From positions 186,001 to 250,000 of the forward strand of contig UBXV01000002.1 of NCBI GenBank assembly GCA_900469625.1: a stretch of 64,000 nt of DNA. The letters are read 5' to 3'. This DNA is from Hyphomicrobiales bacterium (GTDB taxonomy: Bacteria > Pseudomonadota > Alphaproteobacteria > Rhizobiales > Rhizobiaceae). A model generated the notes under the pieces. It saw only the letters and a list, made by a program, of their open reading frames with translations, searched no databases and was not told the origin of the DNA. Made by a program: the position numbers and the translations under genes. Shown here one piece after another: positions 1 to 64,000 of the stretch (position 1 is its first letter; each line of letters opens with the position of its first letter).

Positions 1-195
1 TTCGATGATCTCTACCTGAGTAAGGCCTTCTATCCGCCGCTGACGACCGTGACCCAGCCGCGCGCCGACATCGGCCGGACGGCGATGTCGCTGCTGCTGC
101 GCATGCTTTCCGGCGAGGAGGTGGGCCTTGCCCCGCCCATCGTGCTGCCGACGGCGCTGAGCGTTCGAGCCAGCACCGCTTCGCCACGGCAATAA
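1..195 (+). CDS. LacI-family transcriptional regulator, C-terminal fragment
   Basis: The reading frame is open from the first base and ends at TAA 193-195, so only the last 64 residues of a longer gene are present. The segment (FDDLYLSKAFYPPLTTV, then QPRADIGRTAMSLLLRML) matches the end of the effector-binding domain of LacI/GalR regulators, where a 'TTV.QP...IG..A...L...L.G' pattern is typical. The gene ends 22 bases before the Gfo/Idh/MocA oxidoreductase on the same strand, which suggests local control of a sugar or polyol pathway. The N-terminal DNA-binding domain lies outside the window, so family assignment rests on this tail alone. Confidence 0.7.
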   Translation, partial: FDDLYLSKAFYPPLTTVTQPRADIGRTAMSLLLRMLSGEEVGLAPPIVLPTALSVRASTASPRQ

Positions 196-217
196 CCTGA
201 CAATCTGGGAGAAGAGA

Positions 218-1462
218 ATGACACAGCTACCGAAGCAGACGCTGCGCGTGGGTTTCGTCGGAACCGGCTTCATCGCCCACTTCCACCTGAAGTCGATGAT
301 CGGCGTGCGCAACGTCGAAGTGACCGGTGTCTTCAGCCGCAAGGCGGAAAACCGCGAGAAATTTGCGCGCGAAGTCGAAGCACTCGGGCTCGGCACCTGC
401 CGCACGCATGAGAGCCTTGAAGCGCTGCTGTCGGCTGACGACGTCGATGCGATCTGGATCCTGTCGCCGAACTACACGCGCCTCGATGTGATGCGCTCGT
501 TGCACGGGGCGATAAAGTCGGGCCGCAGCAAGGTGTTTGCGGTCGCCTGCGAGAAGCCGTTGGCGCGCACGGTGGCGGAAGCTCGCGAGATGCTGACGCT
601 TGCCGAAGATGCCGGCCTCAACCACGGCTATCTCGAAAACCAGGTGTTCTGCACGCCGGTGCTGCGGGGCAAGGAAATCATCTGGCGCCGGGCCGCCTCC
701 ACCACCGGCAGGCCCTATCTGGCGCGCGCGGCAGAGGAGCATTCCGGACCGCACGAACCCTGGTTCTGGCAGGGCGACAAGCAGGGCGGCGGGGTGCTCT
801 CCGACATGATGTGCCACAGCGTCGAGGTGGCGCGTTATCTGCTGACGGCACCCGGCGCGCCGCGCAATTCGCTGAAGATCAAGGCGGTCAACGGCACGGT
901 CGCCAATCTGAAATGGACGCGGCCCAATTATGCCGAACAGCTGCGCAAGCGCTTCGGCAACGATGTCGACTATCGCAACCGCCCGTCGGAGGATTTTGCC
1001 CGCGCCACGGTGACGCTCGAAGATGAGGACGGCAACGAACTGATGATCGAGGCGACGACCTCCTGGGCCTATGTCGGCGCAGGGCTGCGCATCCAGCTCG
1101 AACTGCTCGGGCCGGAATACGCGCTCGAATACAACTCGTTGAGCACGGGCCTGAAGATCTTCATGTCCCGCGAGGTCACGGGTTCGGAAGGCGAGGATCT
1201 GGTCGAGAAGCAGAATGCCGAGCAGGGGCTGATGCCGGTGCTCGAGGACGAGGCGGGCGTCTACGGCTATACGGACGAGAACCGCCACATGGTCGAGTGC
1301 TTCCGCAAGGGCCAGAAGCCGCTCGAGACCTTTGAGGACGGGCTGGCTGTGGTCGAGATGCTGATGGGCCTTTATCGCTCCGCCGAGATCAATGCGACCT
1401 TGCAGTTCCCGGCTCCGGAGCTTGAACATTACGTACCGGTCGTAGCCCGCAAGGGCGCCTGA
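218..1462 (+). CDS. Gfo/Idh/MocA family NAD(P)-dependent oxidoreductase
   Basis: A 414-residue protein with an N-terminal Rossmann fold (VGFVGTGFIAHFHLKSM, residues about 11-27) followed by the family motif CEKPLARTVAEAREML at about 110-125, where Glu-Lys-Pro marks the catalytic and cofactor region. The C-terminal half is the alpha/beta substrate domain usual in this family. Members oxidise or reduce sugars, inositols and related polyols with NAD(P). ATG 218 is preceded by GGGAGAAGAG, a good ribosome site. It follows a LacI-type regulator on the same strand, consistent with an inducible sugar or cyclitol pathway. The exact substrate cannot be read from the sequence. Confidence 0.85.
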   Translation: MTQLPKQTLRVGFVGTGFIAHFHLKSMIGVRNVEVTGVFSRKAENREKFAREVEALGLGTCRTHESLEALLSADDVDAIWILSPNYTRLDVMRSLHGAIKSGRSKVFAVACEKPLARTVAEAREMLTLAEDAGLNHGYLENQVFCTPVLRGKEIIWRRAASTTGRPYLARAAEEHSGPHEPWFWQGDKQGGGVLSDMMCHSVEVARYLLTAPGAPRNSLKIKAVNGTVANLKWTRPNYAEQLRKRFGNDVDYRNRPSEDFARATVTLEDEDGNELMIEATTSWAYVGAGLRIQLELLGPEYALEYNSLSTGLKIFMSREVTGSEGEDLVEKQNAEQGLMPVLEDEAGVYGYTDENRHMVECFRKGQKPLETFEDGLAVVEMLMGLYRSAEINATLQFPAPELEHYVPVVARKGA

Positions 1463-1474
1463 TCGCGACTGTTG

Positions 1475-1505
1475 GAGACTGGCGGCGAGAAGCGCCGCCA
1501 GTCTC
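1475..1505. terminator. Hairpin between convergent genes
   Basis: GAGACTGGCGGCG (1475-1487) pairs perfectly with 1493-1505 around a 5-base loop, giving a 13-bp stem just after the oxidoreductase stop and before the convergent PPOX gene. There is no clear T-run on either side, so it may act as an RNA-stabilising or weak bidirectional terminator hairpin. Confidence 0.5.
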
Positions 1506-1529
1506 GCCGGACCAATTCGGGTCTGCGTG

Positions 1530-2000
1530 TCAATGCGATGCGAGGTCCACCCGGTCTTCGCCGGCGGCGCGCCCGGTCATCTCGTCGATATCGATGACAA
1601 AGAAGAGGTGATGCGACGCAGCCGCAACGCCCTCTTCGACCGGCTTCAGGCCGCCCGGTTCCCACCAGTTGGTGCGTTTTTCCAGCAGAGACCAGGCGTG
1701 CATGTGTTCATCGTGCCCTTCTCTGGTGTCGGCCAGTTCGCGATATCTGCCGTAGATCACGGCGCTCTTCCAGCTTTCCCGTCCTGCCAATTCGTCGACC
1801 TCGACGCAGACGCGCGGGTTCGTGCGCATCCAGTCGACCTTCCGGCCGGGCATCGAGAAGCCATAGAGCCGGTTGGTGCTGTAGGCATATTGAATGGGAA
1901 CGACATAGGGCTGGTCGTTTCTGGCGCAGGCCAGCCGGCCGATGTGATTGGAGGAGACGAGGCCGATACACTCCTCACGCGACAATTCCCTGACGAACAT
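1530..2000 (-). CDS. Pyridoxamine 5'-phosphate oxidase-fold flavin-binding protein
   Basis: A 156-residue protein with the split-barrel fold of the PPOX/flavin-reductase-like superfamily. The N-terminal pattern (LSREECIGLVSSNHIGRLA, then YVVPIQYAY) and the later PGRKVDWMRTNPRVCVEVDE segment are typical of small FMN- or F420-type binding proteins. The length fits single-domain members. Such proteins are often annotated as nitroimidazole-resistance or general flavin-nucleotide-binding proteins, and the physiological substrate is usually unknown. It is convergent with the upstream oxidoreductase and divergent from the SLC13 permease. The start at 1998-2000 has a purine-rich stretch (GGAAACGAAAC) directly upstream. 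Confidence 0.75.
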   Translation of the reverse strand: MFVRELSREECIGLVSSNHIGRLACARNDQPYVVPIQYAYSTNRLYGFSMPGRKVDWMRTNPRVCVEVDELAGRESWKSAVIYGRYRELADTREGHDEHMHAWSLLEKRTNWWEPGGLKPVEEGVAAASHHLFFVIDIDEMTGRAAGEDRVDLASH

Positions 2001-2274
2001 GTTTCGTTTCCTTCAACGGTGAACTGCGAGCTGAGGATTGTGGAGCAATCGCCGACCTCGGCATTGATATGGCGCAAGGCGAGCACATTGAAAGGCACCC
2101 TTTTGGTCGCGCCGGCGATCTCTCCCGCGGTGGAAAAATCGAAACGCGGCGCGTAACTGCCGGGAATAAACCTCGCCCGGCGCCGTTAGGTCCTCATCGA
2201 ATGACCATGACGGTCGGTTGCCGCGCGTCTCTGCTGTCGCCAACCGACCGAACGAAGAAAAGGATCGGGCCATC

Positions 2275-3750
2275 ATGACCAGCGTTCGGGCAATTGCATC
2301 GGAGCGAGACATCGTCATCGCCTCGGCCAGTGGAGGGCACGATTTCGGCGCGCAGATGCCGCTGCGCCAGGTGCGGCTGTTGACGGGCTCGATGCTCATT
2401 CTTTTCGCGGCGATCCTGATTTTCGTCGCGGCCGACGGGCTTACCTTGCCGATGCGGTTCGCGCTGATGGTTTTTGCGACCACGCTGGTCTGCTGGACGA
2501 TCTTCGACCTGCCGGAAACACCGGTGGCGCTGGCCGGTGCGCTCGCGCTCGGCGCGACGGGCACGGTCAGCGAAGAGGCGGTGTTTGCGGCCCTTGGCAA
2601 CGATATCGTCTGGCTGATGATCGCCGCCTTCGTCATCGCCTCGGTGCTGCAGGCATCGGGTCTTGTGGAGCGTCTCACCTTCCGGCTGCTCGCGCCGTTT
2701 CGCCGCGTCAGGAGCCTGTTCTGGGCCTTGACGCTGACAATCTCTGCCTCGGCCTTCATCATTCCTTCCACTTCGGCGCGGGCGGCCATCTTCATGCCGG
2801 TGTTTCTGGGGCTGACGGCAGCGATCGGCAGGCCGGGCGTCACCCGGGCGCTTGCCTTGCTTTTCCCCTCTGCGATCCTGCTCTCCGCCGCCGCTTCGCT
2901 CACCGGTGCCGGGGCACATCTGGTCGCGGTCGACTTCATCCGCCGCAGTGGCGGCAAGGCGCCTGATTTCTTCGACTGGGCGCTGCTGGCAGCGCCCTTC
3001 GGATTGATCACCAGCCTGATTGCCTGCGGACTCATCCTCAGGTTCTTCCTTGGCGCCGAAGACCGCAATGCCCAGTTCGAGACTGCCATGCGGGGCGAAA
3101 AACAGCCGCTGCTCGTACAGGAAAAGACCTTGCTTGCGGTGACGGCGCTGATCGTTCTGGCGCTCGCGACGTCAGGCCTGCACGGCATTGCCTTGCCCTT
3201 CGTCGCGTTGATCGGCGCCCTGGTGATTGCGTCGGAAAAGGTTTCGGGCATGCCGTTTCGCAAGGCGCTGAAGACTGTCGAGTGGAACCTTTTGCTGTTC
3301 CTCGCCGGCACGCTCGTCATCGGCGAGGCGCTGATGAGCACCGGCACTGCTGCGTTGCTTGCCGAGCGCGCCATCGGCGTGCTCAGCCTTGTCGGCAAGC
3401 CGCCGGCCTGGCTGGTGATCCTGTTCACGGTGATCCTCGCGACATTGGCCCACATCGTCGTCGCCTCGCGGACGGCGCGGGCGACGGTGCTGATCCCGGC
3501 GCTCGCTCTGCCGCTCGCCGGCCTTGGCGTCGACCCGGCCGTGCTCATCATGGCAGCAACCCTTGGTAGCGGATTCTGCCAGACGCTGATGGTTTCGGCC
3601 AAGCCCGTCGCTCTCTTCGGGGGCATGGAACCGCCCGCTTTCACACCCGCGGATCTGATGCGGCTCGCAGCCATGCTGCTTGTCCCCTTCATCGGGCTTC
3701 TGACGCTTGTCGCCGTCTTCATCTGGCCGTTGATGGGTTTCGGCGCGTGA
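2275..3750 (+). CDS. SLC13/DASS-type anion permease
   Basis: A 491-residue integral membrane protein with roughly 11-12 hydrophobic segments. The ASAFIIPSTSARAAIFMPV segment and the matching late segment near ASRTARATVLIPALALPLAG are the repeated 'SxT(S)' type motifs of divalent anion:Na+ symporters (SLC13) and arsenite-permease-like carriers. Substrates in the family are dicarboxylates, tricarboxylates or sulfate, and none can be assigned here. I chose ATG 2275 because AAGAAAAGGA lies just upstream; an in-frame ATG at 2218 would add 19 residues not typical of the family. A strong terminator follows at 3780, so it is probably transcribed separately from the glycerate kinase downstream. Confidence 0.75.
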   Translation: MTSVRAIASERDIVIASASGGHDFGAQMPLRQVRLLTGSMLILFAAILIFVAADGLTLPMRFALMVFATTLVCWTIFDLPETPVALAGALALGATGTVSEEAVFAALGNDIVWLMIAAFVIASVLQASGLVERLTFRLLAPFRRVRSLFWALTLTISASAFIIPSTSARAAIFMPVFLGLTAAIGRPGVTRALALLFPSAILLSAAASLTGAGAHLVAVDFIRRSGGKAPDFFDWALLAAPFGLITSLIACGLILRFFLGAEDRNAQFETAMRGEKQPLLVQEKTLLAVTALIVLALATSGLHGIALPFVALIGALVIASEKVSGMPFRKALKTVEWNLLLFLAGTLVIGEALMSTGTAALLAERAIGVLSLVGKPPAWLVILFTVILATLAHIVVASRTARATVLIPALALPLAGLGVDPAVLIMAATLGSGFCQTLMVSAKPVALFGGMEPPAFTPADLMRLAAMLLVPFIGLLTLVAVFIWPLMGFGA

Positions 3751-3779
3751 TATAAGCGACTGAAAATATTGAATTTAGG

Positions 3780-3820
3780 AAAGGCCGGCGCTCGCAAGCT
3801 CCGGCCTTTTCATTTTTTTG
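3780..3820 (+). terminator. Rho-independent terminator after the SLC13 permease
   Basis: AAGGCCGG (3781-3788) pairs with CCGGCCTT (3801-3808), and the stem is followed by TTCATTTTTTTG. The T-rich tail points to plus-strand termination. Confidence 0.85.
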
Positions 3821-3921
3821 CATAGGCGGCGAAATAGTTTCGTATCGCGCGGAATAAACCCTTGGAGCTGCCGTTTCTCCCTTGCATCCGCATTGTCACA
3901 AAAACGCAAGGAGACTGTCAC

Positions 3922-5094
3922 ATGACACTAACCATTCTGGTTGCACCGTCTGGTTTCAAGGAAAGTCTGTCGGCGGAAGAAGCGGCCGATTGCATCGAGA
4001 AGGGCGTGCTGCGCGCCTGCCCTCAGGCACGGGTTCTGAAGGTGCCGATGGTCGATGGCGGCGAGGGTTTTACCAAGGCCCTGGTCGCCGTCACCGGTGG
4101 CACGCTGCACGAATGCGTCGTCACCGGGCCGCTCGGCACGCCGGTCCTGTCGCATTTCGGGTTTCTCGGCGGCCAGGACGAACCGGTCGCCATCATCGAA
4201 ATGGCGGCTGCCGCCGGCCTCCGGCTGGTGCCGCGCGATCGCCGCAACCCTTGCATCACCTCGAGCTACGGCGTTGGCGAACTGATCCGGGCGGCGCTCG
4301 ACGCCGGCGCGCGCCGCATCCTGCTTGGTTGCGGCGACAGCGGCATCAATGACGGCGGCGCTGGCATGGCGCAGGCGCTGGGCATCGCGCTCATCGACAA
4401 GGATGGCTTGCCATTGTCACCCGGCGGCGGCGCGCTCGGCAGGCTGGCCCACATCGATCTTTCCGCCCGCGACCCGCGCCTTGCGGATGTTCGTATCGAT
4501 GCGGCCGTCAACTGGCACAACGTGCTTCTCGGCGAACGCGGCGTTGCCCGGGTCTTCGGCCCGCAGAAAGGGGCAACGCCCGCGCAGGTCGAGGTTCTGG
4601 CCGATGCGATGGAAACCTATGCGGCGGCAATTCACCGCGCCACCGGCATCGAGGTCGGCAGTGCTCCTGGCGCCGGCGCGTCGGGCGGTCTCGGTGCCGC
4701 CATCCTCGGGCTGCTCGGCGGCACGCTGCATCCGCGCTACGACATCGTCATGCAATATCTCGATCTCGACAGCATGATCGCGAGGGCGGATCTCATCATC
4801 ACGGCGGAAGGCAGCCTTGATGGTCAGACGCCGTTCGGCAAGGTGCCGGCGGAAGTCGGTCACCGCGCCAAGGAGGCCGGACGTCCGGTGATTGCGCTCG
4901 CCGGCACCATCGGCAAGGGTGTTACCTTGAACTTCGAGCATGGCATCGACGCCTTCGCCTCGATCCTGAAGGCGCCCTGCAGTCTCGATGATGCGATCAA
5001 CGCGGCACCGAAGCTGCTGGTCCGAGCGGCAGAGGATGCGGTGCGCATGGTCCGGGTCGGCATGCTCCTGACCGAGCGAGGACTTGCGGCCTGA
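3922..5094 (+). CDS. Glycerate kinase, type 2 (GarK/GlxK family)
   Basis: A 390-residue cytoplasmic kinase that phosphorylates D-glycerate with ATP. The N-terminus ILVAPSGFKESLSAEEAA is the hallmark of this family, as are VPMVDGGEGF (residues about 38-47), GCGDSGINDGGAGMAQALG (about 136-154) and the late ITAEGSLDGQTPFGKVP. ATG 3922 is preceded by CAAGGAG; an upstream in-frame ATG at 3862 would add 20 atypical residues. The enzyme links glyoxylate, tartronate and hydroxypyruvate breakdown to glycolysis. The neighbouring permease could bring in an organic acid, but the terminator between them argues against one operon. Confidence 0.9.
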   Translation: MTLTILVAPSGFKESLSAEEAADCIEKGVLRACPQARVLKVPMVDGGEGFTKALVAVTGGTLHECVVTGPLGTPVLSHFGFLGGQDEPVAIIEMAAAAGLRLVPRDRRNPCITSSYGVGELIRAALDAGARRILLGCGDSGINDGGAGMAQALGIALIDKDGLPLSPGGGALGRLAHIDLSARDPRLADVRIDAAVNWHNVLLGERGVARVFGPQKGATPAQVEVLADAMETYAAAIHRATGIEVGSAPGAGASGGLGAAILGLLGGTLHPRYDIVMQYLDLDSMIARADLIITAEGSLDGQTPFGKVPAEVGHRAKEAGRPVIALAGTIGKGVTLNFEHGIDAFASILKAPCSLDDAINAAPKLLVRAAEDAVRMVRVGMLLTERGLAA

Positions 5095-5111
5095 TTGAAC
5101 CAGGCATGACG

Positions 5112-5165
5112 GCTCCGGCGGAAAGGAGGTGCGCAATGCGACACCTTCTTTCCGCCGGAGCTTCT
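5112..5165. terminator. Long hairpin between convergent genes
   Basis: GCTCCGGCGGAAAGGAGGTG (5112-5131) pairs with 5142-5161 with few mismatches around a short loop, and TTCTTT follows on the plus strand. It lies between the glycerate kinase and the convergent protease gene, so a terminator, possibly bidirectional, is the likely role. Confidence 0.7.
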
Positions 5166-5220
5166 TTATGGGCTCGATACGGGACGTCCTGCCGCCAGGG
5201 AGCGGCGAAAAAGCCCGCCA

Positions 5221-6633
5221 CTATGAACGGCAAAGCTCGCGCGCGTTGAGAACGCCCCAGCCGAATACGGGATCCTTGCCGGGCGCGCCGACATCGTCTG
5301 CGGTTTGCGCCACGAGCTTGCCGATCTCCTCGGCCGAAAGCGAAGGGTTCGAAGCCCTGAGGATGGCGACGGCTGCGGTCACGAACGGAGCGGCGAATGA
5401 CGTGCCGGTGCGCGGCCGGCCACCATCGACGGACGCGGCCGTCCAGACGCCGGTGCCAAGCGCCGCAACGTCGATATGCTCTCCCTGCGCGGCGCGGCGA
5501 TAGGGGCGGAAATTGCGGTCGACGGCGGTCACCGCGATCAGTTCGGGGTAGGCGGCGGGATAGACGGGCTTTGCCCTTGGGCCATCGTTGCCGGCGGCCG
5601 CGACCTGGAGGATGTTGCGCTCGGCAACCAGCCCGACGGTCTTTTCGAGCAACTGGTTGTGCGGGCCTGACAGGCTCATGTTGATCACAGTCACGCGGCG
5701 CGATGCCAGAAGATCGATCGCCCTGATGAGATCATAGCTCTCGGCGACATCGGCGTCGCCGTTCGTTTTCTGGAAGGCGTCGACCGCGATCACGCGTGCA
5801 TCGCGCAGCAGACCGGGCGCGCGGCTGTCCTGCCGGCCGGCGATGAGAGCGGCAACAGCCGTGCCGTGCTGGCGCCCGGACTCAGGCGCTTCGTCGGCCG
5901 CCAGCCGGATGATGTCGAGGTCGACGCCCTGAAGTGCTGGGTGGTCGGGGTTGATTGCCGTGTCGATCAGCCCGATCGGACCAGCGGCGGTGCAGGCCCT
6001 GCCGGCATCGGGTGCGGGCCAGCCGATCGCCGTGCGCACCAGCGCGCAGCGGCCTTCACCGCAGGGAGCGGGCTCGGCGCTCCCCTCGTTCGGATCGAAA
6101 TAATGGTTGAGATCGGCAACGGCACCGGGTGCGGCAGCGGCGACTTCCTGGCGCGCGGCATCGAGCGTCATGCCCGTGGGCACCGAAAGCTTGACGATCT
6201 CGGACCCGGAAAGGCCAAGGGATTGGCGCCCCCGCGTTGTGAAGCCACGTTCGCCGAGGCGTTGGATCGCGGCTTCGTCGAGGCCGATCGCGATGATTTC
6301 GCCGGGAACATGGGTTGGTTTGCGCACAGGCGGCGGGCGTCGGGCGACGCGTTTTTCCGGTGCACCCCGGAAGAGATCGAGGAGATTGCCGCCACCGCGC
6401 CAGGTGCCGCTCGATCCGCGATCGGATGACCGGTTCGATGACGAGCCGCCGCCACCACCGCCGCCATCATCATCGTCTCCGCCGCCATCGTCGTCGTCCG
6501 CATGGGCCGGCGTGATGAAGCCGAAAGAACTGCTGGTGGAGGAGCCGGCCACGCCGGATGCGACGATGTCGCCATGGGCGACAACCAGGCCGCAGATCGA
6601 TGCGGCCGTCAATCGGAGCAGGTGTTTCTTCAA
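5221..6633 (-). CDS. Exported S8 (subtilisin-like) serine protease
   Basis: A 470-residue protein. Residues 1-45 form a long signal peptide ending near PAHA. Next is a low-complexity Asp/Gly/Ser linker (about 46-85), a propeptide-like region (about 110-180) and a subtilisin domain with the full catalytic triad: Asp224 (GLIDTAIN), His256 (QHGTAVAALIAG) and Ser412 (GTSFAAP), plus oxyanion Asn349 (AAAGND). It should act in the periplasm or outside the cell. The start codon is TTG at 6631-6633, six bases after GAGGAG; the nearest upstream ATG is out of frame. It is divergent from an ECF sigma/anti-sigma pair and has a plausible ECF-type promoter, so it may be a regulon member or may act on that system. 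Confidence 0.85.
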   Translation of the reverse strand: MKKHLLRLTAASICGLVVAHGDIVASGVAGSSTSSSFGFITPAHADDDDGGGDDDDGGGGGGGSSSNRSSDRGSSGTWRGGGNLLDLFRGAPEKRVARRPPPVRKPTHVPGEIIAIGLDEAAIQRLGERGFTTRGRQSLGLSGSEIVKLSVPTGMTLDAARQEVAAAAPGAVADLNHYFDPNEGSAEPAPCGEGRCALVRTAIGWPAPDAGRACTAAGPIGLIDTAINPDHPALQGVDLDIIRLAADEAPESGRQHGTAVAALIAGRQDSRAPGLLRDARVIAVDAFQKTNGDADVAESYDLIRAIDLLASRRVTVINMSLSGPHNQLLEKTVGLVAERNILQVAAAGNDGPRAKPVYPAAYPELIAVTAVDRNFRPYRRAAQGEHIDVAALGTGVWTAASVDGGRPRTGTSFAAPFVTAAVAILRASNPSLSAEEIGKLVAQTADDVGAPGKDPVFGWGVLNARELCRS

Positions 6634-6730
6634 GGCATTCTCCTCGTCCCGACCGCGCCGGGGTGGATCAGCTTACCGTGAAAGGCTGGCCCGCCGGTGG
6701 TGACATTTGCGTGTGCTTCCCATATCGCTC

Positions 6731-6755
6731 AACGGATGAATCGACAAATTATTCC
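6731..6755 (-). promoter_or_regulatory. Candidate ECF (EcfG-like) promoter for the protease gene
   Basis: Read on the minus strand the site is GGAAT, then 16 bases, then CGTT. This is one mismatch from the GGAAC-N16/17-CGTT pattern of alphaproteobacterial general-stress ECF promoters. It lies about 100 bases upstream of the protease start in the divergent region shared with the sigma gene. The match is by eye only. Confidence 0.4.
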
Positions 6756-6791
6756 CCCGCGTGCCCGTCGAAGCGCCGGAAGGAACGCGAA

Positions 6792-7334
6792 ATGACTGAA
6801 CAGGACATCGCCTTCGGCGAACGCCTGGTGGCTTTCCTACCGAACCTTCGCCGCTTCGCCATCTCGCTATGCCGTTCGCGCGATCTCGCCGACGACCTCG
6901 TGCAGGCCGCCTGCGAGAAGGCGCTCGTTGGTTCGGAGCGGTTCGAGGAGGGCACGCGCTTCGACGCCTGGATGTTCCGCATTCTGCGCAATCTGTGGAT
7001 AGATCAGCTTCGCCGGCAGAAAACGGCGGGGCCGACCGAAGAAATCGATGCCCAGCCGGAGCTTGCTGTTGCCTCCGGCGAGGCGGGCTCGGAAGCGCGC
7101 ATGACGCTGAAGAACGTGGCGACCGCCATCGACGGCCTCGTGCTGGAACAGCGCGAGGTGCTGCTTTTGACTTGCGTCGAGGACCTCTCCTACAAGGAGG
7201 CGGCCGAGGTTCTCGGCATTCCCATCGGCACTGTCATGAGCAGGCTTGCGCGCGCCCGCAAGAATCTTGCTGAGGCGGCGGGAATAGAACCGCCAGCCGC
7301 GCGTTCACCGGATATGAGAGGCGGGGCAAGATGA
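6792..7334 (+). CDS. ECF-type RNA polymerase sigma factor
   Basis: A 180-residue sigma-70-family protein of ECF size with only regions 2 and 4. Region 2 runs about 20-80 (DLADDLVQAACEKAL, then FDAWMFRILRNLWIDQLRR). Region 4 runs about 115-165 (QREVLLLTCVEDLSYKEAAE, then VLGIPIGTVMSRLARARKNL), with the usual helix-turn-helix. ATG 6792 follows GGAAGGAA; the frame is open further upstream but that stretch has no family similarity. The stop overlaps the next start (ATGA), so the two are translationally coupled. The partner downstream is a membrane-anchored anti-sigma factor, and the protease gene is divergent. Confidence 0.9.
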   Translation: MTEQDIAFGERLVAFLPNLRRFAISLCRSRDLADDLVQAACEKALVGSERFEEGTRFDAWMFRILRNLWIDQLRRQKTAGPTEEIDAQPELAVASGEAGSEARMTLKNVATAIDGLVLEQREVLLLTCVEDLSYKEAAEVLGIPIGTVMSRLARARKNLAEAAGIEPPAARSPDMRGGAR

Positions 7335-8143
7335 GCGACATGGAATTCACCGACGAAATCCTGATGGCATTCGCCGATGGCGAGCTCGACGAGGAGACGA
7401 CGCGCCTTGTCGAGGCGGCGCTCGAAACGGACGACAAATTGATGGCACGCGTTGCGATGTTCATGGAGACGCGCGCCGCTTCGAGCGAAGCCCTGAAGCC
7501 GCTGCTCGACGAGCCGGTTCCCGATCATCTGGCAGACAAAGTGCGCGCAATGGCCGCCGAAGCCGCAGCGCGGCACGACGATGACAGGATGGCGGCAACG
7601 GCTGCCGCCGACGATCGTGCCAACGCGGACAACGTCGTTGCCTTCCGTCGGCCAGAAGCACACGCGCAACCACAGCGGCCCCTGTCGCAGGGAATGATGG
7701 CTCTGGCCGCCTCGCTGCTGATCGTCGTCGGTGGTGTCGGTGGATATTTTCTGGGCGGCGCAGGCCAGACGGGTATCGGCAGCCCCGAGGTCGCCGGCCT
7801 GGTCGATCCGGCCGTCGCCGGCATTCTCGACCAGCGTGCATCGGGTGAGGAACTGGCCCTCGGCGACGGACAGCTGCGTTTGGTTTCGACCTTTGAGACC
7901 GGCGGCCAGCAGCTTTGCCGCGAATACGAGTTGAAGCGGCCGAACCTGCCAGACTTCGTCTCGGTGGCTTGCCGCAGCGACAGCGGCTGGCGGACGCAGC
8001 TTGCGATCGTCACGCCGGAAGCCGGTGAAGGCTTTGCGCCGGCGTCGTCGCTGGAAACCGTCGATGCCTACCTGACTTCGATCGGTGCCGGCGGACCCCT
8101 TGACGCGGAAGCCGAGAAGAAGGCGCTTGCCGGCGTCAAATAA
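7331..8143 (+). CDS. Membrane-anchored anti-sigma factor
   Basis: A 270-residue protein whose first residues (FTDEILMAFADGELDEE) match the start of anti-sigma factors paired with ECF sigmas. One transmembrane helix lies at about 121-142, and the C-terminal 120 residues are predicted periplasmic, with two cysteines (around CREYEL and VACRSD) that could form a disulfide. I see no HxxxCxxC zinc motif of the classic ZAS type. It overlaps the sigma gene by four bases. By family logic it holds the sigma factor at the membrane until a periplasmic signal arrives. Whether the divergent protease is part of that signal is unknown. Confidence 0.8.
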   Translation: MSDMEFTDEILMAFADGELDEETTRLVEAALETDDKLMARVAMFMETRAASSEALKPLLDEPVPDHLADKVRAMAAEAAARHDDDRMAATAAADDRANADNVVAFRRPEAHAQPQRPLSQGMMALAASLLIVVGGVGGYFLGGAGQTGIGSPEVAGLVDPAVAGILDQRASGEELALGDGQLRLVSTFETGGQQLCREYELKRPNLPDFVSVACRSDSGWRTQLAIVTPEAGEGFAPASSLETVDAYLTSIGAGGPLDAEAEKKALAGVK

Positions 8144-8146
8144 CGC

Positions 8147-8644
8147 TCAGCGCGGCTTGTCCACCGGTACGGACAGGCCGACCTTGACGCGGTCCATGGT
8201 GACGAACGTCCGGAACCGCCGGATGTTCGGGTTGCCGAAAAACATGCGGCGGGTGAAGGCTTCGTAGTCGCCCATCGTCGGCACGATCACGACCAGCATG
8301 AAATCGACGTCGCCGGTGACGTAGTAGCATTGCTGTACTTCGGGTGCGGCCGAAAAGGCGGCCTTGGCCGCATCCAAAAGCGCGATCTGCTCACTTTCCA
8401 CTTCCACCTCGACGAAGATCGTCAGCGCCTGGTTGACGCGGGCCGGGTCGATCACGGCGACGTTGGCGCGGATGACGCCGCTCTCCTCCATGCGCTTGAT
8501 CCGCCGCTGCACGGCCGGCGCTGACAGGTTGACCGCTTCGCCGATCTGCCGTTGTGGCGTGGTGTTGTCCTGCTGCAGGATCGAAAGGATCGCGAGATCG
8601 AAGCGATCGAGCGCCGCCGATGCGGTCTTGGAAGCGGCCATCAT
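8147..8644 (-). CDS. Lrp/AsnC-family transcriptional regulator
   Basis: A 165-residue regulator with an N-terminal winged helix-turn-helix (LDRFDLAILSILQQDNTTPQ, then IGEAVNLSAPAVQRRIKRME) and a C-terminal RAM/ligand domain (CYYVTGDVDFMLVVIVP). I chose the ATG at 8642-8644 because ACGAGGAC sits just upstream; the frame extends another 38 codons but without family similarity. It is divergent from diaminopropionate ammonia-lyase and ends three bases after the anti-sigma gene on the opposite strand. Lrp-type regulators next to amino acid degradation genes usually control them in response to the amino acid substrate. Confidence 0.85.
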   Translation of the reverse strand: MMAASKTASAALDRFDLAILSILQQDNTTPQRQIGEAVNLSAPAVQRRIKRMEESGVIRANVAVIDPARVNQALTIFVEVEVESEQIALLDAAKAAFSAAPEVQQCYYVTGDVDFMLVVIVPTMGDYEAFTRRMFFGNPNIRRFRTFVTMDRVKVGLSVPVDKPR

Positions 8645-8744
8645 GTCCTCGTGCTGGTTTACAAACTTGCATCTGATGACGCCAATTAGAGCGCATTTCT
8701 CTCGTCCGGTGAAATAGAACTTCACGAAACGAGGAGATTGCCCC

Positions 8745-9953
8745 ATGCTCATTCGCAACCATCACGTCGATTTCGGATCGCCGCTTTTGCCCGAAGACGC
8801 CGAGATTCTCTCGATCCCGGCGGCAGCGGAGGTCGAGCGCATGTTGTCTCGCCGGGACGATCATCGCGAGACGCCGCTTCACTCGCTTCCGGCGCTCGCG
8901 GCCGAACTCGGCGTCGGGGCGCTCTTCGTCAAGGATGAAGGCCACCGCCTCGGGCTCGGCAGCTTCAAGGCGCTTGGCGGATCCTATGCCGTGATCCGGC
9001 TGGTGCTGGAGGCGGCGCGCAAGCGGACCGGCCGCAACGTCGATGTAGACGATCTGGCGCATCCCGACATCAGGGCGGTGGCACGGGAAATGACGTTCGG
9101 CTGCGCAACGGACGGCAATCACGGCCGCTCGGTCGCGATGGGGGCGCAACTGGTCGGCGCGAAGTCGGTGATCTTCGTGCACCAGGGCGTCAGCCGCAAA
9201 CGCATAGAGGCGATCGCGCAATATGGCGCCGAGATCGTCCGGGTCGAGGGAACCTACGACGACTCGGTCGAATTTGCAGCGAAGGTCTGTGGCGAGCGCG
9301 GCTGGACTGTTGTGTCCGACACGTCCTGGCCGGGCTACGAACATATCCCCGGTCTCGTCATGCAGGGCTACACGGCGCTCCTGTGCGAGGCGCTACGGGA
9401 AATGGTCGCGCCGCCGACCCATGTTTTCGTCCAGGCGGGCGTCGGTGGCATTGCGGCGGCAACGGCCGGCCATCTGGCGCTGCGCTACGGCAAGGATCGG
9501 CCCCGCTTCGTCGTCGTCGAACCGGCGCGCGCCGCATGCCTCCTGGAAACGGCCAAGGCCGGGCATCCTGTGAAGGTGGCGCATGGCGAGCCGACCGTCA
9601 TGGCCATGCTCGAATGCTACGAGCCTTCGCTTGTCGCCTGGCGTATTCTTTCGCGTGTCGCCTGCGCCTTCATGACCGTCGACGAGGAGGATGCCGTTTC
9701 CATCATGAACCGTCTGGCGCGCCCGACAGGTGCAGATCCGGCCATCGTCGCCGGCGAGAGCGGTGGCGTTGGTCTCGCCGGCCTAGTCACCGTCGCCGGG
9801 GATGCGAACATGCGTGCCACCCTGGGGCTCGATGCCAGCTCGCGGATCCTGGTGATCAATACGGAGGGCGCCACGGACCCCGAGCGCTATGAGGAACTGG
9901 TCGGTCTGCCAGCCTCGGCTGTCGCCGGCACCTTGAGCGTGGAAAGGGTGTGA
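8745..9953 (+). CDS. dpaL: 2,3-Diaminopropionate ammonia-lyase (PLP enzyme)
   Basis: A 402-residue fold-type II PLP enzyme of the YgeX/DpaL family, which turns 2,3-diaminopropionate into pyruvate and ammonia. The Schiff-base lysine is Lys75 in GLGSFKALGGSYAV. The Asn-containing loop is ATDGNHGRSVAMGAQ (about 123-137), and the phosphate-binding glycine loop is QAGVGGIAAA. ATG 8745 follows GAGGAGATTG. It overlaps or abuts the M20 hydrolase downstream and is divergent from an Lrp-type regulator. A similar set (ygeX, ygeY, hyuA) occurs in E. coli, which supports a shared pathway for an N-substituted diamino acid or hydantoin-type compound. Confidence 0.85.
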   Translation: MLIRNHHVDFGSPLLPEDAEILSIPAAAEVERMLSRRDDHRETPLHSLPALAAELGVGALFVKDEGHRLGLGSFKALGGSYAVIRLVLEAARKRTGRNVDVDDLAHPDIRAVAREMTFGCATDGNHGRSVAMGAQLVGAKSVIFVHQGVSRKRIEAIAQYGAEIVRVEGTYDDSVEFAAKVCGERGWTVVSDTSWPGYEHIPGLVMQGYTALLCEALREMVAPPTHVFVQAGVGGIAAATAGHLALRYGKDRPRFVVVEPARAACLLETAKAGHPVKVAHGEPTVMAMLECYEPSLVAWRILSRVACAFMTVDEEDAVSIMNRLARPTGADPAIVAGESGGVGLAGLVTVAGDANMRATLGLDASSRILVINTEGATDPERYEELVGLPASAVAGTLSVERV

Positions 9954-9958
9954 AACCG

Positions 9959-11134
9959 ATGACAAACGTGGATGTCGAGAGGCTCGTGGCCGAGATGACC
10001 GCATGGCGCCGCGATCTGCACGCCCACCCGGAATTTGGCTTCGAGGAGAAACGCACGGCGGCCTTTGTCGCCGCAAAGCTCCGGGCGTTCGGTCTGGACG
10101 AGGTCGCAGAAAATGTTGGCGGTACCGGCGTCGTCGGCACGCTCAGGCGCGGCGCGGGAAACCGCGCGATAGCGCTGCGCGCCGACATGGACGCGTTGCG
10201 CATAACCGAGCAGGGGACCGCCGCGTATTGCTCCACCCGGCCGGGCACCATGCATGCCTGCGGTCACGACGGTCACACGGCCATGCTGCTCGGGGCGGCC
10301 AAGTTTTTGGCCGAGGAGGGCGGCTTCGATGGCACCGTGCGCTTCATCTTCCAGCCGGCCGAGGAATGGGGCAAGGGCGCGCAAGCCATGCTCGCCGATG
10401 GCCTGATGGAGCGCTTTGCCTTCGACGAGATCTACGGCCTGCACAACATGCCCGGCCTTCCGGTCGGAAAGTTCGAGACGCGTCCGGGCGCGATCATGTC
10501 CGCCGAGGACAATTTCGAAATCACGCTCAGGGGCGTCGGCGGTCACGCGGCCCGGCCGCATGCCGGCAACGAAACGCTGGTCGCTGCCTGCGCCACCGTG
10601 GTCAATCTGCAGACCATCGTTTCGCGCAGGCTGTCGCCCGCCGATATCGCCGTCGTCTCGGTGACGGAAGTGATCACCGACGGCACGCGCAACGCGCTTC
10701 CGGGTCTTGCCCGCATTCTCGGCGATGCCCGCAGCTTTCGGCCCGAGGTAAGCGCCAGGATCGAAGAGCAGATGCGCACGATCGCCAAGGGGACGGCGGA
10801 TGCCTATGGCTGCGCGGTCGAGGTAAACTACACGCGCGAGTTCGTTCCCCTCCAGAATGATCCGGCACTTGTCGACCATGCATTTTCGGCGGCCGGCGTG
10901 GTGTTCGGAGCGGAGAATGTCGGCGTTGCCGCCGAACCGATGACCGGCTCGGAGGATTTCGCGCGGTTTCTCGCCCATGTCCCGGGCTGCTTCGTCTTCA
11001 TCGGCAACGGCACCCAGTCCGCGCCGCTGCACAATCCAACCTACGACTTCAACGACGATGCGCTGATCTTCGGTGCCCGCTTCCATGCGGAAATCGCCCG
11101 GCAGCGGCTGGCGGTTCCGGATGCCGGGCAATGA
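9959..11134 (+). CDS. M20-family amidohydrolase (hippurate/N-acyl amino acid hydrolase type)
   Basis: A 391-residue zinc peptidase-like amidohydrolase. Metal-binding and catalytic motifs are visible: ALRADMDALRI (about 81-91), MHACGHDGHTAMLLGAA (about 98-114), FQPAEEWGKGAQAMLADGLM (about 132-151) and the C-terminal PLHNPTYDFNDD. Family members cleave N-acyl groups from amino acids. I chose ATG 9959 because GGAAAGGG lies ten bases upstream; a GTG at 9950 that overlaps the previous stop is the alternative. It sits between diaminopropionate ammonia-lyase and a carbamoylase, so it may release the free diamino acid from an acylated precursor. Confidence 0.85.
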   Translation: MTNVDVERLVAEMTAWRRDLHAHPEFGFEEKRTAAFVAAKLRAFGLDEVAENVGGTGVVGTLRRGAGNRAIALRADMDALRITEQGTAAYCSTRPGTMHACGHDGHTAMLLGAAKFLAEEGGFDGTVRFIFQPAEEWGKGAQAMLADGLMERFAFDEIYGLHNMPGLPVGKFETRPGAIMSAEDNFEITLRGVGGHAARPHAGNETLVAACATVVNLQTIVSRRLSPADIAVVSVTEVITDGTRNALPGLARILGDARSFRPEVSARIEEQMRTIAKGTADAYGCAVEVNYTREFVPLQNDPALVDHAFSAAGVVFGAENVGVAAEPMTGSEDFARFLAHVPGCFVFIGNGTQSAPLHNPTYDFNDDALIFGARFHAEIARQRLAVPDAGQ

Positions 11135-11177
11135 CCGACGCACTGCAAGCATCCGCATATTCGAAAGCAACGCATAG

Positions 11178-12415
11178 ATGTCTCATTCTTCCATCAACGC
11201 CGGGCGCCTGCTGGCGCATATCGACGAACTCGGCGCCATCGGGCGGGACGATCAGGGCCGGCTGACGCGGCTCGCCGCGTCCGACACCGAAAAGCAGGGG
11301 CGGGATCGCCTTGTTGCATGGCTGGAGGCCGCAGGCCTTGATGTCGTCATCGATCGCATCGGCAATATCTTCGGCCTGTGGCAGAGCGAAGAAAACGCCG
11401 GACAGCCGGCGCTGATGCTCGGTTCGCACATCGATACGGTCATCAATGCCGGTATCTACGATGGCTGCTACGGTGTCCTGGCCGGGCTCGAGGTGATCGA
11501 AACGCTGAGGGAGCAGGGTTTTGCGCCAGCGCGGCCGATCGCCGTCGCCGCCTTTACCAACGAGGAGGGCGTGCGCTACGCGCCCGACATGCTGGGCTCG
11601 CTGGTGCATGTCGGGGGCATTGCCACCGAGGCGGCGCTTGCGACGATTGGCACCGATGGCACGACACTCGGGTCGGAACTGGCGCGCATCGGCTATGCCG
11701 CTGCCGTCGAGCCTGGCGCCTTGAAACCCCATGCCTATGTCGAGTTGCATATCGAACAGGGGCCGGTGCTGGAGCGCGAAGCGACACCGATCGGCGCCGT
11801 CGAAAACCTGCAGGGGATTTCCTGGCAGCGCATCACCATCGACGGCGTCGCAAACCACGCGGGCACCACGCCGATGGTGATGCGTTGCGACGCCGGCCTT
11901 GCGGCGGCCCGCGTCGGCCTGTTCCTGCGTGATCATATCGCGCGGTCGAACGCCCCGAGCGTGGCGACGGTTGGCACCATGCGCTTCGAGCCGGACGCGA
12001 TCAACGTCATCCCTTGCGCGCGGTCTTCACCGTCGACTTGCGCGACCCGGACGAGGAGCGCCTGCAGGCGCTGGAAAATACGCTTGCGGAGGAATTGCGC
12101 AGGATCATTGCGGAGGAAGGCGTGACGGTCACCGTCGAGCGGCTGGCCCGCTTCGAGCCGGTGACATTCGATCGTGCGATCGTCGGGATGATCGAGACGT
12201 CGGCAAGCGCCCGTGGGCTGAAGAGCCGGCGCATGACCTCGGGTGCCGGCCACGACGCCCAGATGATCGCCCGTACTGCGCCGGCGGCGATGATCTTCGT
12301 GCCAAGCCGCGATGGCATCAGCCACAATCCGCGTGAACACACGGCTCCGGCCGATCTCGTCGCCGGCGCCAATGTTTTGCTTGATGTGGTCAGCAAGATT
12401 GCGGGCCGGCCATAG
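11178..12415 (+). pseudogene. N-carbamoyl-L-amino acid hydrolase/allantoate amidohydrolase family, frameshifted
   Basis: A zinc amidase of the M20 subfamily that removes carbamoyl groups from amino acids. Motifs are intact in the first part: LGSHIDTVINAGIYDGCYGV, TNEEGVRYAPDMLGS, HIEQGPVLE and NHAGTTPM. After NVIP near 12010 the frame breaks. The family sequence resumes one frame over (RAVFTVDLRDPDEERLQALE) and runs to the stop at 12413-12415, including SGAGHDAQMIART. A single lost base around 12011-12018 restores a normal protein of about 412 residues. All catalytic motifs are present when the two parts are joined, so this is either a very recent mutation or a sequence error. It is the last gene of the diaminopropionate cluster. 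Confidence 0.8.
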
Positions 12416-12466
12416 GGAGGGCGCGTCACAACTACCGGGCTGTCGAACGTCAAGGCACTCCCACCG

Positions 12467-12495
12467 GTCATCCTCGGGCCAAGCCCGAGCATGAC
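12467..12495. repeat. Rhizobial-type intergenic palindrome, copy 1
   Basis: GTCATCCTCGGGC at 12467-12479 faces GCCCGAGCATGAC at 12483-12495. The same CTCGGG/CCCGAG core appears twice more near 62.3 kb. Such GTCAT...ATGAC palindromes are common between genes in Rhizobiales. Confidence 0.6.
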
Positions 12496-12562
12496 GGAAG
12501 AAGGGTGCGCACCCGTGACAAATAGCGATGCCCGACAAAAATGACCCCTGCTGCCGTCGTCG

Positions 12563-14600
<2,038 letters not shown>

Positions 14601-14764
14601 TGGTGAATGTCTTGAGATAGCCATCGATGAGGACGCGCCGTCAAGCGCTAATCCGGCGGTTGTGCCCTTCGCCTGTTGATCGCGCGCCAGGCCCATTGCT
14701 GTTCGCACGCTCTCTTCGCGCATCTCCTGGCGGAAAAGTGCTGCGCATATTTTCTGGAAATGCC
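14601..14764. other. Gap between thiC leader and dctD: no gene seen
   Basis: No convincing reading frame, hairpin or repeat is visible. The thiC promoter is expected here because the riboswitch begins at 14600 on the minus strand. Confidence 0.4.
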
Positions 14765-16129
14765 TTAGCGACCGGGCTTTTCGGATGCCGGGCGCTCGGC
14801 ATAGTCGGCGCGGTTGATGCCGTGCCGTTGCAGCTTGTCGTAAAAGGTCTTGCGCGGAATGCCGAGTGCCTCGATCGTCGCCTTGACGTCGCCGCGCTGC
14901 GCCCGCAGCACTTCTTTGAGAATCTCCGCCTCGTAGCGCTCCAGCCTTTCGGGCAGGGCAGCAGCGGATGTTGTCGCGCTCGCCGGCGTTTGTCCAAGCG
15001 GGCCCTCGACGCCAAGGGCGACCCGTTCGGCAAAATGCGACAGCTCGCGCACATTGCCGGGCCAGGAATGCGACATCAGGTGATGGCGCACGGCCGGAGA
15101 GACGTCGGGCACCTCGCGCTTGAAGCGCTCTGCCGCGCGCGTCAGGAAATGCGAAAAGAGCAGCGGGATATCGTCCCGGCGCTCGCGCAGCGGCGGGATC
15201 GACAGGGTGACGACGTTCAGGCGGAAATAGAGATCTTCCCGAAAGTCGCCGCGCTGCGCCGGGTCGCCGAGATCGATCTTGGCTGCGGCGATCACGCGGA
15301 TATCGACCGGGCGGACCAAATTGGTGCCGAGCGGCGTGATTTCGCGGGCTTCAAGCACGCGCAGCATCTTCACCTGCGTTGCCGGCGGCATTGCCTCTAT
15401 CTCGTCGAGGAAAAGTGTGCCGCCGCTCGCATGTTCGATACGGCCGATGCGCTTCTTCAAGGCGCCGGTAAAGGCGCCCTGCTCATGGCCGAACAGTTCG
15501 CTCTCGATCACCGTCTCCGGCAGCGCGCCGCAGTTGAGCGCGACGAAGTTGCCGTCGCGGCGCCGGCTCCAATTGTGCAGGAGCGTCGCCACCACTTCCT
15601 TGCCGCTGCCGGTCTCGCCGGCGACGAGCACATCGACGTCGGTGTCGGCGATATGCCGCAAGGTCTGGCGCAGCCGTTCCATGACCGGCGTCTGGCCGAT
15701 CAGCGGCAGGCTTTCGCCGGCCACTTCGGCTGCGCGCTTCAGCGCGCGGTTCTCCATCACCAGCCGGCGTTTTTCGAGCGCGCGCCGCGCGCTCTGTACC
15801 AGCCGGTCGGCGGCGAAGGGCTTGGGGATGAAATCGTAGACGCCGTCCTGCAGGGCCTGCACGGCCATCGGAATGTCGCCGTGGCCCGTGACCAGGATGA
15901 CGGGAAGGTCGCGGTCAAAGCCTGAGACGCGGCGAAACAATGTCAGGCCATCGATCCCCGGCATGCGAATATCGCTGATGACGATGCCGCCGAAGTCGGG
16001 ATCGAGCATGGCGAGCGCTTCCGCCGCACCGGGGAAGTCCGTGACGCCGAGGCCGGCCAGTTCGAGCGTCTGCTTCATTGCCTTGCGGAGGTCGCCGTCG
16101 TCGTCGACAAGGCATACGGATTGCTGCAT
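14765..16129 (-). CDS. dctD: C4-dicarboxylate response regulator DctD (sigma-54 activator)
   Basis: A 454-residue NtrC-type activator. The receiver domain (1-120) has the phospho-acceptor Asp53 in [13 protein letters not shown]. The AAA+ domain (about 145-380) has Walker A GETGSGKE, the sigma-54 contact motif GAFTGA and the sensor segment around [10 protein letters not shown]. The C-terminal Fis-type helix-turn-helix is [20 protein letters not shown] (about 415-434). It starts three bases after the dctB stop on the same strand, so the two form one operon. The target is the divergent dctA gene, which has tandem upstream sites and a textbook -24/-12 promoter. Confidence 0.95.
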
Positions 16130-16132
16130 CGC

Positions 16133-17986
16133 TCAGGCCCTCTTCAGTCGCACGGTGAAGACGGTGCCCTCAGGGCCCGTCTCGACGGCAATGTCGCCGC
16201 CGTAGTCGACGACAATTTCCTTGGAGATCGCAAGGCCGAGGCCGAGCCCCTGTTCCTTCGAGGTGTTGAACGGAGTGAACAGGTCTTCAAGGATGTCGGG
16301 ACTGATGCCGGGGCCGTTGTCTGCGACCACAAGCAAGACCGTGTCGGAGGCATCGACCTCGCAACGCACCTGGATTTTCGCGTCCGGCCGATCGCCGAGT
16401 GCCTCTAGCGCATTCTGCAGCAGGTTGATCAGCACCTGTTCCAGACGGATGCGGTTGCCGTGCACGCTGAGGCCGTTCTCCGGCAGATCGACGACGATCG
16501 CGTCCATGCGGCCGGCAAAGCGGCTGCGAAGCAAAAGCTGGGCCCCTTCGATCACCTCGCGCATGGCCGTCGGCTCGGCAACGAAGCGGCCCTTGCGGGC
16601 AAAGCTGCGCAGCTCGTCGGTGATGGTGCCGACCCGCTCGGTCAGGGCTGCGATGCTTTCGAGGTTTTCGACGGCGGTTTGTTTTTGTCCACGGTCGAGG
16701 AACGTGCGGGCGTTGTCGGCATAGGCGCGGATGGTTGCAACCGGCTGGTTGATCTCGTGGGCGACGCCGGCCGCCACCTGGCCGAGGATCGCCAGCCGGT
16801 TCGCTTGGACCAGTTCCTGCTGCACGGCCTGCAATTTTTCGCCGGTGCGCCGGTGGTCGGCGATCTCGGTTTCGAGATGATCGCGGGCGAGGCTCAGATC
16901 CTGCGTGCGCTCGGTCACCCGTCGCTCCAGTTCGTCGCGCGCGGCGCGTTCCTTGTTGGCAGCCAACATCGACGACTGACGGCGGCGAAGCAGAAAGGCG
17001 CCAAGCGCCAGAAGCGGCACAAGGGCGGCCAGCGCCAGCAACCGCGCTTCACGGCTCGCCGCGCTCAGGGCGTCGTCGAGCGGAGCGAGTTGCTCCAGGC
17101 GCCAACTGGTCGAGGGAACCATGGTCTCGACCCTCAGGAACTGCTTCTCGCTGCTCCCGGGCAGGAGCGCCGTCAGCATGCTCGAGCCGTCGCTGGTCGG
17201 CTCGATCCGCCGGAACGGCAGGGGCAGCAGCGAGGCGTCGCCGAACTGCAAGCTGTTGCGGATGGCGGCAAGACGGTCGGCCGGAATGTTGCGGGTGGTC
17301 ATGAACCGCCAGGAGGGGAAGCTGGTGATGAGCACGATGCCACGCCGGTCGGTGACATAGACAGGCTTGCCGGAAGCGAGCCAGTCGGCCTCGACCCCGT
17401 CGAATTCGAGCTTTGCGACGACGACGCCGATCGGGCCGGCGGGCCCGTCGACCCGTCTCGAAATGTAAAGGCCCGGCCTTTTGCTGACGTTGCCCATGGC
17501 GAAATGTTCGGCCTTGCCGTCGCGCATCGCCATGCGGAAATATTCGCGGAAGGCATAATCGTTGCCGACGAAACTGGTGGGCTCGCGCCAATTGCTGGCC
17601 GCAACCGCCACGCCGTCAAGACCGATCGCGTAGATCACCGCCGCGTTGGTATTTTCGGCCAGCGCCTCGAGCTTCTGGTCGAGGCGCTGCAGCGACGGCG
17701 CGGCCCCTTTTTCGAGCGCGGCCTTCACCTCGACGTCGTCGGCCAGAACCAGCGGCAGGGCGCGCTGGCGCTCCAGCACAGCCCGCAGCAGCGAAGCCTT
17801 GAGATTGGCGTCGATGCGGCTCTGGATATCGACCGCCGCCAACGCCTTGTTTCGTCCATACTCGCCGGCGACAAAGAGACCGGCGCTGAGCAGCGCCACC
17901 GCGACCACGGCGAAAATCAGCCAGGAACGGCGCATATTCCGGTCGAGATCTCCGGCTTTCAATGGGGCAGAGGCAGGCATTGTCAT
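16133..17986 (-). CDS. dctB: C4-dicarboxylate sensor histidine kinase DctB
   Basis: A 617-residue membrane kinase. One transmembrane helix is near residues 20-42 and a second near 300-320. Between them is a periplasmic sensor domain of the dCache type that binds C4-dicarboxylates. A coiled-coil linker leads to the HisKA box ([20 protein letters not shown]) and the HATPase domain ([10 protein letters not shown], then [10 protein letters not shown] and [12 protein letters not shown]). I chose the ATG at 17984-17986. Longer frames reach 18046 but would put the two DctD-type sites inside the coding region, and 617 residues is close to known DctB lengths. It forms an operon with dctD and is divergent from dctA. 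Confidence 0.92.
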
Positions 17987-17993
17987 GGCGGAA

Positions 17994-18050
17994 TTGTGCA
18001 TTATTCCGCTCATATTTCCATATGCGTTGTGCGGATATCCGCTCAAATTT
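17994..18050 (+). promoter_or_regulatory. Tandem DctD-type upstream activator sites
   Basis: Two 24-base direct repeats at 17994-18017 and 18027-18050 match at 18 of 24 positions, share TTGTGC, CCGCTCA and ATTT, and are offset by 33 bases, about three helical turns. The second contains the palindrome GCGGATATCCGC (18031-18042). Their place upstream of the sigma-54 promoter matches the paired DctD sites known for rhizobial dctA. Confidence 0.8.
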
Positions 18051-18120
18051 TCGTGTGTCCGAACCAGCCATCAATAAAATAGACCGATATTTCAATGGCA
18101 TGATGGTGCGCGCCACGATC

Positions 18121-18136
18121 TGGCACGCCCATTGCA
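18121..18136 (+). promoter_or_regulatory. Sigma-54 (-24/-12) promoter of dctA
   Basis: TGGCACGCCCATTGCA is a perfect match to TGGCACG-N4-TTGCW. Transcription should start near 18148, leaving a leader of about 80 bases before the dctA ATG. Confidence 0.93.
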
Positions 18137-18229
18137 AATGACGTCCTCATGACAGCCCGAGCTGTCGCGCTTCTGAAAATGGCCCGGGAGGCCCGGCACG
18201 ACGCCGGACTGGGCTTAGTGGAGGATATC

Positions 18230-19555
18230 ATGATTATCGACCAATCCGCGGAACCGCGCGGCAAGACACCCTTCTATCGTCATCTCTATGTCCAGGTCCT
18301 GGCGGCGATCGCAGCGGGCATCCTGCTCGGCCATTTCTACCCCGAGATCGGCACGCAGCTGAAGCCGCTTGGCGACGCCTTCATCCGGCTGGTGAAGATG
18401 ATCATCGCGCCCGTCATCTTCCTGACGGTTGCCACCGGCATTGCCGGCATGACCGATCTTGCCAAGGTCGGTCGGGTCGCCGGCAAGGCGATGATCTACT
18501 TTCTGACGTTCTCGACGCTGGCCCTCATCATCGGCCTTATCGTCGCCAATGTGGTGCAGCCGGGTGCAGGCATGCACATCGATCCCGCCTCGCTCGACGT
18601 CAAGGCGGTCACGTCCTACGCCGACAAGGCGCATGAGCAGTCGATCACCGGCTTCCTGATGAACATCATACCGACGACGCTCGTCGGCGCGTTCGCCGAA
18701 GGCGACATCCTGCAGGTGCTGTTCATCTCCGTCCTGTTCGGCCTGGCGCTTGCCATGGTCGGCAAGAAGGCTGAGCCGGTCGTCGACTTCCTGCATGCGC
18801 TGACGCTGCCGATCTTCAAGCTGGTCGCGATCCTGATGAAGGCGGCGCCGATCGGCGCCTTCGGCGCCATGGCGTTCACCATCGGCAAGTACGGCGTCGG
18901 CTCGATCGCCAATCTGGCGATGCTGATCGGCACGTTCTACGTCACCTCGCTGCTCTTCGTCTTCGTCGTGCTCGGCGCGGTCGCCCGTTACAACGGCTTC
19001 TCGATCGTCGCGCTCCTGCGCTACATCAAGGAGGAACTGCTGCTGGTTCTCGGCACGTCGTCCTCGGAAGCGGCGCTTCCGGGTCTGATGAGCAAGATGG
19101 AGAAGGCCGGCTGCAAGCGCTCGGTCGTCGGCCTGGTGATTCCGACCGGTTATTCATTCAACCTCGACGGCACCAACATCTACATGACGCTCGCCGCGCT
19201 CTTCATTGCCCAGGCGACCGACATTCCGCTGTCGCTCGGTGATCAGGTGCTGCTGCTGCTGGTGGCGATGCTGAGCTCCAAGGGCGCTGCCGGCATCACC
19301 GGCGCGGGCTTCATCACGCTTGCCGCTACGCTTTCGGTTGTGCCGGCGGTGCCGGTCGCCGGCATGGCGCTGATCCTCGGCATCGACCGCTTCATGTCGG
19401 AATGCCGGGCGCTGACCAATTTCGTCGGCAATGCGGTTGCGACCATCGTCGTCGCAAAATGGGAAGGCGAACTGGACGAGGCCCAGCTTGCCGCGACCCT
19501 TGGTGGTCGGGCGCTGCCGGAAAGCCCGGTGCAGGGCCTGCAGCCCGCCGAATAG
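18230..19555 (+). CDS. dctA: C4-dicarboxylate:cation symporter DctA
   Basis: A 441-residue DAACS-family carrier for succinate, malate and fumarate, the main carbon supply to rhizobia inside nodules. About eight membrane helices and two re-entrant loops are expected. Signature segments are visible: the serine-rich loop [13 protein letters not shown] (about 279-291), [16 protein letters not shown] (about 305-320), the loop around [14 protein letters not shown] and [20 protein letters not shown] near the end. ATG 18230 follows GTGGAGG; the upstream frame to 18149 overlaps the transcription start and is not coding. It is controlled by DctB/DctD through the sites at 17994-18136, and a terminator follows. 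Confidence 0.97.
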
Positions 19556-19592
19556 AGCTGCCTCCCAGGGCAAGACCGCATCTCGGTGCGGC

Positions 19593-19635
19593 AAGGCGTG
19601 GCTCACTTTCGGGTGTGCCACGCCTTTTTCGTTTT
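19593..19635 (+). terminator. Rho-independent terminator after dctA
   Basis: AAGGCGTGGC (19593-19602) pairs with GCCACGCCTT (19617-19626), and the stem runs into TTTTTCGTTTT. Confidence 0.9.
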
Positions 19636-19791
19636 AGGATCAGCCGCGTGGTGCTGGTGCGCTACCACGCGGCCGACCGTCGGCAAGACGACGCGGATTG
19701 TCGCAAAACGCATCGGCGTCGAACGCCACAAGGGCGACGAACGCCTCTATGTCGTTTCCGGAATGCTCAAAGTCCGCGTGCACGACACGGC
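19636..19791 (+). other. Possible remnant of a coding sequence between dctA and the WYL regulator
   Basis: The plus-strand frame through about 19665-19810 reads like protein (segments RIVAKRIGVERHKGDERLYV and VSGMLKVRVHDTAYPLWRAG) but has no matching start, and it runs antisense into the regulator gene. It could be a degraded gene end. I do not recognise the family. Confidence 0.2.
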
Positions 19792-20508
19792 CTATCCGTT
19801 GTGGCGGGCCGGCGCCGCGATCGGTGTCCCGGCATTCATGCGGGCGATGAAGTCGCGCAGCATAGGCACGCGCCGGGGTCGGAAACTCTCGTCCGTCGCC
19901 CTCATTTCAGCGATGCGATCGATGCGAAACTTGCGGTAATCCTGGCGCAGGCAACACCAGCCAAGCAGCACAAGAACGTGTTCGAGATAGACGATGCCAA
20001 GCGGTAGCACGCGCCGTTCGCTGTGTTGTCCCCCGGCGTCGACATAGTCGATGACGATGGCCTGCTCCTGCCAGCAGGCTTCGCGTAGCAGGCCGACGTC
20101 GATATCCGGCACGGCCCTCTGCTCGAAACGATGAACCTGCGAGACCGCATGGATGGTCTGCTGCTGCAGCCGGTCGGGCAGGGTGGCCGTGATCTTCGAC
20201 AGTACGGCTGTCGCGGCGCGCGCGAGCTCGGGCTCGCCCATGTGGCGAACTTCGCCGAGCCCGAGCACAAGGGCTTCGATTTCAAGGCGCGTGAAAGTTT
20301 GAGGCGGAAGGGCGATGTCCTCCGTCAGGCGGTAGCCGAAGCCACGCTCGCCGTCGATGACGGCGCCGGCGGCGCGCAGGCTGTCGATATCGCGGTAGAG
20401 CGAGCGCGGCGACACGCCGGTTTCCTCCGCCAGCCGCGCGGCCGTCACCGGCTGTGGCAGGCTGCGTAGCGCCTGGAGAAGACGAAACAGACGATCGCTG
20501 CGTGCCAT
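19792..20508 (-). CDS. YafY/DeoR-type HTH and WYL-domain transcriptional regulator
   Basis: A 238-residue regulator. An N-terminal winged helix-turn-helix (LFRLLQALRSLPQPVTAARL, then ETGVSPRSLYRDIDSLRAAG) is followed by a WYL domain in which the usual motif region reads VIDYVDAGGQHSERRVLPLG and VLVLLGWCCLRQDYRKFRI. WYL domains often bind nucleotides or other small ligands. I chose the ATG at 20506-20508, which begins MARSDRLFRLL, the family's usual start. It is divergent from a glutathione transferase gene with only 76 bases between them, so it probably controls that gene. Confidence 0.85.
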   Translation of the reverse strand: MARSDRLFRLLQALRSLPQPVTAARLAEETGVSPRSLYRDIDSLRAAGAVIDGERGFGYRLTEDIALPPQTFTRLEIEALVLGLGEVRHMGEPELARAATAVLSKITATLPDRLQQQTIHAVSQVHRFEQRAVPDIDVGLLREACWQEQAIVIDYVDAGGQHSERRVLPLGIVYLEHVLVLLGWCCLRQDYRKFRIDRIAEMRATDESFRPRRVPMLRDFIARMNAGTPIAAPARHNG

Positions 20509-20584
20509 GGTCCTACTGACGGAAATTGACAGTTGGCCCCGTTTATAAAGAGGCCAGACAGAAACCGCAATCGAGGTCTTTTCC

Positions 20585-21196
20585 ATGTTGACGCTCTATC
20601 ACGCCCCGCGCTCCCGCTCTTCGCGCATCATCACTTTGCTTCGCGAGCTCGATGCGCTCGACAAGGTCGACATCGTCATCGTCGATATCACCCGTGGAGA
20701 CGGCAGCGGCGCGAAAGATCCGAAGAACCCACATCCCGATGGCAAGGTGCCGCTGCTGGTGCACGACGGTGTCGTCATCTGGGAAAGCATCGCCATCATC
20801 CAATACCTGACGGATCTGTTCCCGGCCAAAAAGCTGGCGCCGCTTGCCGGCGATCCCAAGCGCGGCCGCTATCTGAGCTGGCTTGCCTGGTACGCCGGCG
20901 TGGTCGAGCCGGTCCTGATCGCCGAGGCGGCGGGCCTTTCGCATCCCTATCTGCAGGCCACGTTCCGCGGCTCTGCAGAAATGGCGCAGCAGTTGGAGAC
21001 GGCGCTCACGAAGAGCCCCTATCTGATGGGCGATGAATTCTCCGCTGCCGACCTGCTGCTTTATTCGCCGTTTGCCTGGTACCCGGAAGCAACGCCCGCC
21101 GTGCCGGCCGTCAAGGCCTGGATCGCGCGCTGCGCCGCGCGGCCATCGGTGCAGTGGGCGTCAGAATTCGATGCGTCGCAGCAGGTTGCCGCATAA
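20585..21196 (+). CDS. Glutathione S-transferase family protein
   Basis: A 203-residue cytosolic protein with an N-terminal thioredoxin-like domain (MLTLYHAPRSRSSRIITLL; the conserved cis-Pro in GKVPLLVHDG; the Glu-Ser glutathione contact in VIWESIAIIQYL) and a C-terminal all-helical domain with FSAADLLLYSP. The active-site position early in the chain holds serine (RSRSSR), as in beta- or theta-like bacterial forms. Members conjugate or reduce glutathione adducts; the substrate cannot be told. It is divergent from the WYL regulator and convergent with the epimerase gene. Confidence 0.85.
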   Translation: MLTLYHAPRSRSSRIITLLRELDALDKVDIVIVDITRGDGSGAKDPKNPHPDGKVPLLVHDGVVIWESIAIIQYLTDLFPAKKLAPLAGDPKRGRYLSWLAWYAGVVEPVLIAEAAGLSHPYLQATFRGSAEMAQQLETALTKSPYLMGDEFSAADLLLYSPFAWYPEATPAVPAVKAWIARCAARPSVQWASEFDASQQVAA

Positions 21197-21290
21197 CCGC
21201 GAGAGTGTACCAGGCGATGTCCATTGAAGTGCCGTGCGTCAAACATGACGCGCGGCGCTTCGGTATTCGAGCCGGGCGCTCGGATCCCCT

Positions 21291-22175
21291 TCAACGCCCT
21301 TGCGAGATCTGGCGGAGCGATAGCGTCATCGTCGCAACAAGGCTTTGGCCGTGCGCGAGGATTGCAAGTCCGCCAAAGTCCGGAAGATGATGACCGTTCG
21401 GCAGATGCGTCATCGGTTCGAGGCAGAAGAAGTCTGCATCTTCCGGGGTGTAGAGCATGAAGTGGCGGAAGGGGAGCCCCGCTTCGATCTCCAGGCACAG
21501 ATCATGCTCCGGCCACTCGATCACAGCCTTGCCGTCCCAATCCTCATAGGCGTTGTTGAGCCATTGGCGCGGAAGTGGATTGCCGCTTTCGAAGTCCAGA
21601 TTGCGCGGTATCGCCCCCGGCTGATCGGGCAGGTGGCCGGCACGCTCGGTCCAGAAGCGATCGGCTTTTGCCCTCAACCGCGTGCCTGCGGTTTTCGGGA
21701 AGAAGGGATGGTGCCCGAGGCCCATCGGCAGCGCGAAAGCCGACCTGTTGGTGACCGAAAGCGTTATTGTCAGGCAGTCACCGTCGACGCTGAAGTGCTG
21801 AACGGCATCATAGGCATAGGGGCTCGGCGCAACCGCGCGGTGTTCGTAGCGCAGGCATGCCTCGGTTTTGCTGTGCGAGGCCACCTCCCATGTCGCCAGC
21901 CAGCCGTCGCCATGCAGATAACAGGGATCGCCGGCATTCCGGGGGAGGGCGTAGCGATGTCCGGCGAGGGTGAAGGTATTGCCCTCCAGCCTGTTGCCAA
22001 AGGGAACGAGCGGAAAGCCGGCTTCCGCCCCGTGGCGCTGAGACGCAAGGCCATCGGTTTCCGTGGGTCGAAAGATCGGGATGCCGGCATAGCTGCCAGA
22101 GAGGATCGAGCCGCCGAAGCGGCTCAATTCGATCGAAAGCGCGCCACTGGCGAGCCGCAGCGTGTCCCCGGACAT
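21291..22175 (-). CDS. Aldose 1-epimerase (mutarotase) family protein
   Basis: A 294-residue beta-sandwich protein of the galactose mutarotase superfamily, which interconverts alpha and beta sugar anomers. The N-terminal segment GAEAGFPLVPFGNRLEGNTF carries the substrate-binding Asn-Arg, the catalytic-type histidine lies in MGLGHHPFFPKT, and the late FCLEPMTHLPNG holds the conserved Glu. It lies six bases from the araH stop on the same strand, so it is the last gene of the araFGH operon and probably supplies the correct anomer of arabinose or galactose to the first dehydrogenase. Confidence 0.85.
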   Translation of the reverse strand: MSGDTLRLASGALSIELSRFGGSILSGSYAGIPIFRPTETDGLASQRHGAEAGFPLVPFGNRLEGNTFTLAGHRYALPRNAGDPCYLHGDGWLATWEVASHSKTEACLRYEHRAVAPSPYAYDAVQHFSVDGDCLTITLSVTNRSAFALPMGLGHHPFFPKTAGTRLRAKADRFWTERAGHLPDQPGAIPRNLDFESGNPLPRQWLNNAYEDWDGKAVIEWPEHDLCLEIEAGLPFRHFMLYTPEDADFFCLEPMTHLPNGHHLPDFGGLAILAHGQSLVATMTLSLRQISQGR

Positions 22176-22181
22176 GGGCTG

Positions 22182-23132
22182 CTAGGCTCGCCGCCCGGCA
22201 GCCGACGAGCGCAGGTTGTCGAGCAGCACGGCGAGCAGCAGGATGAGGCCGCGCACGACATACTGGTAGAAGGCCTGGATGTTGAGCAGGTTCATGACGT
22301 TTTCGGCGATGCCCATGATCAGCACGCCGACGATCACGCCCGTCATCGCCGCGCGGCCACCAGCCAGCGACACGCCGCCAAGCACGCAAGCGGAGATGAC
22401 CGAAAGCTCGAGGCCGGTTGCAGCGTTCGGCTGGCCCGAGGTGATGCGCGAGGCGAGCAGCACGCCGGCAACGGCGCAGACGAGCCCCTGCAGCGCGAAA
22501 ATCCAGATGCGCATGCGCGCGACATCGACGCCGGCAAGCCGCGATGCCTCCGGGTTGCCGCCAATCGCCAGCGTGTTCTTGCCGAACACCGTACGGTTTA
22601 GCAGGAAACCGAAGGCGACGAAGAACAGCGCCATCACCCAGATCGGTGTCGGAATGCCGAGGAAGCGCGACAACGCCAGCTGATAAAAGCTCGGGTCGTT
22701 GATGCCGACGGCGCGGCCGTCAGACGCGATCAACGCCAGGCCGCGCACGATCTGCATCGTCGCAAGCGTGGTGATCAGTGCGTTGATGCGGAAACGGGCG
22801 ATGACGACGCCGTTGACCGTGCCGACGAGGCCACCGCAGATGAGGGCGGCGACGAGGCCGAGCAGGATCGAGCCGGTCGCATTCGATGCCATGACCGCGA
22901 CCATGCCGGAAAAGGCGACCGTCGAGCCGACCGAAAGGTCGAAGTCGCGCGAGGCGAGGCAGAACATCATGGTGCAGGCAACGATGCCGATGGTGACGAC
23001 GGACTGCAGCAGGCCGAGCATGTTGCGCTCGGTCAGGAAGTTCGGCACCGTCAGCGACACGACGAGAAAGGCGAGCGCGAAGATGACGACAAGGCCCTGT
23101 TCGCCGAGAAGAAGTTTTTTCAAGGAGGTCAT
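22182..23132 (-). CDS. araH: L-arabinose/galactose-type ABC transporter, permease
   Basis: A 316-residue membrane permease of the CUT2 (ribose/arabinose) class with about ten helices. The conserved cytoplasmic loop that contacts the ATPase is visible at FGKNTLAIGGNPEASRLAGV. The early motif SRDFDLSVGSTVAFSGMVAV is typical of RbsC/AraH. I chose the ATG at 23130-23132 (MTSLKKLLLG); the open frame upstream lies within the araG end. It starts 2 bases after the araG stop. The permease works with AraG and AraF, encoded next to it, to import a pentose or hexose. Confidence 0.88.
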   Translation of the reverse strand: MTSLKKLLLGEQGLVVIFALAFLVVSLTVPNFLTERNMLGLLQSVVTIGIVACTMMFCLASRDFDLSVGSTVAFSGMVAVMASNATGSILLGLVAALICGGLVGTVNGVVIARFRINALITTLATMQIVRGLALIASDGRAVGINDPSFYQLALSRFLGIPTPIWVMALFFVAFGFLLNRTVFGKNTLAIGGNPEASRLAGVDVARMRIWIFALQGLVCAVAGVLLASRITSGQPNAATGLELSVISACVLGGVSLAGGRAAMTGVIVGVLIMGIAENVMNLLNIQAFYQYVVRGLILLLAVLLDNLRSSAAGRRA

Positions 23133-23134
23133 CG

Positions 23135-24661
23135 TCAACGTGCCTGTGCGTGAGAAGGAGTGTTTGGGTTTTGAACGTCCGGAAGGGCGGCAGCCAGAAT
23201 GCGCCGGTCGTCGAAATCTGCTCGTGGGATATCGGCGGCGACGCGACCCTCGCACATGACCATGATGCGGTCGGCGATGCCCATGACTTCTGGCAGTTCG
23301 CTTGATATCACCACGATCGCCATGCCGTCGGCTGCCAATTCATAGAGGATTTCGTAGATTTCCGACTTGGCGCCGACATCGATGCCGCGCGTGGGCTCGT
23401 CAATCATCAGGACCTTGACGCCCTCTTCGGACAGCCAGCGGCCAAGGATCACTTTCTGCTGGTTGCCGCCCGAGAGATTGATGATGTCCTGGCGACGCGA
23501 CGGCGTGCGCACGCGCAGCTTGGCAATGAACTTGTCGGCAAGCGCGCCCTCCTTCTTCGGGTTGATGATGCCGAAGGGCGAGAAGTGGCGGCGTGAGGAG
23601 ATCGTCATATTCTCCTCGATCGAGCGGCCCTGGACAATGCCGTCGAACTTGCGATCTTCCGGGCAGAGCACCATGCCGGAGCGGATCGACTGCGGCGGGC
23701 TGTCGGCCGCGATCGTGACGCCATCGACAGAGACCGATCCGCCGCTTCGCGCGTCGGCACCGTAGACGAGACGTGCCAATTCGCTGCGGCCGGCGCCGAT
23801 CAGGCCAAAGAAGCCGAGGATCTCGCCGCGACGGACGGAAAAGCTTAGAGGGTGGCGCAGTTTCGGCCCCGAAATACCTTCGACGCGCAACCGTTCCTGG
23901 CCAAGCGCGCGTTCGCGCCAGCCCCAGATGTTGGAGATCGCGCGGCCGACCATCTCGGAAATGATCTGGTCGCGCGTCACCTTCGAAATCTCGGGGTGAT
24001 GGGCGGCGAGCTTTCCGTCGCGCAGCACCGTCAGGCTGTCGCAAAGGCGGAAGATTTCGTCGAGGCGATGCGAGACATAGAGAATGACGGTGCCGCTGGC
24101 GCGCAGACGGTCGATGAGGGCAAAGAGGATCTCGCTCTCCCTTGAGGAGAGTGACGACGTCGGCTCGTCGAGCGCGATCACCCGGGCATCGAGCATGACG
24201 GCCTTGGCGATTTCCACCATCTGCCGTTCGCCGATCGATAGCGAGGCGACTTTCACGGAGGGGTCGACGTCGATGCCGATCTCGGCAAGCTTCGCCGAGA
24301 CGACGCCTGTCAGTTGCTGGCGATCGATCACGCCGCCTTTGCCCGGAAACCGCCCGAGCCAGAGGTTTTCTGCCACGGTCAGTTCCGGGACGAGCTGCAA
24401 CTCCTGGTGGATGACGATGACGCCGGCATGGAAGGCGTCGCGCACCGAGCGATAGTGCTGCTCTTTGCCGTCGATCAGGATTTCGCCGGTGTCTGCCGAC
24501 TGGTCGCCGGAGAGAACACGGATCAGCGTCGACTTGCCGGCGCCGTTTTCGCCCATCAATCCATGGACGGCACCTTTTTTCACCGAGAACGAGACGTTCG
24601 ACAGTGCCTGGACGCCGGGGTAACCCTTGGAGATGGATCGGAATTCGAGGAAGTCTTGCAT
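23135..24661 (-). CDS. araG: L-arabinose/galactose-type ABC transporter, ATPase
   Basis: A 508-residue tandem ATPase of the CUT2 class. The first nucleotide-binding domain has Walker A GENGAGKSTL (about 36-45), the signature LSIGERQMVEIAKA and Walker B VIALDEPTSSLS. The second has the degenerate Walker A GLIGAGRSEL, typical of CUT2 proteins, and signature LSGGNQQKVILGRWL with Walker B VLMIDEPTRGIDVG. The start at 24659-24661 (MQDFLEFRSISKGYPGVQAL) fits the family. It lies between araF and araH in the same operon. Confidence 0.9.
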   Translation of the reverse strand: MQDFLEFRSISKGYPGVQALSNVSFSVKKGAVHGLMGENGAGKSTLIRVLSGDQSADTGEILIDGKEQHYRSVRDAFHAGVIVIHQELQLVPELTVAENLWLGRFPGKGGVIDRQQLTGVVSAKLAEIGIDVDPSVKVASLSIGERQMVEIAKAVMLDARVIALDEPTSSLSSRESEILFALIDRLRASGTVILYVSHRLDEIFRLCDSLTVLRDGKLAAHHPEISKVTRDQIISEMVGRAISNIWGWRERALGQERLRVEGISGPKLRHPLSFSVRRGEILGFFGLIGAGRSELARLVYGADARSGGSVSVDGVTIAADSPPQSIRSGMVLCPEDRKFDGIVQGRSIEENMTISSRRHFSPFGIINPKKEGALADKFIAKLRVRTPSRRQDIINLSGGNQQKVILGRWLSEEGVKVLMIDEPTRGIDVGAKSEIYEILYELAADGMAIVVISSELPEVMGIADRIMVMCEGRVAADIPRADFDDRRILAAALPDVQNPNTPSHAQAR

Positions 24662-24729
24662 CTGCGACGCTCCGGAATGGGGCGCCCGGCGGCGATAGGC
24701 CGCCGGGCAAAAGTCATCGAAGACGGGGA

Positions 24730-25713
24730 TTACTCGATGCCGAGGTCCTTGCGCACGGCCTCGTAAGTGTCGCGCAGCGCGATCTGGCCGGCGGTGAGCG
24801 TCAGCTTTTCCGGCTCCTTGCCATTGGCGACCCACTCATACATGTTGAGCGCGGTCTCGTAGCCATGGCGCTTCGGCGAGATGATCACGGTGCCGTAGAA
24901 GCCGGTGGCTGCCGGTTTCTTGAACTCGTTGATGGCCGAGTCCGCACCGCCGATGCCGACGCCGATCATGCTGTCGGGGGCGATGCCGACGGTTTCGGTG
25001 GCGCGCACGGCGCCGAGCACCGCTTCGTCATTGAGGCCGACGGCCACCCACTTCTTGATGCCGGCATTCTTGTTGAGAACGACGGTCGAAGCGTTGAGGG
25101 CCGCTTCCGTGTCGGTCTTTGCCTGCGGCGCGTCGAAGATGTTGGCTTCCGGGAAGCCGTTGGCCTTCAGCACCGAGAGCGCACCTTCTACGCGGTCGAC
25201 GGCGGTCGGCAACTGGTCGTAGGAAACGCGGATCGCGCCGACGTCCTTCATGTCCCAGCCGCGCTTCTTGATCTCGTCGACGATCGACTGGCCGACGGCT
25301 TCGCCGATCTTGGTGGCGGAAATGCCCATATGCGGCACGTCTTCGATCGGGCTGCCATCGGCATTGACGAGGCGATCGTCGACCGTCATCAGCTTCAGGT
25401 CGTTGGCTTGGGCCTTGGCGATGATGCCGGGGCCGAGCTTGACGTCGGGCGTGCAGATGATGAAGCCCTGTGCGCCCTGGGCGCCGAGATTGTCGATCGC
25501 CGACTGAACCTTTTCGCCGTCTTCCGCGCCGATCTTGACCAGCGTGAAGCCTTTTTCCTTGGCGGCGACGTCGGCGAACTTCCACTCGTCCTGGAACCAC
25601 GGCTCCTCGGGCTGCTTGACGATGAAGCCGATCTTGACGTCGGCAGCGAAGGCCGAAGTTGCGGCGAATACGGCGACGGTGCCAGCCAAGATGGCGGCCT
25701 TGAAGAAGCGCAT
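24730..25713 (-). CDS. araF: L-arabinose/galactose-type ABC transporter, periplasmic binding protein
   Basis: A 327-residue secreted binding protein. Residues 1-23 are a signal peptide (MRFFKAAILAGTVAVFAATS, cleavage after AFA). The mature start ADVKIGFIVKQPEEPWFQDE and later segments VAVGLNDEAVLGAVRATE and YGTVIISPKRHGYETA closely match AraF, the high-affinity L-arabinose-binding protein that also binds D-galactose and D-fucose. It is the first gene of the araFGH-epimerase operon. The divergent region upstream holds an inverted repeat likely bound by the neighbouring GntR-type regulator. Confidence 0.9.
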   Translation of the reverse strand: MRFFKAAILAGTVAVFAATSAFAADVKIGFIVKQPEEPWFQDEWKFADVAAKEKGFTLVKIGAEDGEKVQSAIDNLGAQGAQGFIICTPDVKLGPGIIAKAQANDLKLMTVDDRLVNADGSPIEDVPHMGISATKIGEAVGQSIVDEIKKRGWDMKDVGAIRVSYDQLPTAVDRVEGALSVLKANGFPEANIFDAPQAKTDTEAALNASTVVLNKNAGIKKWVAVGLNDEAVLGAVRATETVGIAPDSMIGVGIGGADSAINEFKKPAATGFYGTVIISPKRHGYETALNMYEWVANGKEPEKLTLTAGQIALRDTYEAVRKDLGIE

Positions 25714-25755
25714 GATTTCTCTCCCTGGTGAACTGCCTCCTGCAGTTGCTATTTG

Positions 25756-25816
25756 TGTATGATGTATCATCATATCCGTCAATTGCCTTTGTATGATGAT
25801 TGAGATAGTGATGTAT
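25756..25816. promoter_or_regulatory. Candidate GntR-type operator between araF and its regulator
   Basis: TATGATGTATCATCATA (25758-25774) is a perfect 7-bp inverted repeat with a 3-base spacer. The half-site TGTATGATG recurs at 25790-25798, 34 bases from its first occurrence at 25756. The location between the divergent araF and GntR genes fits an operator for autoregulation and transporter control. Confidence 0.6.
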
Positions 25817-25905
25817 AACTATTGTCGACGCAGCCTCATGATCCCCGTCGCGAGGGCGGGTGAACTGGAGTAAAAGCGTCGAAGGAATTGAAGGGATGGG
25901 TGGAG

Positions 25906-26673
25906 ATGCAGATGGAAGGACGGGAGCCGCAGGCCGCAGCGGGAGAGCAGGTGCAGCGCCGGCCGCGTGTTCAGAAGAACGTGACGCGGTCCATCGCCTC
26001 CGACATCTGCGCCGATGTCTTTCCCGTCGGCTCCACACTGCCGCGGGAAAATGACCTCTGCGAGCGCTACGGCGTCAGCCGGACGGTCATCCGTGAATCG
26101 CTGAAGATCCTGGAATCCAAGGGCATGGTGCGTGGCCGCTCGCGGGTCGGCACCGTCGTTTGCGGCAAGGACGAGTGGAACATTCTCGATGCACAGGTGC
26201 TCGAATGGATCGGCGAGCGCATCTTCGAATTCGATCTTTTGAACTGCATTCTGGAAGCGCGCCGGGCGATTGAGCCGGTCGCGGCCGAATTTGCCGCAGA
26301 GCGCGCGACGGTGCAGGAAATCGCCGATCTCGAGCGGGCCTGGCAGGCGATGCGTGACGGCGAGCGCGATGTCGCCGGCTTCACCGATGCCGACGTCGCG
26401 TTCCACACCTGCCTGCTCAAGGCCAGCCACAACCAGGTCTTCCTTCAACTCGTCGGCATCATCCAGGCGGCGCTCAAATTTTCGCTGCATGCCTCCAACG
26501 AGGCCGCCGAGCGGCGCGACGAGGCGATCGACATCCATCGCGAACTGGTCGAAGCCCTGCGCATGCGAGACAAGGCGGCTGCGCGCGACTGCTCGATCCG
26601 CATGCTCGATCTCGCCGCGCGCGATCTGGCGACGGCAGTCAAGCAGCACAGCCCCGCGAAGCCCGTTCTCTGA
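25906..26673 (+). CDS. FadR/FCD-type GntR transcriptional regulator (first of two)
   Basis: A 255-residue regulator. The winged helix-turn-helix spans about 25-90 ([20 protein letters not shown], then [20 protein letters not shown]). The C-terminal FCD ligand domain (about 110-245) has the metal-binding pattern with His in [16 protein letters not shown] and [13 protein letters not shown] chose ATG 25906, with GAAGGG nine bases upstream; a TTG at 25888 is an alternative start. It is divergent from araFGH and heads the genes of the sugar-acid pathway, so it probably represses both sides and responds to a sugar or sugar acid. Confidence 0.87.
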
Positions 26674-26743
26674 AAATCCCCGCAGCCGTGCTGTCGCCCG
26701 GCTGGTCACGACCCATTATCCCCACCGAACCGGACATCATTCG

Positions 26744-27892
26744 ATGAAGATCACCAAGCTCACGACCTATATCGTCCCGCCGCGCTGGCTGTTTCTCAAG
26801 GTGGAGACCGACGAGGGTATCGTCGGCTGGGGCGAGCCCGTCGTCGAGGGCCGGGCGCTGACCGTCGAGGCTGCCGTGCACGAGCTTTCCGACTACCTCG
26901 TCGGCAAGGATCCATTCCTGATCGAGGATCATTGGAACGTGATGTATCGCGGCGGTTTCTACCGTGGCGGTGCCATCCATATGAGCGCGCTTGCCGGCAT
27001 CGACCAGGCGCTGTGGGACATCAAGGGCAAGGCACTCGGCCAGCCGGTGCATTCCCTGCTCGGCGGCCAATGCCGCGACAAGATCAAGGTCTATTCCTGG
27101 ATCGGTGGCGATCGCCCGAGCGACGTTGCCCGCAACGCCAAGGACGTGGTGGCGCGCGGCTTCAAGGCGATCAAGCTCAACGGTTGCGAGGAGTTGCAGA
27201 TCGTCGACACCAACGAGAAGATCGACAAGGCGGTGGAGACCATCGGCATCATCCGCGATGCGATCGGCCCGAATATCGGCATCGGCGTCGACTTCCACGG
27301 CCGGGTGCACCGGCCGATGGCCAAGGTGCTGGCCAAGGAACTCGAGCAGTTCAAGCTGATGTTCATCGAGGAGCCGGTGCTGTCGGAAAACCGCGAGGCG
27401 CTGAAGGAAATCGCCAACCATTGCTCGACGCCGATCGCGCTCGGCGAACGGCTCTATTCGCGCTGGGACTTCAAGTCGGTGCTGGCCGACGGTTATGTCG
27501 ACATCATCCAGCCCGACCTTTCCCATGCGGGCGGGATCACCGAATGCCGCAAGATCGCTTCGATGGCCGAGGCTTATGACGTGGCGCTGGCGCCCCATTG
27601 CCCGCTCGGGCCGATCGCGCTTGCCGCTTGCCTGCAGATCGACGCCATCAGCTACAACGCCTTCATCCAGGAACAGAGCCTCGGCATTCACTACAACGAG
27701 GCCAACGACATTCTCGATTACGTCTCCAACAAGGATGTCTTCCACTATGAGGACGGCTTTGTGTCCATCCCGCAGGGGCCGGGTCTCGGCGTCGAGGTTG
27801 ATGAGGCCTATGTCATCGAGCGCGCCAAGGAAGGTCACCGCTGGCGCAACCCGATCTGGCGCCACGAGGATGGCAGCGTCGCCGAGTGGTGA
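26744..27892 (+). CDS. dgoD: D-galactonate dehydratase-type enzyme (enolase superfamily)
   Basis: A 382-residue member of the mandelate racemase branch of the enolase superfamily, the same length as E. coli DgoD. It removes water from a sugar acid to give a 2-keto-3-deoxy acid. The metal-ligand positions are visible: Asp in [11 protein letters not shown], Glu in [15 protein letters not shown] and Glu in [12 protein letters not shown]; the C-terminal base region is [21 protein letters not shown] 26744 begins [19 protein letters not shown], as in DgoD. It follows the GntR regulator and precedes an SDR dehydrogenase. D-galactonate is the best-supported substrate, but related aldonates are possible. 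Confidence 0.85.
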
Positions 27893-27930
27893 CGGCTGCG
27901 CCGGTTGATCGAATGAGGGAGGGGATAAGC

Positions 27931-28707
27931 ATGAGCAAGCGGCTGGCTGGCAAGCGCATCGTCATAACTGGTGCTGCCCAGGGCATTGGTCTCGCCATGG
28001 CGGAGGAATTCCTGAAGCAAGGCGCCAGTCTCTTCCTGATCGATCGCGACGGCCCGCTGCTCGAAAAGGAGGCGGGAAGGCTCAAGGCGGATGGCGGTAC
28101 CGTTGCCTCGACGACAGCCGATATCACTGACTCAGACGGAATTGCCGAAGCCATCCGTCAGGCGGAGCAGGCGATCGGACGGCCGAACGCGCTCGTCAAC
28201 AATGCCGGCATCAACGTCTTTTCCGAGCCATTGGCATCGAGCGATGCCGACTGGCAGCGCTGCTTCGACGTCAATCTCAAGGGCGCGTGGAACTGCAGCC
28301 GTGCCGTGCTGCCGGGCATGATCGAGGATGGCGGCGGCGTCATCCTCAACATTGCCTCCACCCATGCCTTCACCATCATTCCGCATACCTTTCCCTATCC
28401 GGTGGCCAAGCATGCGCTTCTCGGCATGACCAAGTCGCTCGGCATCGAATACGCTTCGAAGGGCATCCGCGTGAACGCTCTTGCGCCCGGATACGTGCTC
28501 ACGCAGAAGGCGGTCGAATACTGGAACAGCTTTCCGGATCCGGTTGCCGCCAAAGCCGAAACAATGAAGCTGCATCCGGGCGGCCGCATCGCCACGGCTG
28601 ACGAGATTGCCCGCGCGGCACTCTTCCTGGTGTCGGACGAATGCACCTTCATCAACGCCACCTGCCTGACTGTCGATGGTGGCTTGAGCGTCCTGCACCA
28701 TCCCTGA
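27931..28707 (+). CDS. SDR-family sugar dehydrogenase (galactose/arabinose 1-dehydrogenase type)
   Basis: A 258-residue classical short-chain dehydrogenase. The cofactor loop is ITGAAQGIG (about 13-21), and NNAGIN follows at about 90-95. The catalytic serine lies in LNIASTHAF, and Tyr/Lys in FPYPVAKHALLG. The C-terminus TVDGGLSVLHHP is typical. ATG 27931 follows GAGGGAGGGGA. In its setting, between a galactonate-type dehydratase and an arabinonate-type dehydratase, it most likely oxidises D-galactose or L-arabinose at C1 to the lactone, the first step of the oxidative pathway. No lactonase gene is seen nearby. Confidence 0.8.
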   Translation: MSKRLAGKRIVITGAAQGIGLAMAEEFLKQGASLFLIDRDGPLLEKEAGRLKADGGTVASTTADITDSDGIAEAIRQAEQAIGRPNALVNNAGINVFSEPLASSDADWQRCFDVNLKGAWNCSRAVLPGMIEDGGGVILNIASTHAFTIIPHTFPYPVAKHALLGMTKSLGIEYASKGIRVNALAPGYVLTQKAVEYWNSFPDPVAAKAETMKLHPGGRIATADEIARAALFLVSDECTFINATCLTVDGGLSVLHHP

Positions 28708-29012
28708 GCCGGGGCGGGCGGTCTGATCTCAATCGCTTTCGCCAATCAGCGAGGCCCGCGTTGGTTGGCGTTGCCCGCCGCTCTCTGCTTGGTACCGGCC
28801 GCGCAGGCCCCCTGTTTCCCTGCTGCGGCGTTCGCATTCTCACCTGCCTCCTCACCGGCTTCCTCCATCAACTCCCTCCGACGTGGCCCGGTTTTCGAAA
28901 CCGGCGAGCAGGGCGGCTTGTTGTGCAGGTTCGATGCTTGACTGCGAATAACTCCGATTATATGAGAAATAAAAAGTGCCACGCAGCGCGGGCGCAAGGT
29001 GGAGGGGTGGAC
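28708..29012 (+). promoter_or_regulatory. Gap with a palindrome and a possible promoter for the aldonate dehydratase
   Basis: No gene is seen in these 305 bases. CCGGTTTTCGAAACCGG (28888-28904) is a perfect 7-bp inverted repeat with a 3-base centre. A sigma-70-like promoter follows: TTGACT at 28938-28943 and TATGAG at 28961-28966 with a 17-base spacer, 47 bases before the next gene. The dehydratase and the genes after it may therefore have their own promoter. Confidence 0.45.
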
Positions 29013-30728
29013 ATGGCGAGAAAACTGAGATCGCAGCACTGGTTCGGAGGGCTCGACAAGGATGGCTTCATTCATCGCAGCTGGATGAAGAACAACGGCC
29101 TGCCGGATGACGCCTTCGACGGGCGTCCGGTCATAGGCATCTGCAATACCTTCTCCGAACTCACACCGTGCAACGCCCACTTTCGCGGCCTGATCGAGCA
29201 CATCAAGGCGGGCGTGCTGGAGGCAGGCGGCCTGCCGCTGGAGTTCCCGGTGTTTTCCTGCGGTGAGTCCAATCTGCGCCCGACGGCCATGCTCTTTCGC
29301 AATCTCGCTTCCATGGATGTGGAGGAGGCGATCCGTGGAAACCCGATCGATGGCGTCGTTCTGATGGCCGGCTGCGACAAGACCACGCCGTCGCTCGTCA
29401 TGGGCGCTGCCTCATGTGATCTGCCGGCGATCGTCGTCTCCGGTGGGCCGATGCTGAACGGCCGGCTGAAGGGCAGGACCATCGGTTCGGGCACCGACGT
29501 CTGGAAATTCTCCGAGGATGTGCGGGCCGGAGTCATGTCGCCGGCCGAGTTCATGGCGGCGGAAAGCGCCATGTCGCGATCGCCAGGTCATTGCATGACC
29601 ATGGGCACGGCCTCGACCATGGCATCGATGGCCGAAGCCCTGGGCCTGGCCTTGCCCGGCAACGCGGCCTATCCGGCGGTCGATGCACACCGCGTGCGCC
29701 TGGCGCGGCTGTCCGGCCGGCGGATTGTTGCGATGGTCGCCGAGGACCTGCGCCCCTCGCACATCCTGACGCGAGAAGCCTTTGCCAATGCCATCCGAGT
29801 CAACGGCGCCATCGGCGGCTCGACCAACGCCGTCGTGCATCTGCTGGCGATTGCCGGGCGGGTCGGCACCGAACTGACACTCGAGGATTGGGACCGGTTC
29901 GGCCGGGATATCCCCACGATCCTCAACCTCATGCCATCAGGAAAATTCCTGATGGAGGACTTCTGTTACGCCGGCGGCCTGCCCGCGGTTATGAAGGAGA
30001 TTGCCGACCTGCTCGACCTCGCCAACCCGACGGTGACCGGCAAAAGCGTCGGCGAAAATATCGCGGATGCGGAAAATTACAATCCGGATGTCATCCTGCC
30101 CCGTGCCGTTGCGCTGACCCAGCAGGGCGGCATCGCTGTGCTCAAGGGCAATCTCGCGCCGCAGGGCGCGATCCTGAAACCGTCTGCGGCAACCCCGGCG
30201 CTGATGCAGCACCGCGGCCGCGCCGTCGTCTTCGAAACGATCGATCACTACAAAGAGCGTATCGACGATCCCGAGCTTGCCATCGACGAGACCTCGGTGA
30301 TGGTGTTGAAGAACTGCGGCCCCAAGGGCTATCCAGGGATGGCCGAGGTCGGCAACATGGCGCTACCGCAGAAGCTGTTGAAGCAGGGCGTGCGCGACAT
30401 GGTGCGCATTTCCGATGCGCGCATGTCAGGTACGGCCTTCGGCACCGTTGTGCTACATGTGGCGCCGGAGGCAGCTGTCGGGGGTGCCCTGGCGCTGGTC
30501 AGGGACGGTGACTGGATCGAGCTCGACGTGGCAGGACGCCGGCTGCACCTCGATGTCGACGAGGCCGAACTGGCGCGCCGGCGGCAGGAATGGACGCCGC
30601 CCAAGATCGCCATGCCGGGAGGTTACCAGGGCCTTTATGTCGAGCGGGTGATGCAGGCCGATCGTGGCGCTGATCTCGATTTTCTCGTCGGTTGCCGCGG
30701 GCACGCCGTGCCGCGCGACAGCCACTGA
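29013..30728 (+). CDS. IlvD/Edd-family sugar-acid dehydratase (L-arabinonate dehydratase type)
   Basis: A 571-residue dehydratase. Family motifs are MAGCDKTTPSLVMGAAS (about 120-136), with one cluster cysteine, PGHCMTMGTASTM (about 192-204), with another, and the C-terminal SDARMSGTAFGTVVLHVAPE. An early cysteine lies in GICNTFSELTPCN. These enzymes carry a 2Fe-2S or 4Fe-4S cluster and turn aldonates into 2-keto-3-deoxy acids. The opening segment SQHWFGGLDKDGFIHRSWMK is the type seen in L-arabinonate and related dehydratases rather than IlvD proper. ATG 29013 follows GTGGAGGGG. It is followed closely by a DapA-like lyase. Confidence 0.85.
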   Translation: MARKLRSQHWFGGLDKDGFIHRSWMKNNGLPDDAFDGRPVIGICNTFSELTPCNAHFRGLIEHIKAGVLEAGGLPLEFPVFSCGESNLRPTAMLFRNLASMDVEEAIRGNPIDGVVLMAGCDKTTPSLVMGAASCDLPAIVVSGGPMLNGRLKGRTIGSGTDVWKFSEDVRAGVMSPAEFMAAESAMSRSPGHCMTMGTASTMASMAEALGLALPGNAAYPAVDAHRVRLARLSGRRIVAMVAEDLRPSHILTREAFANAIRVNGAIGGSTNAVVHLLAIAGRVGTELTLEDWDRFGRDIPTILNLMPSGKFLMEDFCYAGGLPAVMKEIADLLDLANPTVTGKSVGENIADAENYNPDVILPRAVALTQQGGIAVLKGNLAPQGAILKPSAATPALMQHRGRAVVFETIDHYKERIDDPELAIDETSVMVLKNCGPKGYPGMAEVGNMALPQKLLKQGVRDMVRISDARMSGTAFGTVVLHVAPEAAVGGALALVRDGDWIELDVAGRRLHLDVDEAELARRRQEWTPPKIAMPGGYQGLYVERVMQADRGADLDFLVGCRGHAVPRDSH

Positions 30729-30740
30729 GGGGGAGCGGCG

Positions 30741-31649
30741 ATGTCCCGGTTCGATCCCACTGACCTTCACGGCATCCACGCCATCCTCTATGCGCTCTTT
30801 GATGGCGACGAGAAGCTCGATCGCGAAGCCATGCGGCGGCAGACAGAAGTCTGCCTCGTGGCCGGCGTGCACGGCATGGCGGCACTCGGCCTTGCGACCG
30901 AAGCCTCGAAACTGAGCGAGGTGGAACGCATGGCGGTGATGGAATGGCTGGTGGAAGACACCGCCGGCCAGGTGCCGGTGGCGCTCACCATCTTCGGGCC
31001 GTCGGTCGAGGAGCAGGTGCGACAGGCACGCCATGCCGTTGGGGCCGGCGCCGACTGGCTGATCCTGCAGCCGCCGATCGTCGGCCAGTTTTCGGCCCAG
31101 GAATACATCCGCTTCTTTGGCCGAGTTGCCGACGCGATCGACGTACCGGTCGCCATCCAGAATGCACCGGCCTTCATGGGCAGGGGTCTGACGGCAACGG
31201 ACATTGCCGAGCTCGTCCGCCAGCATCCGAACATCACGCTGATCAAGGGCGAGGGGCCGGTGGTGGATATCGCCGCGCTGATCGAGGTTACCGAGGGACG
31301 ACTGCCGGTTTTCAACGGGCGGGCCGGGCTCGAACTTATCGACAACCTGCGCGCCGGATGCCGCGGCTTCATTCTCGCCCCCGATTGCATCGACCACGCG
31401 GTGAGGGCCTATGAATTTTATCGCGACGGCTGGGACGAAGAGGCGGAAGCGGCCTATCGCGACATGCTCCCTGCGGTCGTTTTCACCATGCAGGGCATCG
31501 AGAACCTGATGTGCTACGGCAAACGTCTCTTCGGTGAGCGCGCCGGCCTGCCGGTTTTCGACCGTGCCCCGGCGCTGCGGCCGACCGCGACGGGTTTGGC
31601 GATGGTTCAGCGTTTCGCATCTGAACTTGGCCCCTTCGGCGGGGAATAG
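30741..31649 (+). CDS. DapA-like lyase (2-keto-3-deoxy sugar acid dehydratase/aldolase)
   Basis: A 302-residue TIM-barrel enzyme of the dihydrodipicolinate synthase/N-acetylneuraminate lyase family. The Schiff-base lysine is in ITLIKGEGPVVD (about residue 169), and the early motif GMAALGLATEASKLSEVER replaces the usual GTTGE segment. In sugar pathways these proteins either dehydrate 2-keto-3-deoxy-L-arabonate to alpha-ketoglutarate semialdehyde or cleave 2-keto-3-deoxy acids to pyruvate and an aldehyde. It lies 12 bases after the arabinonate-type dehydratase, so it should act on that product. I cannot tell dehydratase from aldolase by eye. Confidence 0.8.
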   Translation: MSRFDPTDLHGIHAILYALFDGDEKLDREAMRRQTEVCLVAGVHGMAALGLATEASKLSEVERMAVMEWLVEDTAGQVPVALTIFGPSVEEQVRQARHAVGAGADWLILQPPIVGQFSAQEYIRFFGRVADAIDVPVAIQNAPAFMGRGLTATDIAELVRQHPNITLIKGEGPVVDIAALIEVTEGRLPVFNGRAGLELIDNLRAGCRGFILAPDCIDHAVRAYEFYRDGWDEEAEAAYRDMLPAVVFTMQGIENLMCYGKRLFGERAGLPVFDRAPALRPTATGLAMVQRFASELGPFGGE

Positions 31650-31761
31650 GCGCGGTCGCTATCCCTCTTGGCTTGCGCCTGTTGGGGTGTGCCGGGGGCT
31701 ATGGTAGCAAGGGGTCGAATCGCGCCAGAGTGCGCGACGGGATTTCAAAAACGGGCGGCAG

Positions 31762-32472
31762 ATGACGACATTTACGATCGGAGACCGGGGCTTGCCCGCG
31801 CAGATCGCAGCCGAGATCGGCCGCCGGATCGCAATGGGCGAACTCAAGCCCGGCGTAATCCTGCCAAAGGAATCCGAGATGCTCGGCAATCTGCGCGTCA
31901 GCCGGACGACCTTGCGCGAGGCGCTGAAGATCCTGTCGACCAAGGGTTTCATCGAAGCCAAGCCGCGCCTGGGCACCCGCGTGCGGGCGCCCGAACATTG
32001 GAACACCCTCGATCCGGTGGTGCTCTCCTGGCATGAGGGCGCACAGGACCAGCCGCACCTGGCCGAGGAACTCTTCGAAATTCGCCTGGCGATCGAGCCG
32101 ATGGCGGCAAGTCTCGCGGCTCGCCGCGCGTCGGACGAAGAGCGCCAGCGCATCCGTGCCGCCTACGAGCGGATGGTCGAGGACCATGCGGCGGTTTCCG
32201 ACGCCATCGAAGCCGATATCAACTTTCACCTGGAAATCATCCAGGCGGCGCACAATCGCTTTCTGCTGCCGGTATCATCGGTGATCCGCACCGCGCTGAC
32301 GATCAGCATCCCCAGGACGCTTCGGACATTCGGTGGGCTGCAGCACTCCCTGAAGATGCATGAGGCGATTGTCGAGGCAATCGAAGCGCGGGACCAGTCG
32401 GCGGCTGCGACGGCCGCGGAAACGCTGCTGAACGCAACCTACCAGCGCAATTTCCAGGCCGGGAAACGCTAG
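31762..32472 (+). CDS. FadR/FCD-type GntR transcriptional regulator (second of two)
   Basis: A 236-residue regulator with an N-terminal winged helix-turn-helix (LPKESEMLGNLRVSRTTLRE, then ALKILSTKGFIEAKPRLGTR) and an FCD domain with metal-ligand histidines (INFHLEIIQAAHNRFLL, MHEAIVEAIEARD). It lies 112 bases downstream of the DapA-like lyase at the end of the sugar cluster and is distinct from the first GntR protein. Two FadR-type regulators framing one pathway suggest control by two intermediates, for example the sugar side and the acid side. Confidence 0.85.
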   Translation: MTTFTIGDRGLPAQIAAEIGRRIAMGELKPGVILPKESEMLGNLRVSRTTLREALKILSTKGFIEAKPRLGTRVRAPEHWNTLDPVVLSWHEGAQDQPHLAEELFEIRLAIEPMAASLAARRASDEERQRIRAAYERMVEDHAAVSDAIEADINFHLEIIQAAHNRFLLPVSSVIRTALTISIPRTLRTFGGLQHSLKMHEAIVEAIEARDQSAAATAAETLLNATYQRNFQAGKR

Positions 32473-32486
32473 GAACGCCTTCAGCT

Positions 32487-32987
32487 TCACTTGCGATGCA
32501 GGTTGATCTCGCTGGTGACGACCTTGTTGCCGGAGGCTGGGTCGACGTCGACGGTGGTCAGTCGCATGCCGTTTGCACCGACTTTCTGAACCGTCAGGTT
32601 GGCGCTGCGATCGCCGTTGACCTCCTTGGCCCAGCGGATAGTGAGATTGATCGCGTCGCCACGACGGCTGCCGCTGAGGCCCGCCCGTCCGCCGCGCGGT
32701 CCAAGATAGGATCCGCTGTATTTCGTGCCGCTGGCCTTCAGTTGTGCGTCGATCGAGCGCGAAATCAGGATGAGCCCGCGACACACCCCTTCCATCGACA
32801 GAGCCATGCCCTTGGATTGGCTATCGAAGTTACAGGAGACGTTGACGGGCGACATGTGTGTGCGAATTCGAACCGTGCCTTCTCCCGACCAACGCCCTTG
32901 AAGCGACTTCAAGAACGCGCCTTCGTCAGCCTCGGCGCCACCGGCAAGCGATGTTGTCATGGCGGCCAGTGCGAGCCATCGAAGCAT
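32487..32987 (-). CDS. Small exported protein of unknown function
   Basis: A 166-residue protein with an N-terminal signal peptide (MLRWLALAAMTTSLAGGAEA). The mature part begins DEGAFLKSLQGRWSGEGTVR, like proteins with a lipocalin-like or THAP4-like beta-barrel start, and has a further GTKYSGSYLGPRGGRAGLSG segment. Two cysteines (SCNF and VCRG) could form a disulfide. I do not recognise a defined family. It is convergent with the second GntR regulator, and nothing in its setting fixes a role. Confidence 0.65.
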   Translation of the reverse strand: MLRWLALAAMTTSLAGGAEADEGAFLKSLQGRWSGEGTVRIRTHMSPVNVSCNFDSQSKGMALSMEGVCRGLILISRSIDAQLKASGTKYSGSYLGPRGGRAGLSGSRRGDAINLTIRWAKEVNGDRSANLTVQKVGANGMRLTTVDVDPASGNKVVTSEINLHRK

Positions 32988-33506
32988 GTCGCAACCCTCC
33001 GTTCAGAGATCGGCATGGTACACCAGGCATGGCCCGGACCACCAGCCGCAACGTCTGGCTGCCCGCAATGTTCCGCCGTCTCCTTGGAATTGGCTTTGTT
33101 GAACTGGCGTCAAGGTCGGTTTCGTCGTGCCCCAGCCGCTGCGCGCTACCGCTTCGGGTTGCGAGCGTTGTAGCGAAGCCATCAATGCGGGTGGAATGTC
33201 GCCAGCAACGCGACGCGGTCGTTAACCTCATCACCCGAAAATGGCGTCGGAGTGATGGTGTTTAGCGATGGAGGTCGGTAAATAAACCGTTAATGTTGTT
33301 GTATATGCAGTGAATGGCAACGCCACCTCGGCTTGAATATTGTAGCGCACGACATTTTGGATCGGTTTAATGTTTATCGTATCGGGTTTTGTTCTATTTT
33401 CAGGCTTTCCAATACACATCGCCGATTGCCGCCGCTCCATGGATAGGGGCGAGTGCGGCTTTGCCGGCGTTGAGGTCGATCTTCCAGCGCGGCGGAGCCT
33501 GACGGC
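32988..33506. other. 519-base gap: no gene seen, AT-rich in part
   Basis: Short frames here lack protein-like composition. The stretch from about 33260 to 33400 is clearly richer in A and T than its surroundings and probably holds the promoter of the following gene. No repeat or clear hairpin was found. Confidence 0.4.
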
Positions 33507-34409
33507 ATGAGCGTCCACCCATCCGTCAGCGACATGTCGGCGCTGCCGCTATCCGTCCGGGTGCAGGCGATCCTCGGTCGCGAGCAGTTCGCAGAGGCCT
33601 TGCGTGATGTGGCGTTGCGACTGGTCGAAATGCACGATGTCGCGCCGCGGATCGTGCGATACACCGCCAATTTGCAGAAATGGTTGCTGACGCAGGCCAT
33701 CCTGACCCTTCACTTCGAGCACAAGACCGATGTAACCCGTCCCGGACTGACGGCGGCCAAGCTCATCGATTTCTTCGTTGCCAATAATGTCGCAAGCAGA
33801 AACACCGCCGTCGCCCATCTCTCGGAGATGCGAAGCTACCGATTGCTGCTCGACGCCGAATGGGCGGGCGACAAGCGTTTGCGGCCCCTGACGGTGGCAG
33901 ATACCGCCGAGGATCTCATCCGCCAGTGGTTCGAAGGTCATCTCAAATCGCTCGACCGGTTGGACGGCGGTACGCGCTACCGGCGCTCCGTTGCCGAGCC
34001 GTCGTTGATGCATTTCGCGCAGCCGAGGATGACGCGACACCTGATTGACGAGCCCGGCTGGTGTTCGCCGCCCGAGAGTGTCGCGACCTTCGTGTGGACG
34101 GAATCCGGTAGCAATATTCTGCATGATCTGATCGCGCGCCTGCCGAAAGGCGAGCTTGCGTCGGGGCAGATACCGATCGGCGCCTTGCGCATCAGCGAGA
34201 TCACCGGACGCTACATCATTTCGAAAAGCCACGCCCAGAGGGTCTTTGCCCGTGCCCGCGACCTTGGCTTCGTCGGTTGGCAAAAGCCCGGCAACCGGGG
34301 TGACCTGTGGGTGTCGTCCGATTTGGTGTCCGACTATCGCCGCTGGCAGGCGATCAAGTTCGCAGCCCTTGACGAGGCCTTCGACTGGGCCGTCGCGCAG
34401 TCCCGCTGA
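33507..34409 (+). CDS. Putative DNA-binding protein of unknown family next to the curli locus
   Basis: A 300-residue cytoplasmic protein, with no signal peptide or membrane helix. Residues about 80-110 (GLTAAKLIDFFVANNVASRN, then TAVAHLSEMRSY) and about 215-270 (GALRISEITGRYIISKSHAQ, then RVFARARDLGFVGWQKPGNR) each look like a winged helix-turn-helix, so two DNA-binding-like regions are possible. ATG 33507 follows GGAG at a spacing of nine. It lies directly upstream of a curlin gene on the same strand. No csgD is seen in the locus, so this gene is a candidate local regulator, but that is inference from position. Confidence 0.6.
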   Translation: MSVHPSVSDMSALPLSVRVQAILGREQFAEALRDVALRLVEMHDVAPRIVRYTANLQKWLLTQAILTLHFEHKTDVTRPGLTAAKLIDFFVANNVASRNTAVAHLSEMRSYRLLLDAEWAGDKRLRPLTVADTAEDLIRQWFEGHLKSLDRLDGGTRYRRSVAEPSLMHFAQPRMTRHLIDEPGWCSPPESVATFVWTESGSNILHDLIARLPKGELASGQIPIGALRISEITGRYIISKSHAQRVFARARDLGFVGWQKPGNRGDLWVSSDLVSDYRRWQAIKFAALDEAFDWAVAQSR

Positions 34410-34599
34410 TCGCTGGTTGCTGGTCGCGCCGCAGATGAGGCCAGGCAATTGGCCGGCGGCCGCATCATGGTTGTTTTTCCGTTAATCCCGATCGCCGCTT
34501 TTTATCGTTCAAATTGGTGGAAATTTTTCCAAGTATCTATGGTCATTGCTTAATTTCGCGTCGTTACAACTCCTCTCACCAAGAACGGGGAGATAAGAA

Positions 34600-35004
34600 A
34601 TGAACAACGCTAAAGTAATTTCCGCAGTATTGCTTGCATCGCTTCTTTCGGCTCCGGTCGCCATGGCCGGTCCTGAGTTCGCTTCGCCGGCCTTCGTGCA
34701 GCAGGCAACCGGCGGCGCCGGCTTTGCGGCGCTCGATACGGCTTCGATCATGAAGCCGGTGATGGATCTGATCGTCGCAGCACCGACCGTCGATACGACG
34801 TCGCTCGCCGGCAATCTATCCTTCGTCTACCAGAGCGGCGACTTCAACACGGCCTCGATCCAGCAGAGCGGCGTGCGCAATGTCGGTTTGATCCAGCAGG
34901 CCGGCTACATGAACTCTGCTTCGATCAGCCAGACCGGCGTCGGCCACCAGGCGTTCATCTCGCAGCAGGGCCGCAACAACGTTGCGATCATCAGCCAGCG
35001 CTGA
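34600..35004 (+). CDS. Curlin-repeat protein, short (CsgA/CsgB-like)
   Basis: A 134-residue secreted protein with signal peptide 1-23 (MNNAKVISAVLLASLLSAPV, cleavage after AMA). After a spacer of about 50 residues the last 60 residues hold curlin-type repeats with the Q-x-G-x-x-N pattern: YQSGDFNTASIQQ, SGVRNVGLIQQ, AGYMNSASISQ, TGVGHQAFISQ and QGRNNVAIISQ. This is the size of a normal curli subunit or nucleator. ATG 34600 follows GGGGAGATAAG. It is convergent with csgF and transcribed away from the rest of the csg genes, with strong hairpins after it. Confidence 0.85.
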   Translation: MNNAKVISAVLLASLLSAPVAMAGPEFASPAFVQQATGGAGFAALDTASIMKPVMDLIVAAPTVDTTSLAGNLSFVYQSGDFNTASIQQSGVRNVGLIQQAGYMNSASISQTGVGHQAFISQQGRNNVAIISQR

Positions 35005-35016
35005 CATGCAAAAACA

Positions 35017-35099
35017 GATCGAAAGCAGCGCCCGGGACAGGCGCCGCTTTCGATCCTCACTCGAGAGAGCCGGCGTTCGCTGGCTCTTTTTCGTTTTGT
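35017..35099 (+). terminator. Double hairpin terminator after the short curlin gene
   Basis: GATCGAAAGC (35017-35026) pairs with GCTTTCGATC (35046-35055), with additional inner pairing. A second hairpin, AGAGCC (35066-35071) with GGCTCT (35082-35087), runs into TTTTCGTTTT. It separates the plus-strand curlin from the convergent csgF. Confidence 0.85.
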
Positions 35100-35112
35100 G
35101 CGGGCGCCGGGT

Positions 35113-35385
35113 TTACTGCCCGTCGTCCACCTCCGGCAGCGGTACCGGGTTGGGGTTGGGCTGCGGCACGCCGCCGAAATCCGGGAAGTCGATGGTGAAG
35201 CCCGGACCGCTGGAGCTTGCGCCTTCGCCCTGGGCGGTTGCCTGCGACAGCAGCCAGTTGCCGTTCAGCGGGTCGCCGCCGAGCGAAGGGTTGATCGGCC
35301 GGTAGACCAGTTCGGATGCAAGGCCGGTGCCGGCCGCGGCGATGGTGACCGTTGCCGCGAGAAGCGCGGTTTGAAGCAACTTCAT
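35113..35385 (-). CDS. csgF: Curli assembly protein CsgF
   Basis: A 90-residue secreted protein with signal peptide MKLLQTALLAATVTIAAAGT, cleaved before SELVYR. The mature start LVYRPINPSLGGDPLNGNWL, then LSQATAQ, matches the CsgF signature (NPxFGGxPxNGxxLLxxAxAQ), which inserts into the CsgG pore and couples secretion to nucleation at the cell surface. The rest is short and Pro-rich; many CsgF proteins are longer (about 130-140 residues), so this is a compact form. I chose the ATG at 35383-35385. It is the last gene of the minus-strand csg group. Confidence 0.88.
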   Translation of the reverse strand: MKLLQTALLAATVTIAAAGTGLASELVYRPINPSLGGDPLNGNWLLSQATAQGEGASSSGPGFTIDFPDFGGVPQPNPNPVPLPEVDDGQ

Positions 35386-35416
35386 GGGTATTCTCCTTCT
35401 TGAAGATCGGGGGCGG

Positions 35417-36025
35417 TCAACGTTTCGGTAAAACGTACATCCGGCCCGGAACGACGACAACGGTCTTGTTTTCCAGGCCGCGCAGGCCGGTCGGCATCAT
35501 GTACCGCCCGCTCTGCGCCGTCTGGATCGCCAGCACTGTCGAATTCTTGGAATCGCGCACGTCCAGCACGCCAGCGAGGCTGTTGCCGTCCTGGATGTAG
35601 GCGATCTGGTTGTTCTCGCCGGAAACGCCGACGAGCTGGAAATTGTTGTCGCCGCGGCTCGCCTGCACCACCGAGTTGTTGGTGCCGCCCTGGACGAGAA
35701 GCAGGGCCGAGCTGTGGCCCTCGATCGCCTGGACAGCGCGGTTGTTGGTGCCCGCCTGCTGGATCAGCGCCAGACTTCCCGTTCCCTCGATGCCGGCATT
35801 GGCGGTATTGCCCTGGCCGAGCTGGATGATCGAGGTGGTCGAGCCGCTTTCGCCGCCGAGGAACGGCTGGATCGGCGCCATCAGCGCGTTCACTTCTGCC
35901 GGGTTGGTGCTGTAGTCCTTGACCAGCAGGTCTTCGGCCGAAGCCGTCGTTGCGGCCGCCGCGAAGCCTGCGGCGATAAGCGCGTTGCGAAGAACCTTGC
36001 TGAATGGGCGTGTCGAGCGTTTCAT
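35417..36025 (-). CDS. Curlin-like protein, medium length (CsgB-like)
   Basis: A 202-residue secreted protein with signal peptide MKRSTRPFSKVLRNALIAAG, cleaved after TASA. The mature chain carries about five degenerate curlin units: SIIQLGQGNTANAGIE, ALIQQAGTNNRAVQAIE, LLLVQGGTNNSVVQASR, QLVGVSGENNQIAYIQ and VLDVRDSKNSTVLAIQ. The units are less regular than in the giant protein, and the C-terminus ends in a basic, non-repeat tail (VVVVPGRMYVLPKR). That resembles a nucleator (CsgB) more than a major subunit. It lies between csgF and csgH on the same strand. Confidence 0.75.
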   Translation of the reverse strand: MKRSTRPFSKVLRNALIAAGFAAAATTASAEDLLVKDYSTNPAEVNALMAPIQPFLGGESGSTTSIIQLGQGNTANAGIEGTGSLALIQQAGTNNRAVQAIEGHSSALLLVQGGTNNSVVQASRGDNNFQLVGVSGENNQIAYIQDGNSLAGVLDVRDSKNSTVLAIQTAQSGRYMMPTGLRGLENKTVVVVPGRMYVLPKR

Positions 36026-36056
36026 CTTTTTTCTACCCGTTTCTCTGTTTCTTCGG

Positions 36057-36479
36057 TCAGATACGTGTCGTCGGTTGCGAAAGCTCGATCGTCTGGTCGA
36101 GGTCGCAGAGTGTCTTGCCGCTGTCGTCGGTGACAACGAGCATCAGGCGAACCTTGCCAACACGGTTGATCACGACCTGCGTGTCGCCGAGCGAGCTCGC
36201 GAAAAAGCGGTTCTTCTGGCTGGTCGTGCTGCTTCCCCCCGGAGATTGTGTGGCGATGCTGAGGGAGAAACTGCCGTTGAGATCGGTTGCACCTTCGATG
36301 AAGGGTCTGAGCGTTGCCATCTGCTGCCCACCGATCCGCACGCCGCATGCCGTGATGCGGGGGTCGCTGGTGTTGCCGAGGATGGTTTGACCGCTCATCG
36401 AAGTGGCACTCGCTGGGAAACCGAAAATGATTGTGACTGCGAAAATCTGGAGAAACCGAATTGCCTGCTGAAGCCGCAT
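36057..36479 (-). CDS. csgH: Curli assembly chaperone CsgH/CsgC-like
   Basis: A 140-residue secreted protein with signal peptide MRLQQAIRFLQIFAVTIIFG, cleaved after PASA. The mature part is a small beta-sandwich with the spacing of CsgH, the alphaproteobacterial counterpart of CsgC that blocks curlin aggregation in the periplasm (segments FSLSIATQSPGGSSTTSQKN and GKVRLMLVVTDDSGKTLCDL). It lies between the medium and the giant curlin genes in one minus-strand group. CsgH is known from Rhizobiales-type curli systems, so the call is supported by setting as well as sequence. Confidence 0.8.
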   Translation of the reverse strand: MRLQQAIRFLQIFAVTIIFGFPASATSMSGQTILGNTSDPRITACGVRIGGQQMATLRPFIEGATDLNGSFSLSIATQSPGGSSTTSQKNRFFASSLGDTQVVINRVGKVRLMLVVTDDSGKTLCDLDQTIELSQPTTRI

Positions 36480-36533
36480 GATCTGAACCTCCGTGTGGGG
36501 AGTGGGGCGCCCGAAGGCGCCCCACCAGTTCGA

Positions 36534-39500
36534 TCAGTTCTGGCTGACGAAGGCGACGTTTCTGGCGCCGGCCTGGATGACCACCGAGTTCTGGCCGCTG
36601 TTGCCCTGGTTGACGATCGCATAGTTGCGATCGGCATCGCTGGTGCCGCTGCCGTACTGCAGCACAACCGAGTTGGAGGCCGAGCCCGTCTGGCTGATCC
36701 AGGCGTTGGAGTAGGCGCCCGCCTGGACGACCGCCGACGAATGACCGCCAGCACCCGTCTGGTCGACGAGGGCGAGCGAGTTGTTCGACGACTGTACGAT
36801 CAGCGAGGTGTTGCCCACCGTGTTCGACTGGTTGGTGGCCGCGACGTTCGTCTTGCCGTTCTGGATCGTCAGAGCGGCATTGCCGAGGCTTGCGATCTGT
36901 GTGGTCGTTGCCACGTTGTCCTGACCGGCCTGGATGATGCCGGCTGCCGACAGGATGGCACCGGTCTGCAGGTTGCTCGCGGAGTTGCCGTTACCCGACT
37001 GAACGATGGCGGCAGCAGCCCCAAGCGTTGCGGTCTGGATGTTGGCAGCACCGTTGCCGTCACCGATCTGAACCGTGGCTGCAAGCGAACCGGCAGCGAC
37101 GGTCTGGAAGTTGAAGGCCTCGTTGTCGTTGCCGACCTGAACGATGCCCGCAGCTGAAGCGACCGTCGGGATGTTGATTTCGCCGAGCGGATTGGTGAAC
37201 GGGGTCGATGTCGTCTGGGTGGACTGAGTCTGGCTGTGGGTTACCGTCTTAGGGCCGAGCAGCCATGACGCACTACCATTCTGTACGTTGGTGTTGATGC
37301 CGTAGGTGGTCGTCGTGATGCTGGCGATCCCGCTTGCCGGCGCGATCAACTGACCGATCTGGACGTTGGCGGCGCTGTTGTCATTGCCGAACTGAGCGAC
37401 CAACGCGATCGAGTCTTCCGCCGGGGCCGAACCCGAACCGGTCAGTGTCGTCGGGCCACCGGCGATGCCGAAGGTGAACGGGCCCTGCATGTTCGGCGTA
37501 AGGTAGTTGCTCAAGCCGGGAACGGAGGCGGTTGTCGTCAGGTTGAAGGCCGGAAGGACTTCATAGCTGACCGTCTGCGTTACGCCCTGCGTGTTGTAGG
37601 CCGAATTGCCGGAGCCAACCTGCAAGATGCCGGCGACGACATTGCTGCTGTCGGCCTGCTGCAAGTTGCCCGCAGTGTTGCCCCAGCCGAACTGGCCGAT
37701 GAGGGCCGTTGCGCCGGTGACGTCGTTCTGAACGTTGGCAGCTTCGTTGTTGCCGCCAGCGCCCTGGATGATGAAGGCGTTCGACAGCGACGATGCCGTC
37801 TGGCTGTTGACCGCCTCGTTGGAGCGGCCGCTCTGGATGATCGTCGCATTGACGCCAGTGCTGGAGAGCTGCAGGTTGGCAGCCGAGTTGTCACGGCCGT
37901 CCTGCAGGATGTTGGCACTGCCGCCGGTCACGCCGGATTGCAGGTTGGCTGCCTCGTTGCGGTTGCCCGACTGGATGATCGAGGCGTCGACACCGCTGCT
38001 GGTGAGCTGGACGTTGCCGGCCGCGTTGCGGTTGCCGTCCTGGATAATGCCGGCGGTGCCGCCGATTACGCCAGACTGGCCATTGTTCGCCTCGTTGCGG
38101 TCGCCGTTCTGCAGGGTAAACGCATCAACATTGCTGCTGTCGGCCTGGATAGTGCCGGCAACGTTGCGATCGCCCTTCTGCAGGATGACGGTGGCCATGT
38201 TGGTGCCGTCGGTCTGGAGGTTGGTCGCTTCGTTGCGCGCGCCGTCCTGGACGATTAGCGCATCGGAGTTAACCAGATCTGCCTGCACGTTGCCAGCCGT
38301 GTTGCGGCTGCCGAGCTGCAGGATCGAAGCGTTGGTCGGATCAACGTTGGTCTGCAGGTTTGTCGCCTCGTTGTTCGAGCCGCCCTGGACGATGTTCGCG
38401 GTCGCTTCAGAGCCGCCGCTTTGAACGTTGGTGCCGCTGTTGCCGCTGCCGACCTGCAGGATGTTGGCGGTGTTTTCTACGCCGCCGCCGACCTGCGCAT
38501 TGCTTGCGCCGTTGCCGGTGCCGAGCTGGGCAATGTTGGCCCCGTTGTCGCTACCGGTATCCTGGAAGTTGGTTGCGGTGTTGCCCGAACCGAACTGGCC
38601 GATATTGGCGCTGTTGGCCGTGAACTGTTCGCTGCCGATGGCGTCGTTCTGGTAGTTGCCGGCGTTGTTGTCGTCGCCGAACTGCAGGATCGTCGCGTCG
38701 TTGCCTTCGACTGTGTTGCCGCCGCGGTTGCGGGCGTTGACGGCAAGGTTGTCGTCGCCGAACTGGCCGATGGCGGAGTTGTGGTTCGTGCCGCCTTCAG
38801 ACAGGTTGAAAGCGTCGTTGCGCTTGCCACCCTGCAGAATGGTTGCTGTCGAATTGCGGCCATCGTTCTGGGTGTTGACGGCAAGGTTGTCGTTGCCGAC
38901 CTGGCCGATCGACGCCTTGTTGTCGTTGTTGTAGCCATTGTTGTGGTAGTCGCCGATCTGGCTGTTGAGCGCGGTGTTGCGATTACCATCCTGCACGGTC
39001 TGCGCCGTGTTGTTCTTGCCGCCGCCGGCACCGCCTGCCTGCAGGTTCACGGCGTTGTTCCTGTTGCCGCTCTGGACGATCGAGGCGTTGAGCTTGTCGG
39101 CCGGACCGGCCTGGGTGCCGGGCGATTGCAGGTTGGAGGCGGTGTTGTTGTTGCCGTCCTGCAGGATGAAGGCGTCGGAATTGTTCACTGACGTCTGGAC
39201 GTTGGCAGCGCCGTTGCTGTTGCCGTCCTGGATTACCGTTGCGGAGGTCGGATCGACATTCGTCTGCGTGTTGACGGCACTGTTGTCCTTGCCGTTCTGC
39301 GCAATGATCGCCGTCGCGTCAGCCGAGCCACCTTGCTGGGTGTTGATTGCGCCATTGCCCTTGCCGACCTGCAGGATGCCGGCATTGCCGTCTTCGCTGC
39401 CGGTCTGGTTGTTGATGCCGGCATTGCCGGTGCCGCTCTGGGCGGTTACGGCGTTGGACGAGGTTTCGTTCGTCTGGTTGTTGATGGCAGCGTTGCCCGA

Positions 39501-40061
39501 TCCGCTCTGCAGGATGCCGGAGAAATTGCCGCCGCCAAGCGCGCCCTTCTGGTTGCTCTCGGCGTAGTTGCCGGGCTTGTTCGCACTTTCGTTCAGCTGG
39601 ATGATGCCGGTATCATTGCTCGTTACGCCCATTTCCTGGGTGTTGCGGGCAATGTTGGCATTGCCGCCCTGGAAGATGGTGCCGCGGTTGCTGCCGGTCT
39701 GGCGGAACGTGTCGACCAGGTTGTTGGTGCCGAACTGGGCGATGCCGCCGACGTTGCTGCCCTTCTGCAGGAAGTCGCCGCCGACGACGTTCTGGCTGCC
39801 GAGCTGCATGACGCCGAGGTCGTTCTTGCCCTGCTGGGCATCACCGGGTGCGCCGGCAGCCGTCAGAGGCAGGAACACGTTCTGCCGGCCGTGCTGATAG
39901 ATGAAGCCACGGTTGGCTTCTTCCTGGGACAGGTAGGCGAAGTTGCTGTCGTCGCGCTGGCCGATGTAGCCGGTGTTGGCTTCCTGCGCGGAAGCGCCTG
40001 CGGACATCGCCAGGATGGCAACGCCGGTCAGCAGCAAAGTCTTTCTTGCTGAGAATTTCAT
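36534..40061 (-). CDS. Giant curlin-repeat protein (about 44 repeats)
   Basis: A 1175-residue secreted protein with signal peptide MKFSARKTLLLTGVAILAMS, cleaved after GASA. Almost the whole mature chain is curlin-type repeats of roughly 21-24 residues with the core I-x-Q-x-G-x-x-N-x-A-x-N-x-Q; I count about 44 by eye, against five in E. coli CsgA. Examples are ILQVGKGNGAINTQ, IVQSGNRNNAVNLQ and IIQDGNRNAAGNVQ. Two non-repeat inserts interrupt it at about residues 855-910 and 930-990; the second is Thr/Ser-rich. The protein is very acidic and rich in Asn and Gln. It should be secreted by CsgG and form amyloid. Its repeat DNA could be mis-assembled. Confidence 0.88.
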   Translation of the reverse strand: MKFSARKTLLLTGVAILAMSAGASAQEANTGYIGQRDDSNFAYLSQEEANRGFIYQHGRQNVFLPLTAAGAPGDAQQGKNDLGVMQLGSQNVVGGDFLQKGSNVGGIAQFGTNNLVDTFRQTGSNRGTIFQGGNANIARNTQEMGVTSNDTGIIQLNESANKPGNYAESNQKGALGGGNFSGILQSGSGNAAINNQTNETSSNAVTAQSGTGNAGINNQTGSEDGNAGILQVGKGNGAINTQQGGSADATAIIAQNGKDNSAVNTQTNVDPTSATVIQDGNSNGAANVQTSVNNSDAFILQDGNNNTASNLQSPGTQAGPADKLNASIVQSGNRNNAVNLQAGGAGGGKNNTAQTVQDGNRNTALNSQIGDYHNNGYNNDNKASIGQVGNDNLAVNTQNDGRNSTATILQGGKRNDAFNLSEGGTNHNSAIGQFGDDNLAVNARNRGGNTVEGNDATILQFGDDNNAGNYQNDAIGSEQFTANSANIGQFGSGNTATNFQDTGSDNGANIAQLGTGNGASNAQVGGGVENTANILQVGSGNSGTNVQSGGSEATANIVQGGSNNEATNLQTNVDPTNASILQLGSRNTAGNVQADLVNSDALIVQDGARNEATNLQTDGTNMATVILQKGDRNVAGTIQADSSNVDAFTLQNGDRNEANNGQSGVIGGTAGIIQDGNRNAAGNVQLTSSGVDASIIQSGNRNEAANLQSGVTGGSANILQDGRDNSAANLQLSSTGVNATIIQSGRSNEAVNSQTASSLSNAFIIQGAGGNNEAANVQNDVTGATALIGQFGWGNTAGNLQQADSSNVVAGILQVGSGNSAYNTQGVTQTVSYEVLPAFNLTTTASVPGLSNYLTPNMQGPFTFGIAGGPTTLTGSGSAPAEDSIALVAQFGNDNSAANVQIGQLIAPASGIASITTTTYGINTNVQNGSASWLLGPKTVTHSQTQSTQTTSTPFTNPLGEINIPTVASAAGIVQVGNDNEAFNFQTVAAGSLAATVQIGDGNGAANIQTATLGAAAAIVQSGNGNSASNLQTGAILSAAGIIQAGQDNVATTTQIASLGNAALTIQNGKTNVAATNQSNTVGNTSLIVQSSNNSLALVDQTGAGGHSSAVVQAGAYSNAWISQTGSASNSVVLQYGSGTSDADRNYAIVNQGNSGQNSVVIQAGARNVAFVSQN

Positions 40062-40260
40062 GGACTTCTCCCTTTTGTTCGGCGCGGGCGTCTTGGTCGC
40101 CTTGAGGCGCCGCACTCAATTAGAGCGTTAACAATTCGTTTAATATCACTGCGTCCTGTGTCTGAACAAGGCGCTCATACAGATTAATTAAGTAATAGTT
40201 AATCCAGAAAAGGCAAACACCCAAAATTGGGTCAATTAAATCCGAATCGTAGAAAATAAA
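40062..40260. other. AT-rich leader region of the giant curlin gene
   Basis: About 200 bases much richer in A and T than the genes around them, between the giant curlin start and the csgG terminator. The promoter of the giant curlin gene is expected here on the minus strand. I cannot place the -35 and -10 boxes with confidence. Confidence 0.45.
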
Positions 40261-40304
40261 AAATGCGCCATTACGAATCGTTATTGATTCGCAATGGCGC
40301 ATTT
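40261..40304. terminator. Strong hairpin between csgG and the giant curlin gene
   Basis: A 19-base arm at 40261-40279 pairs with 40286-40304 with one G-T mismatch around a 6-base loop. T-rich sequence follows on both strands, so it can stop transcription from csgG and prevents simple read-through into the curlin gene. Confidence 0.85.
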
Positions 40305-40343
40305 TAAAGTAGAGGCTGATTTAATATTTATTGTGTATTAGGA

Positions 40344-41189
40344 TCATGAAGATGGAAGTGAGATATTTCCGTACTTCTGATCGTAATTGCGGATGAATTC
40401 GGCCTCGCTGGCGCGATCCTTGAGGTGCCAGAGGCCTTGACGTACGCCATCGACGGCGAGCGAATAGACGCCGAGCTCGATGCCTTCGCGCACGGCGAGC
40501 GAGCCGGGGTCGTTGCGGGATTGACCGAGTTCGATCTCGAGCAGTTCACCGGCCGTGGCAAACTTGTATGCGCCGCCGCGCACCTGGACCGAATAGATCT
40601 GCTTCGTGGTCGTGGTGGAGGCGAGAACCTCACCGGTCTGGACGCTGACAGCGCGCAGATTGACGGTGACGATATCGGAGCGATACTGCACGTCGCCGCC
40701 GATGCCGAGGTAGCGCGCTCCGGCGCCGCCGGTCAGCTCGTTGGAATCGTAGCCGACGATGCCGCCTTCGAGCAGCAGCCCGGCAAAACGCACGGGCGGC
40801 AGGCCGCTCTGGCGACCGTAGGCGCGCTGCGTGTTCTCGATCAGGGTGCGTTCCTGGACGAGGTTCTTCAGGCCGGAGCGCTCGACGACGCGGAACCACT
40901 GGCCGTTGCCGGTCTTCTTCAGGACGTCCACGAGGATGGCAGCGCCGCCCTGGGTAACGGCGCGGCTATATTCGGCAAAGGCCTCGTTGGGTTTCGCCTG
41001 ACCTGTGAGGTCAGGAAAATCATAGACGGCGATGTCCACCGGGATCTCCGGCGAGGGCATCGATCTGACCTTGGGCGTCGTCTTCGTCGGCGCGGTCAAA
41101 GTCGCTGCCGGCGTCGCCAGCTGTTGACCGCTTTGACATCCTGCAAGGAGCCCACCAAAGACACAAAGAGCTGCCAGTTTGAACTTCAT
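40344..41189 (-). CDS. csgG: Curli secretion channel lipoprotein CsgG
   Basis: A 281-residue outer-membrane lipoprotein that forms the nonameric pore for curli subunits. The lipobox is LLAGC with the acylated Cys18. CsgG-family segments are DIAVYDFPDLTGQAKPN (about 52-68), WFRVVERSGLKNLVQERTLI (about 100-119), FAGLLLEGGIVGYDSN, and the membrane-strand region VQYRSDIVTVNLRAVSVQTG and TTTTKQIYSVQVRGG. I chose the ATG at 41187-41189, which starts a clean lipoprotein signal. It sits upstream of the giant curlin on the same strand but is separated from it by a strong hairpin, so subunit and channel are probably expressed at different levels. Confidence 0.92.
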   Translation of the reverse strand: MKFKLAALCVFGGLLAGCQSGQQLATPAATLTAPTKTTPKVRSMPSPEIPVDIAVYDFPDLTGQAKPNEAFAEYSRAVTQGGAAILVDVLKKTGNGQWFRVVERSGLKNLVQERTLIENTQRAYGRQSGLPPVRFAGLLLEGGIVGYDSNELTGGAGARYLGIGGDVQYRSDIVTVNLRAVSVQTGEVLASTTTTKQIYSVQVRGGAYKFATAGELLEIELGQSRNDPGSLAVREGIELGVYSLAVDGVRQGLWHLKDRASEAEFIRNYDQKYGNISLPSS

Positions 41190-41531
41190 AATTCCCCCGT
41201 CAGATTGCTGCCGCCAGGTGCAGCAAGCCATGCGTCATCGCTTCTCGAGCCGGATCGGACCGAAACTAAAGGCGCGCGGTTATACTTCCCCGAAAACTAT
41301 AGTTTCCGAAGCGAAAGCACTTCCAGACTGATTAAATTCCCTCAGCGGTTCACCCGGACGAACTAGCCCAGCCCTGTCCATGCGAACTTTCTCACACAGC
41401 TTCCCTACCACTGAAGTTTTATGGGTTCGCAGTCCCATTTTTGGGTGAATTGGTCATTTTGGCCGAAAATGAGGCAGGAACGACGGAACTGGTTAACGCG
41501 GTGGTAACCAAGATGAGGTCGTACTTTCGGG
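41190..41531 (-). promoter_or_regulatory. csgG upstream region with a perfect 12-base palindrome
   Basis: No gene is seen in these 342 bases. AAACTATAGTTT at 41294-41305 is a perfect palindrome inside a longer near-symmetric stretch, about 105 bases upstream of csgG. It could be an operator for the curli regulator. I did not see the same motif upstream of the other curlin genes. Confidence 0.4.
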
Positions 41532-41915
41532 TTATCGGCTCACCGTGCCGCGTCCGACCGAGGGCCAGTCCATTTCGGAAGAGACCAGTCGGACGATCGC
41601 CGATGATCCGGTGCCGACGGTCGGCACGATGTCATTGCTTGTACCCTGTACAGTGCTCGATTTACCTGCGGCCGCTGCCTGTCCTGCATTCTTTCCCGAG
41701 CGGGAAGAAGATGCCGAAGTATTTCTTTTTCCTTGATAATTCGGCTTTGCGATAGCTGGTTTTGCGCCGGCCGGCATCTGCTCGACATAGGCCTTGTTGC
41801 CGCCATTCCTGTTGACCTGGTCCACATAGGCCTGCGCCCATGCGGTGCCGCTTGCCGATAGGGAAAGGCATAGCAGGGTGGCAATCTTCATGGGCGACAG
41901 CAGGCTCGACATCAT
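41532..41915 (-). CDS. Small secreted protein of unknown function in the curli locus
   Basis: A 127-residue protein with a signal peptide ending near SGTAWA. The mature part (QAYVDQVNRNGGNKAYVEQM) carries two copies of a Y-V-[DE]-Q unit with Asn/Gly between them, slightly curlin-like, then a Ser/Ala-rich, probably disordered tail with no fixed fold visible. I chose the ATG at 41913-41915, preceded by GGTGAGGAAC; another in-frame ATG at 41891 would also give a signal peptide. It is on the csgG strand, 342 bases upstream of it, and divergent from the IalB-family gene. A minor curli-associated protein is possible but unproven. Confidence 0.55.
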   Translation of the reverse strand: MMSSLLSPMKIATLLCLSLSASGTAWAQAYVDQVNRNGGNKAYVEQMPAGAKPAIAKPNYQGKRNTSASSSRSGKNAGQAAAAGKSSTVQGTSNDIVPTVGTGSSAIVRLVSSEMDWPSVGRGTVSR

Positions 41916-42055
41916 GTTCCTCACCAAATCTAAAAACCCGGATTAGACATGATCCTTAGGCATTTCTTCATGAAACCACAATCGCCGTGACCTGTTTGAC
42001 TCGGGTAATGTTCCATGGAAGACAAAATGCACGAAGATATATTGGAGGACTTCCC

Positions 42056-42775
42056 ATGACGTACAGGAGCGCGATGCGTCTTGTATTCGGCCTTTCGACG
42101 GCGCTGGTGCTCGGTTCACCGTTGCCGCTGGCCGCGCAGCAGTCGACGACGGGGCCGATGTTCTCCACGCCCGCGTCGCGGTCGACAACCGGAGCGCCGA
42201 TCCTCAGCGATCCGACGGCAGACGGAAACGGCGCAATCATCGATTCGATCGGTGGCGGAGCGAAGACGCGACCCGCTGCGACAACGGAAAAGGCGCAGAA
42301 GCCGGCGTCGAACACAGATGCCGCCGCCGCGCAATTCAAGGAATGGGTGCTGCAATGCGTCGAGCAGGGCAAGGAGCCGGCCCGCTGCCAGGTCTCCGGC
42401 AGCACGCTTTCCGGCGATGGCAAGCAGGTGATCCTGGTGATGAGCCTTGCCTTCCGCCCCGACGGCAAGACGGTTGCCATGCAGATGGCCGTTCCGCTCG
42501 GGGTCGCGTTGAAGGATGGCGTCAAATTCGATGTCGCCGGCGGCTACAAGACGTCGATGGCGCTCAGCCGCTGCACGCCGCAGGGCTGCCTGGTCGAAGG
42601 TGCGGTCGAACCCGCCCTGATCGACGCGATGAAGGCGAAAGCAAAGGCGACGGTGACGGTGGCAACACCGGAAGGCAAGGCGATCCCGATTGCGCTTTCG
42701 CTCTCCGGATTTTCCGATGCCTATGCCGCGCTGATCGAGCGTCAGGCAGGGGCAAAGAAAGCCGCCGGCAACTGA
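42056..42775 (+). CDS. IalB-family (invasion associated locus B) periplasmic protein
   Basis: A 239-residue exported protein with signal peptide MTYRSAMRLVFGLSTALVLG, cleaved after LAAQ. A low-complexity stretch follows (about 30-95), then an IalB domain (about 95-225): KEWVLQCVEQGKEPARCQVS, VMSLAFRPDGKTVAMQMAVP and the paired cysteines of SRCTPQGCLVEGAVEPALID. IalB was named for red-cell invasion in Bartonella, but the family is widespread in non-pathogenic Rhizobiales with unknown role. ATG 42056 follows GGAGGAC. It lies next to the curli locus, divergent from the small secreted protein. Confidence 0.85.
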   Translation: MTYRSAMRLVFGLSTALVLGSPLPLAAQQSTTGPMFSTPASRSTTGAPILSDPTADGNGAIIDSIGGGAKTRPAATTEKAQKPASNTDAAAAQFKEWVLQCVEQGKEPARCQVSGSTLSGDGKQVILVMSLAFRPDGKTVAMQMAVPLGVALKDGVKFDVAGGYKTSMALSRCTPQGCLVEGAVEPALIDAMKAKAKATVTVATPEGKAIPIALSLSGFSDAYAALIERQAGAKKAAGN

Positions 42776-42832
42776 ACCGCGTCGCCCCCGGCCCGCCCGC
42801 CTCGTTAGGGCGCGCGGGTCGGATGCTTGCGA

Positions 42833-43768
42833 CTAGATCCCGTGCAGGACCTGCGTCGCCTTGACGGCCGCCGAGGCGCGGTTTTCGACGCCGAGCTTCA
42901 CATAGATCTGTTCCAGATGCTTGGTGACGGTACGGGCGCTGAGGCCGAGGATCTCGCCGATATCGCGGTTCGATTTTCCCTTGGCGATCCAGAGCAAAAC
43001 CTCCGATTCGCGCTGGGTCAGCGAAAAATGCTGCCTGAGCATGCCGTCGTCGCTGCGCCCGCTGTCGGCCGTCAAGCGGAAGAGATACTCATTTGCGCCG
43101 ATCGCGCCGAGAAACGAAACCTGCAGGCCCGACGGTCGCGGTCCTTCCAGGGTAAAGCTCGCCTCCCGCGCGCCGCGTGCCCCGGTCGTCTCCATCCAGT
43201 GGGCGATACGCCGCGCGATCGTCGCCAGCCCGTCGTCGCTGCCGGTTGCGGCATTGACGAGGCGGGTCGCCTGCGGCGTCGACCAGCGAATGCCGCCGTC
43301 GGCGCGCACGGCAAGCAGGTGCCGCCCGGCCGCATCGAGTGCGACATGGGCGCTCTGCGCGGAGCGGGCGTTGGACAGGTGAACGCGAATGCGTGCCCGC
43401 AATTCGTCGATATTGATCGGCTTCGTCAGATAGTCGACGCCGCCGGCTTCGAGCGCGCGAACCACATGCTCGGTTTCCGTCAGCCCGGTCATGAACAGCA
43501 CTGGCGTCTGCCCGACGGCGGCGTTGGCTTTCAGGCTCAGGCAGGTTTCAAACCCGTCCATTCCCGGCATGACCGCATCCAAGAGGATGACGTCGGGCGT
43601 GATCCGCTCTGCAATCGAAAGCGCCGCGTTGCCCGAGGTGGCGATCAGGACGGAGAAGCCGGACTGTTCCAGTGCCTCGGTCAGAAAGCCGAGCGCTTCG
43701 GGCGAATCGTCGACCAGAAGCACAATGTCGCGACGATCGTAGGTCTCAACCACGGGGAGCGGCTCCAT
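42833..43768 (-). CDS. Response regulator with receiver and LuxR-type DNA-binding domains
   Basis: A 311-residue protein. The N-terminal receiver (about 14-130) has acidic Asp20-Asp21 and the phospho-acceptor Asp64 in VILLDAVMPGMDG, and Lys in YLTKPINIDEL. A middle region of about 110 residues links to a C-terminal LuxR-type helix-turn-helix (LTQRESEVLLWIAKGKSNRD, then IGEILGLSARTVTKHLEQIY). Its start lies inside the end of the permease-kinase gene, overlapping by 23 bases, so the two are translationally coupled and very likely a two-component pair. Their setting beside urtABCDE suggests control of urea or purine nitrogen use. Confidence 0.88.
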   Translation of the reverse strand: MEPLPVVETYDRRDIVLLVDDSPEALGFLTEALEQSGFSVLIATSGNAALSIAERITPDVILLDAVMPGMDGFETCLSLKANAAVGQTPVLFMTGLTETEHVVRALEAGGVDYLTKPINIDELRARIRVHLSNARSAQSAHVALDAAGRHLLAVRADGGIRWSTPQATRLVNAATGSDDGLATIARRIAHWMETTGARGAREASFTLEGPRPSGLQVSFLGAIGANEYLFRLTADSGRSDDGMLRQHFSLTQRESEVLLWIAKGKSNRDIGEILGLSARTVTKHLEQIYVKLGVENRASAAVKATQVLHGI

Positions 43769-46700
43769 TGGTCGTTGTCTGCTTCAGGAAGGCGTCGTAG
43801 CCGGCGAGGTCGAAGGCCTGGACGTAGTTGCGGGCCGCCGCCACGAAGGGCTGATGTTGCGGTTCCAGCGCGATTTCGGCGAGCTTGGCCTCGATACCTC
43901 TGACGTAGCCGATCTCGCCGAGCCGGATCAGCTCCTCGACATGGTGCCCGTCGGGCAGCGGCATGGTGTCGGCACGGATCGATGCCGGCTCCTCGCGCGC
44001 TTCGTCTTCATGGATCCAGGTGAGCCCGAGCTGTACCGCGAGCTTGTCTGCGAGTTGGCCGACGCCGAAGGGCTTGGCCAACGTGTCGTTGTGACCGGCA
44101 TAGGCGCTGGTCCCCGAACCGTCGCCAATATTGGCCGACAGCATGATGATCGGTGCCATCTGGCCGTCCCGACGCAATCTGTCGACGAGCTCCCAGCCGT
44201 TCATGTCGGGCATGGAGATGTCGATGAGGAAGATGTCGGGAGCAAGGGTTTCGAGCATCTCGAGACAATGGCTGCCGCTTTCGGCCGCAAGCACGGTGAA
44301 GTCCATGGGGCTGAGAATTTCGTGCATCAGGTTGCGATGGTCGGCGTTGTCGTCGACGACCATGATCGTGCGGCGCGGGCCGGGATAGGAGGTGACCCGG
44401 CGCAGGGCGGCAGGGGGTGCCGGCCGGTCGACGGCCGACAGCATCAGGCGTACCCGGAATGCCGTGCCCGTGCCCGGCTGACTGGTCACGGATACTTCGC
44501 CGCCGAGCGTTTGCGTCAGCAGCCGGGTGATGGTCAGGCCGAGGCCGAGGCCTGGCATGCTGCCGAGGTGCTCCGCTTCGCCGCGCTGGAACGGATCAAA
44601 GATGCGCGGGAGATCCTTCTCGGCGATGCCGCGACCGGTGTCGGCGATGGTAAATGTCGCAACCTGGCTGCGATAATCGACGTCGAACCGGATCTCTCCG
44701 CGCTCCGTAAATTTCAGGGCGTTGGAGAGCAGGTTGACGAGGATCTGGCGCAGGCGCTTTTCGTCGGATTTGACGTAGCGCGGCAGGCTGGACGCCCGAC
44801 GATGCAGGAAGGCGATGCCCTTTGCCTGTGCCTGCGGACGGAACATCTCGACCACCTGGTCGAGGAAGTCGAAAATGTTGATCTCGTTGGAATAAACCTG
44901 CAGCTTGCCGGCCTCGATCTTCGAGATGTCGAGCAGTCCATCGATGAGGCCGGAAAGATGGTCGGCACTGCGCTTGATGACCTTGATGGCGCCCTGGCGC
45001 GCAGGCGGGATCGTGTCATCGCGCTCGAGCACCTGGGCGTAGCCGAGCACGGCGTTGAGCGGCGTGCGCAGTTCGTGGCTGAGGCCAACGACATAGCGGC
45101 TCTTGGCGCGGTTGGCCGCCTCCGCGGTCTCCTTGGCCTGCTGCAGGGCGGCATCGGTCTTCTTGTGCGCGGCGATTTCCTTCAGGAGCAGGGTGTTCTG
45201 CCGCGACGATTCTTCTTCCGCGACGACCCGGCTATCGTGGGCGAGCACGTAGAACCAGCAGACGATGCCGGCGAGCACGGCAAAGACGAAGAAGACAACG
45301 GCAATGGTTCGCTCGACGACGGCAGCCGTCTCCGGCGACGCGTTGCCGGTCTGGTGCGCGATCATCGCCAGGATGAGGCCGATACCCGCGATCGAGAGCA
45401 TGGCCGAGATGGCGTAGCGGCCGAGCCGTGTCGAGAGTTTCGCCGTTATCGCTTCTGGAAGCAGCGTGTGGGCGACCGTTGCGATCTGTGCGTTGAAGCG
45501 AGCCTTCGGCTTGCACATGTCGTGGCAGCGGCTGTCGAGCGAACAGCAAAGTGAACAGATCGGTGCCGCATAGGCCGGGCACCAGGCCATGTCCTCCGGC
45601 TCGAACGGGTGTTCGCAGATCGAGCAGGTGATCTCGCTCTGGGCGGCCCAGCTTCTTCTCGGCTTGCGGGCGAGGTAATATTTGCCGCCCGTTGCCCAGG
45701 CGATCAGTGGCGATGCGACGAAAGCGATGACGAGGGCGATATAGGGCGCAAGCGAAGCGGCGATGGTGCCGAAGGCCCCGAAATGGGCCGCCAGCGCGAT
45801 CGTTGCCGAAAGCGCCATGGCGCCGAGGCCGACCGGATTGATGTCGTAGAGATGAGCGCGCTTGAACTCGATGCCCGGAGGCGACAGGCCGAGCGGCTTG
45901 TTGACGAAGAGGTCGGCCGAAATCGTGCAAAGCCAGGCCATGGCGATGATCGAGAACACGCCAAGTGTCTCCTCGAGCAGGCGGTAGATGCCGAGTTCCA
46001 TCAACAGCAGCGCGATCGCCACGTTGAACACCAGCCAGACGACGCGGCCGGGATGGCTATGGGTCAGGCGCGAGAAGAAGTTGGACCAGGCCAGCGACCC
46101 GGCATAGGCGTTCATCACGTTGATCTTCAGCTGCGAGACGACGACGAAGGCGACCATCATCATGAGGGCTGCGGTGTCTGACGGGACCATGTAGCCGAAG
46201 GCCGTGTAGTACATCTGCGCCGGGTCTGCTGCGCGCGTCGAGGGAATGCCGGAGGAGAGTGCCAGCACGACGAGAAAAGAGCCGGCCAGCAGCTTCGGCG
46301 CCCCGACCAGCACCCAGCCGGAGCCGGCCAGGAAGACGGCAGCGCGATGATGCAGCTTGCGCTGGCCGTCTGGCGGCAGGAAGCGAAGGAAGTCGACCTG
46401 TTCGCCGATCTGCGCCATCAGCGCGAAGATCACCGCTGAAGCTGCGCCGAACTCTATCAAATCGAAGGGAGCGAGCGTGCCCGGCGGGCCGGAGGCGTGG
46501 TGGATTCCGGAATAGGCAAGCCAGATGCCGACCTTCTCCCAATCGGCAAAGGCGATGAAGACGAAGGGCAGGATATTGAGCACGATCCAGAACGGCTGGG
46601 TGATCAGTTGAAACTTGCTGATCAGACGTACGCCATGGGTGACGAGCGGGATGACGACGACGGCGCTGACGATGTAGCCGATCCAGAGCGGCATGCCGAG

Positions 46701-47132
46701 CGCCAGCTCGAGCGCCCCTGACATGATCGAAGCCTCGATTGCAAACAGGATGAAGGTGAAGCTGGCATAGATCAGCGACGTCAGCGTCGAGCCGATATAG
46801 CCGAAGCTGGCGCCGCGCGTCAGAAGGTCGATGTCGACGCCATGGCGTATGGCGTAGCGGCTGATCGGCAGCCCGACCGTCAGGATCATCAGGCTGGCGA
46901 TCAGAATGGCAACGATGGCGTTGGTCGTGCCGTAGGACATGGTGATCGCGCCACCGATGGCTTCGAGCGCCAGAAACGAGATCGCCCCGATTGCTGTCTG
47001 CGAGATGCGCTCGGAGGAGAAGCGCCGCGCGCTTTTGGCGGTGAAGCGCAGGGCATAGTCTTCAAGCGTCTGGTCGGCGACCCAGCGGTTGTATTCGCGT
47101 CGAACGGGAATGATGCGCTGGCGTGCCGCCAT
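43746..47132 (-). CDS. NCS1-type permease fused to a hybrid histidine kinase
   Basis: A 1128-residue fusion. Residues about 1-495 are an integral membrane transporter of the NCS1 (purine/cytosine/allantoin) type with about 12 helices (SYGTTNAIVAILIASLMILT and GVDIDLLTRGASFGYIGSTL are typical). Residues about 502-540 hold a Cys-rich segment (CSICEHPFEPEDMAWC, CSLCCSLDSRCHDMC) that could bind zinc or a cluster. Two more helices lie near 575-640. The kinase follows: His686 in GLSHELRTPLNAVLGYAQVL, HATPase about 790-910, and a receiver with Asp971 (IFLIDISMPDMNG). A tail of about 80 residues ends the chain. It overlaps the LuxR-type regulator by 23 bases. A role as a transporter-sensor is inference. 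Confidence 0.88.
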   Translation of the reverse strand: MAARQRIIPVRREYNRWVADQTLEDYALRFTAKSARRFSSERISQTAIGAISFLALEAIGGAITMSYGTTNAIVAILIASLMILTVGLPISRYAIRHGVDIDLLTRGASFGYIGSTLTSLIYASFTFILFAIEASIMSGALELALGMPLWIGYIVSAVVVIPLVTHGVRLISKFQLITQPFWIVLNILPFVFIAFADWEKVGIWLAYSGIHHASGPPGTLAPFDLIEFGAASAVIFALMAQIGEQVDFLRFLPPDGQRKLHHRAAVFLAGSGWVLVGAPKLLAGSFLVVLALSSGIPSTRAADPAQMYYTAFGYMVPSDTAALMMMVAFVVVSQLKINVMNAYAGSLAWSNFFSRLTHSHPGRVVWLVFNVAIALLLMELGIYRLLEETLGVFSIIAMAWLCTISADLFVNKPLGLSPPGIEFKRAHLYDINPVGLGAMALSATIALAAHFGAFGTIAASLAPYIALVIAFVASPLIAWATGGKYYLARKPRRSWAAQSEITCSICEHPFEPEDMAWCPAYAAPICSLCCSLDSRCHDMCKPKARFNAQIATVAHTLLPEAITAKLSTRLGRYAISAMLSIAGIGLILAMIAHQTGNASPETAAVVERTIAVVFFVFAVLAGIVCWFYVLAHDSRVVAEEESSRQNTLLLKEIAAHKKTDAALQQAKETAEAANRAKSRYVVGLSHELRTPLNAVLGYAQVLERDDTIPPARQGAIKVIKRSADHLSGLIDGLLDISKIEAGKLQVYSNEINIFDFLDQVVEMFRPQAQAKGIAFLHRRASSLPRYVKSDEKRLRQILVNLLSNALKFTERGEIRFDVDYRSQVATFTIADTGRGIAEKDLPRIFDPFQRGEAEHLGSMPGLGLGLTITRLLTQTLGGEVSVTSQPGTGTAFRVRLMLSAVDRPAPPAALRRVTSYPGPRRTIMVVDDNADHRNLMHEILSPMDFTVLAAESGSHCLEMLETLAPDIFLIDISMPDMNGWELVDRLRRDGQMAPIIMLSANIGDGSGTSAYAGHNDTLAKPFGVGQLADKLAVQLGLTWIHEDEAREEPASIRADTMPLPDGHHVEELIRLGEIGYVRGIEAKLAEIALEPQHQPFVAAARNYVQAFDLAGYDAFLKQTTTNGAAPRG

Positions 47133-47245
47133 GTTGCCTCGTCATCTCTCGCATTGCTGGCGGGTCAATGCCTATTTTCACGGCACTGGAATTCTATGCG
47201 TGAAATTTATGCAGTGCGGAGATGGCGAAAGCAAGCGTGAAAGGA

Positions 47246-47677
47246 TCAGCCGCTGACAGTCGTCGTGTCGACGACGACAAAATCGTGGGTGATCGTCGCG
47301 GACTTGGCGAGCATCGCCGACGCTGAGCAGTATTTTTCGAGCGAGAGGGCGACCGCGCGCTCGACCTTCTTCTCCGAGAGGCCGCGGCCCTTCACGACGA
47401 AATGCATATGAATTCGGGTAAAGACCTTGGGGTCTTCCTCGGCGCGATCGGCATCGAGTTCCACGGAGCAATCCTCGACCGGCTCGCGGCCCTTTTCGAG
47501 AATATGCACCACGTCGTAGGCCGAGCAGCCGCCGGCGCCGATCAGCATCAGTTCCATCGGGCTCGGGCCGGGCGTCTTGCCTTCCGGGCCGGAGGCTGTT
47601 CCCAGAACGATCTTGTGACCGCTGCCGGATTCGCCGACGAATGTCCGCTCTTCAACCCACTTGATACGTGCCTTCAT
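47246..47677 (-). CDS. OsmC-family protein
   Basis: A 143-residue protein of the OsmC/Ohr superfamily, YhfA-like branch. The two family cysteines are present: Cys51 in GAGGCSAYDVVHIL and Cys117 in LEKYCSASAML, spaced as in thiol peroxidases of this fold. It could reduce organic peroxides as a cytoplasmic dimer. It is 113 bases upstream of the permease-kinase on the same strand and divergent from urtA. Nothing links it directly to urea use. Confidence 0.85.
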   Translation of the reverse strand: MKARIKWVEERTFVGESGSGHKIVLGTASGPEGKTPGPSPMELMLIGAGGCSAYDVVHILEKGREPVEDCSVELDADRAEEDPKVFTRIHMHFVVKGRGLSEKKVERAVALSLEKYCSASAMLAKSATITHDFVVVDTTTVSG

Positions 47678-47941
47678 GATCTCTCACCTGTCTCGATATC
47701 CCTGTCGCGGCCGATTGGCCGTCGAAGACCCTCAATAGCCGGAAACAGCATCGCGCGGCCAGTCCGGCGCGCGGATTTCGATGCCATCAGTCATGGCGCC
47801 TTGGGTGCTTCCACTTTGCCCCCTCGGCCTACGTAGAATGACGTATGTGCAGTGCAACAGGACTGGCGGATGATCCCTCAAGCAACGGTCAAAAGGAACG
47901 ACGCCTCGTTGCGGCGACCAGAACGAGAGGGGTTCAATCAG
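47678..47941. other. Divergent region between osmC-like gene and urtA
   Basis: No gene is seen here. The urtA promoter should lie in this region. I searched by eye for a sigma-54 promoter, as expected for nitrogen control, and found no good match. Confidence 0.35.
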
Positions 47942-49234
47942 ATGAATATCAGGGCACGCATCACCGGCGCATTCCTGGCAACGGTCCTGTCGACCACGGC
48001 CTTCAATGGCGCCTTTGCCGCCGACGACACGATCAAGGTCGGCATTCTGCATTCGCTTTCGGGCACCATGGCGATTTCCGAGACGACGCTCAAGGACGCC
48101 ATGCTGATGCTCATCGACGAGCAGAACAAGAAGGGCGGCCTGCTCGGCAAGAAGCTCGAAGCCGTCGTCGTCGATCCCGCCTCCGACTGGCCGCTGTTTG
48201 CCGAAAAGGCACGCGAGCTCGTTTCCGTCGACAAGGTCTCGGCCGTGTTCGGCTGCTGGACGTCGGTGTCGCGCAAATCCGTCCTGCCTGTTTTCGAGGA
48301 GCTGAATTCGATCCTCTTCTACCCGGTGCAGTATGAGGGCGAGGAAAGCCAGCGCAACGTCTTCTACACCGGTGCCGCGCCGAACCAGCAGGCCGTTCCG
48401 GCGGTCGACTACCTGATGGAAAACGAAAGCGTTGAGCGCTGGGTGCTGGCCGGCACCGACTATGTCTATCCGCGCACGACCAACAAGATCCTCGAAGCTT
48501 ATCTGATCTCCAAGGGCGTGAAGCCCGAAGACATCATGATCAACTACACGCCGTTCGGCCATTCCGACTGGCAGACGATCGTCTCCGACATCAAGAAGTT
48601 CGGCTCGGCCGGCAAGAAGACGGCCGTCGTCTCGACCATCAACGGCGACGCCAACGTGCCGTTCTACAAGGAACTGGCAAACCAGGGCGTCAAGGCTGAG
48701 GATATCCCGGTTGTCGCCTTCTCCGTCGGCGAAGAGGAACTCGCCGGTCTCGACACGACGCCGCTCGTCGGCCACCTCGCTGCGTGGAACTACTTCCAGT
48801 CGGTCGACACGCCTGCCAATGCCGAGTTCATCAAGACCTGGAAGGCCTATACCAAAAACGACAAGCGCGTCACCAACGACCCGATGGAAGCCCATTACAT
48901 TGGCTTCAACATGTGGCTGAAGGCTGTCGAAAAGGCCGGAACGACCGACACCGACGCCGTGCTCGACGCGATGATCGGCGTTTCGGTTCCCAATCTTTCC
49001 GGCGGCTATTCGACGATGATGCCGAACCACCACATCACCAAGCCGGTGCTGATCGGCGAGATCCAGAGCGATGGCCAGTTCGAGACGGTTTGGGAAACGC
49101 CCGGTCTCGTCGTTGGCGACGAATGGTCAGATTATCTGCCCGATTCCAAGGACCTGATCGCCGATTGGCGCGCGCCGATGTCCTGCGGCAATTTCAATGT
49201 TGCCACCGGCAAGTGCGGCGGTAAGGGCTCCTGA
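47942..49234 (+). CDS. urtA: Urea ABC transporter, periplasmic binding protein
   Basis: A 430-residue secreted binding protein of the amide/urea class. Signal peptide 1-26 (MNIRARITGAFLATVLSTTA, cleavage after AFA), then the mature start DDTIKVGILHSLSGTMAISE, diagnostic for UrtA, and further conserved segments AVFGCWTSVSRKSVLPVFEE and LFYPVQYEGEESQRNVFYTG. The C-terminal SGGYSTMMPNHHITKPVLIG is also typical. ATG 47942 is the sensible start because it begins the signal peptide. It heads urtABCDE. Confidence 0.95.
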   Translation: MNIRARITGAFLATVLSTTAFNGAFAADDTIKVGILHSLSGTMAISETTLKDAMLMLIDEQNKKGGLLGKKLEAVVVDPASDWPLFAEKARELVSVDKVSAVFGCWTSVSRKSVLPVFEELNSILFYPVQYEGEESQRNVFYTGAAPNQQAVPAVDYLMENESVERWVLAGTDYVYPRTTNKILEAYLISKGVKPEDIMINYTPFGHSDWQTIVSDIKKFGSAGKKTAVVSTINGDANVPFYKELANQGVKAEDIPVVAFSVGEEELAGLDTTPLVGHLAAWNYFQSVDTPANAEFIKTWKAYTKNDKRVTNDPMEAHYIGFNMWLKAVEKAGTTDTDAVLDAMIGVSVPNLSGGYSTMMPNHHITKPVLIGEIQSDGQFETVWETPGLVVGDEWSDYLPDSKDLIADWRAPMSCGNFNVATGKCGGKGS

Positions 49235-49421
49235 TTTCATCACCTAGGGATAGTGCCGGATCGAGAGGCCAACCCCTCGTTCCGCTTTGCATAACGAAAC
49301 CATAGGCAGGCATGCTCTTCGCCCGACGCTCCCGTCGGGCGAAGGGATAACGAATTCCAAGCCGCCACGACGGCGCCTCCTTGCGCTTGCCGCAGGCGCG
49401 CCAGATCCAAGCGAGAGGGCG

Positions 49422-51038
49422 ATGTACCGCATTCTGCAAACCCTGTTGATCACCCTTTGCCTGCTGGTGTCAGTCCATGTCACCGGCCTGCGCGCAGCGG
49501 ACGATCTCGCAGCCCTGGTTGCCACGCTCGGGACGGCCAAACTGTCCGAGCTCGACGACCGCATCGACGCGCTTGCCAGGAGCGGCGATGCGCGGGTCAT
49601 CCCGGTGCTCGAAGCGCTTGGCGAAGGCAATCTTTACACCCGCAAGGCCGACGGCAGCGTCTTTCTCACCACGGAAAAGGGCGCGAGCCTCGTTCTCCTC
49701 GACCCGTTGAGCGGCGCCGAGATCGGCGAGGCTGCCAAGGGCGACATCCAGAAGATCAAGGTCAACAATTCAGTCCGTCGCGCGGTTCGAAGCGCGCTCA
49801 GCGGGCTTACGCTTTTCAGCACGGATACGAGTGCAAGATTGAAGGCAGCGCAATCCATGCGCCAGACGCCGAATGCCGACGCGCTCGAAGCGATCGAGAC
49901 GGCGCTCGCCGCCGAAAAGGATGCCACGGTGCGCAAGACCCTCGACGAGGCGCGCGCCGTCACACTTCTCATCTCCGACCGCTCCGACGACGACAAGCGC
50001 GCCGCGATCAAGACCCTGGCCGAAAGCGGCGGCCGCGAGGCTCTCGGCGTGCTGACATCGGCGCTGTCTTCGGCGGATGCCAGCCTGAAACCCGATATCG
50101 AAGCGGCGCTGCAGCAGATCGAGCAGGCGCAGGTCTTCTGGAACGCCGGCCAGAACGTCTGGTACGGGCTTTCGCTCGGCTCGGTGCTGTTGCTTGCGGC
50201 GATCGGCCTTGCCATCACCTTCGGCGTCATGGGCATCATCAACATGGCGCACGGCGAGATGGTGATGCTCGGCGCCTATACGACGTTCATCGTCCAGGAC
50301 GTCATCCGTACGTCCTATCCGGTGCTGTTCGACTGGTCGCTGGCGATCGCTCTGCCGCTCGCCTTTCTCGTCACAGGGATCATCGGCCTTGCCATCGAGC
50401 GCAGCGTCATCCGCTTTCTCTATGGCCGCCCGCTCGAAACGCTGCTCGCTACCTGGGGCATTTCCTTGATCCTGCAGCAGTCGGTCCGCTCCATCTTCGG
50501 GCCGACCAACCGCGAGGTCGGCAATCCCTCCTGGATGGCCGGCGCCTTCGAGCTCGGCGGTCTGACGATCACCTGGAACAGGATGTGGATCATCGTCTTT
50601 GCGCTGGCCGTCTTCGCTGCGCTTCTGTTCCTGCTCAAAAGAACATCGATGGGCCTCAAGATGCGCGCCGTCACGCAGAACCGCCGCATGGCGTCGTCCA
50701 TGGGCATTCGCACGCCCTTGGTCGATGCGCTGACCTTTGCGCTCGGCTCGGGGATTGCCGGCATGGCCGGCGTGGCGCTGTCGCAGATCGACAATGTCTC
50801 GCCCAATCTCGGCCAGGGCTACATCATCGACAGCTTCATGGTCGTCGTCTTCGGCGGCGTCGGCAATCTCTGGGGCACGCTGGTCGGTGCATTTTCGCTG
50901 GGCATCCTCAATAAGTTCCTCGAACCCTATGCCGGCGCCGTTCTCGGCAAGATCCTGGTCCTCGTGCTCATCATCCTCTTCATCCAGAAGAAGCCGCGTG
51001 GGCTCTTCGCGCTAAAGGGAAGGGCGGTGGAAGCATGA
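49422..51038 (+). CDS. urtB: Urea ABC transporter, permease UrtB
   Basis: A 538-residue protein. After a signal sequence (MYRILQTLLITLCLLVSVHV), residues about 25-235 form a soluble, probably periplasmic, helical region. The permease proper (about 240-535) resembles LivH with GVMGIINMAHGEMVMLGAYT and VVVFGGVGNLWGTLVGAFSL. The long N-terminal extension is usual in proteobacterial UrtB. ATG 49422 follows GAGAGGG, and an upstream in-frame ATG at 49287 lacks a signal peptide. The stop overlaps the urtC start by four bases. Confidence 0.92.
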   Translation: MYRILQTLLITLCLLVSVHVTGLRAADDLAALVATLGTAKLSELDDRIDALARSGDARVIPVLEALGEGNLYTRKADGSVFLTTEKGASLVLLDPLSGAEIGEAAKGDIQKIKVNNSVRRAVRSALSGLTLFSTDTSARLKAAQSMRQTPNADALEAIETALAAEKDATVRKTLDEARAVTLLISDRSDDDKRAAIKTLAESGGREALGVLTSALSSADASLKPDIEAALQQIEQAQVFWNAGQNVWYGLSLGSVLLLAAIGLAITFGVMGIINMAHGEMVMLGAYTTFIVQDVIRTSYPVLFDWSLAIALPLAFLVTGIIGLAIERSVIRFLYGRPLETLLATWGISLILQQSVRSIFGPTNREVGNPSWMAGAFELGGLTITWNRMWIIVFALAVFAALLFLLKRTSMGLKMRAVTQNRRMASSMGIRTPLVDALTFALGSGIAGMAGVALSQIDNVSPNLGQGYIIDSFMVVVFGGVGNLWGTLVGAFSLGILNKFLEPYAGAVLGKILVLVLIILFIQKKPRGLFALKGRAVEA

Positions 51039-52186
51039 TCACCTCGTTTCTGTTCAAGAATCTCGACCGCGGTATCATCGTCGTCGTTGCCATCCTGCTC
51101 GGCCTCGCGGTCGCCATTCCCGCGCTCAATCTGCTGACGGCGCCGGATCATCCGTTCCACGTGCCCACCTATCTGGTCTCGCTGTTTGGCAAGTACCTGA
51201 CCTACGCCCTCCTGGCGCTGGCGCTCGATCTCGTCTGGGGCTTCTGCGGCATCCTCTCGCTCGGCCATGCCGCCTTCTTCGCGCTCGGCGGCTATGCCAT
51301 GGGCATGTACCTGATGCGCCAGATCGGCGCGCGCGGCTCCTATGGCAATCCCTTGCTGCCGGACTTCATGGTGTTCCTCAACTGGAAGGAATTGCCCTGG
51401 TTCTGGCAGGGCTTCGACATGTTCTGGTTTGCGGCGCTGATGGTGGTGCTGGTGCCGGGTCTGCTCGCCTTCGTCTTCGGCTGGTTCGCCTTTCGCTCAC
51501 GCGTCAACGGCGTCTACCTCTCGATCATCACCCAGGCGATGACCTATGCGCTGCTGCTCGCCTTCTTCCGCAACGACATGGGTTTCGGCGGCAACAACGG
51601 CCTGACGGATTTCAAGGATATCCTCGGCTTCAACATCCAGGCCCAAACGACGCGGGCTGCCCTTTTTGCCGCCTCAGCCGTCACGCTCGCCTCGTGCCTG
51701 GTGCTGACGACGGCGATCGTGCGCTCGAAATACGGCAAGGTGCTGGTTGCAGTGCGCGACGCCGAAAGCCGCACGCGGTTCCTCGGCTACCGCGTCGAGC
51801 ATATCAAGCTCTTTGCCTTCACCGTCTCGGCGATGATGGCGGGCATTGCCGGCGCGCTCTACGTGCCGCAGGTCGGCATCATCAATCCCGGCGAGTTCGA
51901 GCCCGGCAACTCCATCGAGGTCGTCATCTGGACGGCCGTGGGCGGACGCGGCACGCTGATCGGCCCGATCGTCGGCGCCATCCTCGTCAACGGCGGCAAG
52001 AGCATCTTCACCGCCGCCTTCCCGGAATTCTGGCTGTTTGCGCTCGGCGGGCTCTTTGTCTTCGTCACGCTGTTCTTGCCCAAGGGCGTGGTCGGCACCG
52101 TCAGCGCCTATCTCGCCCGCCGCAAGGCGCAAGGCCGGGCGGCGGATGCCGACAAACTTGTCGCCGAACCCATGGCGGCGGAGTGA
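51035..52186 (+). CDS. urtC: Urea ABC transporter, permease UrtC
   Basis: A 383-residue LivM-type permease with about ten helices. Diagnostic segments are LDLVWGFCGILSLGHAAFFA, LGGYAMGMYLMR and GVYLSIITQAMTYALLLAFF. The EAA-like loop is RDAESRTRFLGYRVEHIKLF, and VVIWTAVGGRGTLIGPIVGA follows. Together with UrtB it forms the membrane channel for urea. It overlaps urtB by four bases (ATGA) and ends five bases before urtD. Confidence 0.93.
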   Translation: MITSFLFKNLDRGIIVVVAILLGLAVAIPALNLLTAPDHPFHVPTYLVSLFGKYLTYALLALALDLVWGFCGILSLGHAAFFALGGYAMGMYLMRQIGARGSYGNPLLPDFMVFLNWKELPWFWQGFDMFWFAALMVVLVPGLLAFVFGWFAFRSRVNGVYLSIITQAMTYALLLAFFRNDMGFGGNNGLTDFKDILGFNIQAQTTRAALFAASAVTLASCLVLTTAIVRSKYGKVLVAVRDAESRTRFLGYRVEHIKLFAFTVSAMMAGIAGALYVPQVGIINPGEFEPGNSIEVVIWTAVGGRGTLIGPIVGAILVNGGKSIFTAAFPEFWLFALGGLFVFVTLFLPKGVVGTVSAYLARRKAQGRAADADKLVAEPMAAE

Positions 52187-52191
52187 TAGCG

Positions 52192-52956
52192 ATGAACCAG
52201 ACGATCAGCCAGACCAAGCCGAAAAGCCTTCTCTATCTCGATGGCGTCTCCGTTTCCTTCGACGGGTTCAAGGCGCTCAATTCACTCTCCTTCGTGATCG
52301 AGCCGGGCGAACTGCGCGCCATCATCGGCCCGAACGGCGCCGGCAAGACGACGATGATGGACATCATCACGGGCAAGACACGGCCGGACGAGGGCCAGGT
52401 TTTCTTCAAGGGCGATATCGACCTCACGCAGCGGGACGAGGCAGAGATCGCCAATCTCGGCATCGGCCGCAAATTCCAGAAGCCGACGGTGTTTGAAAGC
52501 CATACCATCTGGGACAATCTGGAACTGGCGCTCAATCGTCGTCGTGGCGTCTTCCCGACGCTCTTCTACCGGCTGACGGCGGACGACAGGGCGCGCATCG
52601 AGGAGATCCTGTCGACCGTGCGCCTGAGCGCACGCCGCGACGATCTTGCCGCCAACCTCTCGCACGGCCAGAAGCAATGGCTGGAGATCGGCATGCTGCT
52701 CGCGCAGGAACCGGAACTGCTTCTGGTGGACGAACCGGTGGCCGGCATGACCGATGCGGAGACCGCCGAAACGGCAGTCCTGCTGAAGGAGATCGCACGG
52801 ACGCGCTCGGTGGTCGTCGTCGAACACGATATGGGCTTCATCCGCGAGCTTGGCGTCAAGGTCACCTGCCTTGCTGAAGGTTCGGTGCTTGCCGAAGGCT
52901 CGATCGATTTCGTCAGCAGCGATGCCAAGGTGATCGAAAACTATCTCGGCCGCTGA
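52192..52956 (+). CDS. urtD: Urea ABC transporter, ATPase UrtD
   Basis: A 254-residue ATPase of the branched-chain amino acid class. Walker A is GPNGAGKTTMMD (about 44-55), the Q-loop region is RKFQKPTVFESHTIWDNLEL, the signature reads LSHGQKQWLEIGMLLAQEPE and Walker B is LLLVDEPVAGMTDAE. The H-loop is VVVEHDMGFIRELG. LSHGQ in place of LSGGQ is usual for UrtD. ATG 52192 is the only sensible start after the urtC stop. Confidence 0.94.
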   Translation: MNQTISQTKPKSLLYLDGVSVSFDGFKALNSLSFVIEPGELRAIIGPNGAGKTTMMDIITGKTRPDEGQVFFKGDIDLTQRDEAEIANLGIGRKFQKPTVFESHTIWDNLELALNRRRGVFPTLFYRLTADDRARIEEILSTVRLSARRDDLAANLSHGQKQWLEIGMLLAQEPELLLVDEPVAGMTDAETAETAVLLKEIARTRSVVVVEHDMGFIRELGVKVTCLAEGSVLAEGSIDFVSSDAKVIENYLGR

Positions 52957-52996
52957 CCGCGGCTCCACGGCACGCGCAAAGGAAAGGGACGCCTCC

Positions 52997-53692
52997 ATGC
53001 TGAGCGTCGAAAACGTCAATCTTCACTATGGCGCCGCGCAGGCGCTGCGCAACGTCTCGATCGAAGCGCCGATGGGCAAGATTACCTGTGTGCTCGGCCG
53101 CAACGGCGTCGGCAAGTCGAGCCTGCTGCGCGCCATCACCGGGCAACATCCGGTCAGTGCCGGCGCGATCGCCTTCAATGGCGTGCCCCTCAGTGGCATG
53201 GCACCCTATCGCCGCGCCCGGGAAGGCGTCGGCTATGTGCCGCAGGGGCGCGAGATCTTTCCCCTGCTGAGCGTCAAAGAGAATCTCGAAACCGGCTACG
53301 CCCCGGTCAAGCGCGCCGACCGCTCGATCCCGGAGGATGTCTTCAACCTGTTTCCGGTGCTGCGCACGATGCTCGGGCGGCGCGGCGGCGATCTTTCCGG
53401 CGGCCAGCAGCAGCAACTGGCGATCGGCCGGGCGCTCGTCACACGTCCGCGCATCCTTGTGCTCGACGAACCGACCGAAGGCATCCAGCCATCGATCATC
53501 AAGGATATCGGTCGCGCGATCCGCTATCTCCGGGATTCAACCGGGATGGCGATCCTGCTGGTGGAACAGTATCTCGACTTCTGCCGCGAGCTTGCCGATC
53601 ACGTCTACATCATGGACCGCGGCGCCGTGGTGCACCAGGGGCCGCCGGAAACGCTGGACACAGTCGAGGCCCGGCGCCATCTCACGGTCTAG
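52997..53692 (+). CDS. urtE: Urea ABC transporter, ATPase UrtE
   Basis: A 231-residue LivF-type ATPase. Walker A is LGRNGVGKSSLLRAI (about 34-48), the signature is LSGGQQQQLAIGRALVTRPR and Walker B is ILVLDEPTEGIQPSIIKDIG, where EGIQPS is diagnostic for UrtE. It is the last gene of urtABCDE. No urease or accessory genes follow in this window, so urea breakdown must be encoded elsewhere. Confidence 0.94.
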   Translation: MLSVENVNLHYGAAQALRNVSIEAPMGKITCVLGRNGVGKSSLLRAITGQHPVSAGAIAFNGVPLSGMAPYRRAREGVGYVPQGREIFPLLSVKENLETGYAPVKRADRSIPEDVFNLFPVLRTMLGRRGGDLSGGQQQQLAIGRALVTRPRILVLDEPTEGIQPSIIKDIGRAIRYLRDSTGMAILLVEQYLDFCRELADHVYIMDRGAVVHQGPPETLDTVEARRHLTV

Positions 53693-53754
53693 CGGAAGCG
53701 CTCTCTTGCGCATTTCCGGACGGAAAACCGCTTCGCCCGTATTCGGGAAACGCC

Positions 53755-55008
53755 CTAGCCGCCATATTCGATGATCGCGAGCCCTGCATTGTAGTCGGTC
53801 GCATAGATGATGCCGGCTGCATCGACGAAGACGTCGGCCGACTGGATGACGCGTGGGCGCCCGGCGCGCCGGTCGGTCATTTCGCTCGGTCCGGCCGGAA
53901 CGAGCGCTCCGGTCTCGCGCGGGCGATAGGGGTCGGTGATATCGAAAGCGCGGATGCCGGCATTCTGCCAGGTGGCGAAGATCAATGTCTCCGAGACGAA
54001 AGAGCCCGGGCGATTTTCGTGCAGGTTGTGCGGACCGAAATGGCCGCCCTTGGCGACGTAGTCGGCTTCCGCGGGGATCGGGAAGGTCGAGATGCTGACC
54101 GGGTTCGACGGTTCGCGGATGTCGAAGATCCAGGTGTGCTTGCGGCCGTCCTCCTCATGATCGAGCACCGCCTCGTCGGCAACGACAAGCAGGTCGCGAC
54201 CGGGCAGCGGCAGAGGCGAGTGCGTTCCGCCGCCGAAGGGTGGCGACCAGTTGCGGTGGGCGATCAGCTTCGGGTTGGCATGATCCTTGATGTCGAGAAG
54301 TGTGAGGCCGCCGTCGCGCCAGCAGGCATAGGCCGTGTCCCCTGAAACCAGCGCATGGTGCAAAGCGTAGCGCTTGCCATCCGGTGCCGTCGATGTCTCG
54401 CCAGCCGCCTTGTTCATGCCCGGCAGCCACCAGCGGCCGACGATCTCGGGCCGGGTCGGATCGGCCATGTCGATGGTGACGAAGATATAGTCGGTAAAGC
54501 CGTCGAACAGCGCCGAGGCATAGGCGTAGCGGCCGCCGACATACCAGAGGCGGTGGAAGCCGACGCCGTCGATATTCAGCTCGCCGATCTTGCGCGGGCG
54601 GTCGGGAACGGAAATATCGAAAACCGACATGCCGGCGCTCCAGGCGCGCTTGCGGCCGCTGCCGGCAACGGTGTCGCCGACGGACTTGGTGTAATAGGTC
54701 TTCTCGTCGGCGAAGGTCTCGACATCCGCAAACAGATCGAGCGCATTGATGACCAGCAGCAGGTCGTCATGGGTCTGGAGATGGATGTTCCAGGTGTTGG
54801 CCGGTGCCGGCACGTAGGTCACCGCACCTGGTCTCTTCGGGTCGCGCACGTCGACGATCGAAAACCCTTGCGACCAGGGATGGGCGACATAGGCAAAGCC
54901 GCGGTGCACCATCAGTTGCAGACCGTCGCCGCGACCGCCGATCGGCGAATGGCCGATCAGCTTCATGTTGCTGGTGAAATCGGGCGCGGGAAGGTCGATG
55001 CCGGTCAT
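53755..55008 (-). CDS. LVIVD-repeat beta-propeller protein
   Basis: A 417-residue protein without signal peptide. It has repeated blades with the pattern 'h-x-h-h-D-h-x-D-P-x-x-P': FSIVDVRDPKRPGAV, SVFDISVPDRPRKIG, FVTIDMADPTRPEIV, LTLLDIKDHANPKLI, WIFDIREPSNPVSIS and RAFDITDPYRPRETG. The propeller is of the LVIVD type. Conserved histidines (GVGFHRLW, HHALVSG, GPHNLHENRPG) hint at a metal or ligand site. The role is unknown; related proteins are often next to transporters or oxidoreductases. It is convergent with urtE and separated from the ABC operon behind it by a strong terminator, with the same orientation. Confidence 0.8.
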   Translation of the reverse strand: MTGIDLPAPDFTSNMKLIGHSPIGGRGDGLQLMVHRGFAYVAHPWSQGFSIVDVRDPKRPGAVTYVPAPANTWNIHLQTHDDLLLVINALDLFADVETFADEKTYYTKSVGDTVAGSGRKRAWSAGMSVFDISVPDRPRKIGELNIDGVGFHRLWYVGGRYAYASALFDGFTDYIFVTIDMADPTRPEIVGRWWLPGMNKAAGETSTAPDGKRYALHHALVSGDTAYACWRDGGLTLLDIKDHANPKLIAHRNWSPPFGGGTHSPLPLPGRDLLVVADEAVLDHEEDGRKHTWIFDIREPSNPVSISTFPIPAEADYVAKGGHFGPHNLHENRPGSFVSETLIFATWQNAGIRAFDITDPYRPRETGALVPAGPSEMTDRRAGRPRVIQSADVFVDAAGIIYATDYNAGLAIIEYGG

Positions 55009-55032
55009 GGTCTTTCCTGTCTCGGTCTAGCA

Positions 55033-55070
55033 AATAAAAAGCGCCGCGCGGTTCGGCGCGGCGCTTCTTC
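55033..55070 (-). terminator. Rho-independent terminator after the sugar ABC operon
   Basis: On the minus strand AAGCGCCGCGC and GCGCGGCGCTT (55039-55049 with 55056-55066) form an 11-bp stem followed by TTTATTT. It lies just after the binding-protein stop at 55082. Confidence 0.9.
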
Positions 55071-55081
55071 CAGTCAAGCCA

Positions 55082-56125
55082 TCAATTGGTCGCGGCCGGG
55101 ATCCACTCGGCGGTCGCCGCATCGCTCTTGCGGAAGGCCGGGAATTTTTCCTGCAGGTCCTCGATCGTCTTGATCTCGCCCTTGGCGAGATCGTCGCGGG
55201 TGACGAGGGTCGGTTGCAGCAGCACCGACGTGCCGGGGAACTGGCCGGCGATGGCCAGCGAAACAGCGCGCACCGAGACTTCGCCGACGACAGCAGCATT
55301 GGTAGCGGCCGTTGCCTGCCAGGCGCTATCAGGCTCGTTCATCAGCTGGATGTCGGCGGTCGAGATATCGACGCCATAGATCTTCACCTTGCCGGCAACG
55401 CCCAGTTCGTCGATCGCAAGCTTCACGCCCTTGGCGAACTCGTCCCAGGGAGTGAAAATGACGGAGATATCCGGGTTTGCCGTCAGCACGGCCTTGGTCT
55501 GGTCGGCGACGGACGCCGGCACGGTGTCGTTGACGACGCCCCAGGTCGCCTTTTCCGTCAGGTTGTGCTTGGCCACGAAGTCCTTCCAGACGGCGTAACG
55601 ACGGTCGAGCGGCGCGAAGCCGGCGACATAGACGGCGCCGCCGACGAAGCCGTCGCCCTTGTCCTTGACGGCCTGTTCCAGCACCAGGCGCGCCATGTCC
55701 TTGTCGCTCTGCTCGATCTGCGGGATCTGCGGATTGTCGAGGTTGACGTCGTAGGCAACGACCTTGATGCCGGCGTCGAGCGCCTTCTGCGCCACGTCCT
55801 TCAGCACTTCCGGTCGACCATTGTTGATGATGATGCCATCGACGCCGAGGTTGATTGCCTGCTCGATGAGGCTGCGCTGGGTGTCGTTGTCGTTGCGCGC
55901 CTGCGAGACCGTCAGGTTGACGTGAAGCGCGTCCGCCTGGCGCTTGACGCCCGCTTCGAAGGCCTGCAGCCAATCACCGCCGCCGAGGAAGCTGACGACG
56001 GCGATATCGACGTCGCCCTTGTCGAAGGGGGCTGGTGCGCCGTCGATACCAGCCGAAAATGAGGGGCTCGTCATCAGCGTGGCGGCGAAAAGGCCGCCGA
56101 GAAGGGTTCGCGTCAAATGCTTCAT
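55082..56125 (-). CDS. Sugar-type ABC transporter, binding protein 1
   Basis: A 347-residue periplasmic binding protein of the CUT2/RbsB type with signal peptide MKHLTRTLLGGLFAATLMTS, cleaved after SFSA. The mature chain opens GIDGAPAPFDKGDVDIAVVS and includes QAINLGVDGIIINNGRPEVL and VYVAGFAPLDRRYAVWKDF. It is a close paralogue of the gene at 59012 (shared GAPAPFDKG start, matching VYVAGFAPLDRR and ISTADIQ segments, equal length). I chose the ATG at 56123-56125; an in-frame GTG five codons earlier is an alternative. It is the last gene of the ATPase-permease-binding protein operon. The substrate is unknown. Confidence 0.85.
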   Translation of the reverse strand: MKHLTRTLLGGLFAATLMTSPSFSAGIDGAPAPFDKGDVDIAVVSFLGGGDWLQAFEAGVKRQADALHVNLTVSQARNDNDTQRSLIEQAINLGVDGIIINNGRPEVLKDVAQKALDAGIKVVAYDVNLDNPQIPQIEQSDKDMARLVLEQAVKDKGDGFVGGAVYVAGFAPLDRRYAVWKDFVAKHNLTEKATWGVVNDTVPASVADQTKAVLTANPDISVIFTPWDEFAKGVKLAIDELGVAGKVKIYGVDISTADIQLMNEPDSAWQATAATNAAVVGEVSVRAVSLAIAGQFPGTSVLLQPTLVTRDDLAKGEIKTIEDLQEKFPAFRKSDAATAEWIPAATN

Positions 56126-56157
56126 GGTCAATATCCTCACACGGTTTGAAAGGGGTG

Positions 56158-57180
56158 TCAGCGCGCCTGGCTGCGGCCAAGGCCATAGGTGAGCGCAAGT
56201 GCGCCGACGAGCACAGCGCCTTTGACGAAGTCCTGGGTGTAATAGGGGGCGTTCAGCATCGTCAGGCCGTTGAGCAGGAGGCCGACGAAGACGGCGCCGA
56301 CGATGGTGCCGAAGACGTTCGGGCGGCGCAGGCCGAGAACCGCAAAGCCGATCAGCGCGGCGGCGACCGAATCCATCAGCAACGAGGCGCCGGACGAAAC
56401 GTCGCCACGGCCGACCCGCGCTGCGACGATGATGCCGCCGAGCGAGGCGAGCGTGCCAGAAAGCACATAGGCCAACGTCTTCAGCTTGGGCACCGAGGCG
56501 CCGGCGAGACGGGTGGCGAGCTCGTTGCCGCCGGTGGCAAACAGCAGGCGGCCGAGACGCGTGCGCTCCGTGAGCACGAACAGCACGATCGCGACAAGCG
56601 CCATGATGACGACGGGGGCGGGCACGACGCCGAAGAAACTCGAACGCCCGATCAGAAGGAAGGCCGGATCGTAGGCGCCCGTTGCCGTGGAGCCGTCGGG
56701 CAGGATCAGGCCGGCCGAGATCGAGCGGCCGGCCGTCGGGATCAGTTGCAGCCCGGTCAAAAGGAACATCATCGCCAGCGTTGCCAGCAGGTCGGGCACG
56801 CGCAGGCGCACGATCAGGAAGGCATTGACCAGACCCACCAGCGCACCGAACAGGAGGACCAGCGGCACGGTCTCGTAGACGCCGAGGCCCCAGACGATCA
56901 TCGAATAGCTGGCTGCCATGACGCTCGACGCTGCTACCGCGCCGATCGACAGGTCGAAGCCGCCGACGGCAAGCGTGATCGTCACGCCGGCGCCAAGGAT
57001 GGCGACGACGGAGACGGCCTGAAGAATGCTCATCAGATTTGTGACGTTGATATAGGCGGGCTGGGCGAGCGCAAAACCCGTGACCATGACGATCAACAGG
57101 ATGAAGACGGCGCTGGCGCGGATGGCGGCGCTCAGGCGCTCGCCGGCCGAGCTTTGATTTTCGCTGTTGAGGGTCGTCAT
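56158..57180 (-). CDS. Sugar-type ABC transporter, permease
   Basis: A 340-residue RbsC-type permease with about ten helices. Typical segments are ITLAVGGFDLSIGAVAASSV, the ATPase-contact loop RLGRLLFATGGNELATRLAG and the late AALIGFAVLGLRRPNVFGTI. It lies 4 bases after the ATPase gene and 32 bases before binding protein 1, so it is in one operon with them. Confidence 0.88.
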   Translation of the reverse strand: MTTLNSENQSSAGERLSAAIRASAVFILLIVMVTGFALAQPAYINVTNLMSILQAVSVVAILGAGVTITLAVGGFDLSIGAVAASSVMAASYSMIVWGLGVYETVPLVLLFGALVGLVNAFLIVRLRVPDLLATLAMMFLLTGLQLIPTAGRSISAGLILPDGSTATGAYDPAFLLIGRSSFFGVVPAPVVIMALVAIVLFVLTERTRLGRLLFATGGNELATRLAGASVPKLKTLAYVLSGTLASLGGIIVAARVGRGDVSSGASLLMDSVAAALIGFAVLGLRRPNVFGTIVGAVFVGLLLNGLTMLNAPYYTQDFVKGAVLVGALALTYGLGRSQAR

Positions 57181-57184
57181 CCGT

Positions 57185-58660
57185 TCATGCCTCGATTGCT
57201 ACTGCCGGCCGCTGCGCATCGAGGGCCGGCGTCAAGGTGTGGTGATCGATGATCAGGATCCGGTCGGCGACTTCCAGCGCCTCCTCCGGGTCCGACGTGG
57301 CGATCAGGGTGGCGCGGTCCGTACTGGCGCGGATCGCCGTGATGATGTCGTGGCGCGCTCCGACGTCGACGCCCTGGAACGGTTCGTCGAGCAAAAGCAC
57401 GCGGCTCGGCTCGGCGTTCCAGCGTCCGAGGATCACCTTTTGCTGGTTGCCACCGGAAAGCGAGGACATCGGCGCATAGGGCCCGCTTGTCTTGATGCCG
57501 AGCGTATCGATGGCGCGCTGCGCTTCCTGCCTTTCGCGGGTGCCGAAGAGGAAGCCGAGCGGATACCATTTGGGCAGATGCGGCAGGCTGATTGTGGGCG
57601 CGAGAGCGCTGCCCGGCCAATCCGAAGGCATCAGCGAGGTGCGGTGCCGGTCTTCGCCGGCCATGAAGACCCCCGCGTTGATCGCATCGGCTGGCGTGGT
57701 GGGTCGGTAATTCCTGCCATCGAGCCGCATCGCGCCGGCGGCGAGCGTTCTTGTGCCGAAGATCGCCTGCAGCAAGCGGCTCTTGCCGGCGCCGAGCACG
57801 CCGGTGACGGCCACCACCTCGCCCGGGTGGAGCTTGAGGTCGAATGGCGTGCTGCCGGCAACAAGCTGGACGCCCGCCATCTCCAGCACTGGCTCCCCGT
57901 GCACAACGCGGGCATCCGGTCGCGCGGTGCGCAGCGGTCGGCCGATCATGGTCTCGACTGCACGATCGAAGTCGATGGGTCGAGCGAACTCTCCAACGAC
58001 CGTGCCGCCGCGCATGACGATAGCGCGATCGGCAAGCGCATTGAGATCGGCGATGCGGTGCGAGATGAACAGGATCGCCAGGCCCTCGTCGCGAAGCCGG
58101 CGCAGGATCGCATAGAGCCGTTCGGACTCGCGGCCGGAGATGCTGGCGGTCGGCTCGTCGAGGATCAGCAGCGAAGCCCGTCGCGACAGGGCGCGGGCAA
58201 TGGCGACGAGCTGACGATCGGCCGCCGTCAGTTCGGCAAAATCCCGGTCGAGCGGCAGCTCGAAGCCGACATTGTCGAGCATGGCGGCCGCCTTGCGGCG
58301 GACCGCGGAGCGGCTGAGGAAAAACGGTGCCGAGCGATCCGCATAGGCCTGCAGCAGCAGCGCATCGGCGACCGTCAGTCCGGGAGCGCCGACGCGCTCG
58401 GTCGACTGGTGCACGGTCACGACGCCGGCATCCGTCGCCTCCGCCGGCGAGCGCGGCGCATAGGATTGGCCGGCAAGCGTCATCGTGCCGTGGTCGGGCG
58501 CAAGCGTGCCCGCGAGCACGTTGACGAGGGTCGATTTGCCGGCGCCGTTCGCGCCCATCAGGGCGACGATTTCGCCCGAGCGGATCTCCAACGAGGCCCC
58601 GGCAAGCGCCTTCGTCGGCCCGAAAGCATGGGCAAGTCCGTCGATGCGGAGAAGGGGCAT
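57185..58660 (-). CDS. Sugar-type ABC transporter, tandem ATPase
   Basis: A 491-residue CUT2-class ATPase with two nucleotide-binding domains. Domain 1 has Walker A GANGAGKSTLVN, an unusual signature LTAADRQLVAIARALSRRAS in place of LSxGE, and Walker B LLILDEPTASIS. Domain 2 has GVLGAGKSRLLQ, a full Walker A where most CUT2 proteins are degenerate, signature LSGGNQQKVILGRWN and Walker B VLLLDEPFQGVDVG. I chose the ATG at 58658-58660; a TTG two codons earlier is possible. It is the first gene of the operon and divergent from binding protein 2. Confidence 0.86.
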   Translation of the reverse strand: MPLLRIDGLAHAFGPTKALAGASLEIRSGEIVALMGANGAGKSTLVNVLAGTLAPDHGTMTLAGQSYAPRSPAEATDAGVVTVHQSTERVGAPGLTVADALLLQAYADRSAPFFLSRSAVRRKAAAMLDNVGFELPLDRDFAELTAADRQLVAIARALSRRASLLILDEPTASISGRESERLYAILRRLRDEGLAILFISHRIADLNALADRAIVMRGGTVVGEFARPIDFDRAVETMIGRPLRTARPDARVVHGEPVLEMAGVQLVAGSTPFDLKLHPGEVVAVTGVLGAGKSRLLQAIFGTRTLAAGAMRLDGRNYRPTTPADAINAGVFMAGEDRHRTSLMPSDWPGSALAPTISLPHLPKWYPLGFLFGTRERQEAQRAIDTLGIKTSGPYAPMSSLSGGNQQKVILGRWNAEPSRVLLLDEPFQGVDVGARHDIITAIRASTDRATLIATSDPEEALEVADRILIIDHHTLTPALDAQRPAVAIEA

Positions 58661-59011
58661 TGCCAAACCAATTCGTCACTGCGCGCTAATAAGGGCCGAA
58701 AAATATGCATTTTCAGTAGAGAAGAACAGCGCAGTAAATGAAAGCGGATGTCAAATTTATGCTAATATGTCGCAAAAATATCCGCTAAATTCGCAATAAT
58801 CGGAAATTTCATCCATCCACTCTTGCTGGCTGTTTCGTAATTGATAGCGGGGCGCGCAACTTCTGCTGCCAGACCGGCGGTTGCGAGCAAGGCATTCCTC
58901 CCGGGCCCGCCGGATTGGAATGCTGTTATTGTACATAAAAATTGTAGATTATACCATCGTCATCACGGCTGATGGTCAGCCGCAAGGGTTCTGATCAACA
59001 GGAGATCGGCA
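58661..59011. promoter_or_regulatory. Divergent promoter region of the sugar ABC genes
   Basis: No gene is seen in these 351 bases. The part from about 58690 to 58830 is AT-rich. TGCTGTTATTGT at 58921-58932 is repeated exactly at 60844-60855, upstream of the SfnB-like gene, and both copies continue with ATA and AA at matching positions. The shared element may be a promoter or an operator for the Rrf2-type regulator encoded between them. Confidence 0.5.
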
Positions 59012-60055
59012 ATGCGGTACGATTTGAAACGCGCGACGATGGCGCTCATGGCTTTTGGGGTTGCCGGGTCGGCGTCGGCTGCGGGGCTGGAAGGCGCGCC
59101 GGCGCCTTTCGACAAGGGCGGGGTGAAGGTGGCGCTCATTTCCTACATTTCATCGGGCGATTTCTTCCAGGCCTATCAGGCCGGTGCGGAAGCCCAGGCC
59201 AAGGCGCTGGGCATCGACCTGCGCGTGTTCCCCGGCAAGCAGAATGCGGCCGAACAACGCGAGCAGGTGCAGCAGGCGATCAATCTCGGCGTCGAGGGGA
59301 TCATCGTCGACCATGGCCTGCCGGAATCGCTCGGGGATGTCGTGCAGCAGGCTGTCGACGCCGGCGTGAAGGTGGTGGCCTTCGACGTCAACCTGAACAA
59401 TCCCGCCGTGCCGCAGGTGGAGCAGAGCGACCATGAACTGGCGCGCCTCGCTCTGGAACAGGCGGTCAAGGACAACGGCACCAGCTTCAAGGCCGGTTAC
59501 GTCTATGTCGCCGGCTTCGCGCCGCTCGACCGCCGCAACGAGGTCTGGGACAAGTTCAAGACGGACAATCCTGATGTGGTCGAGAAAGCCCGTTTCGGAA
59601 ATGTCAGTGACACCACGGCAACGAGCACGGCCGACCAGGCAAAAGCCGCCTTCGCCGCCAACCCGGATATATCGGTGGTCTTTGCGCCCTATGACGAGTT
59701 CGCCCGCGGGGTGAAGCTCGCGGCCGCCGATCTCGGGATTGCCGGCAAGCTGAAGATCTATTCGGCCGACGTTTCGACGGCGGATATCCAAGAGATCGTC
59801 GAGGAGGGCAGTCCGTGGGTGGCGACGGTTGCCACCAACCCTGCCGTCGTCGGTGCGGTCTCAGTTCGGGCGGTCGCGCTGAAGATCGCCGGTCAGGAGG
59901 TGCCGAAACAGATCCTGGTCAAGCCGGCGCTGTTGACGCAGGAGGCGCTGCGAAAGGCGGGTGTGAAAACGATCGAGGAACTGGCGGCAAAGGTTCCAGC
60001 CTTCAGCGCCAGCGACGCGGTCACGGCTGACTGGATCCCGGCAAAACTGTTTTGA
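59012..60055 (+). CDS. Sugar-type ABC transporter, binding protein 2
   Basis: A 347-residue periplasmic binding protein with signal peptide MRYDLKRATMALMAFGVAGS, cleaved after ASAA. The mature start GLEGAPAPFDKGGVKVALIS and later VYVAGFAPLDRRNEVWDKF and SADVSTADIQEIVEEG mark it as a paralogue of binding protein 1 at 55082. Residues at the likely ligand site differ (VDHGLPESLG here, INNGRPEVLK there), so the two may bind different ligands for one membrane core. ATG 59012 follows AGGAGATCGGCA. It is divergent from the ATPase gene. Confidence 0.85.
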   Translation: MRYDLKRATMALMAFGVAGSASAAGLEGAPAPFDKGGVKVALISYISSGDFFQAYQAGAEAQAKALGIDLRVFPGKQNAAEQREQVQQAINLGVEGIIVDHGLPESLGDVVQQAVDAGVKVVAFDVNLNNPAVPQVEQSDHELARLALEQAVKDNGTSFKAGYVYVAGFAPLDRRNEVWDKFKTDNPDVVEKARFGNVSDTTATSTADQAKAAFAANPDISVVFAPYDEFARGVKLAAADLGIAGKLKIYSADVSTADIQEIVEEGSPWVATVATNPAVVGAVSVRAVALKIAGQEVPKQILVKPALLTQEALRKAGVKTIEELAAKVPAFSASDAVTADWIPAKLF

Positions 60056-60307
60056 GGTTTGCGGTCCGTCTTTGGCGGCGCGGCACCGAACAGAAAGAGC
60101 AAAACGTTGCCGATCTGCCATAGATTCGACAATATAATTCACAAAATCTATGCAGATACTTACGTAATTTCTTGAGAGTGACCCGGTTTGGGTGTATGGC
60201 ATCCTAAGCGAAACAGTGCGGCCGTCTCAACCCGTTGCCCCCGGTGATATCAACGTCGGTGCGGAGCGGACTTGTGGCGGCCTTTGTGTTCAGGAAAGCG
60301 AAGTGCA

Positions 60308-60766
60308 ATGTTGACCAAAAAGGGTAAATACGGGCTGAAGGCTCTTGTCGACCTGGCTCAACTGGAGCCCGGCGAAACCGCCTTCATCACTGAAATCGCC
60401 ACCCGCAACAATATCCCGAAAAAGTTCCTCGACGCGATCCTGCTCGAGTTGCGCAATGCGGGCATTCTGCGCTCGAAAAAAGGCCCAGGCGGCGGCTATT
60501 CGCTTTCGAGGCCGGCGTCCGATATTCGCATCGGCCAGGTCATCCGCACACTCGACGGCCCGCTGGCACCGATCCGCTGCGCCAGCCGCACCGCTTTTGA
60601 AGCCTGTGACGACTGTTCCGATCCGGTCAACTGTCATGTGCGCAAATCGATGAGCGACGTGCGCGATGCCGTGGCGTCGATCCTCGACAACATGACGCTC
60701 GAGCAGTTTGCCGCCAATGACAACGGCACCGAGATCGTTGCGCTCAAAGACGCCGAAGTCGGCTGA
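60308..60766 (+). CDS. Rrf2-family transcriptional regulator with four clustered cysteines
   Basis: A 152-residue winged-helix regulator. The start MLTKKGKYGLKALVDLAQLE is typical of Rrf2 proteins of the IscR/CymR group, and RSKKGPGGGYSLSRPASDIR is the wing. Cys91, Cys100, Cys103 and Cys109 (C-x8-C-x2-C-x5-C) could ligate an Fe-S cluster, as in IscR or NsrR, though the spacing differs from both. It differs from the RirA iron regulator at its N-terminus. ATG 60308 begins the family consensus. It precedes an SfnB-like flavoenzyme, so sulfur status is a plausible signal. Confidence 0.85.
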   Translation: MLTKKGKYGLKALVDLAQLEPGETAFITEIATRNNIPKKFLDAILLELRNAGILRSKKGPGGGYSLSRPASDIRIGQVIRTLDGPLAPIRCASRTAFEACDDCSDPVNCHVRKSMSDVRDAVASILDNMTLEQFAANDNGTEIVALKDAEVG

Positions 60767-60843
60767 ACGGCGCGCGACGACGGCTGTCTTGCCGGCAAGG
60801 CAGGTAGGACTTTCCCGCTTGTCGACGCGAGTTGAAATTCGTT

Positions 60844-60868
60844 TGCTGTTATTGTCTATAGAATAAAT
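60844..60868 (+). promoter_or_regulatory. Shared promoter or operator motif upstream of the SfnB-like gene
   Basis: TGCTGTTATTGTCTATAG begins here and shares its first 12 bases with 58921-58932. The gene start is 35 bases downstream. The AT-rich right half could include a -10 box. Confidence 0.5.
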
Positions 60869-60902
60869 GCACTATTCCCTCTCAAGCTATGGAGAGAGGC
60901 GA

Positions 60903-62128
60903 ATGAGCAACGTGCATTTCCTCCGGGAACCCGAACCGGCCAATACCGAACAACAGGAAAGGCGCCAGAACCTGTTTGCGCAGGCAAGCGAAGTGTCGGC
61001 CAAGTTTGCTCGGCGCGGTCCCGAGCTCGATCGCCTGGGCCTACCGCCGCGCGACGAGATCGAGGCGCTGCGGCAGGCGGGGCTGCTGTCGGGGCTGCAT
61101 GCGCCGGAAGTCGGTGGTGCCGGTTTGAGCTGGGTGGATGGATTGCGTCTGGTGCGGATCGTCGCGCGCGGCGAAAGCTCGATCGGGCAATTGCTCGGCT
61201 ATCATTACGTCAACAGCCAGTATGTCTACTGGGCAGCCGCTGACCCGCGCCAAGCCTGGGTGTTTGGTGCCGAAACGGTGAGCGGCAGCTCTACTGGGGC
61301 GCTGCGGTCAATCCGCGCGATCCCGGCCTGGTGCTGACAAGGCGCGGCGGTCACTATGTGCTCAACGGGCGCAAGACGTTTTCGACCGGCGCGCATGTCT
61401 CCGATCGCATCAACGTCAATGCGACGCTCGACGACAAGGTTGCCAATTTCGTCGTGCCGACGGATCGGCCCGGTTACGTCGCTCATGACGACTGGGATAA
61501 TATCGGCCAGCGGCTCTCCGACAGCGGCAGCGTCGAGTTTCAAGACTTTCCCGTCTATGAGCGCGATTTCATTCTGCCGCTTGCCGCCCCGTCCGATCCG
61601 CCACCGGTACAGGCAACGTTCAATACGCCGCTGATCCAGCTGGTGTTCGTCAATTTCTATCTGGGGACGGCGGAAGGCGCGCTTGCTGCGGCGCTCGACT
61701 ATGTCAGCACCACGACGCGTCCATGGATCACATCCGGTGTGACGCGCGCCGGCGAAGATCCCTATATTCTCGAACGGATCGGCGAGCTGCAGGCGGCACT
61801 CAAAGCCTCCGTGGCTCTGGCCGATGTGGCGGCGGGCATTGTCGAAACGGCGCTGGCAAAGGGCCGATCGGTAACGGAGCGCGAGCGCGGCGAAGCGGCT
61901 CTTGAAGCATACGCCGCCAAGGTGAGCGCCACCCATGTGGCGCTCGACGTGACCGCGAAAGTGTTCGAGCTGATGGGTGCGCGCGCGACGGCGTCCCACT
62001 ACGGTTTCGACCGCTACTGGCGCAACGTCCGCACCCACACTCTGCACGACCCGGTGTTCTACAAGGCTCGCGAGGTCGGCGATTTCGCTTTGAACGGCCG
62101 GATCCCGTCGGTCAGTCTCTACAGCTGA
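60903..62128 (+). pseudogene. SfnB/DszC-like acyl-CoA dehydrogenase-fold flavoenzyme, frameshifted
   Basis: A flavoenzyme of the acyl-CoA dehydrogenase fold, close to SfnB-type sulfur-acquisition proteins. Part one runs to about 61285 (IEALRQAGLLSGLHAPEVGG, then GLRLVRIVARGESSIGQLLG). The family sequence resumes one frame over as QLYWGAAVNPRDPGLVLTRR and continues to 62128 (HYVLNGRKTFSTGAHVSDRI; GFDRYWRNVRTHTLHDPVFY). One lost base near 61283-61287 (GGCAG where GGNCAG is expected) explains the break. Joined, the protein would have about 408 residues, a normal length. All domains are present, so this is a very recent mutation or a sequence error. It follows the Rrf2 regulator and faces an LLM monooxygenase. 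Confidence 0.8.
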
Positions 62129-62156
62129 GCGACAGGCAGCGGCACCGGGAGAGAAA

Positions 62157-62178
62157 CCATCGGGCTTCGGCCCGATGG
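62157..62178. terminator. Hairpin after the SfnB-like gene
   Basis: CCATCGGGC (62157-62165) pairs with GCCCGATGG (62170-62178) around TTCG. There is no T-run, so its strength as a terminator is uncertain. Confidence 0.5.
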
Positions 62179-62280
62179 GCCGCGCCCGTATCGTTCCAAG
62201 CGGTCCGCCTGCCGTCAGGGTTCAGTCGACTGACGAGCCGGCTCTGGCTTTGATCGGCGCCTGTTCCCATTCTCTTTGGC

Positions 62281-62385
62281 ATGCTCGGGCTTGCCCCGAG
62301 CATCCATCTGGCTCAAACCATGACGATCTGATCGCGCTTGTCGCCACGTGCATCATGGCTGGATCCTCGGGTCGAGCCCGAGGAT
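62281..62385. repeat. Two rhizobial-type intergenic palindromes
   Basis: ATGCTCGGG/CCCGAGCAT at 62281-62303 and ATCCTCGGG/CCCGAGGAT at 62363-62385 are perfect 9-bp inverted repeats. They share the CTCGGG/CCCGAG core with the copy at 12467-12495. The rest of the 62129-62560 gap holds no gene that I can support. Confidence 0.6.
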
Positions 62386-62560
62386 GACTGAATCTGGGGC
62401 CAGCCCGAAGAAGGTGAAACGCCGGTCGAACCGTGGACGAAGAACGGAGGGGCACGACCGTTTCTGCTCGGTCTCCCGTTGGATTTGACGATACCGTCTT
62501 CGGTCGCGCGCAGGAGGGCCGGCACCTCCGGCCTCCCGAAATCTCTGGCGAGCGGTGTTC

Positions 62561-63958
62561 CTATGCGGACGCCGCGATCGCCTGGCTGTTTCCGGCGCGG
62601 TCGCGATAGCCGGCGCCAGGGTGAGGGGCTGTGAGCCTCGGACCGGCGCCAAACAGCTTTTCGCGCAGGGTACCCTGGCCATAGGCGGTCTTGTAAACGC
62701 CGCGCTTCTGCAGTTCCGGCACGAGCAAGTCGACCGTATCCTCGAAGGTTTCAGGCGTGACGGCATAGGCGAGGTTGAAGCCGTCGACATCGGTGTCCTC
62801 GACCCACTCCTCCAGCAGATCGGCGACCGTTTGCGGCGAGCCGACGAAGACAGGGCCGAAGCCGCCGATGCCGACCCAGTCGGCCATTTCGCGCACGGTC
62901 CAGACCTTGTCCGGGTCGATCGTCGTGAAGGTCTCGACCGCGGACTGGACCGCGTTGGTATAGCGATGGCGCAGCGGTTCGTCCGGAGAAAACTGACCGA
63001 AATCGATGCCGGTCCAGCCCGAGATCAGCGCCAGCGCGCCCTCGTAGGACACATGCCGGCGATACTCGTCGAACTTCCTTTTGGCCTCCGCGTCGGTTTC
63101 GCCGATGATCACCGTTTGCAGGTTGAAGGTGAGGAGATCGCGCGGATTGCGCCCGGCGCGGGCGGCCGCCTCGCGAACGTTTGCTACATAGCGTTTCAGA
63201 ACGGTCTTCGAGGGCGCTGCGACGAAGACGCATTCGGCATGGGCGCCGGCGAATTCCTTGCCTCGGCTGGAAGCGCCGGCCTGGTAGAGAACGGGGGTGC
63301 GCTGCGGCGAGGGTTCGCTGAGGTGGATGCCGGGAACGGTGAAATGGCGACCGCGATGGTCGATTGCATGGACCTTGTCGGGGTGGGTGAAAATACCGCT
63401 TGCGCGATCGCGCACGACGGCGCCGTCTTCCCAACTGCCCTCCCAGAGCTTGTAGCAGACCTCGAGATATTCCTCGGCGACATCATAGCGGTCGTCGTGG
63501 CGCGTCTGTTGTGCCTGGCCAATGTTGAGCGCGCCGCTGTTGAGATAGGAGGTGACGATGTTCCAGCCGACACGACCCTTGGTGAGGTGATCAAGCGTCG
63601 AGATCCGCCGCGCGAAGGTATAGGGATGTTCGAACGATAGCGAGGCGGTGAGCCCGAAGCCGAGATGCTCGGTCGCGTGCGCCATCACCGGCACCAGTTG
63701 CAGCGGATCGTTGACCGGAACCTGGGCGGAATGGCGCAGCGCCGCGTCGAGATTGCCGTTGAGCACGTCATAGACGCCGAGCACATCGGCGATGAAGAGA
63801 CCGTCGAACTTGCCGCGTTCGAGCGTCCTTGCCAGATGCACCCAATAGTCGAGATCCTTGTAGCGCCAGGACTGGTCGCGCGGATGCGTCCACAGGCCGG
63901 GCGATTGATGGCCGACACAGTTCATGTCGAAAGCATTCAGCCGGATTTCGCGGCTCAT
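62561..63958 (-). CDS. LLM-class FMNH2-dependent monooxygenase (NtaA/SnaA/DszA family)
   Basis: A 465-residue TIM-barrel flavin monooxygenase of the bacterial luciferase-like class, NtaA/SnaA/DszA branch. Typical segments are MNCVGHQSPGLWTHPRDQS (about 12-30), FDGLFIADVLGVYD (about 51-64), LSFEHPYTFARRISTLDHLT and KGRVGWNIVTSYLN (about 107-140), and RTPVLYQAGASSRGKEFAGA (about 225-244). Family substrates include nitrilotriacetate, dibenzothiophene sulfone and sulfonates, supplied with reduced FMN by a separate reductase. With the SfnB-like enzyme and the Rrf2 regulator it suggests organosulfur scavenging, but the substrate is not readable. Confidence 0.88.
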   Translation of the reverse strand: MSREIRLNAFDMNCVGHQSPGLWTHPRDQSWRYKDLDYWVHLARTLERGKFDGLFIADVLGVYDVLNGNLDAALRHSAQVPVNDPLQLVPVMAHATEHLGFGLTASLSFEHPYTFARRISTLDHLTKGRVGWNIVTSYLNSGALNIGQAQQTRHDDRYDVAEEYLEVCYKLWEGSWEDGAVVRDRASGIFTHPDKVHAIDHRGRHFTVPGIHLSEPSPQRTPVLYQAGASSRGKEFAGAHAECVFVAAPSKTVLKRYVANVREAAARAGRNPRDLLTFNLQTVIIGETDAEAKRKFDEYRRHVSYEGALALISGWTGIDFGQFSPDEPLRHRYTNAVQSAVETFTTIDPDKVWTVREMADWVGIGGFGPVFVGSPQTVADLLEEWVEDTDVDGFNLAYAVTPETFEDTVDLLVPELQKRGVYKTAYGQGTLREKLFGAGPRLTAPHPGAGYRDRAGNSQAIAASA

Positions 63959-64000
63959 GTCCGTCTCCTCGTGGAAAGCTCAGTGTGCCGCTTCAAGGTC

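Follow-up and report, generated by a model that had tools for sequence, protein, structure and literature searches.

What does a protein sense that carries a permease-like half in front of a histidine kinase, and which genes does it control? We addressed this for a fusion of 1128 amino acids encoded on the minus strand at 43746-47132 of the window, the 64,000-nucleotide stretch of DNA analyzed here. We think it likely that this protein is a urea-sensing NCS1 transceptor kinase, a two-component sensor controlling the neighboring urtABCDE genes. Genes for urea or formamide uptake adjoin the fusion in many bacteria, and most likely it turns them on in response to urea or a small amide. The reading frame, Pfam, homologues and hydropathy bear out the domain order of the original prediction: an NCS1-like permease domain (residues about 19-490, 45663-47078, placed by hhalign) is followed by a cysteine cluster (residues 503-540, 45513-45626, placed by cysteine conservation), two extra transmembrane helices (residues about 570-632, 45237-45425, from family-averaged hydropathy), the HisKA and HATPase_c domains (44439-45104) and a receiver (44040-44366), all on the minus strand. 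HisKA (residues 677-742), HATPase (790-898) and receiver (923-1031) score above the Pfam cut-offs, and His686 and Asp971 are found where they had been claimed. The mean hydropathy of 75 relatives agrees with 12 helices in residues 1-475, in line with the predicted number, if the long peak at 119-168 is counted as two, and locates the two extra helices at about 575-590 and 610-626.

The fusion gene shares 23 bp (43746-43768), the predicted overlap, with the gene of a LuxR-type response regulator of 311 amino acids on the same strand (42833-43768). By Pfam, this regulator consists of a receiver and a GerE/LuxR domain, with Asp64 at the expected position. HisKA, HATPase_c and receiver domains together with the adjoining regulator gene (all by Pfam) mark the fusion as a hybrid kinase. 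Judged from tblastn ends at 145 loci, the two genes overlap at 73; a gap of 0-60 bp separates them at 66 and a longer one at 6. Upstream of the kinase gene are an OsmC-family gene (47246-47677, minus strand, PF02566) and then the divergent, plus-strand urtABCDE operon, complete as predicted: urtA for the substrate-binding protein (47942-49234, TIGR03407 at 572 bits), the urtB frame (49287-51038, its last ~290 codons covered by TIGR03409), urtC (51035-52186, TIGR03408), the urtD frame (51694-52956, its last 242 codons covered by TIGR03411) and urtE (52997-53692, TIGR03410). All five subunits score above the cut-offs of the urea-transporter models TIGR03407-03411. The urtA frame is open from a GTG at 47852, and its start is most likely the ATG at 47942. 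Convergent to urtE lies a gene for an LVIVD-repeat protein (53755-55008) that is 97% identical in locus L009. The genome measures 6.5 Mb and has its urease on another contig. The best match among those listed, where records near the window's own genome may be missing, is from Sinorhizobium sp. A49 (92% identical). Sinorhizobium meliloti 2011 has a homologue on pSymB with 88.7% identity across residues 1-645.

The permease label depends on profile methods, since residues 1-500 have no Pfam match at E up to 10 (the gathering score of PF02133 is not reached) and no NCBIfam match at E up to 0.01. PDB sequence searches with residues 1-500 or 1-645 returned nothing convincing, and an AlphaFold model built on 38 Rhizobiaceae rows reached a pLDDT of 48.6. 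In hhalign comparisons, the fusion family aligns with seven NCS1 proteins at 98.1% (E 8.9e-14) over 354 columns, covering residues 21-407, vs 0.3% for a reversed control, 21-22% over ~30 columns for two block-shuffled controls and 22.9% over 123 columns for a Na:Ala symporter. The predicted NCS1 assignment thus holds at the level of profile comparison and not as a Pfam match. Against seven standalone, kinase-less permeases the fusion family aligns at 99.9% over 436 columns (residues 19-486), where block-shuffled controls also give as much as 78-95% (30-68 columns). The standalone permease of locus L131 aligns with residues 23-492 and itself passes PF02133; those of L138 and L140, whose best match is to residues 23-185, score 85 and 81 bits with PF02133, and L138 also matches the cytosine permease 7qoa. 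NCS1 permeases, of which Mhp1 is one, have 12 transmembrane helices. The likeness of the fusion to this family (cytosine permease, PDB 7qoa) lies in the profile match and in the TM8 pattern N338-x-x-N341-x-Y343, which recurs in the standalones and in four of five NCS1 rows, whereas a five-residue TM6 insertion (Q-x-[GA]-E-Q, common to the 12 fused proteins and six close standalones aligned), the cysteine cluster, the kinase fusion and the urea/amide neighbors set the fusion apart. Glu57 in TM1, a glutamate in 75/75 fused proteins vs phenylalanine in six standalones, was considered as a mark of the sensor and is not pressed, because the six standalones carry an acid one residue earlier.

We surveyed homologues in overlapping samples of 289 genomes of the class and 398 of the phylum, and found matches at E<=0.001 in 20 and 63 genomes, respectively, the phylum figure taking in weak matches to other permeases. 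Neighbors were examined in 59 hand-picked genomes with the fusion, in which 64 kinases could be placed. A UrtA gene lies within 15 kb of 54 of these, and the urease gene UreC within 20 kb of 22, three of them at amide loci (G039, G167 and G413); UrtA or urease is near 58 kinases and neither is near 6, two of which (G365:C3 and G465:C2) adjoin a formamidase and an AmiS/UreI channel. Among 80 Rhizobiaceae loci, urtA is in the fetched flank of 75 and, by coordinates, 10-13 kb off in four more; the contig of the remaining locus is 7.3 kb long. The linkage to urt genes, whose absence from related genomes had been named as the refuting observation, is thus conserved.

The UrtA beside the kinase is either 66-98% or 36-42% identical to that of the window, and we classified accordingly 81 Rhizobiaceae stretches (the window plus the 80 loci) and 64 further stretches. 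FmdA and/or AmiE/AmiF are found at 39 of the 40 loci with the distant type, which we call the amide class, and the contig of the fortieth stops in urtC. At the 87 loci with the near type, the window included, no amidase is found in the fetched flanks. Eighteen loci lack UrtA in the flank; three of them have an amidase, and six lie beside urease. The 59 genomes contain 94 UrtA genes above the cut-off, 40 of them within 15 kb of UreC, and 37 of these 40 score at least 551 bits (lower in G283, G413 and G618). Amide-type UrtA proteins also pass the TIGR03407 cut-off (five of five tested), so that a TIGR03407 match alone is no proof of urea transport. Four genomes (G428, G492, G513 and G636) have two kinases, one per class; in G365 both are at amide loci, and in L193 an amide-type UrtA lies beside urease.

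A quick maximum likelihood tree (76 permease halves, rooted at the midpoint, SH-aLRT as the sole support measure, with a long-branch warning and 10 rows without class) requires five class changes, at least three of them by starred branches, which suggests repeated shifts from amide to urea, as far as such a tree can tell. At residue 402 in TM10, 44 of the 46 amide-class rows have Gly and the other 2 have Ala, whereas 23 of 29 urea-class rows have a residue other than Gly. Of 224 conserved columns, judged on 43 amide rows, no other deviates in as many urea lineages (six of seven, one of the six being split S/G over two rows). This position is a lead only as a candidate specificity switch, because one urea lineage keeps Gly and all six standalone permeases carry Val, whatever their neighbors.

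These data bear on the alternative that a short-chain amide, such as formamide or acetamide, is the ligand in the window too and that its urt genes import amides as well as urea, which we regard as unlikely. It is consistent with amide-linked kinases being more numerous in our sample than non-rhizobial urea-linked ones, with the apparent nesting of urea-linked among amide-linked kinases, and with the response of Methylophilus fmd genes to both formamide and urea stated in the accessible part of a review (PMC10781810). However, amidase genes are absent from the fetched flanks of all 81 Rhizobiaceae stretches, the UrtA of the window is of the urease-linked type, its residue 402 is unlike that of the amide class, and urease adjoins the kinase in 20 of the 80 Rhizobiaceae loci. 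UreC is also present in 11 of 65 further loci, and none of the loci with UreC has FmdA. Urea is most likely the ligand of the window's class.

In the window, a probable operator, the inverted repeat TACGTCA-N3-TACGTA (general form TACG-N8-CGTA), occupies 47830-47845 and precedes the likely urtA ATG by about 100 bp. It is the sole perfect TACGTCANNNTACGTA match in the genome; allowing up to two mismatches, 11 genome sites are found vs 53 for a reversed-pattern control, and thus the pattern is not enriched genome-wide. Scanning the 401-bp stretch around the urtA start, we found the repeat in every one of 76 Rhizobiaceae regions, against 1.8 expected, although these regions are related rather than independent. 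Of 41 amide regions, kinase-less L210 left out, 32 have it (1.2 expected, computed on 42 regions including L210). Among ten further urea-type regions, three have it, all from Rhizobiaceae (L207, L249 and L251). The other seven, divergent stretches of the urea class from outside Rhizobiaceae (six loci), all lack the repeat near urtA; it stands before the kinase gene in L159, L161 and L165 and nowhere in the stretch in L187, L200 and L201. L195 and L206, which have another gene order and are outside the seven-stretch count, have it before urtA. In seven amide loci the repeat also stands before fmdA, and in L217 it stands before a formamidase gene. Six repeats near kinase loci (L149, L150, L158, L159, L161 and L183) precede none of the genes checked. 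In four regulators (L181, L182, L185 and L186) the middle linker is shortened; the DNA-binding part is 58-70% identical to that of the window, and the repeat is kept.

The candidate operator is discriminating as well as conserved. At urt promoters distant from the kinase (1-kb stretches), the repeat was found in seven of eight genomes, the exception being the orphan G051; family f181 accounts for four of the seven and genus g37 for three, so that two lineages are represented. Among 26 control urtA copies (L279-L298, L307-L311 and L316; 21 urease-linked and 5 high-scoring), from genomes with an amide-type kinase or, in three cases, an orphan one, the repeat was found once, with poor half-sites, and four further urtA copies (L312-L315) lack it. 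Its background density is 0.047 per kb, true sites counted in. The orphan kinase of g37 has Gly402, and in two g37 genomes read out, the repeat-bearing operon is urt-fmdA-fmdB, whereas the urease-linked urtA lacks the repeat. These findings together point to a probable shared operator near urtA.

The original proposal of a transporter-sensor, or transceptor, is the best fit, and from family knowledge its steps may be pictured as follows. The N-terminal half would be an NCS1-fold permease from a branch for urea and short-chain amides, with putative transport activity. Ligand binding would alter its conformation, and the signal would pass via the cysteine cluster and the two extra helices to the kinase at His686. 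The phosphate may then reach Asp64 of the regulator, either directly or via Asp971 of the receiver. The LuxR-type regulator would bind TACG-N8-CGTA ~100 bp before urtA and probably activate, rather than repress, urtABCDE.

The cysteine cluster had been described as having about nine cysteines; there are eight (503, 506, 518, 526, 529, 530, 536 and 540), and all are kept in 81 of 81 Rhizobiaceae copies (the window and 80 loci) and in 75 of 75 fusion proteins picked from across the phylum. Among six kinase-less permeases compared, two from Acinetobacter and one from Streptomyces keep C503, C506, C526 and C529, C518 is present only in Streptomyces, and two from Arthrobacter and one from Tsukamurella keep only C503. 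Cysteines 530, 536 and 540 are confined to fused forms among the proteins compared. Given the four-cysteine pattern in some kinase-less permeases and the three cysteines seen only in fused proteins, the cluster looks like an inherited tail that was lengthened in the sensors. This modifies the prediction of an added metal- or redox-sensing element; the cluster may bind metal and lie on the cytoplasmic side.

The invariance of the eight cysteines, three of them found only in fused forms, could also mean that the cluster or the kinase senses a cytoplasmic cue (metal, redox or nitrogen state) and that the permease acts as a transporter or flux gauge. There is a precedent in CbrA, a similar transporter-kinase: according to the available part of PMC9100948, its perception of the signal does not require the transporter portion. 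We nevertheless consider this improbable. The genes that recur nearby are substrate-specific, and conservation is as high in the permease half as in the kinase half (68% vs 64% of columns at >=97% conservation). A permease-free kinase with some of the cysteines was met once, incidentally. CbrA, CrbS and RpuS belong to the SLC5/STAC sensor kinases, which likewise combine a transporter-fold membrane half with a histidine kinase; the same part of that source describes the S. fredii pair as hybrid kinases and RpuS as sharing an operon with a regulator of the LuxR family (PMC9100948). They differ from the fusion in having an SLC5 fold, STAC and PAS domains and carbon ligands in place of an NCS1 half, the cysteine cluster, two helices and urea/amides, and residues 1-500 of our protein have no match to the SLC5 (SSF) domain PF00474.

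We compared the fusion kinase to kinase-less relatives, for which seven loci were fetched; urease, formamidase or amidase adjoins the permease in three. In Acinetobacter ursingii it is the first gene of a urease cluster, in Tsukamurella it is near a zinc-ribbon gene and fmdA, and in Arthrobacter U41 it adjoins genes for an aliphatic amidase, an AAA ATPase and an acetate-CoA ligase. The other four loci (L273, L275, L276 and L278) have no urea or amide gene nearby: none is annotated for Streptomyces and Arthrobacter NicSoilB11, and UreC, FmdA and AmiE have no matches within 8 kb in the unannotated A. baumannii L276 and Arthrobacter L278. A purine or allantoin ligand, as originally suggested, is highly improbable, for although the protein is of the NCS1 family and two standalone relatives are labeled 'allantoin permease' (labels we take to be automatic), one of these heads a urease operon, the relatives are accompanied by urease, formamidase, aliphatic amidase and urt-type ABC transporters, and annotation tables, the sole source consulted for this point, list no purine or allantoin catabolism genes.

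We tentatively propose a history in which an NCS1 permease for urea/amides, by way of its lengthened cysteine tail, turned into a receptor coupled to a kinase, spread in Pseudomonadota as a regulator of amide uptake and was retuned from amide to urea several times independently, with residue 402 as a candidate switch. If true, nature would provide a series of transporters, transceptors and specificity changes acting largely through one operator. The family offers one fold both as transporter and as receptor, and for two classes of ligand, as material for studying how the one turns into the other. The proposed urea-sensing role would also assign a function, a regulon and a candidate operator to a protein that is widespread and at present labeled 'ATP-binding protein', 'response regulator', 'hybrid sensor histidine kinase/response regulator' or even 'ArcB'.

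Searches of the open literature listed no title or abstract opening that describes the fusion kinase. The amide class has the gene content of known fmd/urt operons, namely Bradyrhizobium blr0968-0973, the Pseudomonas veronii Yu15 cluster and Methylophilus fmdCABDEF (PMC3098086, PMC13209695, PMC10781810), and the available portions of these sources do not mention the kinase; the words 'histidine kinase' and 'two-component' are absent from PMC13209695, and 'two-component' from PMC10781810. In the accessible parts, one such urt operon has already been argued by SIMBAL to be for amides (PMC3098086), and formamide uptake has been suggested for the P. veronii cluster (PMC13209695). Our classes suggest that many operons labeled as urea transporters may serve amides, and offer a sequence rule for telling them apart. 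A Klebsiella plasmid (NZ_CP124699.1, locus L209) has an operon with formamidase and amide-type UrtA at 8909-18381; it is the one read out of 342 Klebsiella plasmid records that match the permease half. PMC13060141, in its available part, discusses a 'urea transport system' (UrtABC/AmiF) of lineage CG307, which may thus serve amides.

Several variants were observed besides. In L131 (3944-7160), an open reading frame with a carbon-nitrogen hydrolase domain comes after the standalone NCS1 permease. Two fusions without receiver (L203, 8302-10956; L204, 8366-11047) adjoin FmdA and an AmiS/UreI channel and carry a different kinase core, so the sensor module has been joined to a second kinase type. 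L143 (2357-4210) encodes a 618-residue kinase without permease, with a few cysteines, hydrophobic segments and a receiver, next to a regulator-like open reading frame. Finally, the urea-class fusions of L190, L205 and L206 have frames of 1267-1365 amino acids, with added sequence near residues 490-500.
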